Virus record (IMG/VR): IMGVR_UViG_3300045999_004574
Location: 1-37,959 of that record
DNA: 37,959 nt
Reading direction: 5' to 3' (one strand)
Source of the DNA: a virus
In this document: positions 1-37,959 of the stretch, piece by piece
Layout of the letters: each line of letters starts with the position of its first letter
Position numbering within the stretch: position 1 is the stretch's first letter
Translations under genes and position numbers: made by a program
The notes under the pieces: model-generated
Seen by the model: the letters and a program-made list of their open reading frames with translations, nothing else
Told to the model about the DNA's origin: nothing
The model's database searches: none

Positions 1-50
1 TGTGCGGTAAATGCTAGTGCAGATAGCAAGGTAACAATATATTTGAACAT
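1..50 (-). CDS. Exported protein, N-terminal fragment (cut by window edge)
   Basis: The minus strand encodes 16 codons starting MFKYIVTLLSALAFTA before the window ends. Lys3 followed by a hydrophobic run ending in small residues looks like a Sec signal peptide. A strong Shine-Dalgarno (AAAGGAG) lies about 6 nt before the ATG. The rest of the gene, and so its function, is outside the window. The start is well supported by the SD and by the promoter-like sequence upstream. Confidence 0.6.
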   Translation of the reverse strand, partial: MFKYIVTLLSALAFTA

Positions 51-58
51 GATTTCTC

Positions 59-73
59 CTTTGAAGTTCAAAG
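59..73 (-). repeat. Inverted repeat overlapping the SD of the left-edge gene
   Basis: The sequence CTTTGAA-G-TTCAAAG is a perfect 7-bp inverted repeat with a 1-nt spacer. On the minus strand it starts 1 nt after a TAAATA box (75-80), and its 3' arm runs into the AAAGGAG ribosome-binding site. It could be an operator or an RNA hairpin that partly hides the SD. A 1-nt loop cannot form as drawn, so an RNA form would have to open the inner pairs. Confidence 0.45.
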
Positions 74-74
74 T

Positions 75-109
75 TATTTAATTACAATCATGTTACAATT
101 TTGTTACAA
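75..109 (-). promoter_or_regulatory. Promoter region with three 11-bp-phased TTGTAA repeats
   Basis: Read on the minus strand, TTGTAA occurs at 104-109, 93-98 and 82-87, each exactly 11 bp apart, i.e. about one helical turn. The first copy as -35 and TGTAAT (81-86) as -10 are spaced by 17 bp, a reasonable sigma70-type promoter. A TAAATA box (75-80) follows. Whether the phased repeats bind a regulator or simply reflect promoter sequence cannot be told from here. Confidence 0.4.
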
Positions 110-120
110 AGTCATTGCGT

Positions 121-408
121 TTACATCAACATTCTCACAAGACCCACAGTGTCTATTGTGGTCAACAAAAGATAGTTGGCCAGCATGCCGAAACTTTTGC
201 GAGTCCAAGCAGCCCAAGCGTACAAACTACACCCAGCAATCCAAATAGGATACATGTACAGTAGAGGCGGATTGGGGACTGTAGCAGCCATTGCGATGCT
301 GCAACCGATACTAATAGCCCAAGCAACAAGCTCAACGCAAAAACGAGCAGGGTGACTGTGAAAATCATCACGAATCCAGATTAGAGTACTGAGAAATATA
401 TTGTTCAT
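121..408 (-). CDS. Small conserved phage membrane protein
   Basis: The product is a 95-residue protein with a charged N-terminal stretch (IRDDFHSHPARF, residues 12-23), then about three hydrophobic segments (roughly 24-44, 48-68 and 74-94) separated by a WTRKSFGML turn. I associate this pattern (DFxSHPxRF, AATxPN, YPxWI, WTRKSFGML, DTVGL) with small inner-membrane proteins of T4-like environmental phages; the function is unknown. The start overlaps the 3' end of the UV endonuclease gene by 41 nt, so the two are probably co-transcribed. A later start is possible, but the DFHSHP segment argues for keeping the N-terminus. Confidence 0.7.
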   Translation of the reverse strand: MNNIFLSTLIWIRDDFHSHPARFCVELVAWAISIGCSIAMAATVPNPPLLYMYPIWIAGCSLYAWAAWTRKSFGMLANYLLLTTIDTVGLVRMLM

Positions 409-1420
409 AAAGTTGTTGGCTGGCTATGTTCTTGCCTTTGGCTTCAACTTCGATGTCAAAGTCAGTGGTAAAGCCCAGGGCCCAATCGTTTACAGCCACG
501 TTCCAACAGAAATCACTGTGAGCGCGGAGCTTTTGTTTTTTATAACCTCTAGCAAGAAGTTCAGCAAGGTTTGGTCGAACGCTTCGATCATGCCCAACCA
601 AAAGATCTTCGCGGCTAGTAGAAAAGTGCATGCCAGGACGCACACCACGCCAAGACTCACGAACCCGCTGAACGCGATCTTCCTTGGGATCGATGTATTC
701 GCCAGTGTTGATCCAGTGGTGATGAATATCCAGCACAAGAGCGCAATGCTCAGCCACAGCCAAAGTAGTATCCAGACCATTTGATATCTCGTCGTTCTCG
801 ATAGTTATGAGGTTTCTAGCCTCGGGGCTCAATCTCTTGAGTGTGCGCAGAAACTTTTCGGGGCCGCCGCGACCCGACAAGTGAATGTTGATCATGAAAC
901 CATGATCGTGCCAGGTTTGACCATAGCCCATCCAACGAGCCATGTCTGCATGATACTCAAACTCTAGGATACTGCGCTCCACAATACCATCATTTTCACT
1001 GGCCAACACACAAAATTGTCCAGGGTGAAAGCTGAGTCGCACACCCAGGCGTCGAGCAGCATCGCCCACTGGGGCAAAGATTTTTGCACAGTGATCTTGA
1101 ATTTCCTGCCGTTGCCACCAGTCAATCCAGCTAGGTTCAGTATAGCCTTGCAGCATTTCTGATCCCAGCCGCAGCATGCGCCGTTCAGGTGGCAATGTGC
1201 CCACACGCTCCACCATCATCAAGGCAGCACGAGCATTATGGTTCATGATATCCCATTGGCGCTGTTCAGCTTCGTCTTTGTGCTCACGCAGCCAGCGCAT
1301 GGTGGTTGATCGGCCATTGATGTCACGATCCTTGGCGTTGACTTTCATACCGCCAGTTTCGCTGGGATCATTGAGCCATTTGCAACAAAAACCAATACGC
1401 GGAGTAATAGATGTAGTCAT
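368..1420 (-). CDS. uvsE: UV-damage endonuclease (UvsE/UVDE family)
   Basis: The product is a 350-residue TIM-barrel endonuclease that would nick DNA 5' of pyrimidine dimers and start alternative excision repair. Visible family features are RIGFCCKW near the N-terminus, LRLGSEM, the metal-ligand segments SFHPGQF, MINIHLSGRGG, ITIENDE, LDIHHHW and AHSDF, and a C-terminal DIEVEAKGK carrying the last Glu and conserved Lys. The length fits the family. I start at the MTTSITPR methionine rather than six codons upstream, because the TATAAT of a consensus promoter lies between the two and because the family begins near RIGF. There is no SD before this start. Position 1420 coincides with the predicted transcription start, so the mRNA may be leaderless. 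Confidence 0.93.
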   Translation of the reverse strand: MTTSITPRIGFCCKWLNDPSETGGMKVNAKDRDINGRSTTMRWLREHKDEAEQRQWDIMNHNARAALMMVERVGTLPPERRMLRLGSEMLQGYTEPSWIDWWQRQEIQDHCAKIFAPVGDAARRLGVRLSFHPGQFCVLASENDGIVERSILEFEYHADMARWMGYGQTWHDHGFMINIHLSGRGGPEKFLRTLKRLSPEARNLITIENDEISNGLDTTLAVAEHCALVLDIHHHWINTGEYIDPKEDRVQRVRESWRGVRPGMHFSTSREDLLVGHDRSVRPNLAELLARGYKKQKLRAHSDFCWNVAVNDWALGFTTDFDIEVEAKGKNIASQQLYEQYISQYSNLDS

Positions 1421-1455
1421 GCTGTAATTATACAGCATTTGTGAATATTCGTCAA
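1419..1455 (-). promoter_or_regulatory. uvsE promoter with palindrome over the -10
   Basis: On the minus strand, TTGACG (1450-1455), a 17-bp spacer and TATAAT (1427-1432) form a near-consensus sigma70 promoter. A palindrome with 8-bp arms, ATGCTGTA and TACAGCAT around a 4-bp centre (1419-1438), covers the -10 and the start codon. It contains CTG-N8-CAG. The betaproteobacterial and E. coli LexA box is CTG-N10-CAG, so this resembles an SOS operator but is 2 bp too short. The -35 overlaps the stop codon of the amidinotransferase gene. Confidence 0.7.
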
Positions 1456-2369
1456 CCGCGTTCTAAATCCAATGTTACACAATGGAAACCTCCGCCCAGT
1501 GTGCGACTATGACGTAGTTCCATGGGGATAACTTCAAATTGGTAAGCACGAAGTGTTCGGATCAATTCGGTTTGGTGCCGATCACAAATCACAGTGTTGG
1601 GATCTACCACCAACAGGTTCATTGCTATCCATTTTGATGCGTATGGATACTGGTAAAAATCCTGTGCTACCACGTCATTGATCCAAATCTTGTGCCATCC
1701 ATCAAACACCTGGGGTACATTATCAAAATTCACGCGACTGGAATTCAACATCACCAAGCCTTCTCGCAATGGTACAATAGTTGAATCAATATGCACACCA
1801 GCATAAAAATTACATAATTCAATTTTGACGCCGGGAAACACACTACACAACCATTCATAGGCTTTGCGATTGCCCGAAGCTGATTCCAAAAACAGCATTT
1901 TATCTCCCAGTCGACAAACATTGGCTGCATCCAAAATCATACCTTCGTGTCTGGGCATGAAATGGTAATTCTCTGCTTCGTCCACGATGTCATGGTAACA
2001 TTGTAGTTCCATGTCTCTGCAGGGATACATCATGGCAGGGTTCACAATGGTAGAACCGTACACCAGGAGTCTGTCACGTGGACAATAGTTGTACATACCG
2101 TCGTGAACTTGAAAGTTGAGTGGATCTGGGCGTACAACTTCTACGCCCAAACTCATCAGTGTGGTTGCTAGACTATCTAGGTCTTGGTTGGTTTCATCAA
2201 TAATCTTTTGGGGCACTGGTCCACGTGGAACAGGTGTTTCTCGCCAAGTAGTCTTTTCACCTTCTCGAGAGAACACAGGGTCGTTTACAGGCCAATTGGC
2301 ATCAGTAGCCGAGCCTACTACTATGCGTTTTAATGGACTCCACTCGTTGTAACTATTGATCATACCCAT
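1452..2369 (-). CDS. Arginine:amine amidinotransferase (AGAT/StrB-like)
   Basis: The product is a 305-residue protein of the amidinotransferase fold. Family members move the amidino group from L-arginine to an amine such as glycine or an inosamine phosphate, giving ornithine and a guanidino product. The N-terminal NSYNEWSPLKRIVVGSA motif, CPRD (96-99), DAAN (Asp147), HID (His193) and GGGFHC (Cys297) are in family order. Asp147, His193 and Cys297 match the AGAT catalytic triad. The acceptor cannot be predicted. The start overlaps the oxygenase gene by 10 nt (an internal ATG two codons on would reduce this). It sits between a 2OG oxygenase and a UV endonuclease, in line with UDP-sugar dehydrogenase, which suggests a small-molecule or glycan-modifying pathway. 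Confidence 0.85.
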   Translation of the reverse strand: MGMINSYNEWSPLKRIVVGSATDANWPVNDPVFSREGEKTTWRETPVPRGPVPQKIIDETNQDLDSLATTLMSLGVEVVRPDPLNFQVHDGMYNYCPRDRLLVYGSTIVNPAMMYPCRDMELQCYHDIVDEAENYHFMPRHEGMILDAANVCRLGDKMLFLESASGNRKAYEWLCSVFPGVKIELCNFYAGVHIDSTIVPLREGLVMLNSSRVNFDNVPQVFDGWHKIWINDVVAQDFYQYPYASKWIAMNLLVVDPNTVICDRHQTELIRTLRAYQFEVIPMELRHSRTLGGGFHCVTLDLERG

Positions 2370-2878
2370 CCTGTAATTTGTAGTGTATACCTTGGTTCTA
2401 CACCAAGATTAGCAGCCATGTGTGGCATATCATACTGCCACTCGACTACGTCACCCGCTTGCCAATTCACCTTTGGCAGATTATTGTATTCAGCATAGTG
2501 ACCGGGTTTCCAGTTTTCCAAAAATATCACAGCTCTGCGTATGCGATGTTCTTGGCCTTGCAATCGAAATATCTGTATGTAACGCAGATACAAATCTTGA
2601 TGAGTTGGAAGAACAGTTCCGGTGTTCATTCTGTAGTAACTGGTACCAATGTTTTTCCAGCCCATCTCTGTGTAAATATCAAGAAAACGTTGATTCCAAC
2701 TGGGCTGAGGACTGCGCATATCGCACATGTCACCGGTGAATTTTTCTGAGTAACCTTGACTCAGCCAACGTTGGATGTTGGCAACATCATTAAACTGCTC
2801 GTGTTTGTAATCGAGATCTTTGTACTCGTTGTTCCAGAATTTTGGAATGTTATATTTGAGTATTTCTTGTGTTTCCAT
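2360..2878 (-). CDS. Fe(II)/2-oxoglutarate-dependent oxygenase-like protein
   Basis: The 172-residue protein has the double-stranded beta-helix signature of 2OG oxygenases: His93-x-Asp95 in LPTHQD, a distal His153 in MPHMAANLG, and Arg163 in PRYTLQITG as the likely 2OG carboxylate ligand. It resembles the compact aspartyl/prolyl hydroxylase-type enzymes common in phage genomes. The substrate is unknown. The gene overlaps the dehydrogenase upstream by 29 nt and the amidinotransferase downstream by 10 nt, so all three are probably translated from one mRNA. Confidence 0.75.
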   Translation of the reverse strand: METQEILKYNIPKFWNNEYKDLDYKHEQFNDVANIQRWLSQGYSEKFTGDMCDMRSPQPSWNQRFLDIYTEMGWKNIGTSYYRMNTGTVLPTHQDLYLRYIQIFRLQGQEHRIRRAVIFLENWKPGHYAEYNNLPKVNWQAGDVVEWQYDMPHMAANLGVEPRYTLQITGWV

Positions 2879-4094
2879 AGTGTATTATTGTAAGCCCATC
2901 AATAGATGGAAGTTTGCGCCAAGGGTCAACAATGACTGAAGAACGAGGTATAGCGCAGTACGGCATGGTAGCAGTTTGCCCTTCAATATAGCTGTAAGTG
3001 ATCTGACGATCATGGGCCCACAGTATCACTGATGGTTGTTGTAACTCTGCAATCACGTCGATTTGATTGTCTGCTAGTGGATCAAGGTATTTGACATCCA
3101 GGCCAGCCTGTTTGACGTAGTGTCCAATCAAGGTAGAGTAAGACCCAATACAATAAGGCACATCGGGCTTGTAGGCTTTGCCGTGTATGACCACCTCCAT
3201 GTTGTGCTGTGATGCCTGCGCCACCAAGAAGTCAGCAAGATTTCTAGCTTGTATTTCTCTGGCATGCATCACTGTGTCAAACAAGTCGTAACCAAGGTTG
3301 TATTCTTTGGCCAACCAACGCAGAGCAATGTTGTCACGTGGATGGCAAGCACCAGCATCACCCATGCCTGCGGTCATGTACTTGGATCCCATGATGCGCA
3401 TGGTGCTGCGAGCCAGGGCATCTGTGACAACGTCAACATTGATATTGCCAATACGCATTGCAAAGTCTTGAATCATGTTCACAAGTCCAATTTTTGCTGA
3501 GATGAATGTGTTGTAGAAAATCTTGATGGCTTCGCACTCGTCCCAGGTGCCAATTTCATAACGCGGATTGTTCTGCATTACTGTGTCATACAATTCACGC
3601 AGTTCGCCAGCCAGGGCCGTGGGGTTTCCATCTTCGGTGCCAATCATGATCATTTCAGGATTGACCATGTCCCACTTCACAGAACCCATGGCAATTAGAT
3701 AAGGATTGTATAAAAATTGGTGCTGTCTAGCCAGTCTAGGTACAAACTCGCGACGTGTTGTGCCCGGTAATACTGTGGAGATTAACACAACTTTTTTGGA
3801 CTCCCGGGCGTGTAGATTGATTTTGTTGATGGCATCAATCACAGCTTCGTATCCAAAGTCCCGGGGTTCCAAATGACTACTTGGCTCAGCACCATCATAT
3901 CCTTCGGCATGCGGGGTTGGCACAGCAACAAAGATCCACTCACTTTGGTTTATTAACTCATCAATATCACAAATTTTGATCAAGTTGCTAGAGCGCGGGT
4001 AAATATCGTAACCTCTGACTTCATGCTTTTCTGCCATGACTTCAGCACAATCAAGACCCAGTTTGCCAATTCCAATAAAACCAATTTTTTTCAT
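2850..4094 (-). CDS. UDP-glucose/GDP-mannose dehydrogenase family protein
   Basis: The 414-residue protein would oxidise a nucleotide sugar to its uronic acid with NAD. The N-terminal Rossmann motif is GFIGIGKLG (5-13). A central helical part with KIFYNTFISAKIG (191-203) matches the dimerisation/active-site helix, and Cys250 in GACHPRDN is the predicted catalytic thiol in place of the usual GSCFPKD. The C-terminal GKAYKPD (305-311) is the family's third domain. The start codon abuts that of the divergent glycosyltransferase-like gene with no base between them. Which sugar is used cannot be said. Confidence 0.85.
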   Translation of the reverse strand: MKKIGFIGIGKLGLDCAEVMAEKHEVRGYDIYPRSSNLIKICDIDELINQSEWIFVAVPTPHAEGYDGAEPSSHLEPRDFGYEAVIDAINKINLHARESKKVVLISTVLPGTTRREFVPRLARQHQFLYNPYLIAMGSVKWDMVNPEMIMIGTEDGNPTALAGELRELYDTVMQNNPRYEIGTWDECEAIKIFYNTFISAKIGLVNMIQDFAMRIGNINVDVVTDALARSTMRIMGSKYMTAGMGDAGACHPRDNIALRWLAKEYNLGYDLFDTVMHAREIQARNLADFLVAQASQHNMEVVIHGKAYKPDVPYCIGSYSTLIGHYVKQAGLDVKYLDPLADNQIDVIAELQQPSVILWAHDRQITYSYIEGQTATMPYCAIPRSSVIVDPWRKLPSIDGLTIIHYGNTRNTQI

Positions 4095-5411
4095 ATGAGT
4101 GTGCCTTTAGACAGATTGTACAATTTTCTTTTTGACATTGCAAATCGCGATGACCTACTAATTTATCGGTTTTTCCCGCATGGATCAAGAAATCTAGATG
4201 ATCTCAAAGATCCGTTTCCACTGCGGCCCGAGCAATCTTGGTTCGAAGTTATGACCATGCCATGCATGATATTTCATGATCAAGAACCCTTGATGTATTA
4301 CTTGTATAACAAAAATGATTTTAAAAATTGTGTAGAAAAGAATAGAGACCCTCTCTGGCCCAAGGCACTGATAGATGTTGTATCAAACCTGCATTTGCGA
4401 GCATGTGTACGTGCCACAACAAATGCTTATGATCAAACGTTATTGTGTCATTCTGAGAAAAACAGCCGGGATCTTGAACTTTATCAACAGCATGGATTTA
4501 TTGGAGTATACTACTGGTGTCACGCTTTGTTGGCTAGAGATTGGTATAGGTATGCTAGAGTAGACCCAACGTTAGCAGTAAATTTTGAAAATATTACTCA
4601 TGACTTTTTGATTTACAATCGTGCCTGGAGCGGCACTAGAGAGTATCGTTTGGCTTTGGTAGAAATGCTAGCCAATAATGATTTAATATCTTGTTGTCGA
4701 ACAACATTCTCTGCGATTGACAACCAGGTGCAGTATACCCAACACAAATTTACCAATCCTGATCTTGCTATCTCTCGTGATGACTTGCATGAACTGTATC
4801 CGGCCAACACACATGCTGCCAGTGCCAGTGCTGACTACTGCGTTGAAGACTATGCTACTACGGCCGTTGAAGTTGTGCTTGAAACATTATTTGATGATCA
4901 GCGGCAACATTTGACTGAAAAAGTGTTACGTCCAATTGCCTGCGGTCGTCCATTTATGCTGGCAGCCACCCCAGGTAGTTTACAGTATTTAAAACAATAT
5001 GGATTTGAGACTTTTGATGGATTGATTGACGAAACATATGATACTATAGAGGATCCTCAACAACGACTCAAAGCAATAGTTCAAGAAATCAAAAGAATCA
5101 CTTCCCTGAACAATAGTCAAAAAAAATTGTTATGGGTTGAACTGTACAAAATCTCCGAACGCAACAAACAATTGTTTTTTAGTGATGAATGGCACCAGCA
5201 AATTGTGAAAGAATTCAAAGATAATTTTGATTTGGCTGCAAGCCAACTAACTGTGTCGGGGAAATATCAAGATGCCCTAGATCAAATAGCATTGAGTAAT
5301 GATCCTGAGATGTTGCGTTGGAGAGACCATAAACGTCCCGGAATGCCAACATCAACAGATCGTGAAAGACTTGCACGTTGGATACAACAACATCAGTCTC
5401 AGAGATCATAG
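4095..5411 (+). CDS. Glycosyltransferase-like protein
   Basis: The product is 438 residues from the ATG at 4095. I rejected an upstream in-frame ATG because it lies inside the opposite gene. The N-terminal half contains MIFHDQEPL. The C-terminal half has LTEKVLRPIACGRPF, then a GSLQYLKQYGFETF stretch and IDETYD, a pattern typical of the nucleotide-sugar-binding end of fucosyltransferase-like and phage glycosyltransferases. No SD is visible. Its position back-to-back with the UDP-sugar dehydrogenase supports a sugar-transfer role, but donor and acceptor are unknown. This family call is by pattern only. Confidence 0.6.
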   Translation: MSVPLDRLYNFLFDIANRDDLLIYRFFPHGSRNLDDLKDPFPLRPEQSWFEVMTMPCMIFHDQEPLMYYLYNKNDFKNCVEKNRDPLWPKALIDVVSNLHLRACVRATTNAYDQTLLCHSEKNSRDLELYQQHGFIGVYYWCHALLARDWYRYARVDPTLAVNFENITHDFLIYNRAWSGTREYRLALVEMLANNDLISCCRTTFSAIDNQVQYTQHKFTNPDLAISRDDLHELYPANTHAASASADYCVEDYATTAVEVVLETLFDDQRQHLTEKVLRPIACGRPFMLAATPGSLQYLKQYGFETFDGLIDETYDTIEDPQQRLKAIVQEIKRITSLNNSQKKLLWVELYKISERNKQLFFSDEWHQQIVKEFKDNFDLAASQLTVSGKYQDALDQIALSNDPEMLRWRDHKRPGMPTSTDRERLARWIQQHQSQRS

Positions 5412-5412
5412 C

Positions 5413-5772
5413 CTATACAGTATCTTTCACTATGGTTGCAGTCCAATCACTTGGTACACCGTTTTCTTTATGTTGCTTGACACGATTTAGTAAGTCTGTG
5501 TAGAACGTATCAATCTCACCATTCCATTTGCCCGTCAATCCCGCAATTGCTTGCTCACAATAGTTCCAGTGTTGGTTGCGGTAGGCTGCTATTAAATCCG
5601 CATGAATCTTTTTGTGTGCTTCCATGTTGGCAAATTCATCCATGGCCATTTTTTCAACCAAACAATAAGCAGTGAACGTTTGATCGCCGCCTACTGTGCT
5701 AAAAGTGTCTAGCTCTAGTACGGTATAACAGTCAGGTATTTGTTTTGCTGAGTCGCCAAATATAATGTTCAT
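5413..5772 (-). CDS. Conserved phage protein of unknown function
   Basis: The product is 119 residues, mostly alpha-helical by eye, with no signal peptide or membrane segment. It begins MNIIFGDSAKQIPDCYTVLELDTF and carries a Trp-rich central part (HWNYCEQAIAGLTGKW). A good SD (AAAGGA) precedes the start. Its stop lies 1 nt from the stop of the convergent glycosyltransferase-like gene. I recognise it only as a type of small protein seen in T4-like environmental phages. Confidence 0.65.
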   Translation of the reverse strand: MNIIFGDSAKQIPDCYTVLELDTFSTVGGDQTFTAYCLVEKMAMDEFANMEAHKKIHADLIAAYRNQHWNYCEQAIAGLTGKWNGEIDTFYTDLLNRVKQHKENGVPSDWTATIVKDTV

Positions 5773-5784
5773 TGTGTTTCCTTT

Positions 5785-5790
5785 TAAATA
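5785..5790 (+). promoter_or_regulatory. TAAATA box, possible late promoter
   Basis: A TAAATA lies 6 nt before the ATG of the phosphoesterase gene, which has no SD. If it works as a T4-type late -10, transcription would start at or next to the ATG. The 24-nt gap shared with the divergent gene leaves little room for any other promoter. Confidence 0.35.
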
Positions 5791-5796
5791 TGTATC

Positions 5797-6588
5797 ATGA
5801 GCCTAGCATTTGATTTAATTTCTGATTTACACGTTGAAACTTGGTCCGCAGATTTTGATTGGACTTATCAAGCTACCAGTCCAGTATGTATTGTTGCAGG
5901 AGACGTATGCCAAGACCGAGACGTGTTGGTTCGCACACTCAAACACCTAGGCAAGTGTTACCAAGCCGTGTTTTACATCGACGGCAACGATGAACACCAC
6001 GAACGATTGGAAGATATTGGCCATAGCTACACCGATCTAGCTCGCCGACTGCGCCGAATTCCCAATGTGGTATATCTACAAGACAATGTGGTCATAGTGG
6101 ATAATGTTGCAATTTTGGGCACCAATGGTTGGTGGGGTTTTGATTTTGATCTTGGTATTGATGCTGAACAGTCTGCGCTGTGGAGCCAAGAACGTTACAA
6201 TATCACCGGCCTGGCCACCAAGGGTATTGCTAGAATGAGCAATACTGATGCCAGTTATATGTTGAGCAGTGTCAGCAGGTTACAAACTCACAAAGATGTA
6301 AAAAAGATCGTCATGGTTACCCATACGGTACCGGACCCTGCGCTGATTGCACATGACATAGAACTTGACGGCAGCATGCAATTCAACACCATGGGCAACC
6401 GACTCATGATGCAGGCCGCTGCTGTGGACACTGAAAACAAAATACACACATGGTGTTTTGGTCACTACCATGGCAGTGTGGACCAACTGCGAGGCGGCAT
6501 TCGCTTTGTCAACAACTGCCGCGGGAGAGGCAATACACCGCATGTCAAATCAGTGTATTATCCCAAGAGAATAGTTGTGGATTTTTAA
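5797..6588 (+). CDS. Calcineurin-like metallophosphoesterase
   Basis: The 263-residue protein has the metallophosphoesterase motifs in order: Asp10-x-His12 (SDLHVE), AGDV, a GNDEHH segment in place of GNHE, VTHT and a C-terminal GHYHG. These residues bind two metal ions in phosphodiesterases and phosphatases of this fold. The protein is cytoplasmic by sequence. Its substrate (nucleic acid end, cyclic nucleotide or phosphoprotein) cannot be inferred. Its 3' end overlaps the convergent clpS gene by 4 nt. Confidence 0.85.
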   Translation: MSLAFDLISDLHVETWSADFDWTYQATSPVCIVAGDVCQDRDVLVRTLKHLGKCYQAVFYIDGNDEHHERLEDIGHSYTDLARRLRRIPNVVYLQDNVVIVDNVAILGTNGWWGFDFDLGIDAEQSALWSQERYNITGLATKGIARMSNTDASYMLSSVSRLQTHKDVKKIVMVTHTVPDPALIAHDIELDGSMQFNTMGNRLMMQAAAVDTENKIHTWCFGHYHGSVDQLRGGIRFVNNCRGRGNTPHVKSVYYPKRIVVDF

Positions 6589-6896
6589 GTCACGCTTTCA
6601 GGCTCAACTCTGATCTGCAACGGGTAGTTTTGAGCTCGTGCCAGCATGGTCACTTCAACGCCTTTTTGTTCGGCAATTTCGTAGGGCAACACTGCCACAC
6701 AAGCTGACCCTTCTTCGTGAATGTCTTTTGTGATGGTTTCAGCAGTTTCTACGTTGTAATCAAAATACTCCATCAGTGTTTCCACCACAAATTCATATGT
6801 GGTTTGATTATCATTGAGATATACAACACGGTACATGGGCGGTTCTTTTAAGTCTTCAGCAGGCTTGATTCGTGTTCTTGTATCGCTCTGTGCCAT
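6585..6896 (-). CDS. clpS: ClpS-like N-degron adaptor
   Basis: The 103-residue protein matches ClpS: PPMYRVVYLND (19-29), EFVVETLMEYF (35-45), KDIHEEG (57-63) with His60, and the C-terminal AEQKGVEVTMLARAQNYPL helix. ClpS delivers N-end-rule substrates to ClpA-type unfoldases. Asn28, Asp29 and His60 of the amino-terminus-binding pocket are kept, but the next acidic residue is Asn30 and the usual gatekeeper Met position is Tyr34, so substrate choice may differ. It lies downstream of hsp20 and in the same neighbourhood as clpX. Translation starts after an AAGGAA site. Confidence 0.9.
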   Translation of the reverse strand: MAQSDTRTRIKPAEDLKEPPMYRVVYLNDNQTTYEFVVETLMEYFDYNVETAETITKDIHEEGSACVAVLPYEIAEQKGVEVTMLARAQNYPLQIRVEPESVT

Positions 6897-6913
6897 TTCA
6901 GTTCCTTGTTGTT

Positions 6914-6944
6914 CAGTAGCGGCACTGTGCCGCTACTGTATTTA
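6914..6944 (-). promoter_or_regulatory. TAAATA box plus 11-bp-arm hairpin before clpS
   Basis: Inverted repeat CAGTAGCGGCA-CTG-TGCCGCTACTG (6914-6938) has perfect 11-bp arms and a 3-nt loop. On the minus strand it starts directly after TAAATA (6939-6944). No U-run follows on either strand, so a simple terminator is unlikely. It may be a 5' mRNA hairpin, an operator, or a processing site between hsp20 and clpS. Confidence 0.6.
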
Positions 6945-6954
6945 CGCTATTATA

Positions 6955-7413
6955 TTAGGAAGCGTAGGTGATAGCAATAGTTTTAGGCTTGGCTTCCTCA
7001 GGTACTTCACGTTTTAAGTGAATGCTGAGAATACCCAGTTCAAGGTGTGCATTGCTGATTTCCACATGATCCGCAAGTTGAAATTCTCTGCGGAAGCTTC
7101 TTTCGCTAATGCCCTTGTGCAGGTATTTTGCAGTGGCATCTTCATTGTCAACTGATTCACGACTGTGCCTGCCTTCAATGACCAATAGATTTTTGTCCTT
7201 GGTCACTGTGAGGTTGTCGTGCGCAAAACCAGCCACAGCCAAGCTGATCATGTACTCGTCGTCTGCAACTTGTACAATGTCGTAGGGTGGATAGTTTGAG
7301 CTGGATTGTTGAGCACTCACACGCATGAGCTCATCAAATACGTTATCAAAGCCGATACCAAATTTGGTGAGTGCAGGAAGGTCGAAAGAACGAAGGGTTA
7401 GAGTTTTTGTCAT
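6955..7413 (-). CDS. hsp20: Small heat-shock protein (Hsp20/IbpA type)
   Basis: The 152-residue chaperone has an alpha-crystallin domain from about YPPYDI (42) to LSIHLKREVPEE (129-140), including the hallmark YLHKGISERSFRREF stretch and the HLELGILSI signature near its end. A C-terminal IAI (I-x-I) motif for oligomer contacts is present. Such proteins hold unfolding proteins without ATP and are frequent in T4-like environmental phages. An AAAGGAG site sits 7 nt before the ATG. A TAAATA box and a strong hairpin precede it. Confidence 0.95.
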   Translation of the reverse strand: MTKTLTLRSFDLPALTKFGIGFDNVFDELMRVSAQQSSSNYPPYDIVQVADDEYMISLAVAGFAHDNLTVTKDKNLLVIEGRHSRESVDNEDATAKYLHKGISERSFRREFQLADHVEISNAHLELGILSIHLKREVPEEAKPKTIAITYAS

Positions 7414-7446
7414 TTGTTTTCTCCTTTATTAAGCAAGATGACTTGT

Positions 7447-7482
7447 AATGTAGCCCGACCATCGGCGCTACATTGTTATTTA
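7447..7482 (-). promoter_or_regulatory. TAAATA/TATAAT box and 5' hairpin before hsp20
   Basis: On the minus strand TATAAT (7482-7487) merges into TAAATA (7477-7482). Two nucleotides later a hairpin begins: AATGTAGC (7447-7454) pairs with GCTACATT (7467-7474), inside which CCGA and TCGG pair around a 3-nt loop with one bulged base. The hairpin does not contain the SD, which is about 30 nt away, so a classic RNA thermometer masking the SD is not obvious. No T-run follows. Confidence 0.6.
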
Positions 7483-7500
7483 TTATACACGAAAAGCGAA

Positions 7501-7761
7501 TTATATTTTGTTATTTAGGTCAGTTACCAGACGGTAATCTGTCCAGCTCGGGTGTTTTGGATCTGGTACCCAAGTCAGCCCAAAAAGAGTGTAGAGATCA
7601 TCTGAGTCAAAGGTTACCCGTAAAGTGTACTTGAATGGCTTGGTTCGGAATTCAACTTGGTACTTGGCGGCCCAATTATAAAGTCGATCACGAAGTGTTG
7701 CCAGGGCATAGGTCGCTGTCATGCCGCCTGCACCAGTGGGCAAGCTGAATTCTATGTACAT
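7501..7761 (-). CDS. Conserved phage protein of unknown function
   Basis: The 86-residue protein begins MYIEFSLPTGAGGMTATYAL and has a central YKYTLRVTFDSDDLYTLFGLTW stretch, predicted to be mixed alpha/beta. It has no membrane segment. Its start shares one base with the bS21 stop (TGATG), so it is the last gene of the clpX-rpsU unit and probably translationally coupled. I know it only as a recurring small phage protein. Confidence 0.7.
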   Translation of the reverse strand: MYIEFSLPTGAGGMTATYALATLRDRLYNWAAKYQVEFRTKPFKYTLRVTFDSDDLYTLFGLTWVPDPKHPSWTDYRLVTDLNNKI

Positions 7762-7985
7762 CAGTAAAGTTTTTTGGGCAACTGTTGATCTGCTAGTTTT
7801 TTACGCCAACGATTTCGAGCAGCTGATGCTTTGAGCTTGCGACGAGTCGTGGGTTTGACATAAAACTCGCGATCACGAACATCATTCAAGATTCCAGAAT
7901 CTTGAATTTTCTTTTTGAACTTGCGCAGAGCTTTTTCTACTTGTCCATCTTGCACCAGTACTGATCTACCCCTGAGTTTTTGCAT
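7761..7985 (-). CDS. rpsU: Ribosomal protein bS21, phage-encoded
   Basis: The 74-residue basic protein has the bS21 pattern: EKALRKFKKKIQDSGIL (17-33), RDREFYVKPTTRRK (37-50), then a basic AARNRWRKKL tail. bS21 sits on the 30S subunit next to the anti-SD region of 16S rRNA and helps initiation. Phage copies are thought to bias ribosomes towards phage messages. The gene overlaps the 3' end of clpX by 20 nt and the next gene by 1 nt, so all are likely on one transcript. Confidence 0.92.
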   Translation of the reverse strand: MQKLRGRSVLVQDGQVEKALRKFKKKIQDSGILNDVRDREFYVKPTTRRKLKASAARNRWRKKLADQQLPKKLY

Positions 7986-9180
7986 TTGCTTCCTTGAGTT
8001 CTCTAGGGGTATTTACCTGATCAGCATCGATGATCACCCGGTCTATGCCTTGCCGGCGATACTGTGCCAAATAGAACATGTGCGGAAGCAACACACGTTC
8101 CAGTTCACTGTGCAAACCTCTAGCACCAGTTTTGTTCAAAATAGTGCGATCAGCAATTAATTCCAATGCTTCGGGCGAAAATTCTAATTCAACTCGATCC
8201 TGACCAAACAACCATGAATACTGCTGAATATAACTGTGTTTGACATCCAGCAAAATGCGGATAAGATCCTCTTTGCCCAGTTCCCTCAGAGCTACCCAAC
8301 CAGGAAAGCGTCCAATAAACTCCGGGATCATTCCAAACTTGATCAAGTCATCTGGTGTGACTTGATCCAAACTGGTGTTGACATCAGGATTCACCTTGGC
8401 ACCAAATCCAATACTGGTACCGCGCACTCGATTTTTGACTACAGCATCAAGACCAACAAATGCCCCGCCAGCAATAAACAAAATGTTGGTGGTGTCAATT
8501 TCAATCATTTCTCCTGAAGGATGCTTGCGATTACCAGTGGGAGTGACTCTACATTTGGTACCTTCTACCAATTTAAGTAGAGCCTGCTGTACACCCTCGC
8601 CTGAAACGTCGCGTGTGATACTGGCACTTTCACTGCGTCGGCTGATCTTGTCAATCTCGTCAATGAACACAATGCCACGTTGAGTCTTGGCCACATCACC
8701 ATTGGCCGCTGCAAACAGTCGAGATATCAAACTTTCTACATCATCGCCCACATACCCTGCTTCGGTTAAACTGGTAGCATCTGCAATAACAAATGGCACG
8801 TCAAGATAGCGTGCCACGCTGCGAGCCAGCAATGTTTTTCCTGATCCAGTGGGCCCAAACATCAAAATATTGCATTTTTCAATTTCTACATTGGGATCAG
8901 GATTGGCAATGCGTTTGTAGTGATTCACCACTGCCACACTCAACATTTGCTTGGCACGATCTTGCCCAATAACATACTGGTCAAGATGTTCTTTAATTGC
9001 CTGCGGATCAAGTTCAACTGGGTCTGTTGTCTTAACAATGCTTTCATCTGTGAGCAATGTTTCGCAAAGTTCCACACACTCATTACAAATTGCCACACGT
9101 TCGCCCACAATGAGTTTGGCAACTGCATCCTTGTGTTTACCACAAAAACTACATGTGTCAATGGTGTCATTTGATTTCAT
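7966..9180 (-). CDS. clpX: ClpX-like AAA+ unfoldase
   Basis: The product is 404 residues, near the usual 420. The N-terminal zinc-binding domain has Cys10, Cys13, Cys32 and Cys35. The AAA+ core has Walker A GPTGSGKT (109-116), the pore loop GYVG (142-145), Walker B VFIDEID (171-177), the RKH loop (218-220) and sensor II in GARG (352-355). The ClpP-docking IGF tripeptide is intact at 257-259, so it could form a ClpXP-like protease with host ClpP. No clpP is in the window. It overlaps the membrane-protein gene upstream by 14 nt and rpsU downstream by 20 nt. Confidence 0.96.
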
Positions 9181-10603
9181 TGTTTGCCTTTTGTAGATGG
9201 TTTTCCAATTGTTGACGCTCGCTGTTGCTCAATAATTCAGGATCATATTCACCTGTACTTATTTTGTTCACCAGGTGTTCGATATAAGCTGAATCATAAG
9301 TGTAACTGTCGCTAAGGTTTTTGTCAACCGCAATCCAGTTTGTACCATTGTACTTGTACACGACATTGGGCACAATGTCTACTCGCACAAACGAATCGCC
9401 TTTGCTGGCTGTTTCTGGAAAGCTGGTGCCAAACCCAGTGCGATTTTCTGGTCTGGCATTGTCGGCTACCAGACGCATCCAAGGCAATTCGTTGATTTCA
9501 CCTCGTATTAATTTAGAGCGTTGATTTTTTATGGTGTCGTTGGGGTTCTCGGCCTTCCATTGTTTGATGGCTGCTTTGAGTTCCAGATCTTCAGATTCAA
9601 TTTCTTCATGATCTTCGGTTGGTGGCGTCTCATTGAATTTGACCACCATGGGAGAATGAAACATCCAACCTGGTGGATATTTAAAACCCTCTTTCAAATA
9701 AGGATGTGTGTCGGGGTGGTGTGAAGGTGGTTGTTGTGGAGGTGTCTCTGTCTTTACAATCTCGCGCAAGGTTTCAATTTGTTTTTCAGTCAGTGGACCA
9801 TCATCTGGTTTGTATCGGGGTTCGTCGTGTATAAACCCACCGGTGCCTTGTCTTGCCCATTCAAATTGTTTGTTAGCGGCCAGAATCAGTGTGAGTGCTA
9901 GAGGGTCAAATACCAGCACAATCATTATGATCACAAATCTAACAGCTTTTTCCAATACATTTTGATCAGTGCTCTCGCCATAGATCAAGGCGGCAATATA
10001 TTTGATCGGGCCTACTTCGGCTTCAACTTTTCGAAATTCTGCTGCAAGAGGAGCTCGTTCTTCGTTGAGCGTGGTAATTCTTTTTTGGCTTTCGCCAATT
10101 TCTTTGAGTAGTCGGCCACGCTCGGCTTGTTGGCCACGGCGTATTTGAACTGCCTTTTCTGCGCCTCGTTCGTCGCTGGACCGGCCCATAACTTGGTCCA
10201 CTGCTTCATCAAGTTGCTTGAGAGCCCGGCGGTTAGCATCTATGTTGTCACGTTCTGTTTTGATTTTTTCATCATAGATAGCAATCTTGGCCACAGCATC
10301 ACCTGACACCAGGCTTTGATCACTGTGCGCTTTGGATAGATATCCAAAAATGCCCATACTGGTCAGCAGCATCAAGAAGGCCACGGCTGGCACAAGATAC
10401 ACCTTGAAGGCCCAGCCAGCACGGCGCCAGTTGTTGTGCAACCACACAGTGGCTGCAATCTTTCCCAGTTCTAAACTGCCACCCATGATGATCACAGGAA
10501 TAGTTGCCGCAGAAAATATAGCAACCAGACCAGCCACAGAGTAATAGGCAGCCACTGCGCTCAATAAAAGAGCAGTGGCCAAAATAGCAAAACCAAATAT
10601 CAT
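9167..10603 (-). CDS. Large coiled-coil membrane protein
   Basis: The 478-residue protein has two N-terminal hydrophobic segments (about 2-20 and 22-42), a third at about 66-86, a long charged coiled coil (about 105-205), and a fourth hydrophobic segment (about 220-245). A proline-rich soluble part follows, then a C-terminal part with FVRVDIVPNVVYKYNGTNW and DSAYIEHLVNKI. The layout suggests an inner-membrane protein with a large cytoplasmic tail. I recall similar multi-segment proteins in T4-like marine phages, where the function is unknown. Its position just upstream of clpX in a coupled unit hints at membrane-linked early takeover, but this is speculation. Confidence 0.7.
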   Translation of the reverse strand: MIFGFAILATALLLSAVAAYYSVAGLVAIFSAATIPVIIMGGSLELGKIAATVWLHNNWRRAGWAFKVYLVPAVAFLMLLTSMGIFGYLSKAHSDQSLVSGDAVAKIAIYDEKIKTERDNIDANRRALKQLDEAVDQVMGRSSDERGAEKAVQIRRGQQAERGRLLKEIGESQKRITTLNEERAPLAAEFRKVEAEVGPIKYIAALIYGESTDQNVLEKAVRFVIIMIVLVFDPLALTLILAANKQFEWARQGTGGFIHDEPRYKPDDGPLTEKQIETLREIVKTETPPQQPPSHHPDTHPYLKEGFKYPPGWMFHSPMVVKFNETPPTEDHEEIESEDLELKAAIKQWKAENPNDTIKNQRSKLIRGEINELPWMRLVADNARPENRTGFGTSFPETASKGDSFVRVDIVPNVVYKYNGTNWIAVDKNLSDSYTYDSAYIEHLVNKISTGEYDPELLSNSERQQLENHLQKANNEIK

Positions 10604-10609
10604 AGAAAT

Positions 10610-10939
10610 TTATTTATTAGTGGCCGCTACCTGTCTAACAGCATGTTTAATGGCTACCCAAGTACCAAACTTGGGATCAGGTACCTCAAACCAAACACGC
10701 TCTGCGACCAGGCCAGATCTATAGGTTATGTTGGCACGATCAAGTCTGCGTTTGACATGACTCTGACTGCGCCAATTTTTACCAAACTGTGCTCTTGCTT
10801 CTTGCATGATAGCATACCATTGACTGGTGGTAGACAGTTCGAAAAATAATTTGTGCATGGGCAAAGGCGTTTCTTTAAGCGAGTCAAGTGATTTAAGCAT
10901 ACTCGACGTAGAGGCTTCAATGTTAACAGTCATATACAC
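10610..10939 (-). CDS. Conserved phage protein of unknown function
   Basis: The 109-residue basic protein contains HKLFFELSTTSQWYAIMQEARAQFG and a GLVAERVWFEVPDPKFGTW segment. The first or third codon may be the start. It follows a structured leader region and is 6 nt upstream of the coiled-coil membrane protein, so that leader may control it. No domain is recognised. Confidence 0.6.
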   Translation of the reverse strand: MYMTVNIEASTSSMLKSLDSLKETPLPMHKLFFELSTTSQWYAIMQEARAQFGKNWRSQSHVKRRLDRANITYRSGLVAERVWFEVPDPKFGTWVAIKHAVRQVAATNK

Positions 10940-10944
10940 AACCT

Positions 10945-11125
10945 TACTAGATAGATCCTCTCGGCATACCCCCGGGGTTCCAATCCGGGTTTTGGTCTGT
11001 TGCCAGACCGAGGTCTTTGTCGCAACCTACGGGACTTCTGTTCACATGCCACGGTGCCTGGTAGGCCTAGGTTATCGATCACCCTACCCGGCCATTGAAC
11101 AGCCCAATCTCTCTGTCCATGCACA
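10945..11125 (-). ncRNA. Structured RNA candidate (leader or ncRNA)
   Basis: This GC-rich gap between two minus-strand genes can form several stems. They are: GGTCTG-GCAA-CAGACC with a GNRA tetraloop (10994-11009); a 9-bp stem with one mismatch (11056-11065 with 11083-11092); GGACAG with CTGTTC (11097-11118); CCCGG with CCGGG near 10971-10989; and a possible long-range pairing of TGGCAT with ATGCCG that closes the tetraloop region. A TATAAT lies just upstream, so an RNA would begin next to the first stem. It matches no RNA family I can name. It may be a cis-acting leader of the 109-residue gene or a free RNA. No tRNA could be folded from it. Confidence 0.5.
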
Positions 11126-11130
11126 CAGTA

Positions 11131-11158
11131 ATTATACTACATTTTAGTCTTCTTTAAA
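11131..11158 (-). promoter_or_regulatory. Promoter before the structured RNA
   Basis: On the minus strand TATAAT (11131-11136) is 16 bp downstream of TTTAAA (11153-11158). The -10 is perfect and the -35 weak. It overlaps the 3' end of the preceding gene and would start transcription near 11124, at the edge of the first stem. Confidence 0.45.
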
Positions 11159-11632
11159 ATCCACAACTTTGCCGTTTTCGTCGGCAATGATGATTTTGCT
11201 GAAACCGTTTTCTCCCTCAATTTGAATGGGCCCCCAGATATACATTTCTGTTTCGTCGTGCATCCAATCTTCTTGATCTTCCAGGCTGTAGACGCCTTCT
11301 TCGTCGATGATCTCCTGTAGGCGTTGCTGTTCTTCTTCGTCCATGTCATCGGGCCACTCAATCTCTGCCCACCATCCGTCATAGGTTTCAATCAGCTCTA
11401 CTTCTTCAATGTTGTTTTCACAACAGTTATACATGTCAATACTGTCGCGACGTCCATCTCCGCCTGGAACTTCTACAAATTCAAATTCCGGAGGATTATC
11501 ATCTGAAGTAGTGACCGTCCAAGATCCTCCGCGCCAGCCCGTTTGATACACAAGTTTTTGTCCATCTTTGACAAAGTGCTCGTGTTCTTCGATCGACTTT
11601 TTATAATAAGTGCTTACAGTCCAATTTGCCAT
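11144..11632 (-). CDS. Acidic conserved phage protein
   Basis: The 162-residue, strongly acidic protein starts MANWTVSTYYKKSIEEHEHF, has FVEVPGGDGRRDS in the middle and an Asp/Glu-rich helix (DDMDEEEQQRLQEIIDEEG). It ends with a beta-rich IIIADENGKVVDF. It has no signal or membrane segment. The acidic character could fit a DNA-mimic or a scaffold-like role, but nothing proves this. It is separated from the upstream acidic gene by 2 nt, so the two are likely co-translated. Confidence 0.65.
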   Translation of the reverse strand: MANWTVSTYYKKSIEEHEHFVKDGQKLVYQTGWRGGSWTVTTSDDNPPEFEFVEVPGGDGRRDSIDMYNCCENNIEEVELIETYDGWWAEIEWPDDMDEEEQQRLQEIIDEEGVYSLEDQEDWMHDETEMYIWGPIQIEGENGFSKIIIADENGKVVDFKED

Positions 11633-11634
11633 GA

Positions 11635-12546
11635 TTACTCCTTGGTATGTTCCAAAACAATACGGTCTAATGCTTCTCTCAAAAAGTGCTCATCGGGGTC
11701 GTAGGCTACACCTCGCCACTTGACAATTTTGAGTTCTTCGTCGGGGCTCCACTCGTTGTGCCAGTTCCGGCCGTTGAACATGGCATGATATTCGTGACCG
11801 TCCTTGGTCTTGACTTCATACTTGCCTTGGCGAACAGGCACAGTTTTGGCCGGGAACCAGTTAGTAAGTCCATAAACGATGTCATCCATGTCGCGATATC
11901 GTTCGTAGCCTTTGCCTTGGTTTGACCCTGCAATGTAGAATGCATACTCAGAACCTTTGCCGTTGGTGTCTCCACCATAGTTGTCCAGTTCTTCACCGTC
12001 GTATTCAGCACCTACAACAATTTCGTTGCTGTCAAAATCGGAAATTTGTATCAGCAGTTTTTCAGGATCAAATGGTTGTCGAAGTTCAATGTTGGCTTCA
12101 AAGAATGTGCCCTTGTCAGATGTGTATCCATAGAACACCACAGTGCCGGGATCTTTTTCGTCAATCCAAACTTCTTCTATGGTGCTGAGTTGCACATCGC
12201 AGCCGTCAAGACTGGACAGTTCACGCTCATAAACAATGTTTTCATTCTCGTCCAGAATCTGCAGATGTCCGGCACTCATATCCACGCCATTCACATGTCC
12301 CATGTCATCGCAATCAAACCACGACCCGGGCGCAAAAGGTTGCATGTCTTCGGGCACTTCCCCATCATATCCACCCCAGGCATAGTCCGGCACACTTAGA
12401 CGATGTTCCTTAAAATAATCGTAGACCTTGCGATCCACGGTGCCCATGACATGCTCGCCACCATAGCCCCACAATTGAATCTTGTAGGTGCGCGGTGTGA
12501 ATTTGAGTACTTGTAGCAGTTTTTCCTGCTCTTCGGTGGTAGACAT
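11635..12546 (-). CDS. Acidic conserved phage protein
   Basis: The 303-residue acidic protein contains YKIQLWGYGGEHVMGTVDRKVYDYF near its N-terminus and a beta-rich remainder with many Asp/Glu (for example WIDEKDPGTVVFYGYTSDKG). I do not recognise a domain. It lies between the Bax-inhibitor-like gene (1-nt TGATG overlap) and a second acidic gene, suggesting one operon. Confidence 0.65.
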   Translation of the reverse strand: MSTTEEQEKLLQVLKFTPRTYKIQLWGYGGEHVMGTVDRKVYDYFKEHRLSVPDYAWGGYDGEVPEDMQPFAPGSWFDCDDMGHVNGVDMSAGHLQILDENENIVYERELSSLDGCDVQLSTIEEVWIDEKDPGTVVFYGYTSDKGTFFEANIELRQPFDPEKLLIQISDFDSNEIVVGAEYDGEELDNYGGDTNGKGSEYAFYIAGSNQGKGYERYRDMDDIVYGLTNWFPAKTVPVRQGKYEVKTKDGHEYHAMFNGRNWHNEWSPDEELKIVKWRGVAYDPDEHFLREALDRIVLEHTKE

Positions 12547-13238
12547 CAGTCGTCCTTTTTAAGTCCAAACAGCTGGAGCAGATTAATGAACAGGTTAATA
12601 AAGTCTAAATACAATGCGAGTGCTCCAGACACTTCGTCGGCCGCAGTGGCATTTCCATTTGACACCATCTCGCGGATTCTCTGTGTGTCGTAGGCTGTGA
12701 GTGCCAAAAACACAATGATTGCAATTGCAGAGATCACCATTTGCATCACCGTAGAGCCGATAAAGATGTTGATGATGCTGGCAATGATGATTGCAATCAA
12801 GGCCACAAAAGCATAACGACCCACTGAGTCAAGACTTTGCTTGGTAAAGTATCCATATCCCGACATGGTACCAAACAAAACAGCCGCGCCCATGAAGGCT
12901 GTGACGATTGATCCCATTTTAAAAACTACAAAGATTGTGGCAAAACTCAAGCCCATAAGGGCCGCAAAACCATGTAGGCAAAGTTGCGCAACACTTTTGC
13001 TGGGATTGTTGCCCAGCACCATGGTGACCGCAAACACTGCCACCAAGGGTGCAAAGATAACCACCCATTTCATGAATCCGGTAAAGAAAAACTGTACCAG
13101 TTCTGGACTCATGCCCACAAACATAGACACCAGCATGCTGGTGATCACAGCCAGCATCATGTGTCCATACACACGACCCATGGCTTGATTTACGCCCGCG
13201 GCGTCTCTATAACTGTCAATAGTTGATGCGTACATCAT
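12546..13238 (-). CDS. Bax inhibitor-1 / YccA-family membrane protein
   Basis: The product is 230 residues from the MMYASTID start, chosen because AAGGAG lies 5 nt before it and because it gives an ATGA overlap with the upstream gene. About seven hydrophobic segments follow a short soluble N-terminus. The family's signature is near the end: ALTAYDTQRIREM, then GALALYLDFINLFINLL. Bacterial members include YccA, an FtsH-interacting protein, and YbhL, and act in membrane quality control or ion leakage. A phage copy might protect against or tune host FtsH or membrane stress during infection; that role is an inference. Confidence 0.9.
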   Translation of the reverse strand: MMYASTIDSYRDAAGVNQAMGRVYGHMMLAVITSMLVSMFVGMSPELVQFFFTGFMKWVVIFAPLVAVFAVTMVLGNNPSKSVAQLCLHGFAALMGLSFATIFVVFKMGSIVTAFMGAAVLFGTMSGYGYFTKQSLDSVGRYAFVALIAIIIASIINIFIGSTVMQMVISAIAIIVFLALTAYDTQRIREMVSNGNATAADEVSGALALYLDFINLFINLLQLFGLKKDD

Positions 13239-13693
13239 TCTTTCTCCTTTTTGGTTAATTCGCATACCAACAAAAATTGTTCGTATGCGTGTCTCACACT
13301 CTCGTGTTTCATTAATTTATCTGCTTCTGCGTGTAATGCCGTCAATCCTGCTTGAGCAATGTCGTAAACACAAGCAATTTGTAGAGTAGCCAATTCACTA
13401 CCAAACTCTTTTGCTAACTTTTCCCAGGCTTTCTTTTGTCCCGGAGTAATAGCAGTTCTTTGTGGTCGCAGTTCACTGGCTTCGCGTATGGCTTTGCACA
13501 TGGCATCTTCGGCCACACGGCCGGCCGCAATCAGCGCGGCATGGTTAGGTTCCACGTTAAACCTACGGGATGAACCCCCGGGGTAGCACATGACCAAGTG
13601 ATTACCTTTAGGGAAACTGTCCAAAAGATCACTGTCATACTCAGCCACAGGATGATACCGACGTCCAATTTTTTCATAGAATATCTTTTTCAT
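13235..13693 (-). CDS. Conserved phage protein of unknown function
   Basis: The 152-residue product starts MKKIFYEKIGRRYHPVAEYDSDLLDSF from an ATG that overlaps the upstream stop (ATGA). Longer in-frame starts would run into that gene and are rejected. The C-terminal half is helical with a C-terminal basic end (LTKKEKE). I associate the FYEKIGRRYxPVAEYDSDL, FPKGxHLV and AGRxAEDAM pattern with a widespread phage family of unknown function. ATGA overlaps on both sides show translational coupling to the BI-1 gene. Confidence 0.75.
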   Translation of the reverse strand: MKKIFYEKIGRRYHPVAEYDSDLLDSFPKGNHLVMCYPGGSSRRFNVEPNHAALIAAGRVAEDAMCKAIREASELRPQRTAITPGQKKAWEKLAKEFGSELATLQIACVYDIAQAGLTALHAEADKLMKHESVRHAYEQFLLVCELTKKEKE

Positions 13694-13917
13694 TCGTATT
13701 GCTTGATCACTAGGTTCAATGCTTCGATTACACGAGCATTGTTTACCACATCTTCTGGATGCAACCAATAGCCAGTGGGATTGTCTTCAGACCTCGGATT
13801 CTTTTTCCAGTCACTGAGTTCTTTCTTGAGGTATCCACGGTACTCTTTGAGATTTAGCAAAGTGATTCGGTTTGCAGCTTCGCCGTCTAATGTGATTGGG
13901 CCAACTCTTTTACTCAT
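13690..13917 (-). CDS. Small conserved phage protein
   Basis: The 75-residue, charged protein begins MSKRVGPITLDGEAANRITL and includes YLKKELSDWKKNP and YWLHPEDV. It appears to be soluble and helical. The function is unknown. It overlaps the preceding gene by 8 nt and the next by 4 nt in a tightly coupled string of small genes. Confidence 0.6.
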   Translation of the reverse strand: MSKRVGPITLDGEAANRITLLNLKEYRGYLKKELSDWKKNPRSEDNPTGYWLHPEDVVNNARVIEALNLVIKQYE

Positions 13918-14329
13918 TGTGTGCTTTCAACGGAGTACCTCTGAGACCAGATACCATTTGAAATTTGTCCCAGGCGTCTTTTACAGTGGGCAAGTTTTCT
14001 AGGTCGCTGTCTGATACCACAGTTTCTAACCAGTAGTACGGCAGGCGTCGGGGGTGAGCACCGAACTTGCGGGGCTGGTGGAACTTGCCTTGATTCCATA
14101 ATTCAATACTGACATCACGGAAATCTTGTTCCGTGTAATCAGTATCGCCCCATTCTATATTTGTGTTTAGAAATGAGCCGCCACTATAGCCTGCCCAGAT
14201 ACCCGACCATTGTGCATCATCACGTGGATCAAAGTCTGTGCGAGCAACAATGACCAACACATCTTCAAGGTCCACTTGACCTTCCACAATGTCACGAACA
14301 CAACGACTATAACTAAGTCCAATTTTCAA
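13910..14329 (-). CDS. Conserved phage protein of unknown function
   Basis: The 139-residue product starts MKIGLSYSRCVRDIVEGQV, with EDVLVIVARTDFDPRDDAQWSG in the centre and a Lys-rich end. It has no signal, membrane segment or recognised domain. It overlaps the DNA ligase stop by 4 nt (ATGA), so it is probably expressed with ligase. Confidence 0.65.
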   Translation of the reverse strand: MKIGLSYSRCVRDIVEGQVDLEDVLVIVARTDFDPRDDAQWSGIWAGYSGGSFLNTNIEWGDTDYTEQDFRDVSIELWNQGKFHQPRKFGAHPRRLPYYWLETVVSDSDLENLPTVKDAWDKFQMVSGLRGTPLKAHNE

Positions 14330-15699
14330 ACTTTTTCTCCTGCTTCGAAGTCACGAAATCTCAAGAACCGTGGGAATCTGAGGCTGTATGTTCCGTCTTG
14401 GTTTTGTGTGACCGCGTCAGCTTGGATTTCAACCAAGTGACCAAGTAGGTCATGCCTTGCGGCCCAGTACCCATCGCGATCGCTATCACTAAGACCGCTG
14501 CCAACATTAACACAAATATGCCGTCCATTGTCTTCTCCTTCACAAATTATAGCACCAAGTCGATTTTCGTTGCGACCAGTACCTTGCTCAAAACCCACAA
14601 TCTTCAAATCAACAGTTATAGTGGGTTTCCATTTCATCCAAAAATCACTGCGTTTGCACTCATAAGGTGCATCCATGCTCTTGATCATGATACCTTCAAA
14701 ACCCTCGGCCACAGCAGCCTCGGCATAACGGTGCATGATGTCATGCCCTTCGGCTGTGTCCAGGTCCACTTCCAAGCCATTCATGATGCGCAGGCAAGGC
14801 GTGTCCAAAAGGGCTTCTCGGGCACTCTCAATCCACTTAATGCGTTTGTACTGTTGCAAATTGCAGTGGCCTTGTTTGAGAGCATCCAAGGGCAAGATAT
14901 CAAAAATGTGATACACCATGCCCGAAGTTTCAGCATTGCTCTTGCGATGTGCTTGACGCATGAGCTTTTGAAAGCTTTCGCCAACGATCTCACCATCCAG
15001 CACAAAGTGGCCACCTGTGCCACGACCGTATTGAAAGTGCTTGCGATTATCTAAAATAGCTTCTGCAATCTGCGGAAAGTTTTCAAACTCTTTACCATTG
15101 CGACTGTACAGGGTGCACGAGTTACCCGACACCACTGCCAACACACGCACACCATCCAGTTTGCATTCCAGGCGCTTGATGCCTCGGAGCTTTTTGGGCT
15201 GGTCTGTTGAGTCTTGTGCCAGTTGGCAACTGAACACAGGAATCTTCCATTCAGTTTTGCTCAACACCTTGTTCAAGGTCTTTTCCGAAATGCCGCAACG
15301 TAGGTCTTTGATCAGCACACGTCGAGCAAGATTGTTCCACTCTTCACTATCAAACTCGTCAGCACATTCTTGAATGGCATCACGTGCGCGGTGTCCTGAA
15401 ATACCTCGAGTGCGCAGGTCTTCCAACAAGGCCCAAAAGCGTGGCCACGGGTTGCCACGACCAGTTAGTCCTGTGGTTTCGGGAACCTGTCGCACATGAA
15501 ATGTGTAGAACGGATTGTAGGCTTGATAGCAGTTGAACAAAAAGCACTGTGCATCAGTACTGCCCAGTCGTGCGGCCATGAGTGCTTTTTCAATCACCTT
15601 TTCTTTGTGAATGCGACTGTCCGAACTTTCCAGGTCTCGAATCCAACCTGCGGCCATCACTGCCTCACAACGATCAAGATCAAAAGAGATTTCATTCAT
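14326..15699 (-). CDS. ATP-dependent DNA ligase
   Basis: The 457-residue ligase seals nicks during phage replication and repair. Nucleotidyltransferase motifs are clear: motif I Lys180-x-Asp-Gly in LECKLDGVRV, motif III VLDGEIVGE, motif IV EGFEGIMIKS and motif V FWMKWKP. The N-terminal part is a helical DNA-binding domain, and the C-terminal OB-fold ends with FLRFRDF. The length is close to T4 gp30. A TAAATA box lies 2 nt before the ATG, but it may be chance. Confidence 0.95.
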   Translation of the reverse strand: MNEISFDLDRCEAVMAAGWIRDLESSDSRIHKEKVIEKALMAARLGSTDAQCFLFNCYQAYNPFYTFHVRQVPETTGLTGRGNPWPRFWALLEDLRTRGISGHRARDAIQECADEFDSEEWNNLARRVLIKDLRCGISEKTLNKVLSKTEWKIPVFSCQLAQDSTDQPKKLRGIKRLECKLDGVRVLAVVSGNSCTLYSRNGKEFENFPQIAEAILDNRKHFQYGRGTGGHFVLDGEIVGESFQKLMRQAHRKSNAETSGMVYHIFDILPLDALKQGHCNLQQYKRIKWIESAREALLDTPCLRIMNGLEVDLDTAEGHDIMHRYAEAAVAEGFEGIMIKSMDAPYECKRSDFWMKWKPTITVDLKIVGFEQGTGRNENRLGAIICEGEDNGRHICVNVGSGLSDSDRDGYWAARHDLLGHLVEIQADAVTQNQDGTYSLRFPRFLRFRDFEAGEKV

Positions 15700-15712
15700 G
15701 TTATTTAAATCC

Positions 15713-16159
15713 TTACCACGACGAGTTATAAAACACTTTAAGTCCCAAGAACAATTCGGACTTGGCAGTTTGGATAAACTCTAGATCTTGTGCTCGATAA
15801 TATTCGTCCGAGTCTTCGCCAAAGAAAAATCCTGTGGTCTTGGGTAGCTGGCAGTGCTTGACTGCTTGCTCAAGTTTGTCAAGATCTTCCCATGTTAGTT
15901 CTAGTTCAATGCCGTTGAACGCACTGCCCCAACCACGGTCATCGGGCTGTTCCATGTTGGCTTGGTGCAATTTACGCTTCCAAAGGCTTTCCATCCAACC
16001 ATGCAGATTGGGATGTTTGCGCCAATAGGCAATTTCACGTGGCTTGGTGACATTGCTATTCACATACTCTTTTGCATCAGAGTCAAACACCGCTGTGTCA
16101 TAAAAATCATTTTGCTGCCCGGCTCGGCTGGCCACATATGCATACATGTCAAGACCCAC
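15713..16159 (-). CDS. Conserved phage protein (MGLDMYAY family), GTG start
   Basis: The product is 148 residues. The start is the GTG at 16159, giving MGLDMYAYVAS, with AAGGAG 7 nt upstream; the longer in-frame ATG at 16216 falls inside the preceding 56-residue gene. The pattern GLDMYAY, REIAYWRKHPNLHGWM and a C-terminal FGLKVF-type beta strand belongs to a phage family that databases sometimes mislabel as phosphoglycerate kinase, which it is not. The function is unknown. Confidence 0.75.
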   Translation of the reverse strand: MGLDMYAYVASRAGQQNDFYDTAVFDSDAKEYVNSNVTKPREIAYWRKHPNLHGWMESLWKRKLHQANMEQPDDRGWGSAFNGIELELTWEDLDKLEQAVKHCQLPKTTGFFFGEDSDEYYRAQDLEFIQTAKSELFLGLKVFYNSSW

Positions 16160-16319
16160 GTCTAACTCCTTTTTGGTATTGGTACTCGCGTTTGAGCCAC
16201 CATTTGTATTTGGCAAAATATTCTGGCATGGTCATTCGGGGCTGACCCCAGCCGTCAAGTTCATCACAGTTGGCTCGCCATAAATCTTCAAGCCAATCAC
16301 GAAACGGCTTGACAGTCAT
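16149..16319 (-). CDS. 56-residue phage protein
   Basis: This minus-strand ORF of 56 codons starts MTVKPFRDWLEDLWRANCDE and includes QPRMTMPEYFAKYKWWLKRE. It has coding character: the order FxxWLxxLW, CDE, PRMT, EYFxxYKWWLKRE looks like a small family seen beside such genes. The start overlaps the upstream stop as ATGA, and its stop overlaps the next GTG start by 11 nt. It is short, so it is easy to miss. The function is unknown. Confidence 0.65.
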   Translation of the reverse strand: MTVKPFRDWLEDLWRANCDELDGWGQPRMTMPEYFAKYKWWLKREYQYQKGVRRGS

Positions 16320-16600
16320 GCTGACTCCAACATGTTGGCAGGCACGTTGAACATGCCGCCGGAAGTCTTCACAAGAATGTATTTGATTTTGACTTTGTCC
16401 ACAGTGCCCACATAGGTCAGGCCATTGCGGCTACTGGTGAACTTCACAGAGTCACCGGACCTGAATGCTCGTTTGTTTTGTTTGGTGATCAAAGATCGAC
16501 GATACTTGATGGCAGCAATGATGCTGTTGAGCTGGTCATTGCTGAAGTCACCAAACATGATAGCAGAGTTGATCTGTTGAATGTCTGCGAGTCGTTCCAT
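16316..16600 (-). CDS. Small phage protein with SH3/KOW-like C-terminus
   Basis: The product is 94 residues from the MERLADIQQ start, chosen because TTGGAG sits 9 nt before it; the ATG five codons earlier would overlap the upstream gene by 13 nt. The N-terminus is helical (FGDFSNDQLNSII). The C-terminal part FRSGDSVKFTSSRNGLTYVGTV followed by VPANML is a small beta-barrel like KOW/SH3 folds. The role is unknown, possibly nucleic-acid or ribosome binding. Confidence 0.6.
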   Translation of the reverse strand: MERLADIQQINSAIMFGDFSNDQLNSIIAAIKYRRSLITKQNKRAFRSGDSVKFTSSRNGLTYVGTVDKVKIKYILVKTSGGMFNVPANMLESA

Positions 16601-16602
16601 GA

Positions 16603-16878
16603 TTACATGCTCCAATAAGATTCAGAACTGGGCGAGCAGAAGTAAGGGGTGTTGACATCTTCTGTAAACTCTTGACCGGTCATGAGGTTAGTACGGGTAA
16701 CCATTCGGGGTTTGTAGTGTTTGGTGTCAACAATGCTGAGCTCACTCAACATCCAACCTGCCTTGTTACACAGCCGAGTGCGGGTGGCACGTGCGGCACC
16801 AAAAGTTTTGTAGGCACGTGTCCGATTGGGACCATCGGTAACAATGTGTCCGGTACCTTTTGCAACGATGTAAAACAT
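16603..16878 (-). CDS. Small conserved phage protein
   Basis: The 91-residue basic protein begins MFYIVAKGTGHIVTDGPNRTR, includes KTFGAARATRTRLCNKAGW and KPRMVTRTNLMTGQEF. It is mixed alpha/beta with no membrane segment. No domain is recognised. It heads the small-gene string that ends at the ligase, with an AAGGAG-like SD. Confidence 0.6.
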   Translation of the reverse strand: MFYIVAKGTGHIVTDGPNRTRAYKTFGAARATRTRLCNKAGWMLSELSIVDTKHYKPRMVTRTNLMTGQEFTEDVNTPYFCSPSSESYWSM

Positions 16879-16948
16879 TCGGGGCTCCTTTTGTGTCTGT
16901 ATGCGTATATTATAGCAAATTGGGAATTATTGGTCAACCAAAGAAAAA

Positions 16949-16970
16949 CCCTGCAATTTGCAGGGTTTTT
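16949..16970. terminator. Bidirectional intrinsic terminator
   Basis: CCCTGCA-ATT-TGCAGGG (16949-16965) has a 7-bp stem and 3-nt loop flanked by A5 on one side and T5 on the other, so it can stop transcription from both strands. On the minus strand it lies about 20 nt after the outer-membrane-protein stop. Confidence 0.85.
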
Positions 16971-16989
16971 GTAATACTCAAGTATTACT

Positions 16990-17439
16990 TTAGAAGCTGA
17001 ACTTAAGGCCAGCAGTGACACGATTGCCGTCAAAACTGTTCACACTGCTTTGACCAAACTGGCGTGTGGCGTCTAGAGTCAGTGCCACTTTCTTGGCAAC
17101 AGGCACACTTGCGCCCACACCAACCAAGGCAGCGTAACCGTCTTGACCAGTCTGGTTGTTGAGGTAGGCAGCTCCGCCTTTGACTGCAACACTCACAGGG
17201 CCCAATTTGGCAACATCAACTCCGGCAACCAAGCTGTAGCGGTCCTGATCATTGGTGCCACCTGTGGCACGATCAAAACCAGCGGTCACAGTGGCAACGC
17301 CAACTTTCTGGCCAACAGTTAGGCCCACAGCGTTGCGGTTGGTACCAGCATAGTCACGGGCAGTGGTAACACCAACTTCCAGTGCAGAAGCTGCAGAGGC
17401 AGCAAGGGCGATCATGGTTGCAATTGCAAATTTTTTCAT
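16990..17439 (-). CDS. Outer-membrane beta-barrel protein
   Basis: The 149-residue protein has a Sec signal peptide (MKKFAIATMIALAASAASA, cleavage after about residue 19). It has alternating beta strands (AVGLTVGQKVGVATVTAGF and VTAGLKFSF) and a terminal Phe, which is the outer-membrane insertion signal. It is small for a porin, probably an eight-stranded barrel. The sequence resembles small outer-membrane proteins of freshwater betaproteobacteria, possibly a host-derived gene. A consensus sigma70 promoter and a terminator bracket it as a one-gene unit. It may alter the host surface, e.g. superinfection exclusion; that is inference. Confidence 0.8.
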   Translation of the reverse strand: MKKFAIATMIALAASAASALEVGVTTARDYAGTNRNAVGLTVGQKVGVATVTAGFDRATGGTNDQDRYSLVAGVDVAKLGPVSVAVKGGAAYLNNQTGQDGYAALVGVGASVPVAKKVALTLDATRQFGQSSVNSFDGNRVTAGLKFSF

Positions 17440-17462
17440 TTATTTTTCCTTTAAAAGTTGAA

Positions 17463-17510
17463 TGACAAGATGTCAATCTATATTATATATGTATAGCAGA
17501 GCCGAGTCAA
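17463..17510 (-). promoter_or_regulatory. Sigma70-type promoter and small inverted repeat before the barrel gene
   Basis: On the minus strand, TTGACT (17505-17510), a 17-bp spacer and TATAAT (17482-17487) give a near-consensus promoter. Just downstream, TGACA-AGA-TGTCA (17463-17475) is an inverted repeat at the predicted start of the transcript, possibly an operator. An AAAGGA SD follows. Confidence 0.75.
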
Positions 17511-17540
17511 CACAAAACGGCTATTTTTGTTGTGTTTTTA

Positions 17541-19580
17541 TCAAGTCACCGGCACAATCACTGGGACTGGAGCAACTTCTGGATCGCTGGGTATTTGGTT
17601 GGTGTTGTACAAGCTGCCAGCAAACAATCTTGAATCATTGCGACCTTCGCGCATGACGCCAACAATGGCCTGACCCCCTAAGGTAGTGGTATCGGCAATG
17701 TTTTCCATGAACTCAGCAGCATCATCCAAGGCGGTGAGCAAACCATAACGCGGCAAGTTCTGAACAAAACTGTACACATTGGTTGTTATACCAGCTTGCA
17801 AATTGAAGTAGTCCGCACCGGCTTCGCTGGTGTACTTGGCACTCAGGTTCATGAAATTGGCCATGTAGGTCCAGGCGGTGTTGAGTGTGGTCACATAGGG
17901 ACTGGCACCAAGTGCGGCAATGGCGTTGTTGGCATTGGTAATTTGAGTTAGTACTCCAGCATCATTGATTGCCGACAAAATGTTTACGTATGCTGTGTTC
18001 AGGGTGGCCAAACTGCCCGCGGTTTGCAAAGCATTGACGGCTGTGGTAGCTGTGTCCAATTGTGCGGCAAAATCTTCACTGTCCAGTGTCAGCCCCAGTA
18101 CATCATATGTGGTGATTGTGCCGTTGGGTCCGGTACCTGTGGCCAAGATGTTTGCGATATAATTTGTGATTGAACTGTCTACTGGAGTGGTCTGTGCCTG
18201 TATCAGCGGTAATCCAGCCATGGTACTGAGACCACCCAGGGTGGTTGGTTCCCAGTAGGCAGTATTGTTGATATCTATGCCAGCAGGAACGTCAGTAATG
18301 GCTCTATAGTAACTGGCTACTGGTGCGCCCAAGCCCACCACTGTGTTGGCCAGATAGGGCTGTGTTACTACCCAAGGGTTGTCTACACTGCCTATCACAA
18401 TTTCAGCCAACTTTGGCAACGTGGTATTGGGTACGTTGTTGATTTGTTGCAGAGCCACCTGTATGGCTTTGTTTGCCACGGCCTGTGCGGGCGGGATCAC
18501 TTTGCCCAGCTCGTCACAGCCAGACGCTGTGGGCAAGTAACTGTTGACTATGGGAGTGATGCTGGAATTCACCGCACCGGTGCTGTTGAAAATTGGTACA
18601 GGACCATTGGGGCTAGGGGTCTGTAACGATGCATAACTCAAAGGAAACATAATCACTGGATTCAGCAAATCTTCAAGACTGGCCACGCCCGGTGTGGTCA
18701 CTCCCAAGATGTCCAAGATCTGTTGCAGGTCATCGCCTGAGATCGTGGTAATTGCTCGGTAGGCCATGAGTTGCAGTTTGTCAAACTCGTTTTGTGTGAG
18801 TCCGTTGGGTCGATTCAACCCCACACGATTGTCATTCACCAAGTCAGAAATGTTTTGGGCAGTGAGACCCATGCTGATCATGGCATTCTGTAGTGCAGGT
18901 ACAGTGCGACCTCGAATTCCAGTCAAGGCCGAAATTTGTTGTATCAACCCAGCTGGTGTGCCATATAGGTCCAGTTTATTGGGGTTCCACAAATTTCCCT
19001 GCTTGAACAAGTCCACACCAAAATTGGGCAAGTCTGTTGTGATATTGGAAATGTTGCCGGTTACAAGACTATCCATGTCGGTAAACAGCGGTCCCAGATA
19101 CTGATTGACATTGACACCACTGTTGATGTACTGATTGGTGGTGTCAATATAGCCTTGTACTGACATAAACCCTTGGCAAAATCTACTGGCATCACCATTG
19201 CCAAGATAGGCTGCGCAGGTTTGTTCTATTAGATTGGAAAAGCCCGATGGGTCAAGAGTGGATCCGTCTGCGGCACCTAGATAATTGATCAAGTACTCAC
19301 TGTCAAGATAAGGATAACTGCCAACCGGGTTCTCGGGAATACTGTTGCCCAGAGCCGGGCACACAGTGCTACCAATGCGTAGCAAAAGATCCAACGTGGA
19401 TTCTGTGGCGTATGACTGTGCCTTGTAAAAGTTCACTGCGGCAATAAAATTACTGATCACCGTGGTGGCATTGAAGTTTTGTATGGCTGTGGCCAAGGCC
19501 GGCGGGAACGGCCGGAGTCCTTGATTTTGCAACAAGGATGCAACTGCGGTCAACTGTAGCGGGGTTGTGATTGTGGGCAT
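17541..19580 (-). CDS. Large virion (tail-associated) protein
   Basis: The 679-residue, Asn/Thr/Ser-rich protein starts MPTITTPLQLTAVASLLQNQG. At about 424-448 it has a YYRAITDVPAG...NTAYWEPTTL module that also occurs in the beta-helix fibre protein downstream (about 198-222). The composition and lack of charged patches suit a structural tail protein, and it shares a 1-nt overlap with the PAAR spike-tip gene. Exact position in the particle is unknown. Confidence 0.7.
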   Translation of the reverse strand: MPTITTPLQLTAVASLLQNQGLRPFPPALATAIQNFNATTVISNFIAAVNFYKAQSYATESTLDLLLRIGSTVCPALGNSIPENPVGSYPYLDSEYLINYLGAADGSTLDPSGFSNLIEQTCAAYLGNGDASRFCQGFMSVQGYIDTTNQYINSGVNVNQYLGPLFTDMDSLVTGNISNITTDLPNFGVDLFKQGNLWNPNKLDLYGTPAGLIQQISALTGIRGRTVPALQNAMISMGLTAQNISDLVNDNRVGLNRPNGLTQNEFDKLQLMAYRAITTISGDDLQQILDILGVTTPGVASLEDLLNPVIMFPLSYASLQTPSPNGPVPIFNSTGAVNSSITPIVNSYLPTASGCDELGKVIPPAQAVANKAIQVALQQINNVPNTTLPKLAEIVIGSVDNPWVVTQPYLANTVVGLGAPVASYYRAITDVPAGIDINNTAYWEPTTLGGLSTMAGLPLIQAQTTPVDSSITNYIANILATGTGPNGTITTYDVLGLTLDSEDFAAQLDTATTAVNALQTAGSLATLNTAYVNILSAINDAGVLTQITNANNAIAALGASPYVTTLNTAWTYMANFMNLSAKYTSEAGADYFNLQAGITTNVYSFVQNLPRYGLLTALDDAAEFMENIADTTTLGGQAIVGVMREGRNDSRLFAGSLYNTNQIPSDPEVAPVPVIVPVT

Positions 19581-19861
19581 TATCCAACCCTTGTATCACT
19601 GCTGCCGCCGGTGCGTGGGTGTCCGCAACTGTCTGCACAACCTGTGGTGACAACAGGTATGCCGCCAGCTTTGACTGTACTGTTGCCGCCGGTTGTTGTT
19701 GCCGCAGCATGTGGAGGATGAGGTTTACCCCAGGGTGCGTGGGCTGTAACTGAATTGCCGTTAACAATGATAGGTTGACCATTCACACGCACAGAGGCAA
19801 CTCCGCCTTGAGCTATCCCGCCGGCTGCGTTTGCATCACCTACTCTTTGTACTGCTGGCAT
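19580..19861 (-). CDS. PAAR-domain tail-spike tip protein
   Basis: The 93-residue protein has the PAAR pattern: MPAVQRVGDANAAGG, VNGQPIIVNGNSVT, HAPWGKPHPPH and TTGCADSCGHPRTGGSSD. In contractile phages such a protein caps the gp5 needle (T4 gp5.4) with a metal-bound tip. The His/Cys residues in the PHPPH and CADSCGH stretches are likely metal ligands. The gene is next to the large tail protein, supporting a myovirus-like baseplate. Confidence 0.9.
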   Translation of the reverse strand: MPAVQRVGDANAAGGIAQGGVASVRVNGQPIIVNGNSVTAHAPWGKPHPPHAAATTTGGNSTVKAGGIPVVTTGCADSCGHPRTGGSSDTRVG

Positions 19862-19862
19862 G

Positions 19863-20168
19863 TTATCCTAGTATTAGTTTCTTCTCTGGTACCTTGATAC
19901 CAGTGGTGGCTTCAATGTATTTCATTTTGACAGGATCGTCAGTCAATGCATAAACTGCCACGCTGGCTGTATTTAGCTTGATTTCTGCGTCAGGATCTGC
20001 GGTAAACATTGAGGGTACTAGGCCCATGCCCTGAGGCCCTGGAGCCACGCTGACCGGGTGCTCGATCTCAATCCAATCACCGCCGGCCATTTTGACCTTG
20101 GCAATGAGTTCTTCTCCCGAGTTTAACTTAAAGGTGTAAACTTGACCTGGTGTTGCGATTAATTGCAT
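19863..20168 (-). CDS. Conserved phage protein, small beta-barrel-like
   Basis: The product is 101 residues starting MQLIATPGQVYTFKLNSGEELIAKV. The N-terminal half, GQVYTFKLNSGEELIAKV through DWIEIEHPVSVAPGPQG, looks like an Sm-type small beta-barrel. The function is not known. I reject the earlier ATG because it would overlap the methyltransferase gene; the chosen start leaves 1 nt between them. Confidence 0.65.
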   Translation of the reverse strand: MQLIATPGQVYTFKLNSGEELIAKVKMAGGDWIEIEHPVSVAPGPQGMGLVPSMFTADPDAEIKLNTASVAVYALTDDPVKMKYIEATTGIKVPEKKLILG

Positions 20169-20169
20169 T

Positions 20170-20835
20170 TTAAACTTTCTGTATAACAAATTGATAGTTA
20201 ATCATTTTGACTTCTATGTGCTTTTGAAACATGTTTACAAAAGCGTCAATGGACATTTTTGGGCGATCCAATGCGTCGGCTGCCTCTTTCCAGAGGTAGT
20301 CGTCAAAAATCATGTACCCGTTCTTTTTCAACAATCCAAACGCCATTACAGCATCTGCAAGTACTTCATCTGCACTGTGACTTCCGTCAACATAGACAAA
20401 ATCAAATTGTTGACCTTCTACTACGAGGTCAGCAAGAGCGTAAAAGCTCAGTGTTGGCATCAGTCGAATTGTCTGATCTGACCCTTTGGCTAAATCAGTG
20501 TTGTGTCTAAATATTTGCTCAATGATTCTATTTTCGGGTGGACGTTCGTTTCTGAACGCACTGAGTGGTTCATGAGCAAAGGGATCTATGCAAGTGATGG
20601 TTCCGTTGTTGGCTAGAAAATTTTCCAACATCCAACATGTACTGCGCCCTTCGTGACATCCAATTTCCAAAATTGACTGCGGCAGTGCACCCATCTGCTG
20701 TTTGACATACTCAAAATTTATCAAGCCGTTTGAAAACCAGTCAGCAGTGAAAAATTTATTGTTTTCAAAGTCTGGTATTTTTTCTTTGAACCAGTCAATG
20801 GTGATACTGTCAAGCGAGGCGTTGTCTAAGCTCAT
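20170..20835 (-). CDS. SAM-dependent methyltransferase (class I)
   Basis: The 221-residue protein has a Rossmann-type methyltransferase core: SILEIGCHEGRSTCWML (motif I around residues 54-70), TCIDPFAHE (motif II), QFDFVYVDGSHSADEV (motif IV-like) and YMIFDDYLWKE. This arrangement resembles the methyltransferases of the Methyltransf_24 kind that act on small molecules or sugars. The substrate is unknown. It overlaps the glutaredoxin gene by 26 nt. Confidence 0.8.
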   Translation of the reverse strand: MSLDNASLDSITIDWFKEKIPDFENNKFFTADWFSNGLINFEYVKQQMGALPQSILEIGCHEGRSTCWMLENFLANNGTITCIDPFAHEPLSAFRNERPPENRIIEQIFRHNTDLAKGSDQTIRLMPTLSFYALADLVVEGQQFDFVYVDGSHSADEVLADAVMAFGLLKKNGYMIFDDYLWKEAADALDRPKMSIDAFVNMFQKHIEVKMINYQFVIQKV

Positions 20836-21034
20836 TGAAGCCTCCCACTAGCTCTTCGCCAAGAAATATTTGTGGCACGGTGCGAGCATTTGGGACTGCT
20901 TCTAATAGGTCTTCTTTGGTGTATCCATCACCAATTTTCTTTTCTTCAAACTCAATACCCTTCTGCTTGAGCAAGGCCTTGGCCTGGTCACAATAGGGGC
21001 AATGATATTTGCTCCATACAATTGCTTTTGTCAT
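20810..21034 (-). CDS. Glutaredoxin
   Basis: The product is 74 residues from MTKAIVWSKYHCPYCDQAK. The dithiol CPYC active site (Cys12, Cys15), the TVPQIF cis-proline motif and GGFNEL glutathione-binding segment are all present. It would reduce class Ia ribonucleotide reductase with glutathione. nrdB lies in the same transcriptional direction 0.6 kb upstream, with a homing endonuclease between. An upstream ATG (MKENKN) is possible; no strong SD marks either. Confidence 0.92.
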   Translation of the reverse strand: MTKAIVWSKYHCPYCDQAKALLKQKGIEFEEKKIGDGYTKEDLLEAVPNARTVPQIFLGEELVGGFNELRQRLA

Positions 21035-21049
21035 ATTTTTATTTTCTTT

Positions 21050-21092
21050 CATAAATATAGGTGTAGTTCGCGGGACGGGAATCCCCAACTAC
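21050..21092 (+). promoter_or_regulatory. CATAAATA box followed by hairpin, before the homing endonuclease
   Basis: On the plus strand CATAAATA (21050-21057) is followed 5 nt later by an inverted repeat: GTAGTT (21063-21068) with AACTAC (21087-21092), inside which GGGA (21072-21075) and TCCC (21082-21085) pair. The downstream endonuclease ATG is at 21120. T4 homing endonuclease genes are often controlled by late promoters and leader hairpins, which would fit. Confidence 0.5.
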
Positions 21093-21119
21093 TCTAACGC
21101 CGGGAAAGGGCACCAGCAC

Positions 21120-21686
21120 ATGTATTTAACTAACAATTTTTACGTCTATGCATATTTGCGAGAAGACGGAACTCCTTATTATATAGGCAAAGGAGTCGGA
21201 GATCGAGCCTTTGTTCAGCATAGAATAAATTGCAAAGGAGTTCATACTCCAAAAGACAATTCTCGTATTGTATTCCTTGAAACACATTTAACCGAAGTTG
21301 GCGCATTTGCCCTTGAACGCCGATATATCAAATGGTACGGGCGACAAGATGTACAAACTGGGATTCTTAAAAACGGAACAGAAGGTGGCGAAGGCGCAAG
21401 CGGTGCTGTTCGTTCAGATGCATTTAAAAAGAATCTTAGTGAGTTGTATAAAGGCAAAAAGAAATCTCCCGAGCACATAGAGGCAGTTAGAATAGCAAGA
21501 TTGAATAGTCCCAAATCAAGGGGACATACCGCTTGGAATAAAGGATTGCCAAATCCGATGAAGGGAAAACTGTTAGGTATAAAACCTACTCTAACTTGTC
21601 TGCATTGTGGTTTATCAGGTGGATCAAATGCTATGAAAAGATACCACCTTGATAATTGTCGTTATAGGTCCGGCAGGTTGTCATAA
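21120..21686 (+). CDS. GIY-YIG homing endonuclease
   Basis: The product is 188 residues from MYLTNNFYVYAYL. The GIY-YIG core is seen as YVYAYLREDGTPYYIGKG, then VQHR, and LERRYIKWYG with the catalytic Glu in the second half. The C-terminus has a Cys-x2-Cys...His-x4-Cys finger (CLHCGL to HLDNC) likely to bind zinc and DNA. It is on the plus strand, opposite its neighbours, between glutaredoxin and nrdB. Free-standing endonucleases inserted beside nrd genes are known from T4. It overlaps the nrdB stop by 25 nt. Confidence 0.9.
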   Translation: MYLTNNFYVYAYLREDGTPYYIGKGVGDRAFVQHRINCKGVHTPKDNSRIVFLETHLTEVGAFALERRYIKWYGRQDVQTGILKNGTEGGEGASGAVRSDAFKKNLSELYKGKKKSPEHIEAVRIARLNSPKSRGHTAWNKGLPNPMKGKLLGIKPTLTCLHCGLSGGSNAMKRYHLDNCRYRSGRLS

Positions 21687-22762
21687 TCTAGTTGGTCGCT
21701 CATGATCCCAATCACATAATTTGTACTCTCGGTTTCCTGTAACGCGGCCTGTTTCTTGCTGGTATCCACATGCTTGGTAAACCAAGGGATGGGTGTTGAG
21801 CGCGGATAGCTTGCAGTATATTTGATGCCAATTTCTTTGAGAGCATTGAATGCTGTGAAATCAACAAAGTCTTTGAGAATTTGCGCATTGAGACCAATCA
21901 CAGGGCCCTTCTGGAACAAGTAATCAGCCCAGGCCTTTTCTTCTCGTATGACATCCAGGTACATTTGATAAACTTCAGCTTCACATTCTGCCTTGGCTGC
22001 TGCAAATCGCGGATCTTCTTTGACAACCTGATTAATCAACCAGCCAGTCCACTCTTTGTGGAGCATTTCATCTTGTAGTATCAAGCTGATGATATTGCCA
22101 TTGCCAATAAAGATCTTGTTCTCTACCATGGCCAAGCTGGTGGCAAAGCTGACCATGAAACGGAAAGCTTCTAGTGCATAACTTGCGTTCAGTGCCAACC
22201 AAATTGCTCGGATGTGCTCACGCTCAGGGAACTGTTCCAGCAGTTCTTTGCGACAATTGATCATGTGTAAACGATCATAGTAGTTGCCCACACTTGAAGC
22301 CATGTCTACAATTTCTTTAGTGTCATGAATGGTGTTGAACACATCCTTGGGCACGTTGTAGATGTTGCGAATGATGTGACTGTAACTTCTTGAGTGAATG
22401 TTGGTTTCAAAGAATGTCCAGTTGTAGACCAAGGCTTCTAGTTCTGGAAGACTTACAACTGGAGTAAAGATTTGGCTTGGGCCACGACCTTGTAAACTGT
22501 CTAGTGCTGTTTGGCGTAACAGATTGCTTGTGAAGATATGCTTGACTGTGTCACTGGCATCTTTGAAATCTTGTGCGTCTTTGGTGAGACTGATTTCTTC
22601 AGGCACCCAGAAAAAGCCACGTGCTTCTTGCTCGTACTTGACTAGCTTGTTGTATTTGACTTCTTCAAATCGTTGAACTGTAACTGGGCCTGCAGGGTCC
22701 AAGAACATCTTGCGATTGAGGTAGTCTGTTTTAGTTGTTAAATTATATTGTTCTTTGCTCAT
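21662..22762 (-). CDS. nrdB: Ribonucleotide reductase class I, beta subunit
   Basis: The 366-residue radical-generating subunit has metal ligands in order: Asp88 (ALDSLQGRG), Glu119 and His123 (FFETNIHSRSY), Glu198 (ASYALEAFRF) and Glu232-x2-His235 (DEMLHKEW). Tyr127 of HSRSY is the radical tyrosine position, so a class Ia type is likely. The spacing Glu119-x3-His123 is one residue longer than the E-x2-H of E. coli NrdB. The start overlaps the flavoprotein stop as ATGA. Confidence 0.95.
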   Translation of the reverse strand: MSKEQYNLTTKTDYLNRKMFLDPAGPVTVQRFEEVKYNKLVKYEQEARGFFWVPEEISLTKDAQDFKDASDTVKHIFTSNLLRQTALDSLQGRGPSQIFTPVVSLPELEALVYNWTFFETNIHSRSYSHIIRNIYNVPKDVFNTIHDTKEIVDMASSVGNYYDRLHMINCRKELLEQFPEREHIRAIWLALNASYALEAFRFMVSFATSLAMVENKIFIGNGNIISLILQDEMLHKEWTGWLINQVVKEDPRFAAAKAECEAEVYQMYLDVIREEKAWADYLFQKGPVIGLNAQILKDFVDFTAFNALKEIGIKYTASYPRSTPIPWFTKHVDTSKKQAALQETESTNYVIGIMSDQLDYDNLPDL

Positions 22763-23934
22763 ATTTTTTCCTTGACAAGGTCTACTACTATTTTAGCAGT
22801 GGCCGGGCTCAATGTCCAACCTAAATGGCCATGACCAGTGTGATAAAACACATTTGGTCGTTTCTTACTCTGTTGTACAATTGGCATCATGTTTGGTGTC
22901 ATAGGACGCAAACATGCCCACTGTGTGTAATCGTGTGTGTTGATATTGGGAAAGTTAGTGTGTACCCACTTCAACAACGGCTCAATACGGTCACGACGTA
23001 TATCATAGTTTTCACCAGTTAACTCAGCAGTACCGGCCACACGAAAACGATTTCCCAAACTTGAAGTAACAATCTTTGCTTGATCATCTAACAAACTTAC
23101 TGTAGGCAAGTGTGCAGGATCAACATTGTTGATAGTGATGCTATATCCTTTGACCGGGTATACAGGAAGACTATCACCAACTGTTTTTGCCAGTGCTGTG
23201 CTACCTACACCATTGGCAATGACCACAGCATCATAAAAAGAAACTTCTTCAATATGCCTAATTTGCCAATCGTAATAGAATGTAACATTGTATTTGGTCG
23301 CAAGTACGTTTGCAAGCTGGTAACAGAACTTGTGGACGTCACCAGTCCAGTCGCTAGCAGTAATGGTTGCGCCAACAATGCCTTTGATGTTTTTAAGTGC
23401 AGGATCAACCTCACCAACATAAGCAGGGTTAACTTCTTCACGTGGCAGGCCATTTTTGTTGTACAATTCTGTTACTGTTTGCGCATTTGCCCAGTAATCT
23501 TGATCCTTGTAAAAATGCAAGATGCCACAGTCACTACGGTCAAAATTAATTTTTTCTTGTTTGCAAATTTCGTTGTACAGTTCTTGACTTTGCAGTCCCA
23601 TTTTTACTGTGTTTGCTGTGTTCTTTTGATACACACCACGAGCTGTGTAGTACAAAAACTTGGCCATCCACTTCCACTGTGCCCAATCTAGTCTAGGACG
23701 AATCAGTAGTGGAGCATCCTTTTTGAACATCCACTTGAAGCCTTTTTTAACATTGCTCCAACTGGTCCATACTTCGCTATTGCTGACTGATATCTGACCA
23801 CCGTTGGCGAAACTGGTCCGCATGGCAGGATAACGTTCGGCTTCATATACCGATACCTGATAACCTGCTTTTATCAAATAATAGGCAGTGGTCAGGCCAG
23901 CGATGCCTGCGCCAATTACCGCAACTTTTTTCAT
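22759..23934 (-). CDS. FAD-dependent amino-acid dehydrogenase (DadA-like)
   Basis: The 391-residue protein has an N-terminal FAD-binding VIGAGIAGLTTAYYL motif (6-20), SFANGGQIS (41-49), a YPVKGYSI segment and C-terminal RPMTPNMMPIV with TGHGHLGWTLSP. These match D-amino-acid dehydrogenase (DadA). DadA deaminates D-amino acids and passes electrons to quinones. Here it lies between nrdA and nrdB, overlapping each by 4 nt (ATGA), so it is translated with them. Why a reductase operon should hold this enzyme is unclear: it could be metabolic, or supply electrons or ammonia. The family call is firm, the substrate not. Confidence 0.85.
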   Translation of the reverse strand: MKKVAVIGAGIAGLTTAYYLIKAGYQVSVYEAERYPAMRTSFANGGQISVSNSEVWTSWSNVKKGFKWMFKKDAPLLIRPRLDWAQWKWMAKFLYYTARGVYQKNTANTVKMGLQSQELYNEICKQEKINFDRSDCGILHFYKDQDYWANAQTVTELYNKNGLPREEVNPAYVGEVDPALKNIKGIVGATITASDWTGDVHKFCYQLANVLATKYNVTFYYDWQIRHIEEVSFYDAVVIANGVGSTALAKTVGDSLPVYPVKGYSITINNVDPAHLPTVSLLDDQAKIVTSSLGNRFRVAGTAELTGENYDIRRDRIEPLLKWVHTNFPNINTHDYTQWACLRPMTPNMMPIVQQSKKRPNVFYHTGHGHLGWTLSPATAKIVVDLVKEKI

Positions 23935-26252
23935 AGCTTACAGGCTTCGCAGTCTTCAACATCATCAAAGTCGATTACTTCTAATGGTGCAGAAACTTCT
24001 TCATCTCGTGCCTTGGCACCTTGTTTGTTGATCAAACTATAGTAGAATGTTTTTAATCCCCAGTAGTGTGCCTGCATCAAGTTCTTGGCAATCAATGTAG
24101 TTGGAACTTTACGATCCGCAAAGTGTGCTGGATTATAAAATGTGTTAGTACTAATACTTTGATCAACATAGGCTGCCAACACAGCCGCAGTTTTCAAATA
24201 TCCGTCACAGTTTTTCTGCGCCCACATCATTTGATATCGGTTCTTGAGTTTGTGATATTCAGGCACAACCTGTGTCAAGCTGCCTGCTTTGCTTTCTTTT
24301 ACCGAAATCAAGCTCATGGGCATTTCAATGCCGTTGGTTGAGTTGATCACTACTGAGCTGGATTCCACAGGAGCAATGGCCATCAAGGTGGCATTGCGAA
24401 CACCGTGCTGTTTCATCTGTTCTCGCAAGGGTTCCCAATCTAGTTCAGGCTGAAAATTCGTGAGTTCATTGACCCCGGCTGCACGTCGTTCCCACGGAAA
24501 CACACCACGACCATACCAGGTCCTCTCCGAATCTTTGCAAGCGCCTCGTTCTCGGGCAAGCTCAACTGTAGCTTCTGTAAGGTAGAAAGCCTGATGTTCC
24601 ATCCAAGACTTAACTTCAGCCAGAGCGTCCTTGTCACCATATTGCAATCCCCGTTTGGCATGCCAGTAAGCAAGGTTAGTAATACCGATACCAAGCGGCT
24701 GGATTTCGTCATTGGATAACTGCGATTGGATTGACAGGAAGTCTTGGTAATCAAGGATATTACACAAGGATCTCTGCAGAATTCTACAAGCTCGGCGCAT
24801 GTCTTCAGGATTCCGGAATGCACCCCAGTTAATACTTCCAAGCGTACAGAGCGCGATTCGCCCATCAGCATCATCCAGTCGTTTAAAAGGTCGTGTAGGT
24901 AAGAGAATTTCACAGCAAAGGTTACTCTGATAAATGGTATGGTACTCTGAGTCAAACGGACCTTGGTTCATGACATTGTCAATGAACACTAGATAGATAC
25001 GACCGGTATCTGTTCGTTCCTTAAGGATGCCAGATTTAAAGACTTCTTCGGCAGACATAGTTTTTGTCCGGAGGTCAGATCTAGCTTCATATTTGACATA
25101 AAGATCTTCAAATAGTTTAGTGTCCCGGTAAAACGCTTCGTAGAGCTCCGGTACTTCATTGGGGTCAAAGAAAGTGATATGCCCTTTGTTTTTAAATCTA
25201 CGCCAAAAGAAAGCAGATAGCACCACTCCGTAGTCCATGTGTCGGACTCGTGTTTCCTCGGTTCCTTGATTGTTCTTGAGAACAATAAGGTCATCGAACT
25301 GATGATGCCATATGGGATAAAACACAGTTGCACTTGCATTACGGATACCACCTTGTGAACATGAACGTAGGTCACCAAACCACTTTTTAAGAAACGGGAT
25401 CATGCCTGTGTGCATGATTTCACCGCCACGAATGGGTGATCCCAGTGGGCGTAAACGTCCTATTTCCAAGCCAATGCCAGCACGTTTGCTGGCATACTTG
25501 GCCATCATTTCACCCGAAGCAAATATAGAATCGAGATCGTCATCACTACGGATAAGAACGCAACTGCTAAACTGTTTAGTTGGAGTACCAAGCCCAGCAA
25601 GCACAGGAGTAGCGAGAGTGAAAAGACCATCACTGGCAGCATTGTAATATTCCTTTATATAACGCATACGAGCACTATTGGGTTCTTCCTTGTGAAAGAC
25701 AGTAGCGGCGGCAACCATGTAACGAACCTGCGGAGTCTCATAGATTTCCTTTGAGCTACGATTGCGAACAAGATATTTTTCAATCAGTTGTTCCACTGCG
25801 GCATACGAATACTGTTCGTCCTTGGCATGATCAATCATGTCATTCATGCGATCCCAGTCATCTTCGCTGTACCACTCTAGTAATTCAGGAGTATATAGGC
25901 CCACAGCCACGTTACGTTTCACAATCTCATACAAATGCGGAGGATCATAAGTGCCGTAGACATCCTTGCGCAGCATACTGAGACGCTGTTTGCCAGCCAC
26001 ATACTGATAGTTGGTGTGTCCTACATCGGGATTTGACTCTACATCAATTAGATCCACTATGGCACGCAAGGTTATTCCATCAATTTCTTTTGTGGTAATT
26101 CTATCGTAAAAATGCAATTGAGCTTTGATTTCAATCATGCTCTGACTGACGTCAGCTATCCCCGAACAAACTTTGGCGATCTGCGCTTGCCACTTTTCCA
26201 ACGCCAACGGCTCGCGAGTTCCGTTGCGTTTTTCCACTGTAATTTGTTTCAT
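23931..26252 (-). CDS. nrdA: Ribonucleotide reductase class I, alpha subunit
   Basis: The 773-residue catalytic subunit reduces ribonucleoside diphosphates. It starts with an ATP-cone (about 1-95; KRNGTREPL, KQRLSMLR), so dATP/ATP overall control is likely kept. The active site has Cys231 (SSCVLI) and Cys469 (IALCTLGSINWG) as the redox pair, and Asn444, Cys446 and Glu448 in QSNLCCEILLPT. The radical-relay tyrosines are in TFYYSLI near the C-terminus, and the tail ends CEACKL for thioredoxin/glutaredoxin reduction. It is the first gene of nrdA-flavoprotein-nrdB. Confidence 0.97.
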   Translation of the reverse strand: MKQITVEKRNGTREPLALEKWQAQIAKVCSGIADVSQSMIEIKAQLHFYDRITTKEIDGITLRAIVDLIDVESNPDVGHTNYQYVAGKQRLSMLRKDVYGTYDPPHLYEIVKRNVAVGLYTPELLEWYSEDDWDRMNDMIDHAKDEQYSYAAVEQLIEKYLVRNRSSKEIYETPQVRYMVAAATVFHKEEPNSARMRYIKEYYNAASDGLFTLATPVLAGLGTPTKQFSSCVLIRSDDDLDSIFASGEMMAKYASKRAGIGLEIGRLRPLGSPIRGGEIMHTGMIPFLKKWFGDLRSCSQGGIRNASATVFYPIWHHQFDDLIVLKNNQGTEETRVRHMDYGVVLSAFFWRRFKNKGHITFFDPNEVPELYEAFYRDTKLFEDLYVKYEARSDLRTKTMSAEEVFKSGILKERTDTGRIYLVFIDNVMNQGPFDSEYHTIYQSNLCCEILLPTRPFKRLDDADGRIALCTLGSINWGAFRNPEDMRRACRILQRSLCNILDYQDFLSIQSQLSNDEIQPLGIGITNLAYWHAKRGLQYGDKDALAEVKSWMEHQAFYLTEATVELARERGACKDSERTWYGRGVFPWERRAAGVNELTNFQPELDWEPLREQMKQHGVRNATLMAIAPVESSSVVINSTNGIEMPMSLISVKESKAGSLTQVVPEYHKLKNRYQMMWAQKNCDGYLKTAAVLAAYVDQSISTNTFYNPAHFADRKVPTTLIAKNLMQAHYWGLKTFYYSLINKQGAKARDEEVSAPLEVIDFDDVEDCEACKL

Positions 26253-26254
26253 TG

Positions 26255-26680
26255 TTACCTAATTTGTTGTTTTAGTTGCTGTTGCGCAATGCTGTGTTGG
26301 ATTTTTAATCCGGTTGGATTGATATTTAAGATGGTATCCGCGTCCCAATTCAATATATATTTCTTTTTGTGCACCAGGACTAAATTGTCGCTGGCAACCT
26401 CGACCAACGCAGCATCTTGCAAATCTTCACGATCCAATAAAGTTATAGTATACATGATTCCCAGTGCGCGAGCAAGTGGGCAGTAGATGTCGTCGCTCAA
26501 CAATTGCCAAGGATCGGGCCAGGAATCCCGATCATCCCAGTGCAAATGGTAGGCGCGCCAAGGGGTTTGAAACCACCAACTATTGATTTGGTGCAGGGCA
26601 GTTTCAAGATCAGCAGCGGCGGCTTGATTTCTGAGTTGATTCCAACTCGCTAGCCTTTCGGCAAAAGTGCGTGGCCACAT
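26255..26680 (-). CDS. Conserved phage protein of unknown function
   Basis: The product is 141 residues starting MWPRTFAERLASWNQLRNQA; an earlier ATG in the same frame is inside the fibre gene and is rejected. Trp-rich stretches (NSWWFQTPWRAYHLHWDDRDSW) and SDDIYCPLARALGIMYTI follow, a pattern I link with T4-like environmental phages. Function unknown. A TGATG junction couples it to the beta-helix gene and only 2 nt separate it from nrdA. Confidence 0.7.
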   Translation of the reverse strand: MWPRTFAERLASWNQLRNQAAAADLETALHQINSWWFQTPWRAYHLHWDDRDSWPDPWQLLSDDIYCPLARALGIMYTITLLDREDLQDAALVEVASDNLVLVHKKKYILNWDADTILNINPTGLKIQHSIAQQQLKQQIR

Positions 26681-28461
26681 CAGGCTAGTTTTGTTACGGA
26701 ATAATAAATGGTTCCAGCAGTTCCGGTGTTGGTGGTGGTGTAGGTCCAACTCACCACACTGGCCGCTTCGCTTTGACTAAACGTCACTCCGGGGCCAGTG
26801 CCATTGTCCAAACTGGTGTCTTGTCCGGCTAGACCTGTTCCTGAAGCATCAGTTCCGGCAATAATGATATACGATCCAGATTGCACATCAACTCCACGAA
26901 CAATGGTGTAATCAATTTTTACTGCTTTTATGTAGCCGGCATCAAATGTCAATAACGTTCGGGCAGCAGCTGCGTTGTTGGCCAAGGTATCAGTGATACC
27001 AGCCGTGCGTTGATATGTGCCCAGGGCCAATTGATTGGCATAGTTGTAGGGCGTTGCACCAGCACTGTTGTTTTGATAGAATGTGATGTTGCTGACATTC
27101 ATACCCAGAGCAACACCGTTGAGATTGTTGAGCCTAATTCTTGGTGTTGATCCAGATGCAAATTGCGTGGTTCGTTCAAACATGTCACCAACGCTGACAT
27201 TGTTGAGTCCGTTGATGTCAATTACCGGTGTCGATGGCAAGTTAGCACCGTTGAAATTATTTCCTACATCATAAAATGCATTGTATGCCGAACAGTTAAG
27301 ACCCACGTTTTCAATTACTATGCCTTCGGCATAGATGTTGTCGAATTGATTCTCAACCATGCGGAATCCAGTTGGGCCCACTGCCGGCGCCACACTGTCG
27401 CCTAGATACACACCTTGATACAGGGTATTAAACAAACTGTTAGCAAATGTCACTGATTCAATTTGTTCAGCTGTGTTTGTGCCCCATATCATGCCTGAAA
27501 ATTTACAATGATTCCATTCTATGTTGTTGCAGGTATATCCTGGAGTGGTATTCCAGCGCACACAGGCGGTGTTATTAACTGGGGTTGTCAGTGACGCTGT
27601 GGTTTCGGGACCTTGTATGTTTATGCTTTGGAAAGAACAATCTCTAGCTGCTTCAATGTAGCAACCATCATGAACTTGATCAGTTACAAATTTCATGTTG
27701 GTGATCTCAAAATCACCTGGTGGTGTGGCACCATTGGTACCAATGTTGGCGCCAGTTTGTTGCAAACTGTCAGCAGTTCTAAAAATGTAACTGGGCAGAG
27801 TGGTGGGTGTCCAATAAGCTGTGTTGGAAATAGAGATGCCAATAGGCACTGCGGCCGCACTTCTGTAGTAGGAGGCACCGTTCTTGACCAGTACACCACT
27901 GCTGTAAGATACTGCATTGGTCCAAGTCAGTGCAGTAAATGATATAATGGTGCTTTCAGGACCATCACCATATAGATTGCAGTATGGCGGAATATTCAAT
28001 GTGTCACTGATGACATATGTGCCACCAGGGAAATACAAACTGCGACGTATCTGTGTGTTGACATCACGGCAAAATAATTGATACAGAGCATTGTTGATGT
28101 TGGCAGTTACGTCTGTAACGCCATCGCCTGTGGCCCCAAAATCTGTAATAATTGCAATGCTGTCCAGTCTTGCCTGCAGACTTTGACTAATGGGTGTGCC
28201 GGCGCTGGTTCCAGTTTGTACAACATAACCAGCGGCTTGACCTTTGTAGGTATATGCTGTAGAGGCTGCAAGAACATCACTGAATTCAGTAAGTATCTCG
28301 GTATTACCCACCACTGGCGCACCATCTACCAGGGTGCCATTGCCAATAAAAAGTTGACGAGTGTCGGTACACCAACCCAGCTCTGCACCTGCCAAAGGTT
28401 GAGGTAAATCTTCTGCTAGACCCTTGCGTTGGGTGATCCTCGAGATCTGGACTATCGCCAT
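26680..28461 (-). CDS. Tail fibre/tailspike with beta-helix domain
   Basis: The 593-residue protein starts MAIVQISRITQRKGLAEDLP and has GWCTDTRQLFIGNG (29-42). The pectate-lyase-like DFGATGDGVTDVTANINNAL (107-126) leads into a right-handed beta-helix rich in Asn and Gly. A YYRSAAAVPIG...NTAYWTPTTL module (about 198-222) is shared with the 679-residue protein. Such spikes bind or cut surface glycans; a catalytic role cannot be settled. Overlaps by 1 nt with genes on both sides. Confidence 0.8.
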   Translation of the reverse strand: MAIVQISRITQRKGLAEDLPQPLAGAELGWCTDTRQLFIGNGTLVDGAPVVGNTEILTEFSDVLAASTAYTYKGQAAGYVVQTGTSAGTPISQSLQARLDSIAIITDFGATGDGVTDVTANINNALYQLFCRDVNTQIRRSLYFPGGTYVISDTLNIPPYCNLYGDGPESTIISFTALTWTNAVSYSSGVLVKNGASYYRSAAAVPIGISISNTAYWTPTTLPSYIFRTADSLQQTGANIGTNGATPPGDFEITNMKFVTDQVHDGCYIEAARDCSFQSINIQGPETTASLTTPVNNTACVRWNTTPGYTCNNIEWNHCKFSGMIWGTNTAEQIESVTFANSLFNTLYQGVYLGDSVAPAVGPTGFRMVENQFDNIYAEGIVIENVGLNCSAYNAFYDVGNNFNGANLPSTPVIDINGLNNVSVGDMFERTTQFASGSTPRIRLNNLNGVALGMNVSNITFYQNNSAGATPYNYANQLALGTYQRTAGITDTLANNAAAARTLLTFDAGYIKAVKIDYTIVRGVDVQSGSYIIIAGTDASGTGLAGQDTSLDNGTGPGVTFSQSEAASVVSWTYTTTNTGTAGTIYYSVTKLA

Positions 28462-29114
28462 TATGCTACTCCCTTATCAGACCAAACGCGGTTACCATTA
28501 ATTAGTTTCCAGGTTTTTCCTTTGCATGCAATATTTGCATGTCCCAGTTTTCTTTTGTTTATATAAGGCTCTAATTTTGGCATATCTGATCTCCGAATTC
28601 TCCAACCTTTGGTTTGTTTTAAAAACAAACGATTAGTTGGAGTGTTTAATGCAGTTGGCATTGATTTGTCAACATTGTGTTCTTCGCACCATTTTGAAAT
28701 GTTAGCAACATACACTTCTTCAGGGTTGTCAATTCTGCTAATATACCAGCCTTTTGCACGACTTTGTGCTTGTTTATCGTGCCAACGTTTTTTATCAATG
28801 GACGAAAGCTGACTAAACCATCTCTTGCATCCATTAAATTTATCCCCTGGGCCGCCATCACCACCATTTGCAACATTATAACTTTGTGGATTATTGACAG
28901 CGTTAGTATATGCTATCCATGCAATTTCTGCTTGATTGAGATGGTCGATTGAATCGCAGGTCTCTAAAACAAACTTCTTAAAATTATGTTTACCATACTT
29001 TTTTATTGCTTTTTTTAAAAAAGTTCCAGAACCAAAGTAATTGGTAGAGCTATTTTTATCTCTACCAATGTACCATTTTTTATTAACACTATTAACTGTA
29101 AGGTAAATCTGCAT
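28461..29114 (-). CDS. GIY-YIG homing endonuclease (Seg-like)
   Basis: The 217-residue product opens MQIYLTVNSVNKKWYIGRDK, with FGSGTFLKKAIKKYGKHNF and LNQAEIAWIAYTN forming the GIY-YIG nuclease core and SYNVANGGDG its tail. A DNA-binding NUMOD1-like stretch follows (YVANISKWCEEHNVDKSM). The region is more A+T rich than its neighbours, as often for homing genes. It lies between the fibre and the RecB-type nuclease. A TAAATA occurs 4 nt before the ATG, overlapping the upstream stop. Confidence 0.85.
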   Translation of the reverse strand: MQIYLTVNSVNKKWYIGRDKNSSTNYFGSGTFLKKAIKKYGKHNFKKFVLETCDSIDHLNQAEIAWIAYTNAVNNPQSYNVANGGDGGPGDKFNGCKRWFSQLSSIDKKRWHDKQAQSRAKGWYISRIDNPEEVYVANISKWCEEHNVDKSMPTALNTPTNRLFLKQTKGWRIRRSDMPKLEPYINKRKLGHANIACKGKTWKLINGNRVWSDKGVA

Positions 29115-29121
29115 CCTGTAT

Positions 29122-29832
29122 TTAGCGTGTCAAATAGTATAGCTCCACTCGTTTCATCCACTCATTGGCCCAATGCGCAAATTCATCGGGCAAAACTTCA
29201 AATTCAAAATATTCTGGGGTAGAATAAGTACCATCTTCCAGCAACTTGGGCTGGCAAGCCATTAAAATAACACCCTGATCAATGGTGGTTCCATGCATTT
29301 CGTTGTGCGCAGCGGCATAGGCCGCAAGTTGCAAGAAATAATCATCAATCCATTCGCGCTTTTTGGGACGATTGGTCTGCTTGAAGTCCATGATTGCAGG
29401 ACGTCCTTTCCATAGCCCAATGCAGTCTGTTGTGCCTGCATAAAGTCCCGAATAATATAGCGGAACTTCAACCCCCCAAAATTCGTCTACATTGCTTAGT
29501 CCTTTGAGAATGACTTCTGCAGCCATGAACCAACTGGGGTGAGCAAATGGATTTGATGGCAAAGGTTTCATGTCCTGTTGCAAAACATAGTGCTCCAAGT
29601 AGGCGTGCATCCTTGTGCCACGATTGGCAGCTTCTGTGGTGATTTCCTGTGCTTTGGCTTCGCCCACACGCTTTTTCCAGTTGGCCAAAGCTTCCACCTT
29701 TTCCTTGGGTTTGGTTTTGTCAAGAATGGTTGTGACGCTGGGCACCTTGCTACCATCAGGCAAACAATAATGGCGTTTGCCATCAACAGTGGTGCGGTCA
29801 AGAGGTGCGTAATTGTAACGTTGAATGATCAT
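29122..29832 (-). CDS. PD-(D/E)XK (RecB/Cas4-type) nuclease
   Basis: The 236-residue protein has the RecB-nuclease order: GTRMHAYLEH (72-81), VEVPLYYSGLYAGTTDCIGLW, PAIMDFKQTN (core D and D-x-K) and the QLAAYAAAH motif. It is probably an exonuclease for recombination, DNA turnover or packaging. Only three Cys are visible, so the Cas4 4Fe-4S cluster is not expected despite the nearby iscU-iscA pair. It overlaps the dCMP deaminase gene by 4 nt. Confidence 0.85.
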   Translation of the reverse strand: MIIQRYNYAPLDRTTVDGKRHYCLPDGSKVPSVTTILDKTKPKEKVEALANWKKRVGEAKAQEITTEAANRGTRMHAYLEHYVLQQDMKPLPSNPFAHPSWFMAAEVILKGLSNVDEFWGVEVPLYYSGLYAGTTDCIGLWKGRPAIMDFKQTNRPKKREWIDDYFLQLAAYAAAHNEMHGTTIDQGVILMACQPKLLEDGTYSTPEYFEFEVLPDEFAHWANEWMKRVELYYLTR

Positions 29833-30257
29833 AATTTGTTTACTGTGATGCCTGATTTTTGCAAGAATTCAATGCCCGAGTTGTCTCTGTATGCTTGACC
29901 AAAATACACTCGACGAATTCCTGATTGATAGATCAGTTTTGCACAATCCAAACAGGGAGCATGAGTAATAAAGATATCAGCATCCAGGCCACTGTTAGTA
30001 GATTTCGCCAGTTTTGCAATAGAATTTGATTCAGCATGAAGAACCTCGAGTTTGGTTTTTAGTCCCGCAGTTCCGTCTTGTTGGTAAACTTCGTCTTCGC
30101 AGTTGTTGTCCCAACCTGCGGGCATGCCGTTGTAGCCATAGCTGATCACAGTACCGTCTTTGACAATTACTGCGCCCACCTGCAGGCGTCGAGCATTACT
30201 GAGTTCAGCAGCTCGCCGAGCCCAGTCCATGTATAGGTCAATGTATTTTTGTTTCAA
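29829..30257 (-). CDS. dCMP deaminase
   Basis: The 142-residue protein has the zinc-deaminase signature: HAE (74-76) and PCLDC (101-105), with the VGAVIVKDG and GYNGMPAG features of T4 Cd/dCMP deaminase. It makes dUMP for dTTP synthesis and works with RNR. The C-terminal GIEFLQKSGI fits the family. It overlaps iscA by 4 nt, so it is in an operon with the Fe-S genes. Confidence 0.95.
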   Translation of the reverse strand: MKQKYIDLYMDWARRAAELSNARRLQVGAVIVKDGTVISYGYNGMPAGWDNNCEDEVYQQDGTAGLKTKLEVLHAESNSIAKLAKSTNSGLDADIFITHAPCLDCAKLIYQSGIRRVYFGQAYRDNSGIEFLQKSGITVNKL

Positions 30258-30577
30258 ACTCTAAAACTTTCTCCGCAGCCACAACGGTCACGTTCATTAG
30301 GATTGCGGAATTCAAAACCTTCGTTGAGACCCTGACGCACATAATCCACAATCATACCTTGCAAATAAACATCGTGCCGTTGATCCACTATAACAATAAA
30401 TTCGGGTTGCGCATAGTTGATGCTGCCATCTTGGGGTGTGTATTTGTTCACGTATTCTAACACATAAGCCAGGCCAGAGCAACCAGTGGTTTTTACGCCA
30501 AGCCGAATTCCTGCATAGCCTTTGGCTGTGACTAGTTTTTGGATTTTGTTTCGTGCTGTGTCAGTGAACGAGATCAT
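30254..30577 (-). CDS. iscA: IscA/HesB A-type Fe-S carrier
   Basis: The 107-residue protein has Cys33 in TTGCSGLAY and Cys99, Cys101 in DRCGCGESF, the three cluster ligands of A-type carriers. Such proteins pass Fe-S clusters from IscU to targets. Its 17-nt overlap with iscU shows they are made together. The host makes its own, so this is an auxiliary metabolic gene. Confidence 0.93.
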   Translation of the reverse strand: MISFTDTARNKIQKLVTAKGYAGIRLGVKTTGCSGLAYVLEYVNKYTPQDGSINYAQPEFIVIVDQRHDVYLQGMIVDYVRQGLNEGFEFRNPNERDRCGCGESFRV

Positions 30578-30944
30578 GCTTTTTGCGATAGTCTTCTACC
30601 GCGGCTTTGATCGCGTCTTCGGCCAAGATTGAACAATGGATTTTGACTGGCGGGAGGGCGAGCTCTTCAGCAATGTCTGAATTCTTAATTGATTGTGCGG
30701 CGTCGAGCGACATTCCTTTGACCATTTCAGTAATCAGCGAGCTTGATGCAATTGCTGAGCCACATCCGTAAGTCTTAAATCTTGCATCTGTGATAATGCC
30801 GTCTTTGACCTTGATCTGAAGTTTCATCACGTCACCGCAAGCAGGTGCTCCTACCATGCCTGTACCGATTGAATCGTCAATTTCAAATTTACCCACGTTG
30901 CGTGGATTTTCATAGTGATCAATTACTTTGTCTGAGTAGGCCAT
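30561..30944 (-). CDS. iscU: IscU Fe-S scaffold protein
   Basis: The 127-residue scaffold has all ligands: Cys36 and Asp38 (GAPACGDVM), Cys61 (YGCGSAIASS) and Cys104 (HCSILAEDAI), plus the LPPVK motif (97-101) read by HscA. It would accept sulfur from host IscS, as no cysteine desulfurase is in the window. Full conservation suggests it is functional and uses the host chaperone pair. Confidence 0.95.
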   Translation of the reverse strand: MAYSDKVIDHYENPRNVGKFEIDDSIGTGMVGAPACGDVMKLQIKVKDGIITDARFKTYGCGSAIASSSLITEMVKGMSLDAAQSIKNSDIAEELALPPVKIHCSILAEDAIKAAVEDYRKKHDLVH

Positions 30945-30956
30945 ATAGAATCACAA

Positions 30957-31373
30957 TCAATCAAAAGTTTGGCTGAACAATCGGCCACGGTATCTAAAAG
31001 TCACTGTTTCGCCTCGCTGTGTCAAGACCTGTACAGATTCGCACACAGTGCGATAGCTTACACCGCCGGGCTGGGATTCACCGCGACCGGCTTGATAACC
31101 TACCACGCCGCCCACTACTGTGGCAATATCACGCCCGGAGCCGCCACCAATTTGATTGCCAATTGCGGCACCAGCAATGGCTCCCAGAACACCACCTGCT
31201 GTATTGCCAGAAGTGGCAGGAGTTTGAACAGCCACTTCGCGACATTGTTGTTGATATGTGGTGATCATGCGTGGTTCAACTCTCACAATCTCCACAGTGC
31301 CGAAGTTGTTGTATTGAGCCATTGCTGTTGGAGCGGCTGCAAACAGTGCCAACAAAATTGCCAAGCGTGTCAT
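30957..31373 (-). CDS. Glycine-zipper surface antigen (17-kDa antigen family)
   Basis: The 138-residue protein has a signal peptide (MTRLAILLALFAAAPTAMA), a conserved QQCREVAVQTP segment and a glycine-zipper stretch (GGVLGAIAGAAIGNQIGGG, then VVGGVVGYQAGRGE). This is the Rickettsia 17-kDa antigen/SlyB-like fold of outer-membrane proteins. No lipobox Cys is seen at the cleavage site, so it is exported rather than clearly a lipoprotein. It has its own sigma70-type promoter and an AGGAG site. It may be of host origin and modify the envelope during infection. Confidence 0.8.
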   Translation of the reverse strand: MTRLAILLALFAAAPTAMAQYNNFGTVEIVRVEPRMITTYQQQCREVAVQTPATSGNTAGGVLGAIAGAAIGNQIGGGSGRDIATVVGGVVGYQAGRGESQPGGVSYRTVCESVQVLTQRGETVTFRYRGRLFSQTFD

Positions 31374-31400
31374 AGGGTTCTCCTAGAGTTTAGTTTACAG

Positions 31401-31429
31401 ACTATACACTATTTAACGTTTTAGGTCAA
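31401..31429 (-). promoter_or_regulatory. Sigma70-type promoter of the surface-antigen gene
   Basis: On the minus strand TTGACC (31424-31429), a 17-bp spacer and TATAGT (31401-31406) make a good promoter 28 nt before the gene start. An AGGAG SD lies between. It may also drive the downstream iscU-iscA-dCMP deaminase genes. Confidence 0.75.
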
Positions 31430-31449
31430 CCTTTAGTTGACTGAATTGG

Positions 31450-31806
31450 TTAGACCCCGCGGTCTTTTTTCATGGCCGATTTGGCTGCGGATGCCACAAT
31501 GTCCTGTGCCCGATCTACTGGCATGGCAACATTGGGTTTGCCGGCATTTTTAAATACCAAAACTCCAGTGTTTGGATCCATGGGTTCTAATAAGTTACTG
31601 AGTGGTTCTTGACTCACAACACCGGCTAAGTTGTCAGGGGTTATGTTGATGTCTAAATCATTGGCCAGTTTGATAAATGCATCCTGACTGATTTCTTTCT
31701 TGGCATTGGTGTCGCTGGCACGACCATTGAGGAACTGTACCAACCCTGACAGTTGTTCTGGGTCAGGAGTTGGTGCTGAACCAGCATCAACTTCAAATAT
31801 TTTCAT
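31450..31806 (-). CDS. Probable virion/internal protein
   Basis: The 118-residue protein starts MKIFEVDAGSAPTPDPEQL. The N-terminus has an I-x-E pattern shared with neighbouring genes, the kind of site a T4-type prohead protease would cut. The remainder is helical with MDPNTGVLVF. The function is unknown. The start shares one base with the upstream stop (TAATG). Confidence 0.55.
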   Translation of the reverse strand: MKIFEVDAGSAPTPDPEQLSGLVQFLNGRASDTNAKKEISQDAFIKLANDLDINITPDNLAGVVSQEPLSNLLEPMDPNTGVLVFKNAGKPNVAMPVDRAQDIVASAAKSAMKKDRGV

Positions 31807-32762
31807 TATCTCTTGGCTCGACCTAGTGCGGCAGCAGGAGCTTCTGCGCCAGCTTCGGCTGCGGCTGCGTCCAAGGCAGCATCAGCTCCCATTTCGGCGC
31901 CAGCGGCATCGGCAGCAGCCATGTCGGCACCAGCGGCATTCATGGCGTCAGCACCAGCGGCAATATCAGCACCCATTGCACCCGCGGCGGCTGCGCCACT
32001 TGGTGCTTGACCAGTTACAACACCTAGAGCAGCATCAAGTTGCTGTTTGGCACCTTGAATATTTTGCAACAGGCCTGCAAGAGCGGCAGTGGCGTCTTGA
32101 TTGAATTGAGCGGCTTGATCAATGCCAACTTGATCCTTGATTGAATCAACCAAGGCTGGCAATTCTTTGAATTGCAGTTCACTCACATCTTCCAACATGC
32201 CTTGCATCTTGTCTACCATGTCCTGAGCAGCCAATACAACTTGAGCTTGTTGCACTTCGCTTTCATTCAGGCGCTTCATGAAACGACGCAAACGACTTTC
32301 AGCTTGCATCATTGCGGCGCCGGCCACTAGTTTTTGTTCTTCTGGATTCAATGTTTGACCAGCTGAACTCTTTTTAAGTGCAGCGGCCAATTTGGGATCT
32401 TTTGCTACTGCACCAGCCACAGCAGGCTTTCCGCCAGCCACAGCGGCTTGTGGTGTTGCAGGAGCCGCGGCACCAACACTGCCAGTTCCGCTGGTACCAG
32501 CCACAGGAGCCATGGCCTCTTTGAGCCTGCCCACAAGAGCCTGTTCCATCATGATCAGTTGCAGATATTTTGGATTCTGTTCACTGTTGTGACGTGCAAC
32601 AGTTGATCGATACTCCCGGAGCACACCCTGTACTTTTTCCAGCATGAAGGCCGATTGATTGGCAGTCAGTTGGTTGAAGGGAATACGTGAACCAAAGTAA
32701 CTTTCAAATACTTTGGTAATTTGCTTACTTGGCTTAGTGGCCGATAGTTCTTGCAGTTTCAT
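31806..32762 (-). CDS. Ala-rich virion-associated protein
   Basis: The 318-residue protein starts MKLQELSATKPSKQ, with IPFNQLTANQSAFMLEKVQ and a helical middle, and ends in a long Ala/Gly/Asp low-complexity tail (from about 255). The L-x-E at residues 3-5 matches a T4-type prohead-protease site. It may be a scaffold, an internal head protein, or a structural protein. An AGAGG site supports the start, and a TAAATA box lies 23 nt upstream. It overlaps the preceding gene by 29 nt. Confidence 0.6.
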   Translation of the reverse strand: MKLQELSATKPSKQITKVFESYFGSRIPFNQLTANQSAFMLEKVQGVLREYRSTVARHNSEQNPKYLQLIMMEQALVGRLKEAMAPVAGTSGTGSVGAAAPATPQAAVAGGKPAVAGAVAKDPKLAAALKKSSAGQTLNPEEQKLVAGAAMMQAESRLRRFMKRLNESEVQQAQVVLAAQDMVDKMQGMLEDVSELQFKELPALVDSIKDQVGIDQAAQFNQDATAALAGLLQNIQGAKQQLDAALGVVTGQAPSGAAAAGAMGADIAAGADAMNAAGADMAAADAAGAEMGADAALDAAAAEAGAEAPAAALGRAKR

Positions 32763-33210
32763 TATTGAATCCTCTAATCTGTAGATATTTAGCCTGATTT
32801 ACACATTTTTCCAATTCGGAGTTGACTGCATTGTAGCTGTCAATCTTGGGTTGGATTTTCATGTTTATTATTTCATTGAAATTTTCGTGTCGGCCGCGCT
32901 CGCCTATTTTTTTACGACAGTAGATGTCTGCTGCCAATGTTTGTTTTTTACGATCTAGCAACAAAATCAAGTTGCTTAATTTATATTGCCCTTGATGATC
33001 AGCAGTGCACCAGCTCATTGCTGTTTTTTTACTGCTGAAACAGTGTATTTCTTGGTCCCAGGTGTTGACCACAAACCCTTTGTCTACAGGCCGGATAAAG
33101 TACTTACCAAACACCACAACACCGCCATCATCATCTTCTAGAATGATAGACGGTAGGTTACGTTTGATTTCACGTTCGGCCCACTGTTCTAATTTTTGGT
33201 CTTGGGTCAT
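32734..33210 (-). CDS. Conserved phage protein near virion genes
   Basis: The 158-residue, charged protein begins MTQDQKLEQWAEREIKRNLP. It has a beta-rich VVVFGKYFIRPVDKGFVVNTW segment and a basic helical part. No domain is recognised. It starts on an ATGA overlap with the membrane/coiled-coil gene upstream, and is probably co-translated. Confidence 0.6.
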   Translation of the reverse strand: MTQDQKLEQWAEREIKRNLPSIILEDDDGGVVVFGKYFIRPVDKGFVVNTWDQEIHCFSSKKTAMSWCTADHQGQYKLSNLILLLDRKKQTLAADIYCRKKIGERGRHENFNEIINMKIQPKIDSYNAVNSELEKCVNQAKYLQIRGFNNETARTIGH

Positions 33211-33470
33211 TTTAATACGTAGTGAGTAACCAAGTATCCTACAACGGCTGTTAAGAATCCAATGATTCCCACTCCCCAGCCAATCAACTGTGTGTTACGA
33301 CTGTCACTCATCTTGTGCACCATGGCATGTACAGATTGAATGGTGGCTTTTAATTCTGCTGTGTCCGCCTTGACATCGTCGATGCTTTTTTCTAAAGCTG
33401 TGTAACGTTGAGCGCACAACTCAACGTGTGCTTCTAGACTTTTCTTTTCAATGTCAGTGGTATCAGCCAT
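33207..33470 (-). CDS. Coiled coil plus C-terminal membrane anchor protein
   Basis: The 87-residue protein has a helical N-terminal part (SLEAHVELCAQRYTALEKSI, then DVKADTAELKATIQ) and a single hydrophobic segment at 62-85 (LIGWGVGIIGFLTAVVGYLV). The layout resembles XhlA-type haemolysin/holin-associated proteins, so a role at the inner membrane in lysis is possible but not shown. A TAAATA lies 16 nt upstream, with GGAG SD. Confidence 0.6.
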   Translation of the reverse strand: MADTTDIEKKSLEAHVELCAQRYTALEKSIDDVKADTAELKATIQSVHAMVHKMSDSRNTQLIGWGVGIIGFLTAVVGYLVTHYVLK

Positions 33471-33472
33471 GA

Positions 33473-33904
33473 TTACTCCAATGCATTATTTACCGCAGTG
33501 AACCAAATATTTTGATCATCGCCATTGGTGGTTATAGTGGGCGATAACTCGGGTTGCTCTTTGAGATTCAACATCATGGGCACGCCTTCGCAGTCGGTTT
33601 TTAACCCTGCCAGTGGATCAGGATTTCCATGAACTTCAAACACTCCTTGAGATTCACTTTTGAATTCAAATTCCCAAACGTCGTTTTGTTGCGCAGGAAT
33701 AGTGATGTCCACCGGTTGTGTACGCAGGCTGATGAGTTGCAACAAGGTTTCCCAATTGCGTTGTTGATTGCGCGAGTGATTCCAATCTTGTTGATTGTTT
33801 ACCTGTTGGCCCGCCTGGTCCACAAACGGTATTTCGCTAGATCTAAAATGCCCGGTTACACCAGTGGCGCTGCAATCAAAAAGAGTACGGCATATGATTT
33901 TCAT
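33473..33904 (-). CDS. Conserved phage protein of unknown function
   Basis: The 143-residue product is read from MKIICRTLFDCSATGVTGHF; an ATG seven codons upstream is less likely as it spans the TAAATA box. It includes DWNHSRNQQRNWETLLQLIS, a segment I link with a recurring phage family, and a beta-rich DVWEFEFKSESQGVFEV. It is probably a structural or assembly protein from its location. The function is unknown. Confidence 0.65.
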   Translation of the reverse strand: MKIICRTLFDCSATGVTGHFRSSEIPFVDQAGQQVNNQQDWNHSRNQQRNWETLLQLISLRTQPVDITIPAQQNDVWEFEFKSESQGVFEVHGNPDPLAGLKTDCEGVPMMLNLKEQPELSPTITTNGDDQNIWFTAVNNALE

Positions 33905-33923
33905 TCTATGAGTATTTAATGCC

Positions 33924-33956
33924 AAAAAGAAACCCTGGAGTTTTTACTTCCAGGGT
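33924..33956 (-). terminator. Intrinsic terminator of the 146-residue virion gene
   Basis: On the minus strand an 8-bp stem, ACCCTGGA with TCCAGGGT around a 9-nt loop (33932-33956), is followed by a TTTCTTTTT run. It lies 22 nt after the stop at 33978 and ends its transcript. Confidence 0.85.
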
Positions 33957-33977
33957 CGGTTAACTAAAAATTAGTTA

Positions 33978-34418
33978 TTAGGTCTGCAAACCGGTAAATG
34001 TAGCCACGTTAGAAACGTTAGCAGTTGGGATACCAATGTTCAAACCACCAGTTGCGTTGGCTGTTTGGGCAGCGGCCACCAATTGTGCTGTTGTATAAGC
34101 ACCAGTTGGGTAGATAGCCAAGCTGATCAAACCTGCTGTAGGTCCAATGTCGTAGAACGCAATTGTTCCACCAGCGCCACCGTCAACAATGCCAGCGCCA
34201 GACTGGATAGCCTGGAACACGTTGTTGAGGTAACCGTTGACGTTACCTGCGTTTGTCAATGCGGTGTTAGCTGTCAAGCTGAAAAAGTCCAGCTTGGGGC
34301 CAGAGAACATTACTGGGCCTTGGGCCGCAACGTTAGCTGTACCAGCGATAGAACCGTTTGCTACGTCCAGTGCAAAGACTGGTTGGGTAGTACCATTTAC
34401 TCTTGTGAATGTTGCCAT
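33978..34418 (-). CDS. Probable abundant virion protein
   Basis: The 146-residue protein is Ala/Gly/Thr-rich, with few charges and no membrane helix (MATFTRVNGTTQPVFALDVA, then a GAGIVDGGAGGTIAFYDIG stretch). A TAAATA box with hairpin upstream and a strong terminator downstream make it a one-gene unit. That arrangement fits a highly made capsid or tail component such as a decoration protein. The exact location is not known. Confidence 0.65.
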   Translation of the reverse strand: MATFTRVNGTTQPVFALDVANGSIAGTANVAAQGPVMFSGPKLDFFSLTANTALTNAGNVNGYLNNVFQAIQSGAGIVDGGAGGTIAFYDIGPTAGLISLAIYPTGAYTTAQLVAAAQTANATGGLNIGIPTANVSNVATFTGLQT

Positions 34419-34437
34419 TTCAATTTTCCTTTAAGTT

Positions 34438-34467
34438 AAGTGGCCTCAGCGGGCCTACTTTTATTTA
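34438..34467 (-). promoter_or_regulatory. TAAATA box plus hairpin before the 146-residue virion gene
   Basis: TAAATA (34462-34467) on the minus strand is followed after 1 nt by a hairpin: AAGT-GGCC (34438-34445) with GGCC-ACTT (34452-34460) and one bulged base. The SD (AAAGGA) and ATG at 34418 follow. This repeats the arrangement seen before clpS and hsp20. Confidence 0.55.
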
Positions 34468-34482
34468 GCCAGTTTGGAAAAA

Positions 34483-36384
34483 TCACGCCTGTTGCGGATT
34501 GTTTCTCTGACGATTTTGAGCCGCAAAAGCCTGGGGATCAAACCTATTTACCGCTTTGGCGTAACCAGCAGGAGTGGCCATGACCCAGCCTTCTTGCCCC
34601 GGGTGCTCAGCATCTGCTTGGCGTAGCAGGTGCATTTTCAAGTCGTGTAACAATACAAATGCTGTGAATGCCGCGGCCAGGGCCGGGGTATTAGATGTAG
34701 GACTGTTTAGATATTCCACAATGTTTCGGAACTTTTGTGGTGTTACCTTGGTCTGTAGCCAATCCCCAAATTCGGGCAACAGTGTGGCGCCGTTGAGTGG
34801 TGCGCCTACCTTGGTGTTGATAAAGTCCACACACAGTTTGGCTAGATCTGTGATCTTGTGTGCTCGCAATTCAGCAGGATTGAACAGCACATCAATGTCT
34901 CGACCATGAGTTTTGATCAGTTGTTTGAGTTGCTTTTCGGCGTTGGTTTCGGTTTGCAGTTGCCGGGGACTTGCTGGTTTTTCCAACATCAGGCCAGGAA
35001 CTTCGTTAAAGCCCACACCACTCAGTGGCTGACGTTCGTCGCCTTGATCAGCGTACATTGAGTGTATGGCAATGCCAATCTTGCTGTTGCCAATGCGCTG
35101 GCCCAGGGCAGACTTTGCGGGAATCTTGTATTCCACAGTGTTGGGCCGGAAAACATAGTTGCCGGAAATCAAGGGCGGTGTGTCCATGTACAACAAATCA
35201 CCCTTGACATACCCGCGAAAGTTTGGTGGTAGTGCGGCTTCCAGCACTGGGAACAACGTGGAGTAAATCTGAATCAATTCAGTTCTATCGCCTGAACGTT
35301 TGCTTTGTATGTCTGCCATCATTTGGGGACTTGTGGCAAGACCATCATAGCCCTTGGCTTCAAATCCTGAACCATCTGTGAGCACAAACTCTCCGGTGCT
35401 GGGCTTGCGTCCAAATATCACAGCAGGTTTGCCGTCCCACTTGGCTGTGGTTGTTTTGGGTTGTTCTGTGGCATGTTGCACAATAGCAAGAGCATCTCGG
35501 ATGCCTTGTGTGCCACGTCGGAACACAAGATCTTCCAGATGTTCAATACCCTTGGCTCTGCCGCCTACCCCAGCTTGTTCGGCTTCCACAAGAGCAACAT
35601 AACCTTTGTTTACAATTCTATCACGCAGACGTGCCAAGAAACTGACATCACTTTCGGCTACGCCAGCTTCGGGTTCCTTGATGCCTTCACGTGCAATATA
35701 ATCACGGAAGTCTGCTAGTTTAGCATCACGATCGGGATCCATGGCCAAGGCTTTGTAAATGCTTTCAACTGACATCAGTTGATTGCGCTTGAGTCCCGGA
35801 CTCAACAGTATGCCGGCTGCTTCGTCTGGATCCATGGTGACCAAGCGATCAGACTGACGACTTGTGATGCCCTTGCCCGATGCTTTGAGGCCCAGGGACT
35901 TGGCAATGCTGCTCATCAACACATTGCGGAACACACCTTTGTAGGCTGAACCTGGTGCACTGCCCAACCAGAATGTGCCCCATTCCAAATTGGGCATGAA
36001 CATGAAGTCTGTTTGTGCATAACCACTCTTGGGATTGCCTTGTATGGGAGTTTTAAAGTGCACAGCTTCGCCTGTGAGTCTGCACCAGTCTCGGGGATCT
36101 TGTTTGTTTTTTGTGGCCCAGGCATCCAGTCGGCCCTTGAGTTCGGCCTTGGTGATTTCGTTGGAATCCACTGCAAGATCCAAGTCACCCGAATCGGGCT
36201 TTTTGCCAGTTGATCCCAACCACTTGACGGGAATACCGTTTTCGTCCTTGTCTTGGGAAAGATCCAGGCCAGTCAGCTGCTCCAGCCAGGCCACAGTGCC
36301 GGGGATCTCGACCTGACGGATACGACGAGTTGCTGGCGAACCGTCAGCGTTTTTAAAAACATTGCCACCTTCTAGAAGTTTCAT
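34483..36384 (-). CDS. Two-domain protein: pol-beta-like NTase plus KxDG ligase-like
   Basis: The 633-residue protein begins MKLLEGGNVFKNADG. A nucleotidyltransferase signature is seen: Gly57-Ser58, Asp67-x-Asp69 in SGDLDLAVD, and Asp126 in QTDFMFM as third carboxylate. A second part has Lys315-x-Asp-Gly (TTAKWDGKPAV), then GYVKGDLLYMD and YVFRPNTVEYKIP, which resemble motifs I, III and IV of covalent nucleotidyltransferases. Motif III lacks the usual DGE, so activity is uncertain. Similar phage proteins of unknown function exist. Roles could be RNA repair or end modification. L-x-E at residues 3-5 suggests possible head packaging. Confidence 0.65.
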   Translation of the reverse strand: MKLLEGGNVFKNADGSPATRRIRQVEIPGTVAWLEQLTGLDLSQDKDENGIPVKWLGSTGKKPDSGDLDLAVDSNEITKAELKGRLDAWATKNKQDPRDWCRLTGEAVHFKTPIQGNPKSGYAQTDFMFMPNLEWGTFWLGSAPGSAYKGVFRNVLMSSIAKSLGLKASGKGITSRQSDRLVTMDPDEAAGILLSPGLKRNQLMSVESIYKALAMDPDRDAKLADFRDYIAREGIKEPEAGVAESDVSFLARLRDRIVNKGYVALVEAEQAGVGGRAKGIEHLEDLVFRRGTQGIRDALAIVQHATEQPKTTTAKWDGKPAVIFGRKPSTGEFVLTDGSGFEAKGYDGLATSPQMMADIQSKRSGDRTELIQIYSTLFPVLEAALPPNFRGYVKGDLLYMDTPPLISGNYVFRPNTVEYKIPAKSALGQRIGNSKIGIAIHSMYADQGDERQPLSGVGFNEVPGLMLEKPASPRQLQTETNAEKQLKQLIKTHGRDIDVLFNPAELRAHKITDLAKLCVDFINTKVGAPLNGATLLPEFGDWLQTKVTPQKFRNIVEYLNSPTSNTPALAAAFTAFVLLHDLKMHLLRQADAEHPGQEGWVMATPAGYAKAVNRFDPQAFAAQNRQRNNPQQA

Positions 36385-36389
36385 AATAA

Positions 36390-37118
36390 TTATTTAAATT
36401 CTACACCTAACTTTGTTGCTATTGCCGCATGGGTAGGATTTGTCTTATCAAAATCCACATACGTACCATTACCCACATCAATCTCAAATGTAGTAGGCAC
36501 CGACCCACGCTTGACTCTTATGTCGGGATCATCGCGACCGCCAGCGTCGTACGCTATCATGTTTTGAGCCGGAGCGACCCCATCCTGCATGAGACTTTGC
36601 CATGCTTGTGCTGTGTTAATTCCGGCTGCAGGATCCATGGTGGCTTTGAATATTTGATCTGCTGCCTGACTGATATTATCAATAGTGGCCCGAGCTCGAC
36701 CTTGTGCCACTGGATCTGTGCCCGCAGACTTTATCAAGTCGTTGTAGTTGTATGCACTGCGAGGCTGAATGGCTTGATTGATCATGACATCTAATTCAGC
36801 TTTTAGGGCGTTTTTGCTGTCCATACTAAGTTCGGATGCACTGGTCACTGGAGCACCAGTAGCAGGGTTCTTGCTTCGTGCCATGGCAGCCTGTACAGCG
36901 GCTGCCCACTGTTTCATCATCACAGGCGTCAATGTGTTTGATAATTGTCTCCCCAATTGCACTGCTTGAGCACGATCCATGGTGGCACCACCAGTTGGAC
37001 TTATCACCCCACCAAAGGCTTTTCTTTGCAAAGCGCCTGATATCTGTCGGCCAATTGCAGCACCAACGCCGAGCATGGCTTCATCAACCCGTTTGTGTGT
37101 TATTTCATGTATCTGCAT
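36390..37118 (-). CDS. Probable virion/internal protein
   Basis: The product is 242 residues from MQIHEITHKRVDEAMLGV, chosen because AGGAG is 6-7 nt upstream; longer in-frame starts overlap the next gene strongly. A small-residue-rich helical N-terminus (GVGAAIGRQISGAL) and helical centre lead to a C-terminal VPTTFEIDVGNGTYVDFDK. I-x-E at residues 3-5 matches the neighbours. The function is unknown. Confidence 0.6.
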   Translation of the reverse strand: MQIHEITHKRVDEAMLGVGAAIGRQISGALQRKAFGGVISPTGGATMDRAQAVQLGRQLSNTLTPVMMKQWAAAVQAAMARSKNPATGAPVTSASELSMDSKNALKAELDVMINQAIQPRSAYNYNDLIKSAGTDPVAQGRARATIDNISQAADQIFKATMDPAAGINTAQAWQSLMQDGVAPAQNMIAYDAGGRDDPDIRVKRGSVPTTFEIDVGNGTYVDFDKTNPTHAAIATKLGVEFK

Positions 37119-37353
37119 TTGTTCTCCTAACTGATCGTGAAAATTTACCGGCATCTTTGGTGCGTATTGCATTGAGCAATTTTCTTGTGAGGTTCTCTGC
37201 TTGCTCGGGACCAAATTCGGACTCTATCTGTTCAATTAGTCTTATGGCACTTGCAATCACACTGTCAGCTCGGGTTTCAATGATCAAGCGTCGGTCACGC
37301 TCTACATACATTGAATCCAGTTCTTCAAGTAAACTTCGGGTCTTTTTCTGCAT
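37105..37353 (-). CDS. Small helical phage protein
   Basis: The 82-residue, charged and helical protein starts MQKKTRSLLEELDSMYVERD and ends with a basic RRTNADT. It has no recognised domain. A TAAATA box is 19 nt upstream, and it overlaps the next gene by 14 nt, so the structural-gene transcript probably begins here. Confidence 0.6.
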   Translation of the reverse strand: MQKKTRSLLEELDSMYVERDRRLIIETRADSVIASAIRLIEQIESEFGPEQAENLTRKLLNAIRTKDAGKFSRSVRRTNADT

Positions 37354-37372
37354 TCGATCTGGGCCTTTGGAT

Positions 37373-37402
37373 TATTTAGTGTATTAAAGGCTAGAATAAA
37401 TA
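37373..37402. promoter_or_regulatory. Divergent TAAATA boxes
   Basis: On the minus strand TAAATA (37373-37378) faces the 82-residue gene. On the plus strand AATAAATA (37395-37402) is 20 nt before the right-edge ATG, with an AGGA SD between. The 69-nt gap therefore holds two back-to-back late-type promoters for the virion genes. Confidence 0.6.
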
Positions 37403-37422
37403 TCTACTATACAGGAATATCT

Positions 37423-37959
37423 ATGACAAGTCAAATCAACCCCAACAACATAGACGGCACATATCCCGTGGCCGGTCAGCAGAACAATACTCAAGGTTTT
37501 AGAGACAATTTTACAAACACCAAAACCAACTTTCAAATTGCTGCCACAGAAATCACTGACTTGGAAAACAAAGGCGTTTTCAAGGCTGCGCTCACCGGCA
37601 CCATCTTGGACAACAACATGGCCGACAACTTAATATACGCAGTTAAATTAAACGACGTAAGTTACACGTATCTGCAACAGACCACTACTGCAGGATCAAT
37701 CTCAGTGGACTACAGTGCCGCACAGTATCAACTGATTGCACCCACAGCCAACGTGAGTTTGAGCTTTACCGGCTGGCCCACCACAGGTTCTTCTGGTATA
37801 ATGTACATTGACTTTGTTGTTACCAACACTGCTTACACTGTGACTTTTCCCGGGGCAGTGAGCCTGGGTACTGCTGGTGTGCAGGGTTTGAGCAGTAGTG
37901 TGCTGACATTTGGCACCACTGGAACCTTTAGATTTGCTTTTAGCACCGTGGATTCAGGC
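37423..37959 (+). CDS. Virion structural protein, N-terminal part (cut by window edge)
   Basis: The 179 codons present start MTSQINPNNIDGTYPVAGQQ, with NTQGFRDNFTNTKTNF and an ITDLENKGVFKAALTG helix. After that come beta-rich Thr/Ser/Gly repeats (SLSFTGWPTTGSSG, then TVTFPGAVSLG). This opening is known to me from large structural proteins of environmental T4-like phages, likely tail or fibre. The gene continues beyond the window. Confidence 0.75.
   Translation, partial: MTSQINPNNIDGTYPVAGQQNNTQGFRDNFTNTKTNFQIAATEITDLENKGVFKAALTGTILDNNMADNLIYAVKLNDVSYTYLQQTTTAGSISVDYSAAQYQLIAPTANVSLSFTGWPTTGSSGIMYIDFVVTNTAYTVTFPGAVSLGTAGVQGLSSSVLTFGTTGTFRFAFSTVDSG

Follow-up and report, generated by a model that had tools for sequence, protein, structure and literature searches.

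The window analyzed here, i.e., the 37,959 nucleotides that form positions 1 to 37,959 of the IMG/VR virus record IMGVR_UViG_3300045999_004574, carries four ORFs that the first-pass annotation had described as three overlapping genes with a back-to-back fourth, and all four ORFs are present where it had placed them. On the minus strand, AT (positions 1452 to 2369; 305 aa) encodes a putative pentein-fold, StrB1-like L-arginine amidinotransferase, OX (2360 to 2878; 172 aa) a small putative 2OG-Fe(II) oxygenase with a predicted prolyl-4-hydroxylase-like double-stranded beta-helix, and UGD (2850 to 4094; 414 aa) a member of the UDP-glucose/GDP-mannose dehydrogenase family with Tyr132 at the position of the catalytic Glu; the AT and OX frames overlap by 10 nt and the OX and UGD frames by 29 nt. 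The divergent ORF, GT (4023 to 5411, plus strand; 462 aa), encodes a predicted GT-B-fold glycosyltransferase and overlaps the UGD ORF in antisense by 72 nt. Residues 1 to 24 of GT are unstructured in the AF2 model (pLDDT below 50) and show few synonymous changes (pS of 0.10 versus 0.47 in the remainder of GT), and hence appear merely to mirror the UGD start. The true start of GT is probably Met25 (position 4095), in which case the two genes would start back to back within the sequence CATATG (4092 to 4097), with their start codons directly adjoining.

The closest solved relative of AT is StrB1, the L-arginine:inosamine-phosphate amidinotransferase of the streptomycin pathway (PDB 1bwd; phmmer E of 4e-63), which ranked above HsvA, AGAT, and SxtG; AT also matches phrog_25854 (2e-25). 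Among 49 aligned sequences, D99, H193, D195, R212, S245, and C297 are invariant, and at position 147, 43 sequences have Asp and 6 have Glu, so that the Asp147/His193/Cys297 triad noted in the first-pass annotation, which is that of the pentein L-arginine amidinotransferases (AGAT, StrB1, HsvA, and SxtG), is indeed retained. D99, D195, R212, and S245, mapped by eye from alignments, correspond to the arginine-donor binding positions of AGAT (D170, D305, R322, and S355). By its sequence, AT is thus classified as a predicted pentein amidinotransferase nearest StrB1, with which it shares both the catalytic triad and the arginine-binding residues; StrB1, however, is longer (348 aa), and the phage AT is linked to OX, UGD, and GT. 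At both glycine-site positions, AT differs from AGAT: Asn300 and Met302, two residues with roles in the human AGAT site (PMC3684758), are replaced by A190 (A, S, or T in the alignment) and V192 (Val in all but one of the 49 sequences). Relatives of AT are encoded in 212 stretches of the viral collection, indicating that environmental phages widely carry this trait. A match in an Enterococcus "phage" was set aside because its neighbors look like host genes (mutS2-like and alkaline phosphatase-like), and the ORF listings examined for bacterial AT loci (34 to 38% identity) did not reveal a UGD-OX-AT cluster.

Pfam and NCBIfam searches with AT, OX, and GT yielded nothing at cut-off, and PDB profile searches with GT and OX yielded no matches, so that structure models were needed for the latter two proteins. 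The OX model (AF2 pLDDT of 91.4) matched the fold of the Pseudomonas putida prolyl-4-hydroxylase (P4H; Z of 13.6) and that of 3dkq (Z of 14.3), and a Foldseek search also matched P4H (1.5e-6). H93xD95...H153...R163 is invariant in 64 aligned rows; OX therefore combines the double-stranded beta-helix, the HxD...H iron triad, and the 2OG-binding Arg that define 2OG-Fe(II) oxygenases, and the model identifies it as a predicted prolyl-hydroxylase-like member of this group. The GT model (AF2 pLDDT of 89.8) shows the two Rossmann domains of a GT-B fold and aligns with many GT-B enzymes over about 240 to 290 residues (Z of 9 to 12.8), even though a Foldseek search with this model gave no E below 1e-3; GT is thus predicted to be a GT-B-fold enzyme, in which D86-Q87-E88, E287, and E299-K300 are invariant across the alignment. 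Its highest-ranked fold match was the T4 beta-glucosyltransferase (BGT; Z of 12.8 over 290 residues), followed by POGLUT1, FucT, and other GT-B enzymes. Identity to BGT is 9%, with no PDB profile match, and GT differs from it in being acidic (pI of 5.3 to 6.8 across the family) and in coming from phages whose relatives have no detected hydroxymethylcytosine pathway. GT was not found in any named phage searched.

UGD matches Pfam PF00984/PF03721 and phrog_9148 (4e-87) and has both the Rossmann glycines (GxGxxG) and the Cys/Lys/Asn/Asp catalytic set of UDP-glucose 6-dehydrogenase, with C250, K191, N195, D254, and T107 kept in 48 aligned rows. The catalytic Glu of UGDH (E161 in the human enzyme) has a role in thioester hydrolysis; the aligned residue in UGD is Y132, which is invariant in the 48 rows as well as in phages Bellamy and HTVC008M. 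We thus consider UGD a UGD-like variant rather than a canonical UGD. While sugar oxidation, as previously proposed for this gene, stands as the enzyme class, the uronic acid that had been suggested as product is not assured, as the canonical catalytic Glu is absent.

Purifying selection acts on all four genes, with median dN/dS values of 0.07 for AT, 0.10 for OX, 0.07 for UGD, and 0.21 for GT. AT has both OX and UGD no more than 6 kb away in each of 80 related viral loci, and GT in 74 of these. Among 80 AT1-like clusters that are distinct at 97% nucleotide identity, UGD, OX, and AT are consecutive and in this order in 79 (two of which have an extra glycosyltransferase gene between OX and AT), and the divergent GT is also present in 69. 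When relatives were instead anchored on a metallophosphoesterase gene and at least 5.5 kb was available on the cassette side, 44 of 52 had UGD, OX, and AT; for at least 7 of the remaining 8, the retrieved flank stops too early to show the complete cassette. Together, the low dN/dS values and the co-occurrence across related loci indicate that this arrangement is not due to chance. The four genes thus represent a real enzyme set, tightly conserved in large freshwater phages, and the four enzyme classes assigned at first reading, as well as the strong linkage among the genes, are confirmed. A megablast search with 12 kb against named phages gave no match.

The set does not stay whole in phages at a greater distance, where OX-AT, often joined by a short DegT gene, and UGD-GT form separate modules that adjoin genes for carbamoyltransferases, radical-SAM enzymes, and glycosyltransferases. 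Independent variation of the four genes had been named as the outcome that would speak against a joint function; the genes hold together within the lineage, whereas the two pairs are separable in wider phages, and a close relative (L372) has kept UGD and carries a cytidylyltransferase-like gene at the expected position of OX-AT. AT genes of the type found in Synechococcus phage S-SCSM2R (PQ898602) occur with OX in 68 of 80 loci, with short DegT in 74, and with a NolO-type carbamoyltransferase in 27. In S-SCSM2R itself, an adjacent 2OG oxygenase (27% identity) and StrB1-like amidinotransferase (36% identity) overlap in the same order as in the window; however, its cluster includes a short DegT, a radical-SAM gene, and other glycosyltransferases (one annotated as family 2 and one as family 25), its UGD is located elsewhere in the genome, and a GT of the window type was not detected beside the OX-AT pair. 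UGD genes of the Bellamy type, on the other hand, are found with the GT family of the window in 50 of 80 loci, and relatives of UGD sit in clusters with nucleotidyltransferase, epimerase, glycosyltransferase, carbamoyltransferase, and methyltransferase genes. The Kyanoviridae UGDs of Synechococcus phage Bellamy and Pelagibacter phage HTVC008M (46 to 54% identity) share the Glu-to-Tyr replacement, a CHPRDN motif, and glycan-type neighbors with the window, but in place of OX-AT they are accompanied by NadE-like genes and by genes for NolO-like carbamoyltransferases and methyltransferases.

Amidinotransferases have also been described within radical-SAM clusters of Campylobacter phages CP220 and CPt10 (PMC2853527). 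While these clusters, like the window, combine an amidinotransferase and nucleotide-diphospho-sugar transferases in one gene run, the amidinotransferase is only 22 to 25% identical, radical-SAM genes are numerous, and UGD is not annotated in the run; CP220 gp085, which precedes the amidinotransferase, was rejected as a counterpart of OX, because the metal-binding motif of OX could not be aligned to it. In the literature on phage amidinotransferases, cyanophage carbamoyltransferases and glycosyltransferases, and jumbo-phage radical-SAM/glycosyltransferase clusters, we did not find the four-gene set or its function described. The initial claim that no phage pathway with this set has been described is thus only partly correct, given the annotated OX-AT pair of S-SCSM2R and the CP220/CPt10 clusters. 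The cassette is a variant among phage glycan or hypermodification clusters and is not wholly new.

With moderate confidence, we propose that the cassette is a phage-encoded sugar-decoration module that combines sugar oxidation, guanidinylation, hydroxylation, and transfer; we infer which substrates it uses, in what order its steps run, what it makes, and where the product is attached. UGD would oxidize C6 of a nucleotide sugar that may be UDP-glucose-like, yielding a uronic acid or a C6-oxidized relative, and AT would transfer the amidino group of host arginine to a primary amine, giving a guanidino group; the acceptor may be an amino sugar or aminocyclitol, perhaps supplied by DegT-family aminotransferases encoded elsewhere in large relatives. 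OX may hydroxylate the guanidino unit or the acceptor, and the GT-B enzyme would move the finished sugar to its acceptor, for which we favor a glycan, of the phage or of the host surface, over DNA. Speaking for this proposal are the enzyme families, folds, and catalytic residues, the purifying selection, the linkage of the genes, the glycan-type gene neighborhoods in other phages, the cytidylyltransferase-like gene that takes the place of OX-AT beside UGD in L372, the departure of AT from AGAT at the glycine site, and the acidity of GT. Counted against this proposal are that the cassette itself has no aminotransferase gene, that several relatives have no GT at the cassette position, that the Glu-to-Tyr change in UGD could block thioester hydrolysis, that the top-ranked structural match of GT modifies DNA, and that a 7-deazaguanine-type locus of large relatives holds DegT, OX-like, AT-like, and GT-like genes. 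In 6 of 16 large contigs, probably fragments, DegT genes likewise did not turn up. To our knowledge, decoration with a charged, guanidinylated, C6-oxidized sugar is known in no phage, and we know of guanidino-sugar chemistry otherwise from aminoglycoside biosynthesis. If confirmed, the proposal would mean that phages make guanidino sugars, and would provide a defined gene set for testing the shielding of phage DNA, virions, and host-surface glycans, with the OX-AT and UGD-GT modules as handles for locating related clusters.

We suggest only tentatively that such a guanidinylated, C6-oxidized sugar is installed on the phage's own DNA or virion; as the hydrolytic Glu of UGD is gone, the oxidized C6 may in that case leave as an aldehyde or be captured by an amine, rather than ending as a plain uronic acid. 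That the cassette specifically decorates phage DNA (e.g., a 7-deazaguanine base) with an oxidized or guanidinylated sugar, with GT acting like BGT, is a less likely, though plausible, alternative. This explanation would fit the top fold match of GT as well as the large cassette-bearing contigs, in which short DegT, epimerase, GT-like, and OX-like genes neighbor those for a Vut_1 transporter, FolE, QueD, and a QueE-like protein, with a third amidinotransferase in the FolE/QueD locus of one contig (G002) and a DpdA/TGT-like ORF in 8 of 16 contigs. However, the cassette lies outside the 7-deazaguanine locus, GT is acidic and 9% identical to BGT, GT-B folds are widespread, and the DpdA-like ORF was recognized solely from its DSGGFQ motif, with no Pfam, PHROG, or PDB match; a search for TGT/DpdA with Pfam PF01702 gave no matches in 22 genomes, while controls matched. 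The thymidylate synthase/dCMP hydroxymethylase family (PF00303) was present in 9 of 14 control genomes, but in none of the 16 cassette contigs (103 to 364 kb, and maybe incomplete), suggesting that a T4-type hydroxymethylcytosine handle is absent and rendering T4-like glucosylation unlikely as acceptor pathway. The Tet_JBP domain (PF12851) was likewise found in none of the 16 contigs, but it also matched none of the control genomes.

A role in host metabolism or as effectors, in which AT consumes arginine or yields a guanidino metabolite and the four genes are neighbors rather than one pathway, is improbable. AT keeps the full arginine-binding set, the modules recombine among phages, and UGD persists without OX-AT in L372, as would be expected for such a role; by contrast, the nearly invariant consecutive order of UGD, OX, and AT, their overlapping frames in the window, and the recurrence of the OX-AT and UGD-GT pairings in other phage groups speak against it. 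Least probable is protein decoration, in which OX would hydroxylate a virion or host protein at one of its residues and GT would glycosylate this hydroxyl, while AT and UGD modify the sugar. OX accompanies AT rather than GT across phages, and small molecules are also among the substrates of similar 2OG enzymes, even though the fold of OX is closest to prolyl-4-hydroxylase-type enzymes, including that of P. putida, and the protein O-glucosyltransferase POGLUT1 is the second-ranked fold match of GT. In four divergent relatives (L054, L069, L073, and L075), an ORF judged by eye to be fiber-like, with no PHROG match, follows AT within approximately 1 kb, which would be consistent with protein decoration.

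An ORF check of the window, a virus record of 37,959 bases, confirmed the four genes at the coordinates of the first-pass annotation. On the minus strand, an StrB1-like amidinotransferase (AT, 1452-2369), a 2OG-Fe(II) oxygenase (OX, 2360-2878) and a UDP-glucose-dehydrogenase-like gene (UGD, 2850-4094) overlap head-to-tail, and a divergent glycosyltransferase ORF (GT, 4023-5411) shares 72 nt with the start of UGD. Since GT residues 1-24 are unstructured in the structure model and show little synonymous change (pS of 0.10 versus 0.47 for the remainder of GT; 11 and 15 pairs), Met occupies position 25 in 47 of 49 aligned rows, and positions 4092-4097 read CATATG, we place the start of GT at 4095, directly next to UGD. 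Median dN/dS values were 0.07, 0.10, 0.07, and 0.21 for AT, OX, UGD, and GT, respectively.

These genes travel together within their lineage. Both OX and UGD were found within 6 kb of AT in all 80 viral loci selected by AT, and GT in 74. Among 80 clusters of loci with cassette-type AT, collapsed at 97% nucleotide identity, UGD, OX, and AT were contiguous in that order in 79 (in two of these, an additional GT separates OX from AT), and 69 also had the divergent GT; in the single exception (L012), OX lies approximately 600 nt off. Because these loci were chosen for having the nearest relatives of AT, this co-occurrence describes the lineage. Anchoring on a metallophosphoesterase outside the cassette gave a similar outcome, with UGD, OX, and AT in 44 of the 52 loci that extend at least 5.5 kb on the cassette side; most of the remainder stop short of the expected place, and several of these contigs carry the cassette according to other loci. 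One true exception (L372) keeps UGD and has a cytidylyltransferase-like gene (PF01467; 2752-3240) in the place of OX and AT, as well as a fatty-acid-desaturase-like gene at 5262-5969. In another locus, an ORF with NUMOD3 motifs between GT and UGD (L026:5605-6273) is probably an inserted homing endonuclease. ORFs resembling, by eye, a Gram-negative porin and a PstS-type phosphate-binding protein stand beside the cassette at L065:2569-4822 and L087:9507-11790.

With regard to AT, StrB1 is the best solved relative (E 4e-63), followed by HsvA, AGAT, and SxtG, and the catalytic His and Cys as well as the arginine-binding residues are invariant in the alignment. The two positions linked to the glycine specificity of AGAT (Asn and Met) are Ala and Val in AT, so that glycine is not the acceptor to be expected. 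A Pfam search with OX gave no match; its confident structure model is a double-stranded beta-helix nearest to prolyl-4-hydroxylase-type enzymes, with an invariant HxD...H...R motif. UGD belongs to the UDP-glucose/GDP-mannose dehydrogenase family, and Cys250, Lys191, Asn195, and Asp254 are invariant in aligned rows. Human Glu161 corresponds to Tyr132 in 48 of 48 rows and likewise to Tyr in phages Bellamy and HTVC008M; as this catalytic Glu serves thioester hydrolysis, the UGD product is uncertain. Sequence searches with GT (Pfam, PHROG, PDB) found no match, nor did Foldseek alone, at E <1e-3, with its model. This good model has a GT-B fold, with T4 beta-glucosyltransferase (BGT; Z 12.8 over 290 residues, 9% identity), POGLUT1, and a fucosyltransferase as best fold matches.

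Outside this lineage, 80 loci of another AT group, that of S-SCSM2R, have OX (68), short DegT (74), NolO (27), and UGD (11) within 6 kb, and the Bellamy-type UGD group (80 loci) has GT (50), AT (25), OX (17), and radical SAM genes (39) within the same distance. The cassette thus joins an OX-AT module to a UGD-GT module; the two mix in other phages, mostly adjoining sugar-chemistry genes. A contig filed as a Chloroflexi MAG (PAAV01000010.1; L105), which reads as phage-like, has a 2OG-FeII_Oxy_3 gene directly followed by an amidinotransferase, with DegT-like, carbamoyltransferase-like, and halogenase-like ORFs close by. An amidinotransferase match in Enterococcus phage Efs 1-1-1 (OR846605; L103) lies amid mutS2-like and alkaline-phosphatase-like ORFs, and this stretch is thus probably host DNA.

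Among large relatives, sixteen contigs (103-364 kb) have between 1 and 15 GT-profile matches each, and DegT genes occur in 10 of them. Several (G003, G001, G002, G005, and G006; loci L149, L150, L152, L154, and L156, respectively) also have another cluster, in which a distinct amidinotransferase (AT2) accompanies GT relatives and SPASM/radical-SAM enzymes, joined in at least one contig by DegT, an epimerase, and a NolO-type carbamoyltransferase, and in G003 by tryptophan-halogenase-like and AMP-ligase genes. In other large contigs, or elsewhere in the same ones, a 7-deazaguanine-type locus (L318-L322) encodes FolE, QueD, a QueE-like protein, and Vut_1 near genes for a short DegT and for epimerase-like, GT-like, and OX-like (L320:6695-7234) proteins; in G002, the locus also includes a third amidinotransferase (L319:6670-7686). 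A 544-aa ORF (L322:143-1777) with a DSGGFQ motif resembles tRNA/DNA-guanine transglycosylases; Pfam, PHROG, and PDB searches gave no match, and relatives occur in Pseudomonas PA5oct-like phages (35%) and 8 of the 16 cassette contigs. No dCMP-hydroxymethylase family member was found among the 16.

The simplest reading is that the cassette is a sugar-decoration module, of which we infer the substrates, step order, and target: a nucleotide sugar would be oxidised and an amine guanidinylated, with putative hydroxylation and transfer steps. We favour a glycan as target, given the sugar-type neighbour genes in several phage groups and the gene swap in L372 and, weakly, the acidity of GT (pI 5.6 in the window, 5.3-6.8 across the family). 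The decoration may instead be destined for DNA, in line with the BGT-like fold of GT and the 7-deazaguanine locus of large relatives. Parts of the four-gene set carry annotation in phage records or papers; a literature search of incomplete coverage found no description of the set or its function.

Beside the cassette, a UvdE-type UV-damage endonuclease (PF03851; 368-1438) adjoins AT in many relatives and lies up to approximately 3 kb off in others; in one cassette phage, a 398-aa amidinotransferase-like ORF adjoins uvdE (L065:9944-11140), with 52% identity to AT3, another amidinotransferase, and 24% to the cassette AT. A host-like proteostasis set, ClpS (PF02617; 6585-6896), an Hsp20-like ORF (by eye; 6955-7413), and a ClpX-like ATPase with a zinc finger (7966-9180), stays beside the cassette in most relatives. 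Farther along, a 391-aa ORF (22759-23934) flanked by large and small ribonucleotide reductase genes resembles the large subunit only in residues 1-32 and is possibly a fragment or insertion.

Follow-up and report, generated by a model that had tools for sequence, protein, structure and literature searches.

The window analyzed here is a 38-kb virus record (37,959 nucleotides in full), and the genes around the element described below all lie on the minus strand. The phage is T4-like, judging by its gene content: the window carries ribonucleotide reductase genes (including that for the small subunit), HSP20, ClpX, DNA ligase, and a DUF6267 protein whose relatives are found mostly in T4-like cyanophages. 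Along the minus strand, an upstream gene (11632-11144) is followed by a TATAAT, a leader, an AAGG, an ATG, and a run of three genes: F0 (10610-10933, ATG at 10933-10931), encoding a basic protein of 107 amino acids; F1 (9167-10603), encoding a protein of 478 amino acids with a hydrophobic N terminus; and ClpX (7966-9180), assigned by Pfam and synteny. Where flanks are long enough, most loci have F0 followed by F1, several of them with ClpX next, and this constancy leaves the idea of a mobile cassette unsupported. Downstream of F0-F1, the stretch from 6585 to 9180 (minus strand) encodes ClpX, HSP20, and ClpS (Pfam), a phage-borne chaperone/protease-adaptor set. Elsewhere, 12546-13265 and 368-1438 (minus strand) encode a membrane protein of the Bax1-I family and a UV endonuclease of the UvdE type. 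ARAGORN finds no tRNA or tmRNA in the window.

An initial annotation had singled out positions 10945-11125 as a strongly folded intergenic RNA. Several of its observations are apparent on reading the sequence, including an intergenic stretch of about 200 bp, a hairpin whose 6-bp stem carries a GCAA loop (11009-11004 with 10999-10994, loop 11003-11000, minus strand), further stems that read 5' to 3' on the minus strand (i.e., the strand of the flanking genes), and a TATAAT just ahead of the first stem (11136-11131, minus strand). What did not survive is the strong folding of the stretch by itself: the region 10900-11150 folds no better than its shuffles on either strand (z of -0.23 and -0.36), and a thermodynamic scan of this region (z of about -0.3) is uninformative as evidence. 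The decisive evidence for the RNA is covariation, not energy.

Homologues were collected from virus contigs, the proteins encoded on either side serving as queries (80 and 34 loci), and the leader proved alignable across relatives of the downstream gene, F0. In an alignment built with a covariance model of 37 pairs and covering about 85 to 87 relatives, both sides change in 28 of the 37 pairs, with 464 doubly changed cells versus 130 in shuffled controls and a covariation score of 0.404 versus 0.177 when shuffled and at most 0.134 when the 3' partners are slid by 1 to 3 positions. Because this alignment was fitted to the structure, later tests were made on plain MAFFT alignments. The proposal of a structured RNA that is preceded by a promoter and contains a hairpin with a GNRA cap is thus borne out by comparison of homologues, with compensatory changes in its stems set against shuffled and slid controls, and the possibility of no covarying stems is excluded. 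The RNA does occupy the proposed stretch but is longer than proposed and lies on the minus strand; as defined by covariation, the whole domain begins near the transcription start, ends with the 3' strand of helix P1 (10855-11124, minus strand), and comprises the leader plus the first 28 codons of F0.

Within the leader (all features on the minus strand and, except for the ribosome-binding site, supported by covariation), the 5' strands of P2 (11105-11103) and P3 (11102-11097), together 11097-11105, pair with 11033-11031 and 11043-11038, respectively, the 3' strands together spanning 11031-11043. These enclose P4 (AUGG at 11095-11092 with CCGU at 11054-11051) and the apical hairpin P5 (GGUAGG at 11088-11083 with CCUACC at 11065-11060), both within 11051-11095. 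A second domain, P9/P6 (10947-11019), holds the GNRA hairpin P7 (11009-10994) and the hairpin P8 (10989-10985 with 10975-10971). The ribosome-binding site, AAGG at 10942-10945, recognized from the sequence and conserved as A(A)AGG, lies in the junction between P9 and P11. The P7 loop is usually GNRA (GCAA, GAAA, GUGA, or GCGA), and some members have UUCG in its place, so this loop is probably merely a stable cap rather than a docking loop. We also considered a pseudoknot between the 5' GCAU and the invariant GUAUGC downstream of P8. This pairing never varies, and it is rejected since in a distant clade the corresponding 5' GCAG covaries with CUGC in the open reading frame (ORF) and not with GUAAGC. 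An alternative pairing of leader AGAG with ORF CUCU is likewise not kept in all clades. Invariant unpaired bases are many, including AGGNUG, CAAAAC, and GUAUGCC.

The fold does not end at the start codon. When leader and ORF were screened for bases that covary with each other, four helices emerged, which were tested on a MAFFT alignment of 67 sequences. The first, P1, is a 12-bp helix between the very 5' end of the RNA (GCAUGGACAGAG, 11111-11122, minus strand) and CUUUGCCCAUGC in the F0 ORF at about codons 24 to 28 (10855-10866, minus strand; 11111-11122 pairs with 10866-10855), with double changes in 7 of 12 pairs and 96.9% of cells paired in the 67 sequences. The second, P10, joins GCGA within the conserved AGGNUGNGAC motif of the leader (11020-11023, minus strand) to UCGC at codons 18 and 19 (10879-10882, minus strand), leader GCGA or GAGA being matched by ORF UCGC or UCUC; all cells are paired (100%), and three of the four pairs show double changes. 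The other two are hairpins within the ORF, both on the minus strand: P11 (GUUAA at 10927-10923 with UUGAC at 10887-10883; 99.4% of cells paired) and P12 (AAGC at 10917-10914 with GCUU at 10898-10895; 97.0% of cells paired, with double changes in four of four pairs). Together, P1, P10, P11, and P12 leave 97.9% of cells paired across the 67 sequences, with 203 doubly changed cells versus 73.5 in shuffled controls and a score of 0.408 versus at most 0.131 when slid. Since these helices were chosen from overlapping data, the shuffles alone are insufficient, and the slid controls and the distant clade described below are the stronger tests. RNAalifold recovers all four helices unprompted, and when P1 is included, the segment 10850-11124 (minus strand) reaches a minimum free energy of -94 kcal/mol (z of -2.75; 2 of 200 shuffles as good). 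The long-range closing helix that the initial annotation had suspected therefore exists, with its 3' strand (10866-10855) outside the region proposed and inside the F0 gene. The element is accordingly not an intergenic RNA but the 5' end of an mRNA, taking in ribosome-binding site, start codon, and first 28 F0 codons, and it is not separate from F0 in sequence because P1, P10, P11, and P12 use ORF bases; a processed, separate RNA species may exist.

Could the pairing of the 5' end simply protect the message? A stability element that guards against 5'-end-dependent decay, with translation left unregulated, would fit P1, which in nearly all members pairs the bases at the extreme 5' end of the transcript. 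A simple hairpin would be enough for this purpose, however, and a 270-nt fold with invariant loops and ORF pairings far exceeds the need; we regard this explanation as improbable.

Might the stretch instead be expressed only as part of a conserved coding frame? For the leader, this is excluded: the leaders are 180 to 199 nt long, with lengths falling in all three residues modulo 3 (68 leader sequences), and the frame of the ORF at 10930-11124 (minus strand) is not kept among these homologues. The 3' part of the element does double as coding sequence. Here, third positions are nearly invariant at many of codons 2 to 28, while the rest of F0 varies freely; the near-frozen codons are Ser2 TCT, Ala7 GCC, Ser8 TCT, Ala9 GCG, Leu19 CTT, Thr23 ACG, and His28 CAC (alignment numbering). 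The F0 family proteins are about 105 amino acids long and basic in 58 of 58 sequences (pI of 8.1 to 10.5, median of 9.9; net charge of +1 to +10). AlphaFold2 gives low confidence to about the first 20 residues of the window F0 (block means of 41 to 51) and predicts a ferredoxin-like core from about residue 26, such that the RNA domain encodes the predicted disordered N terminus. Most simply, this N terminus would be a by-product of the RNA; it appears to exist since the RNA needs those bases. F0 lacks both a Pfam match and a solved relative, and its PHROG matches are weak and of unassigned function. No RNA-binding domain was recognized (best Foldseek E values of 0.09 and 0.26), and the best VIA-align Z score of 6.9 falls on a common fold; the predicted arrangement is ferredoxin-like, with no clear relative.

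How tightly is the RNA tied to F0? A degenerate DNA pattern made from the leader alone matched 116 stretches. Among the loci collected, 68 distinct leader sequences matched this pattern, each directly followed by an F0 homologue; the other matches were due to chance, lacking promoter or F0, or were cut by a contig end. Conversely, the RNA ends at the start codon in 79 of the 80 best F0-profile loci, the remaining one being truncated by a contig end, and most loci retrieved by the upstream gene alone are without the RNA. No true member without F0 was found among the leader-pattern stretches and F0-profile loci. Such strict linkage to one gene is a property expected of an autogenous operator, as is the position of the ribosome-binding site and AUG inside the closed domain, given that an operator domain includes or abuts that site. 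Comparative sequence analysis thus shows the structure of the RNA, its boundaries, its overlap with the ORF, and its strict F0 linkage.

The initial annotation could name no RNA class, and this also stands. Our covariance model R1 matches 10931-11124 (minus strand) with 179 bits, whereas Rfam 15 has no match in the window at gathering score (including the manA, wcaG, alpha-operon, and S15 operator models and riboswitches), and when 25 relatives were searched by E value, all matches stayed below threshold, at chance level. GenBank phages gave no match for the RNA or F0, and none of 11 candidate stretches in bacterial genomes was an F0 relative. The cultured phages Mosig and XacN1 carry F1 relatives, but other genes precede F1 there. 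Judged from these searches and the openly available literature, the RNA is a new family, absent from Rfam and occurring among uncultured T4-like phages only. Structured mRNA elements that act in cis are a known kind; a 5' end that closes onto codons 24 to 28 is unusual.

These data bear on two further explanations. One is a riboswitch, in which an aptamer would bind a small molecule or ion that infection produces or uses up, and binding would open or close the start site. Aptamers are typically large closed domains in which, as here, many unpaired bases are invariant, and T4-like cyanophages have riboswitch-like leaders, manA and wcaG (PMC2864571). Yet the RNA is linked to one gene family only, without a recognized metabolic role, no Rfam riboswitch is matched, and the enclosure of 28 codons would be unusual for an aptamer; we therefore consider a riboswitch unlikely. 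The other is a dual-function RNA, whose 5' domain would also act in trans as a stable RNA, alone or as a particle with F0, on targets such as host ribosomes or RNA polymerase. That the domain is self-contained and closed from the transcription start, that promoters are strong in the relatives, and that F0 is basic would all suit such a role. Against it, there is no gap between leader and gene, P9 ending beside the ribosome-binding site and the fold entering the ORF, and no member was found without F0, so that this proposal, too, seems doubtful.

The -10 box, TATAAT at 11131-11136 (minus strand, from sequence), would place the transcription start about 7 nt farther on, where the element's first base pairs lie. 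TTGACA-N16/17-TATAAT is present in most relatives; the window itself has a poor -35. The position of the element at the 5' end of a strongly promoted operon transcript would also suit an antitermination RNA that binds RNA polymerase, of the kind represented by the HK022 phage put RNAs. The put RNAs known to date are short, and this explanation leaves the pairing with codons 24 to 28 and the frozen codons without a reason; we think it very improbable. A related locus, L005, shares 92% identity with the window as far as precisely 11131, the last base of TATAAT, after which both the RNA and the gene differ: past the -10 box, its RNA scores 49.9 bits versus 179 for the window, and its F0 is 45% identical. 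Since L005 shares the promoter and then diverges in both RNA and F0, RNA and gene travel together. That these near-identical phages part ways exactly after the -10 box (at about 3502 in L005 and 11131 in the window) suggests that recombination at the promoter has swapped RNA and F0 together.

F0 profiles extend to proteins that share about 40 to 50% identity with the window F0. Their leader is longer and usually starts with GCAGUG, and the window-type model matches the RNA in three such loci, L311, L338, and L313 (E values of 2e-8 to 1e-4). In this distant clade (20 sequences), P10 is paired in 100% of cells through U-A, C-G, and A-U alternatives that follow the third base of the codon preceding CUU, and P1 is kept despite base changes (GCAGU/ACUGC, GUAGUG/CACUAC, and GUAGC/GCUAC). 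The four helices tested are paired in 97.2% of cells there versus about 42% or less when slid, with P11 kept in most members, and in the intermediates L005 and L045, P1 is a perfect 14-bp helix of differing sequence. The AUG of the distant clade lies about 30 nt farther downstream in the same fold (i.e., the RNA is kept and the start codon has moved). The resemblance of its GGAGACCU to a B12 box is superficial and without an Rfam match. In the leaders and early ORFs of L311 to L338 (e.g., about 1470-1500 in L338), a near-palindromic GGAGAUCUCU is conserved before the AUG, and further loops of this RNA repeat a short motif, ACCNCU. In seven relatives (L329, L336, L337, L339, L341, L348, and L388), the RNA is absent and F0 starts near window residue 26. 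RNA-less relatives (match start 1501) have a -10-like box about 5 to 6 nt ahead of the start codon, a spacing from which the -10 would appear to be placed for a leaderless mRNA. Because some relatives keep F0 without the RNA, the main job of F0 is independent of it.

In total, these observations lead us to favor, on balance, a cis-acting mRNA control element that heads the phage operon F0-F1-ClpX, with F0 as its likeliest effector. In this model, the RNA emerging from the start site about 7 nt past TATAAT would fold into a closed domain of about 270 nt, its 5' end zipped to F0 codons 24 to 28 and the ribosome-binding site and AUG seated in the inner junction between P9 and P11. To initiate, a 30S subunit would have to disturb P9, P11, P12, and P10, and elongating ribosomes would have to unzip P1; thus, the fold could set the translation of F0 and, via coupling, that of the operon. 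Since the fold closes around the start and the first 28 codons, it probably controls operon translation, a reading also favored by the location of both AUG and ribosome-binding site within a junction of the closed domain. That the RNA is strictly linked to a single gene, whose product is basic, speaks for autogenous control, and we posit that F0 would bind the fold and repress its own synthesis. Translation control, its sign, and F0 as ligand are all what we infer from this arrangement; the ligand could instead be another operon product or a host factor. The other explanations, in order of decreasing probability, are riboswitch, dual-function RNA, stability element, and antitermination RNA. 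With low probability, we also speculate that the 270-nt RNA, possibly as a particle with F0, is a phage RNA machine that acts on ribosomes or a host factor and whose 3' part happens to be read as codons; if so, the RNA-bearing and the leaderless relatives would represent two solutions to starting translation in the infected cell. Under the cis-acting reading that we favor, the element is a testable candidate for the post-transcriptional control of a phage operon that includes the ClpX chaperone. In either case, a large RNA family with strong comparative evidence is added to those in Rfam, one with the unusual property that the fold closes over the start codon and dictates codon choice for 28 codons, and a caution follows: conserved N termini of phage proteins can be RNA in disguise.

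S4 is an example of autogenous translational control by a ribosomal protein, and by analogy with S4, S15, gp32, and gp43, F0 may control its own message. As in the S4 alpha-operon (RF00140) and S15 rpsO (RF00114) operators, a structured mRNA domain contains the ribosome-binding site and start region and sits directly on the gene that it would regulate; unlike them, the domain here measures about 270 nt and reaches codon 28, with no sequence or model match to either. The autogenous translational operators of T4 gp32 and gp43 (PMC3014915) share with our RNA the setting of T4-type phages and a location in the gene's own leader. Their repressor is a nucleic-acid-binding gene product, whereas F0 is only proposed as one, and their operators consist of one small pseudoknot or hairpin about 40 to 70 nt upstream of the start (PMC3014915), in contrast to a large, closed, multibranched domain that includes the ORF start. 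The manA and wcaG motifs are likewise structured leaders from T4-like phage metagenome sequence, known from T4-like cyanophages and with functions unproven (PMC2864571), but they are linked to sugar, nucleotide, or photosynthesis genes and not to F0, and their Rfam models do not match. Finally, the Downstream-peptide/yfr6 motif (PMC2864571) is a structured 5' RNA that, like ours, precedes a short ORF with no assigned function; no model match was found here either, and what sets our RNA apart from it is pairing that reaches into the coding sequence.

Follow-up and report, generated by a model that had tools for sequence, protein, structure and literature searches.

A family-X-like nucleotidyltransferase and a DUF6267 ligase-type fold joined in one phage protein: a putative nucleic-acid end-repair enzyme

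A gene of a giant freshwater phage encodes, in one chain of 633 residues, a predicted family-X-like (polymerase beta) nucleotidyltransferase (NTase) followed by a predicted ATP-ligase-type domain, and the models lead us to favour, with moderate confidence, the reading that this protein is a bipartite phage nucleic-acid end-repair enzyme that would extend and then seal strands. The window, by which we mean the whole stretch of DNA analysed (37,959 nucleotides; IMG/VR record IMGVR_UViG_3300045999_004574), carries the gene at exactly the limits, 34483-36384, that an earlier sequence-only reading had given; the plus-strand reading of this interval has many stops, whereas the minus strand is open over its full length. 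Table 1 compiles the coordinates of the gene, its motifs, and its neighbors.

Table 1. Features of the fusion gene and its surroundings, in window positions. The labels of motifs I, III, IV, and V follow the motif scheme of the ligase superfamily.
Feature	Position	Strand	Basis
Whole gene, 633 aa; PolX-like NTase and DUF6267 ligase-like domain in one chain	34483..36384	-	Open reading frame
N-half, residues 11-207; predicted family-X (pol beta) palm and C-terminal subdomain fold	35764..36354	-	AF2, VIA-align, Foldseek
NTase motif G57-S58 ... D67-x-D69, two putative metal-binding Asp	36178..36216	-	Sequence; G57, D67, D69 invariant in 24 rows
D126, putative third catalytic Asp	36007..36009	-	Invariant in 24 rows
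Linker, about residues 238-279	35548..35673	-	pLDDT <50 at 241-244 and 261-277
C-half, residues 276-633; DUF6267, predicted covalent-nucleotidyltransferase (RNA/DNA ligase) fold	34486..35559	-	PF19782, AF2, VIA-align
Motif I, K315-W-D-G, predicted adenylylated Lys	35431..35442	-	Invariant in 33 rows
Motif III, G395-D396, Asp instead of Glu	35197..35202	-	D396 invariant in 33 rows
F412-x-P-x-x-x-x-Y419, candidate motif IIIa	35128..35151	-	F412, P414, Y419 invariant in 33 rows
Helical insertion, about residues 480-593, separating the motif I-III core from motifs IV-V	34606..34947	-	Secondary structure of C-half model
Motif IV, E598-G599	34588..34593	-	Invariant in 33 rows
Motif V, K610-x-V-x-R614	34543..34557	-	Invariant in 33 rows
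Neighbor with N-terminal tag MKLQEL, virion structural protein profile	31806..32762	-	phrog_14154, E 1.7e-12
Neighbor with N-terminal tag MKIFEV	31450..31806	-	Tag search
Upstream neighbor, tag MQIHEI at an internal Met; like-tagged gene in the same place in G027; no Pfam match	36390..37214	-	
Tail-fibre-like gene	26680-28461		
nrdA; the fusion gene precedes it in the window	23931-26252		

The signatures from which the two activities had been proposed are all found in the translated chain. The GS...DxD pattern with a third aspartate at position 126 appears as L56-G57-S58-T-G, S65-G66-D67-L-D69, and Q124-T125-D126, the KWDGKPAV segment lies within A314-K315-W316-D317-G318-K319-P320-A321-V322, and the replacement of DGE by GD at motif III is seen in V393-K394-G395-D396-L397. 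In the alignment of 24 relatives of the N-half, G57, S65, G66, D67, D69, and D126 are invariant, and position 58 alternates between Ser and Thr; the marks of family X, namely GS, then DxD, then a third Asp, are therefore all present. In the alignment of 33 relatives of the C-half, in which the A6 numbering plus 275 gives the protein numbering, the invariant residues are K315, D317, G318, D396, E598, G599, K610, V612, and R614. Among the marks of covalent nucleotidyltransferases, the KxDG, the EG of motif IV, and the Lys of motif V are present throughout these rows, while the Glu of motif III is absent and D396, a conservative change, takes its place in 33 of 33. As judged from the alignments, conserved residues of catalytic type exceed what chance would give.

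Structure prediction yielded a nucleotidyl-transfer fold for each half, and the contrary outcome, no NTase fold in either, did not occur. In the AlphaFold2 model of the whole protein, built from an alignment of 41 sequences (pLDDT 88.6), residues 11-207 superpose with VIA-align on residues 141-335 of pol beta, which include both the palm and the C-terminal subdomain (5ugn_A; Z 11.4, rmsd 3.1, 162 residues aligned). The best PDB matches of the whole model in Foldseek were also family-X polymerases, headed by PolX of T. thermophilus (3b0y, E 2e-3) and followed by lambda, mu, and beta. Because a search with the whole model was hardly informative on the C-half (9df9, E 0.014, probability 0.54), this half was predicted and searched separately, and its own AlphaFold2 model, from 33 sequences, reached a pLDDT of 92.0 and a pTM of 0.86. 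Its top Foldseek match was a Thermococcus DNA ligase (E 3.5e-3, probability 0.95), and its top VIA-align match a Naegleria RNA ligase (6vt1_A; Z 8.9, rmsd 3.7, 181 residues aligned), followed by the fungal tRNA ligase, the trypanosome editing ligase, and human LIG1 (Z 7.2 each), and by T4 Rnl1 and Rnl2 (7.1 each). A Z of 8.9 is modest by itself and barely exceeds the values given by unrelated models, so the case for a ligase fold rests on the motifs and on a match list drawn from one superfamily: all 50 listed VIA-align matches are RNA/DNA ligase superfamily members (RNA ligases, the tRNA ligase Trl1, an editing ligase, T4 Rnl1/Rnl2, and DNA ligases), with RNA ligases topmost. The NAD+-dependent LigA is absent among these 50, which speaks neither for nor against the use of NAD+. 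Weak Foldseek matches of the C-half included AsfvLIG (E 0.17) and capping enzymes, and the first matches of a structure search in a viral library included phage proteins named 'cytidyltransferase-like', among them a 591-aa protein of S-PM2. Taken together, the models show a family-X-like nucleotidyltransferase fold in the N-half and an ATP-ligase-type fold in the C-half.

Profile searches against NTase and ligase families, which the sequence-only reading had suggested as a check, did not reach either superfamily. Pfam gave zero matches for the N-half of the window protein, and DNA_pol_B_thumb matched 2 of its 24 relatives, with a best E of 0.031; the NCBIfam PolX model gave an E of 0.052, far under the cut-off, for one relative (L118). 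The window protein had no match in PADLOC or NCBIfam, none to the Rnl1/Rnl2 profile PF09414, none to the canonical DNA ligase profile of Pfam, and none up to E 1 to the RlaP profile PF10127, which also matched none of the 24 relatives. A phmmer search of the whole protein against the PDB returned 0 matches, HMMs of both halves against the PDB gave spurious matches only, and when hhalign compared the DUF6267 profile with that of the DNA ligase family of the phage itself, the probability was 0.3%, the ligase profile being narrow (Neff 1.5). The N-half lacks an 8-kDa domain, and the chain ends about 20 residues past motif V, with no C-terminal OB domain. What sequence does place is the family of the C-half: residues 280-615 match Pfam DUF6267 (PF19782; E 2.9e-29, 103 bits against a cut-off of 27), and the protein matches phrog_455, of unknown function, in PHROGs, which makes the C-half a member of DUF6267/phrog_455. 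The family description gives its function as unknown, and to this description the present analysis adds the ligase fold, motifs IV-V, and the NTase partner. A literature search found no paper using the names DUF6267, PF19782, or phrog_455.

The Asp at motif III had led to the suggestion of an altered or inactive second half, and this suggestion lost its support, since D396 is invariant across the family, none of motifs I, IV, and V is disrupted, and residues 280-633 show a dN/dS of 0.025-0.084 in comparison with six relatives. The corresponding values for residues 1-210 are 0.067-0.217; both halves are thus under purifying selection, and the C-half is the more conserved of the two. Such low dN/dS and invariant residues indicate that the second half is not decaying and that the Asp of motif III is a family trait. 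We therefore judge it very improbable that the protein is a catalytically dead structural or nucleic-acid-binding component of the head or core that merely retained enzyme folds: the Asp for Glu and the head-targeting-like tags on neighboring genes speak for this, and the invariance of all catalytic positions in 24 and 33 rows, under strong purifying selection, speaks against it.

Coupling of the two enzymes was followed with a query (A3) consisting of the NTase half alone, without ligase sequence, for which the best 80 of at least 437 relatives were kept. Among these best 80, 27 are fused to a ligase-like half, and in 36 a ligase-like gene follows downstream on the same strand. The stop-to-stop gaps between the open reading frames are at most 152 bases in 32 of the split loci and 1.0-1.3 kb in the other 4; these are counts of loci that are not independent of one another. 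A ligase-like half was missing from the stretch examined in 17, and whole-contig searches of 14 of them found it elsewhere in 2, so that no ligase partner was found for 15 of the 80. On a tree of 39 dereplicated N-halves, taken from 62 of sufficient length, the fused label changes 4 times and the split label 4 times, values as low being reached in 0 of 500 shuffles; well-supported branches force at least 1 change for fused and 3 for split. From these label changes we conclude that the coupling persists in both fused and split forms, and this recurrence makes RNA/DNA end repair, which the sequence-only reading had also put forward, the best-supported role. Several sequence observations count against it, namely that profiles reach neither superfamily, that motif III has an Asp, that partnerless NTase loci exist, as counted above, and that the DUF6267 proteins of Kyanoviridae have no PolX-like domain in the same chain.

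Relatives of the protein are numerous. A tblastn search of annotated phages gave 349 records at E of 1e-3 or less, the majority from phages of Synechococcus and Prochlorococcus; the matches listed mostly span the C-half alone, and a few of the 349 records were found through the N-half only. DUF6267 occurs in cyanophages, pelagiphages, and jumbo phages, and the profile was detected in bacterial and archaeal genomes on 3 contigs of 2 MAGs. The N-half stands alone, as a protein of 237 aa, in Pseudomonas phage 30-2. In IMG/VR, close relatives are encoded on 214 stretches, and all 80 that were kept of these 214 have the fused architecture. The fusion is found at 64-74% identity on contigs of 364 kb, 343 kb, and 210 kb, which assigns the window to a group of jumbo phages.

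If the end-repair reading is correct, the N-half would use two metal ions to extend a 3' end by one or a few nucleotides or to fill a short gap, and the C-half would take AMP from ATP onto K315, pass it to a 5' phosphate, and then seal the strand. Systems that couple a polymerase-type NTase with a ligase are known, and the closest precedents are PgVPolX and the pairs of RlaP with RNA ligases. PgVPolX, of Phaeocystis globosa virus, is likewise a PolX-ligase fusion, for which gap filling and sealing are reported as proven (PMC5537341); according to that source it has 1093 aa, is 30% identical to human pol beta, and contains a recognisable NAD+-dependent ligase, whereas the window protein has 633 aa, is undetectable by sequence, lacks an OB domain, and belongs to a bacteriophage family. 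The RNA-repair pairs of jumbo phages likewise place a pol-beta-fold NTase, RlaP, beside a KxDG-fold RNA ligase, Rnl, as described in PMC7824862; the window protein differs from them in having no PF10127 match and in that DUF6267 is not Rnl1/Rnl2 by profile. African swine fever virus (ASFV) likewise has a gap-fill/seal pair, a minimal PolX and a diverged ligase, as given in PMC5330486 and PMC6344480, and these are separate proteins, unlike the fusion in the window. Our literature search did not find this phage family, with its fused and split organisation, described, and PgVPolX is the relevant precedent.

As to the substrate, we prefer RNA, such as cleaved tRNA, to DNA, since the C-half has its nearest folds among RNA ligases, the OB domain is absent, and the same phage has a separate canonical DNA ligase (window 14326-15699), which matches DNA_ligase_A_M and OB_2. 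RNA is favoured also because RlaP (PF10127) is absent in 6 of 6 contigs and no second PF09414 ligase occurs in the three large relatives, in each of which the sole PF09414 match falls at the canonical DNA ligase; the module may therefore fill this gap. The likeness of the modelled N-half to DNA polymerases (beta, lambda, mu, and bacterial PolX) favours DNA, and an enzyme like PgVPolX, whose PolX-like half would fill 1-nt gaps and whose ligase half would seal them when the phage genome is repaired by base excision or at double-strand breaks, is a possibility that we hold to be unlikely but worth keeping in view. It gains from the activities proven for the viral PolX-NAD+ ligase fusion (PMC5537341) and from the location of the gene between helicase/primase genes and nrdA, and it is weakened by the lack of both the OB and the 8-kDa domain, by the canonical DNA ligase, and by the RNA ligases at the top of the C-half matches.

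In many phages a third enzyme, an NMN/cytidylyltransferase-like protein of the HIGH superfamily, adjoins the module or is fused to it; the window protein itself carries no such fusion. One relative (L133) has a HIGH-type nucleotidylyltransferase fused at the N-terminus (PF01467, E 0.0048, under the cut-off) and another (L157) at the C-terminus (E 1.5e-4, over the cut-off), and the named NCBIfam matches of this component are mostly NMN adenylyltransferases, all under the cut-off. In Kyanoviridae, an NMNAT/cytidylyltransferase-like gene lies downstream of DUF6267 on the same strand in 12 of the 12 records among the listed matches of both searches, with 390-773 bases separating the matches. PF01467 is found in 7 of 14 long contigs carrying the module and in all 3 large relatives of the window, where it does not adjoin the fusion gene. 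Candidate roles for this enzyme are NAD or nucleotide supply. Its presence, fused or adjoining, also fits another reading, in which two or three nucleotidyltransferases would transfer NMP apart from strand joining and modify a protein, a cofactor, or an RNA cap, and capping enzymes, seen among the weak Foldseek matches, share the covalent-nucleotidyltransferase fold; we find this improbable, since ligases are the closest folds and a polymerase-type NTase partner naturally suits strand sealing.

The description of the gene as lying inside the virion gene cluster is weak and stands only in part. One neighbor matches a virion structural profile and a tail-fibre-like gene lies farther on, but primase and DnaB-type helicase genes precede the fusion gene in relatives (in L069, together with a polymerase fragment) and nrdA follows in the window. 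The segment continues to nrdA in S-SZBM1, S-SCSM1, and the window. In S-SZBM1, as in the window's group, DUF6267 appears to occupy a similar slot between the replicative helicase and ribonucleotide reductase. In the 364-kb relative (G027), the T4-type prohead protease lies about 90 kb from the fusion gene, and such distant head genes are evidence against a literal virion cluster. T4 head genes were also considered as a general mark of these phages and set aside: of 14 long contigs, 1 matched gp21 (PF03420) and gp23 (PF07068), and among the 3 large relatives of the window only G027 matched gp21, in contigs that may be partial.

Packaging of the protein in the head had also been raised, and virion proteomes bear on it through the third enzyme. 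The virion table of S-SZBM1 contains the cytidylyltransferase S-SZBM1_140 and its neighbor _139, and the DUF6267 protein S-SZBM1_141 is absent from that same table (PMC9146016). The cytidylyltransferase ORF154 of S-CREM2 was found in the virion with 3 peptides (PMC10665884), as was the NMNAT ORF91 of S-SCSM1, on whose recurrence the authors remark (PMC9602691). This Kyanoviridae virion protein, which adjoins DUF6267 in S-SZBM1, belongs to the HIGH superfamily and has a fold unlike that of the window protein. A DUF6267 gene was not identified in the stretch of S-SCSM1 examined; S-SCSM1_90, annotated as a 'virion protein' and encoded beside the NMNAT gene, was tried as a candidate and rejected, having no KWDG and no Pfam match above the cut-off.

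In T4, an N-terminal propeptide of 10-20 residues directs internal proteins to the head and is cleaved by the prohead protease (PMC5694885, PMC3012670). The virion-detected S-SZBM1_140 (MRFRQFIIEA) and S-SCSM1_91 (MKSFLQFLKEA) both begin with a short hydrophobic stretch with an xE-A end; the window protein has only a very short MKLLE-GG. N-termini similar to these occur in 5 of 8 clusters of split DUF6267 genes, 2 of 5 of NTase genes, 0 of 5 of fused genes, and 18 of 293 of other ORFs. A related tag, M[KRQN]-hydrophobic-x-[EQ]-hydrophobic, was found on these loci at the start of 30 of 200 unrelated ORF groups and at 0 of 899 internal Met, a contrast that also includes the ordinary composition bias of N-termini. 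In G027, which encodes a gp21-type protease, the 20 kb surrounding the fusion gene hold 26 genes, 3 of which begin with this tag, against 1 of 165 in seven other 20-kb stretches. Of the 48 genes called in the window, 3 have the tag, 2 of them at the first ATG, and none of these lies more than about 5 kb from the fusion gene; all tag patterns were written post hoc from examples, and the enrichment is suggestive. Since the tagged neighbors resemble capsid-targeted proteins of T4, head packaging may be considered a live hypothesis for the module and a weak one for the window protein. Carried further, it would have a kit of PolX-like, ligase-like, and NMN-adenylyltransferase-like enzymes enter the capsid of some phages by a T4-like tag and, once injected with the genome, mend broken tRNA or gapped DNA at entry; we regard this as a long shot, and in its boldest form the ligase would use NAD+ and the NMNAT-like partner would recycle the released NMN to NAD+.

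The pairing of a family-X-like NTase with a ligase-type domain, kept across many phages, suggests that the module is an enzyme, so far overlooked, for repairing breaks in RNA or DNA strands. DUF6267 is widespread, and its reading as a ligase-type domain that acts with a small family-X-like polymerase could place a further family next to RlaP/Rnl and PgVPolX in phage RNA/DNA repair. If head packaging were true, it would also give a reason why NMNAT-like enzymes recur in the virion proteomes of cyanophages.

Further genes were observed at loci carrying the module, in which a PolX-like NTase half and a ligase-like half are fused or encoded consecutively. At one of these (L134), the NTase gene is immediately followed by one whose product begins MRAFEFILE-GG and has a second, distinct pol-beta-like pattern, GSSAY...GDIDLQL. 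At L099, L103 and L101, a family starting MRINEVD/MRLDELD is found ahead of the NTase half, fused, or in the order NTase then family, and is possibly another partner. The fusion gene of a 343-kb relative contains one in-frame TAG, which may reflect sequencing error, recoding or decay.

Features at module loci and elsewhere in the window
Position	Feature	Detail
L134:6675-7697	Second pol-beta-like protein	341 aa
G026:C1:271191-273119 (L261)	Fusion gene with in-frame TAG	
Window 7966-9180	ClpX-like ATPase	Zinc finger included
Window 12546-13265	Membrane protein	Bax1-I family, E 8.6e-51
Window 22759-23934	FAD-dependent oxidoreductase	DAO, E 5.9e-62; flanked by both ribonucleotide reductase subunit genes
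Window 28461-29114	GIY-YIG homing endonuclease-like	phrog_314, E 1.1e-27; immediately upstream of tail-fibre gene
Window 30561-30944 and 30254-30577	Neighbouring iron-sulphur cluster assembly genes	NifU_N (IscU-like), E 2.8e-52; Fe-S_biosyn (IscA-like), E 2e-16
Window 31450-32762	Two tagged neighbours of module	
Window 36390-37214	Tagged neighbour of module	

In the vicinity of the module (loci L088-L167), one type of N-terminal tag, M[KR]-hydrophobic-x-[EQ]-hydrophobic, recurs on dozens of proteins that are unrelated to one another; three neighbours in the window also carry it. By regular expressions written post hoc, it starts 30 of 200 unrelated groups at module loci versus 0 of 899 internal methionines, a contrast that also carries N-terminal composition bias. 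By comparison with the propeptides of T4 internal proteins, the tag is perhaps a capsid-targeting signal and, if so, would mark out a set of head-packaged proteins.
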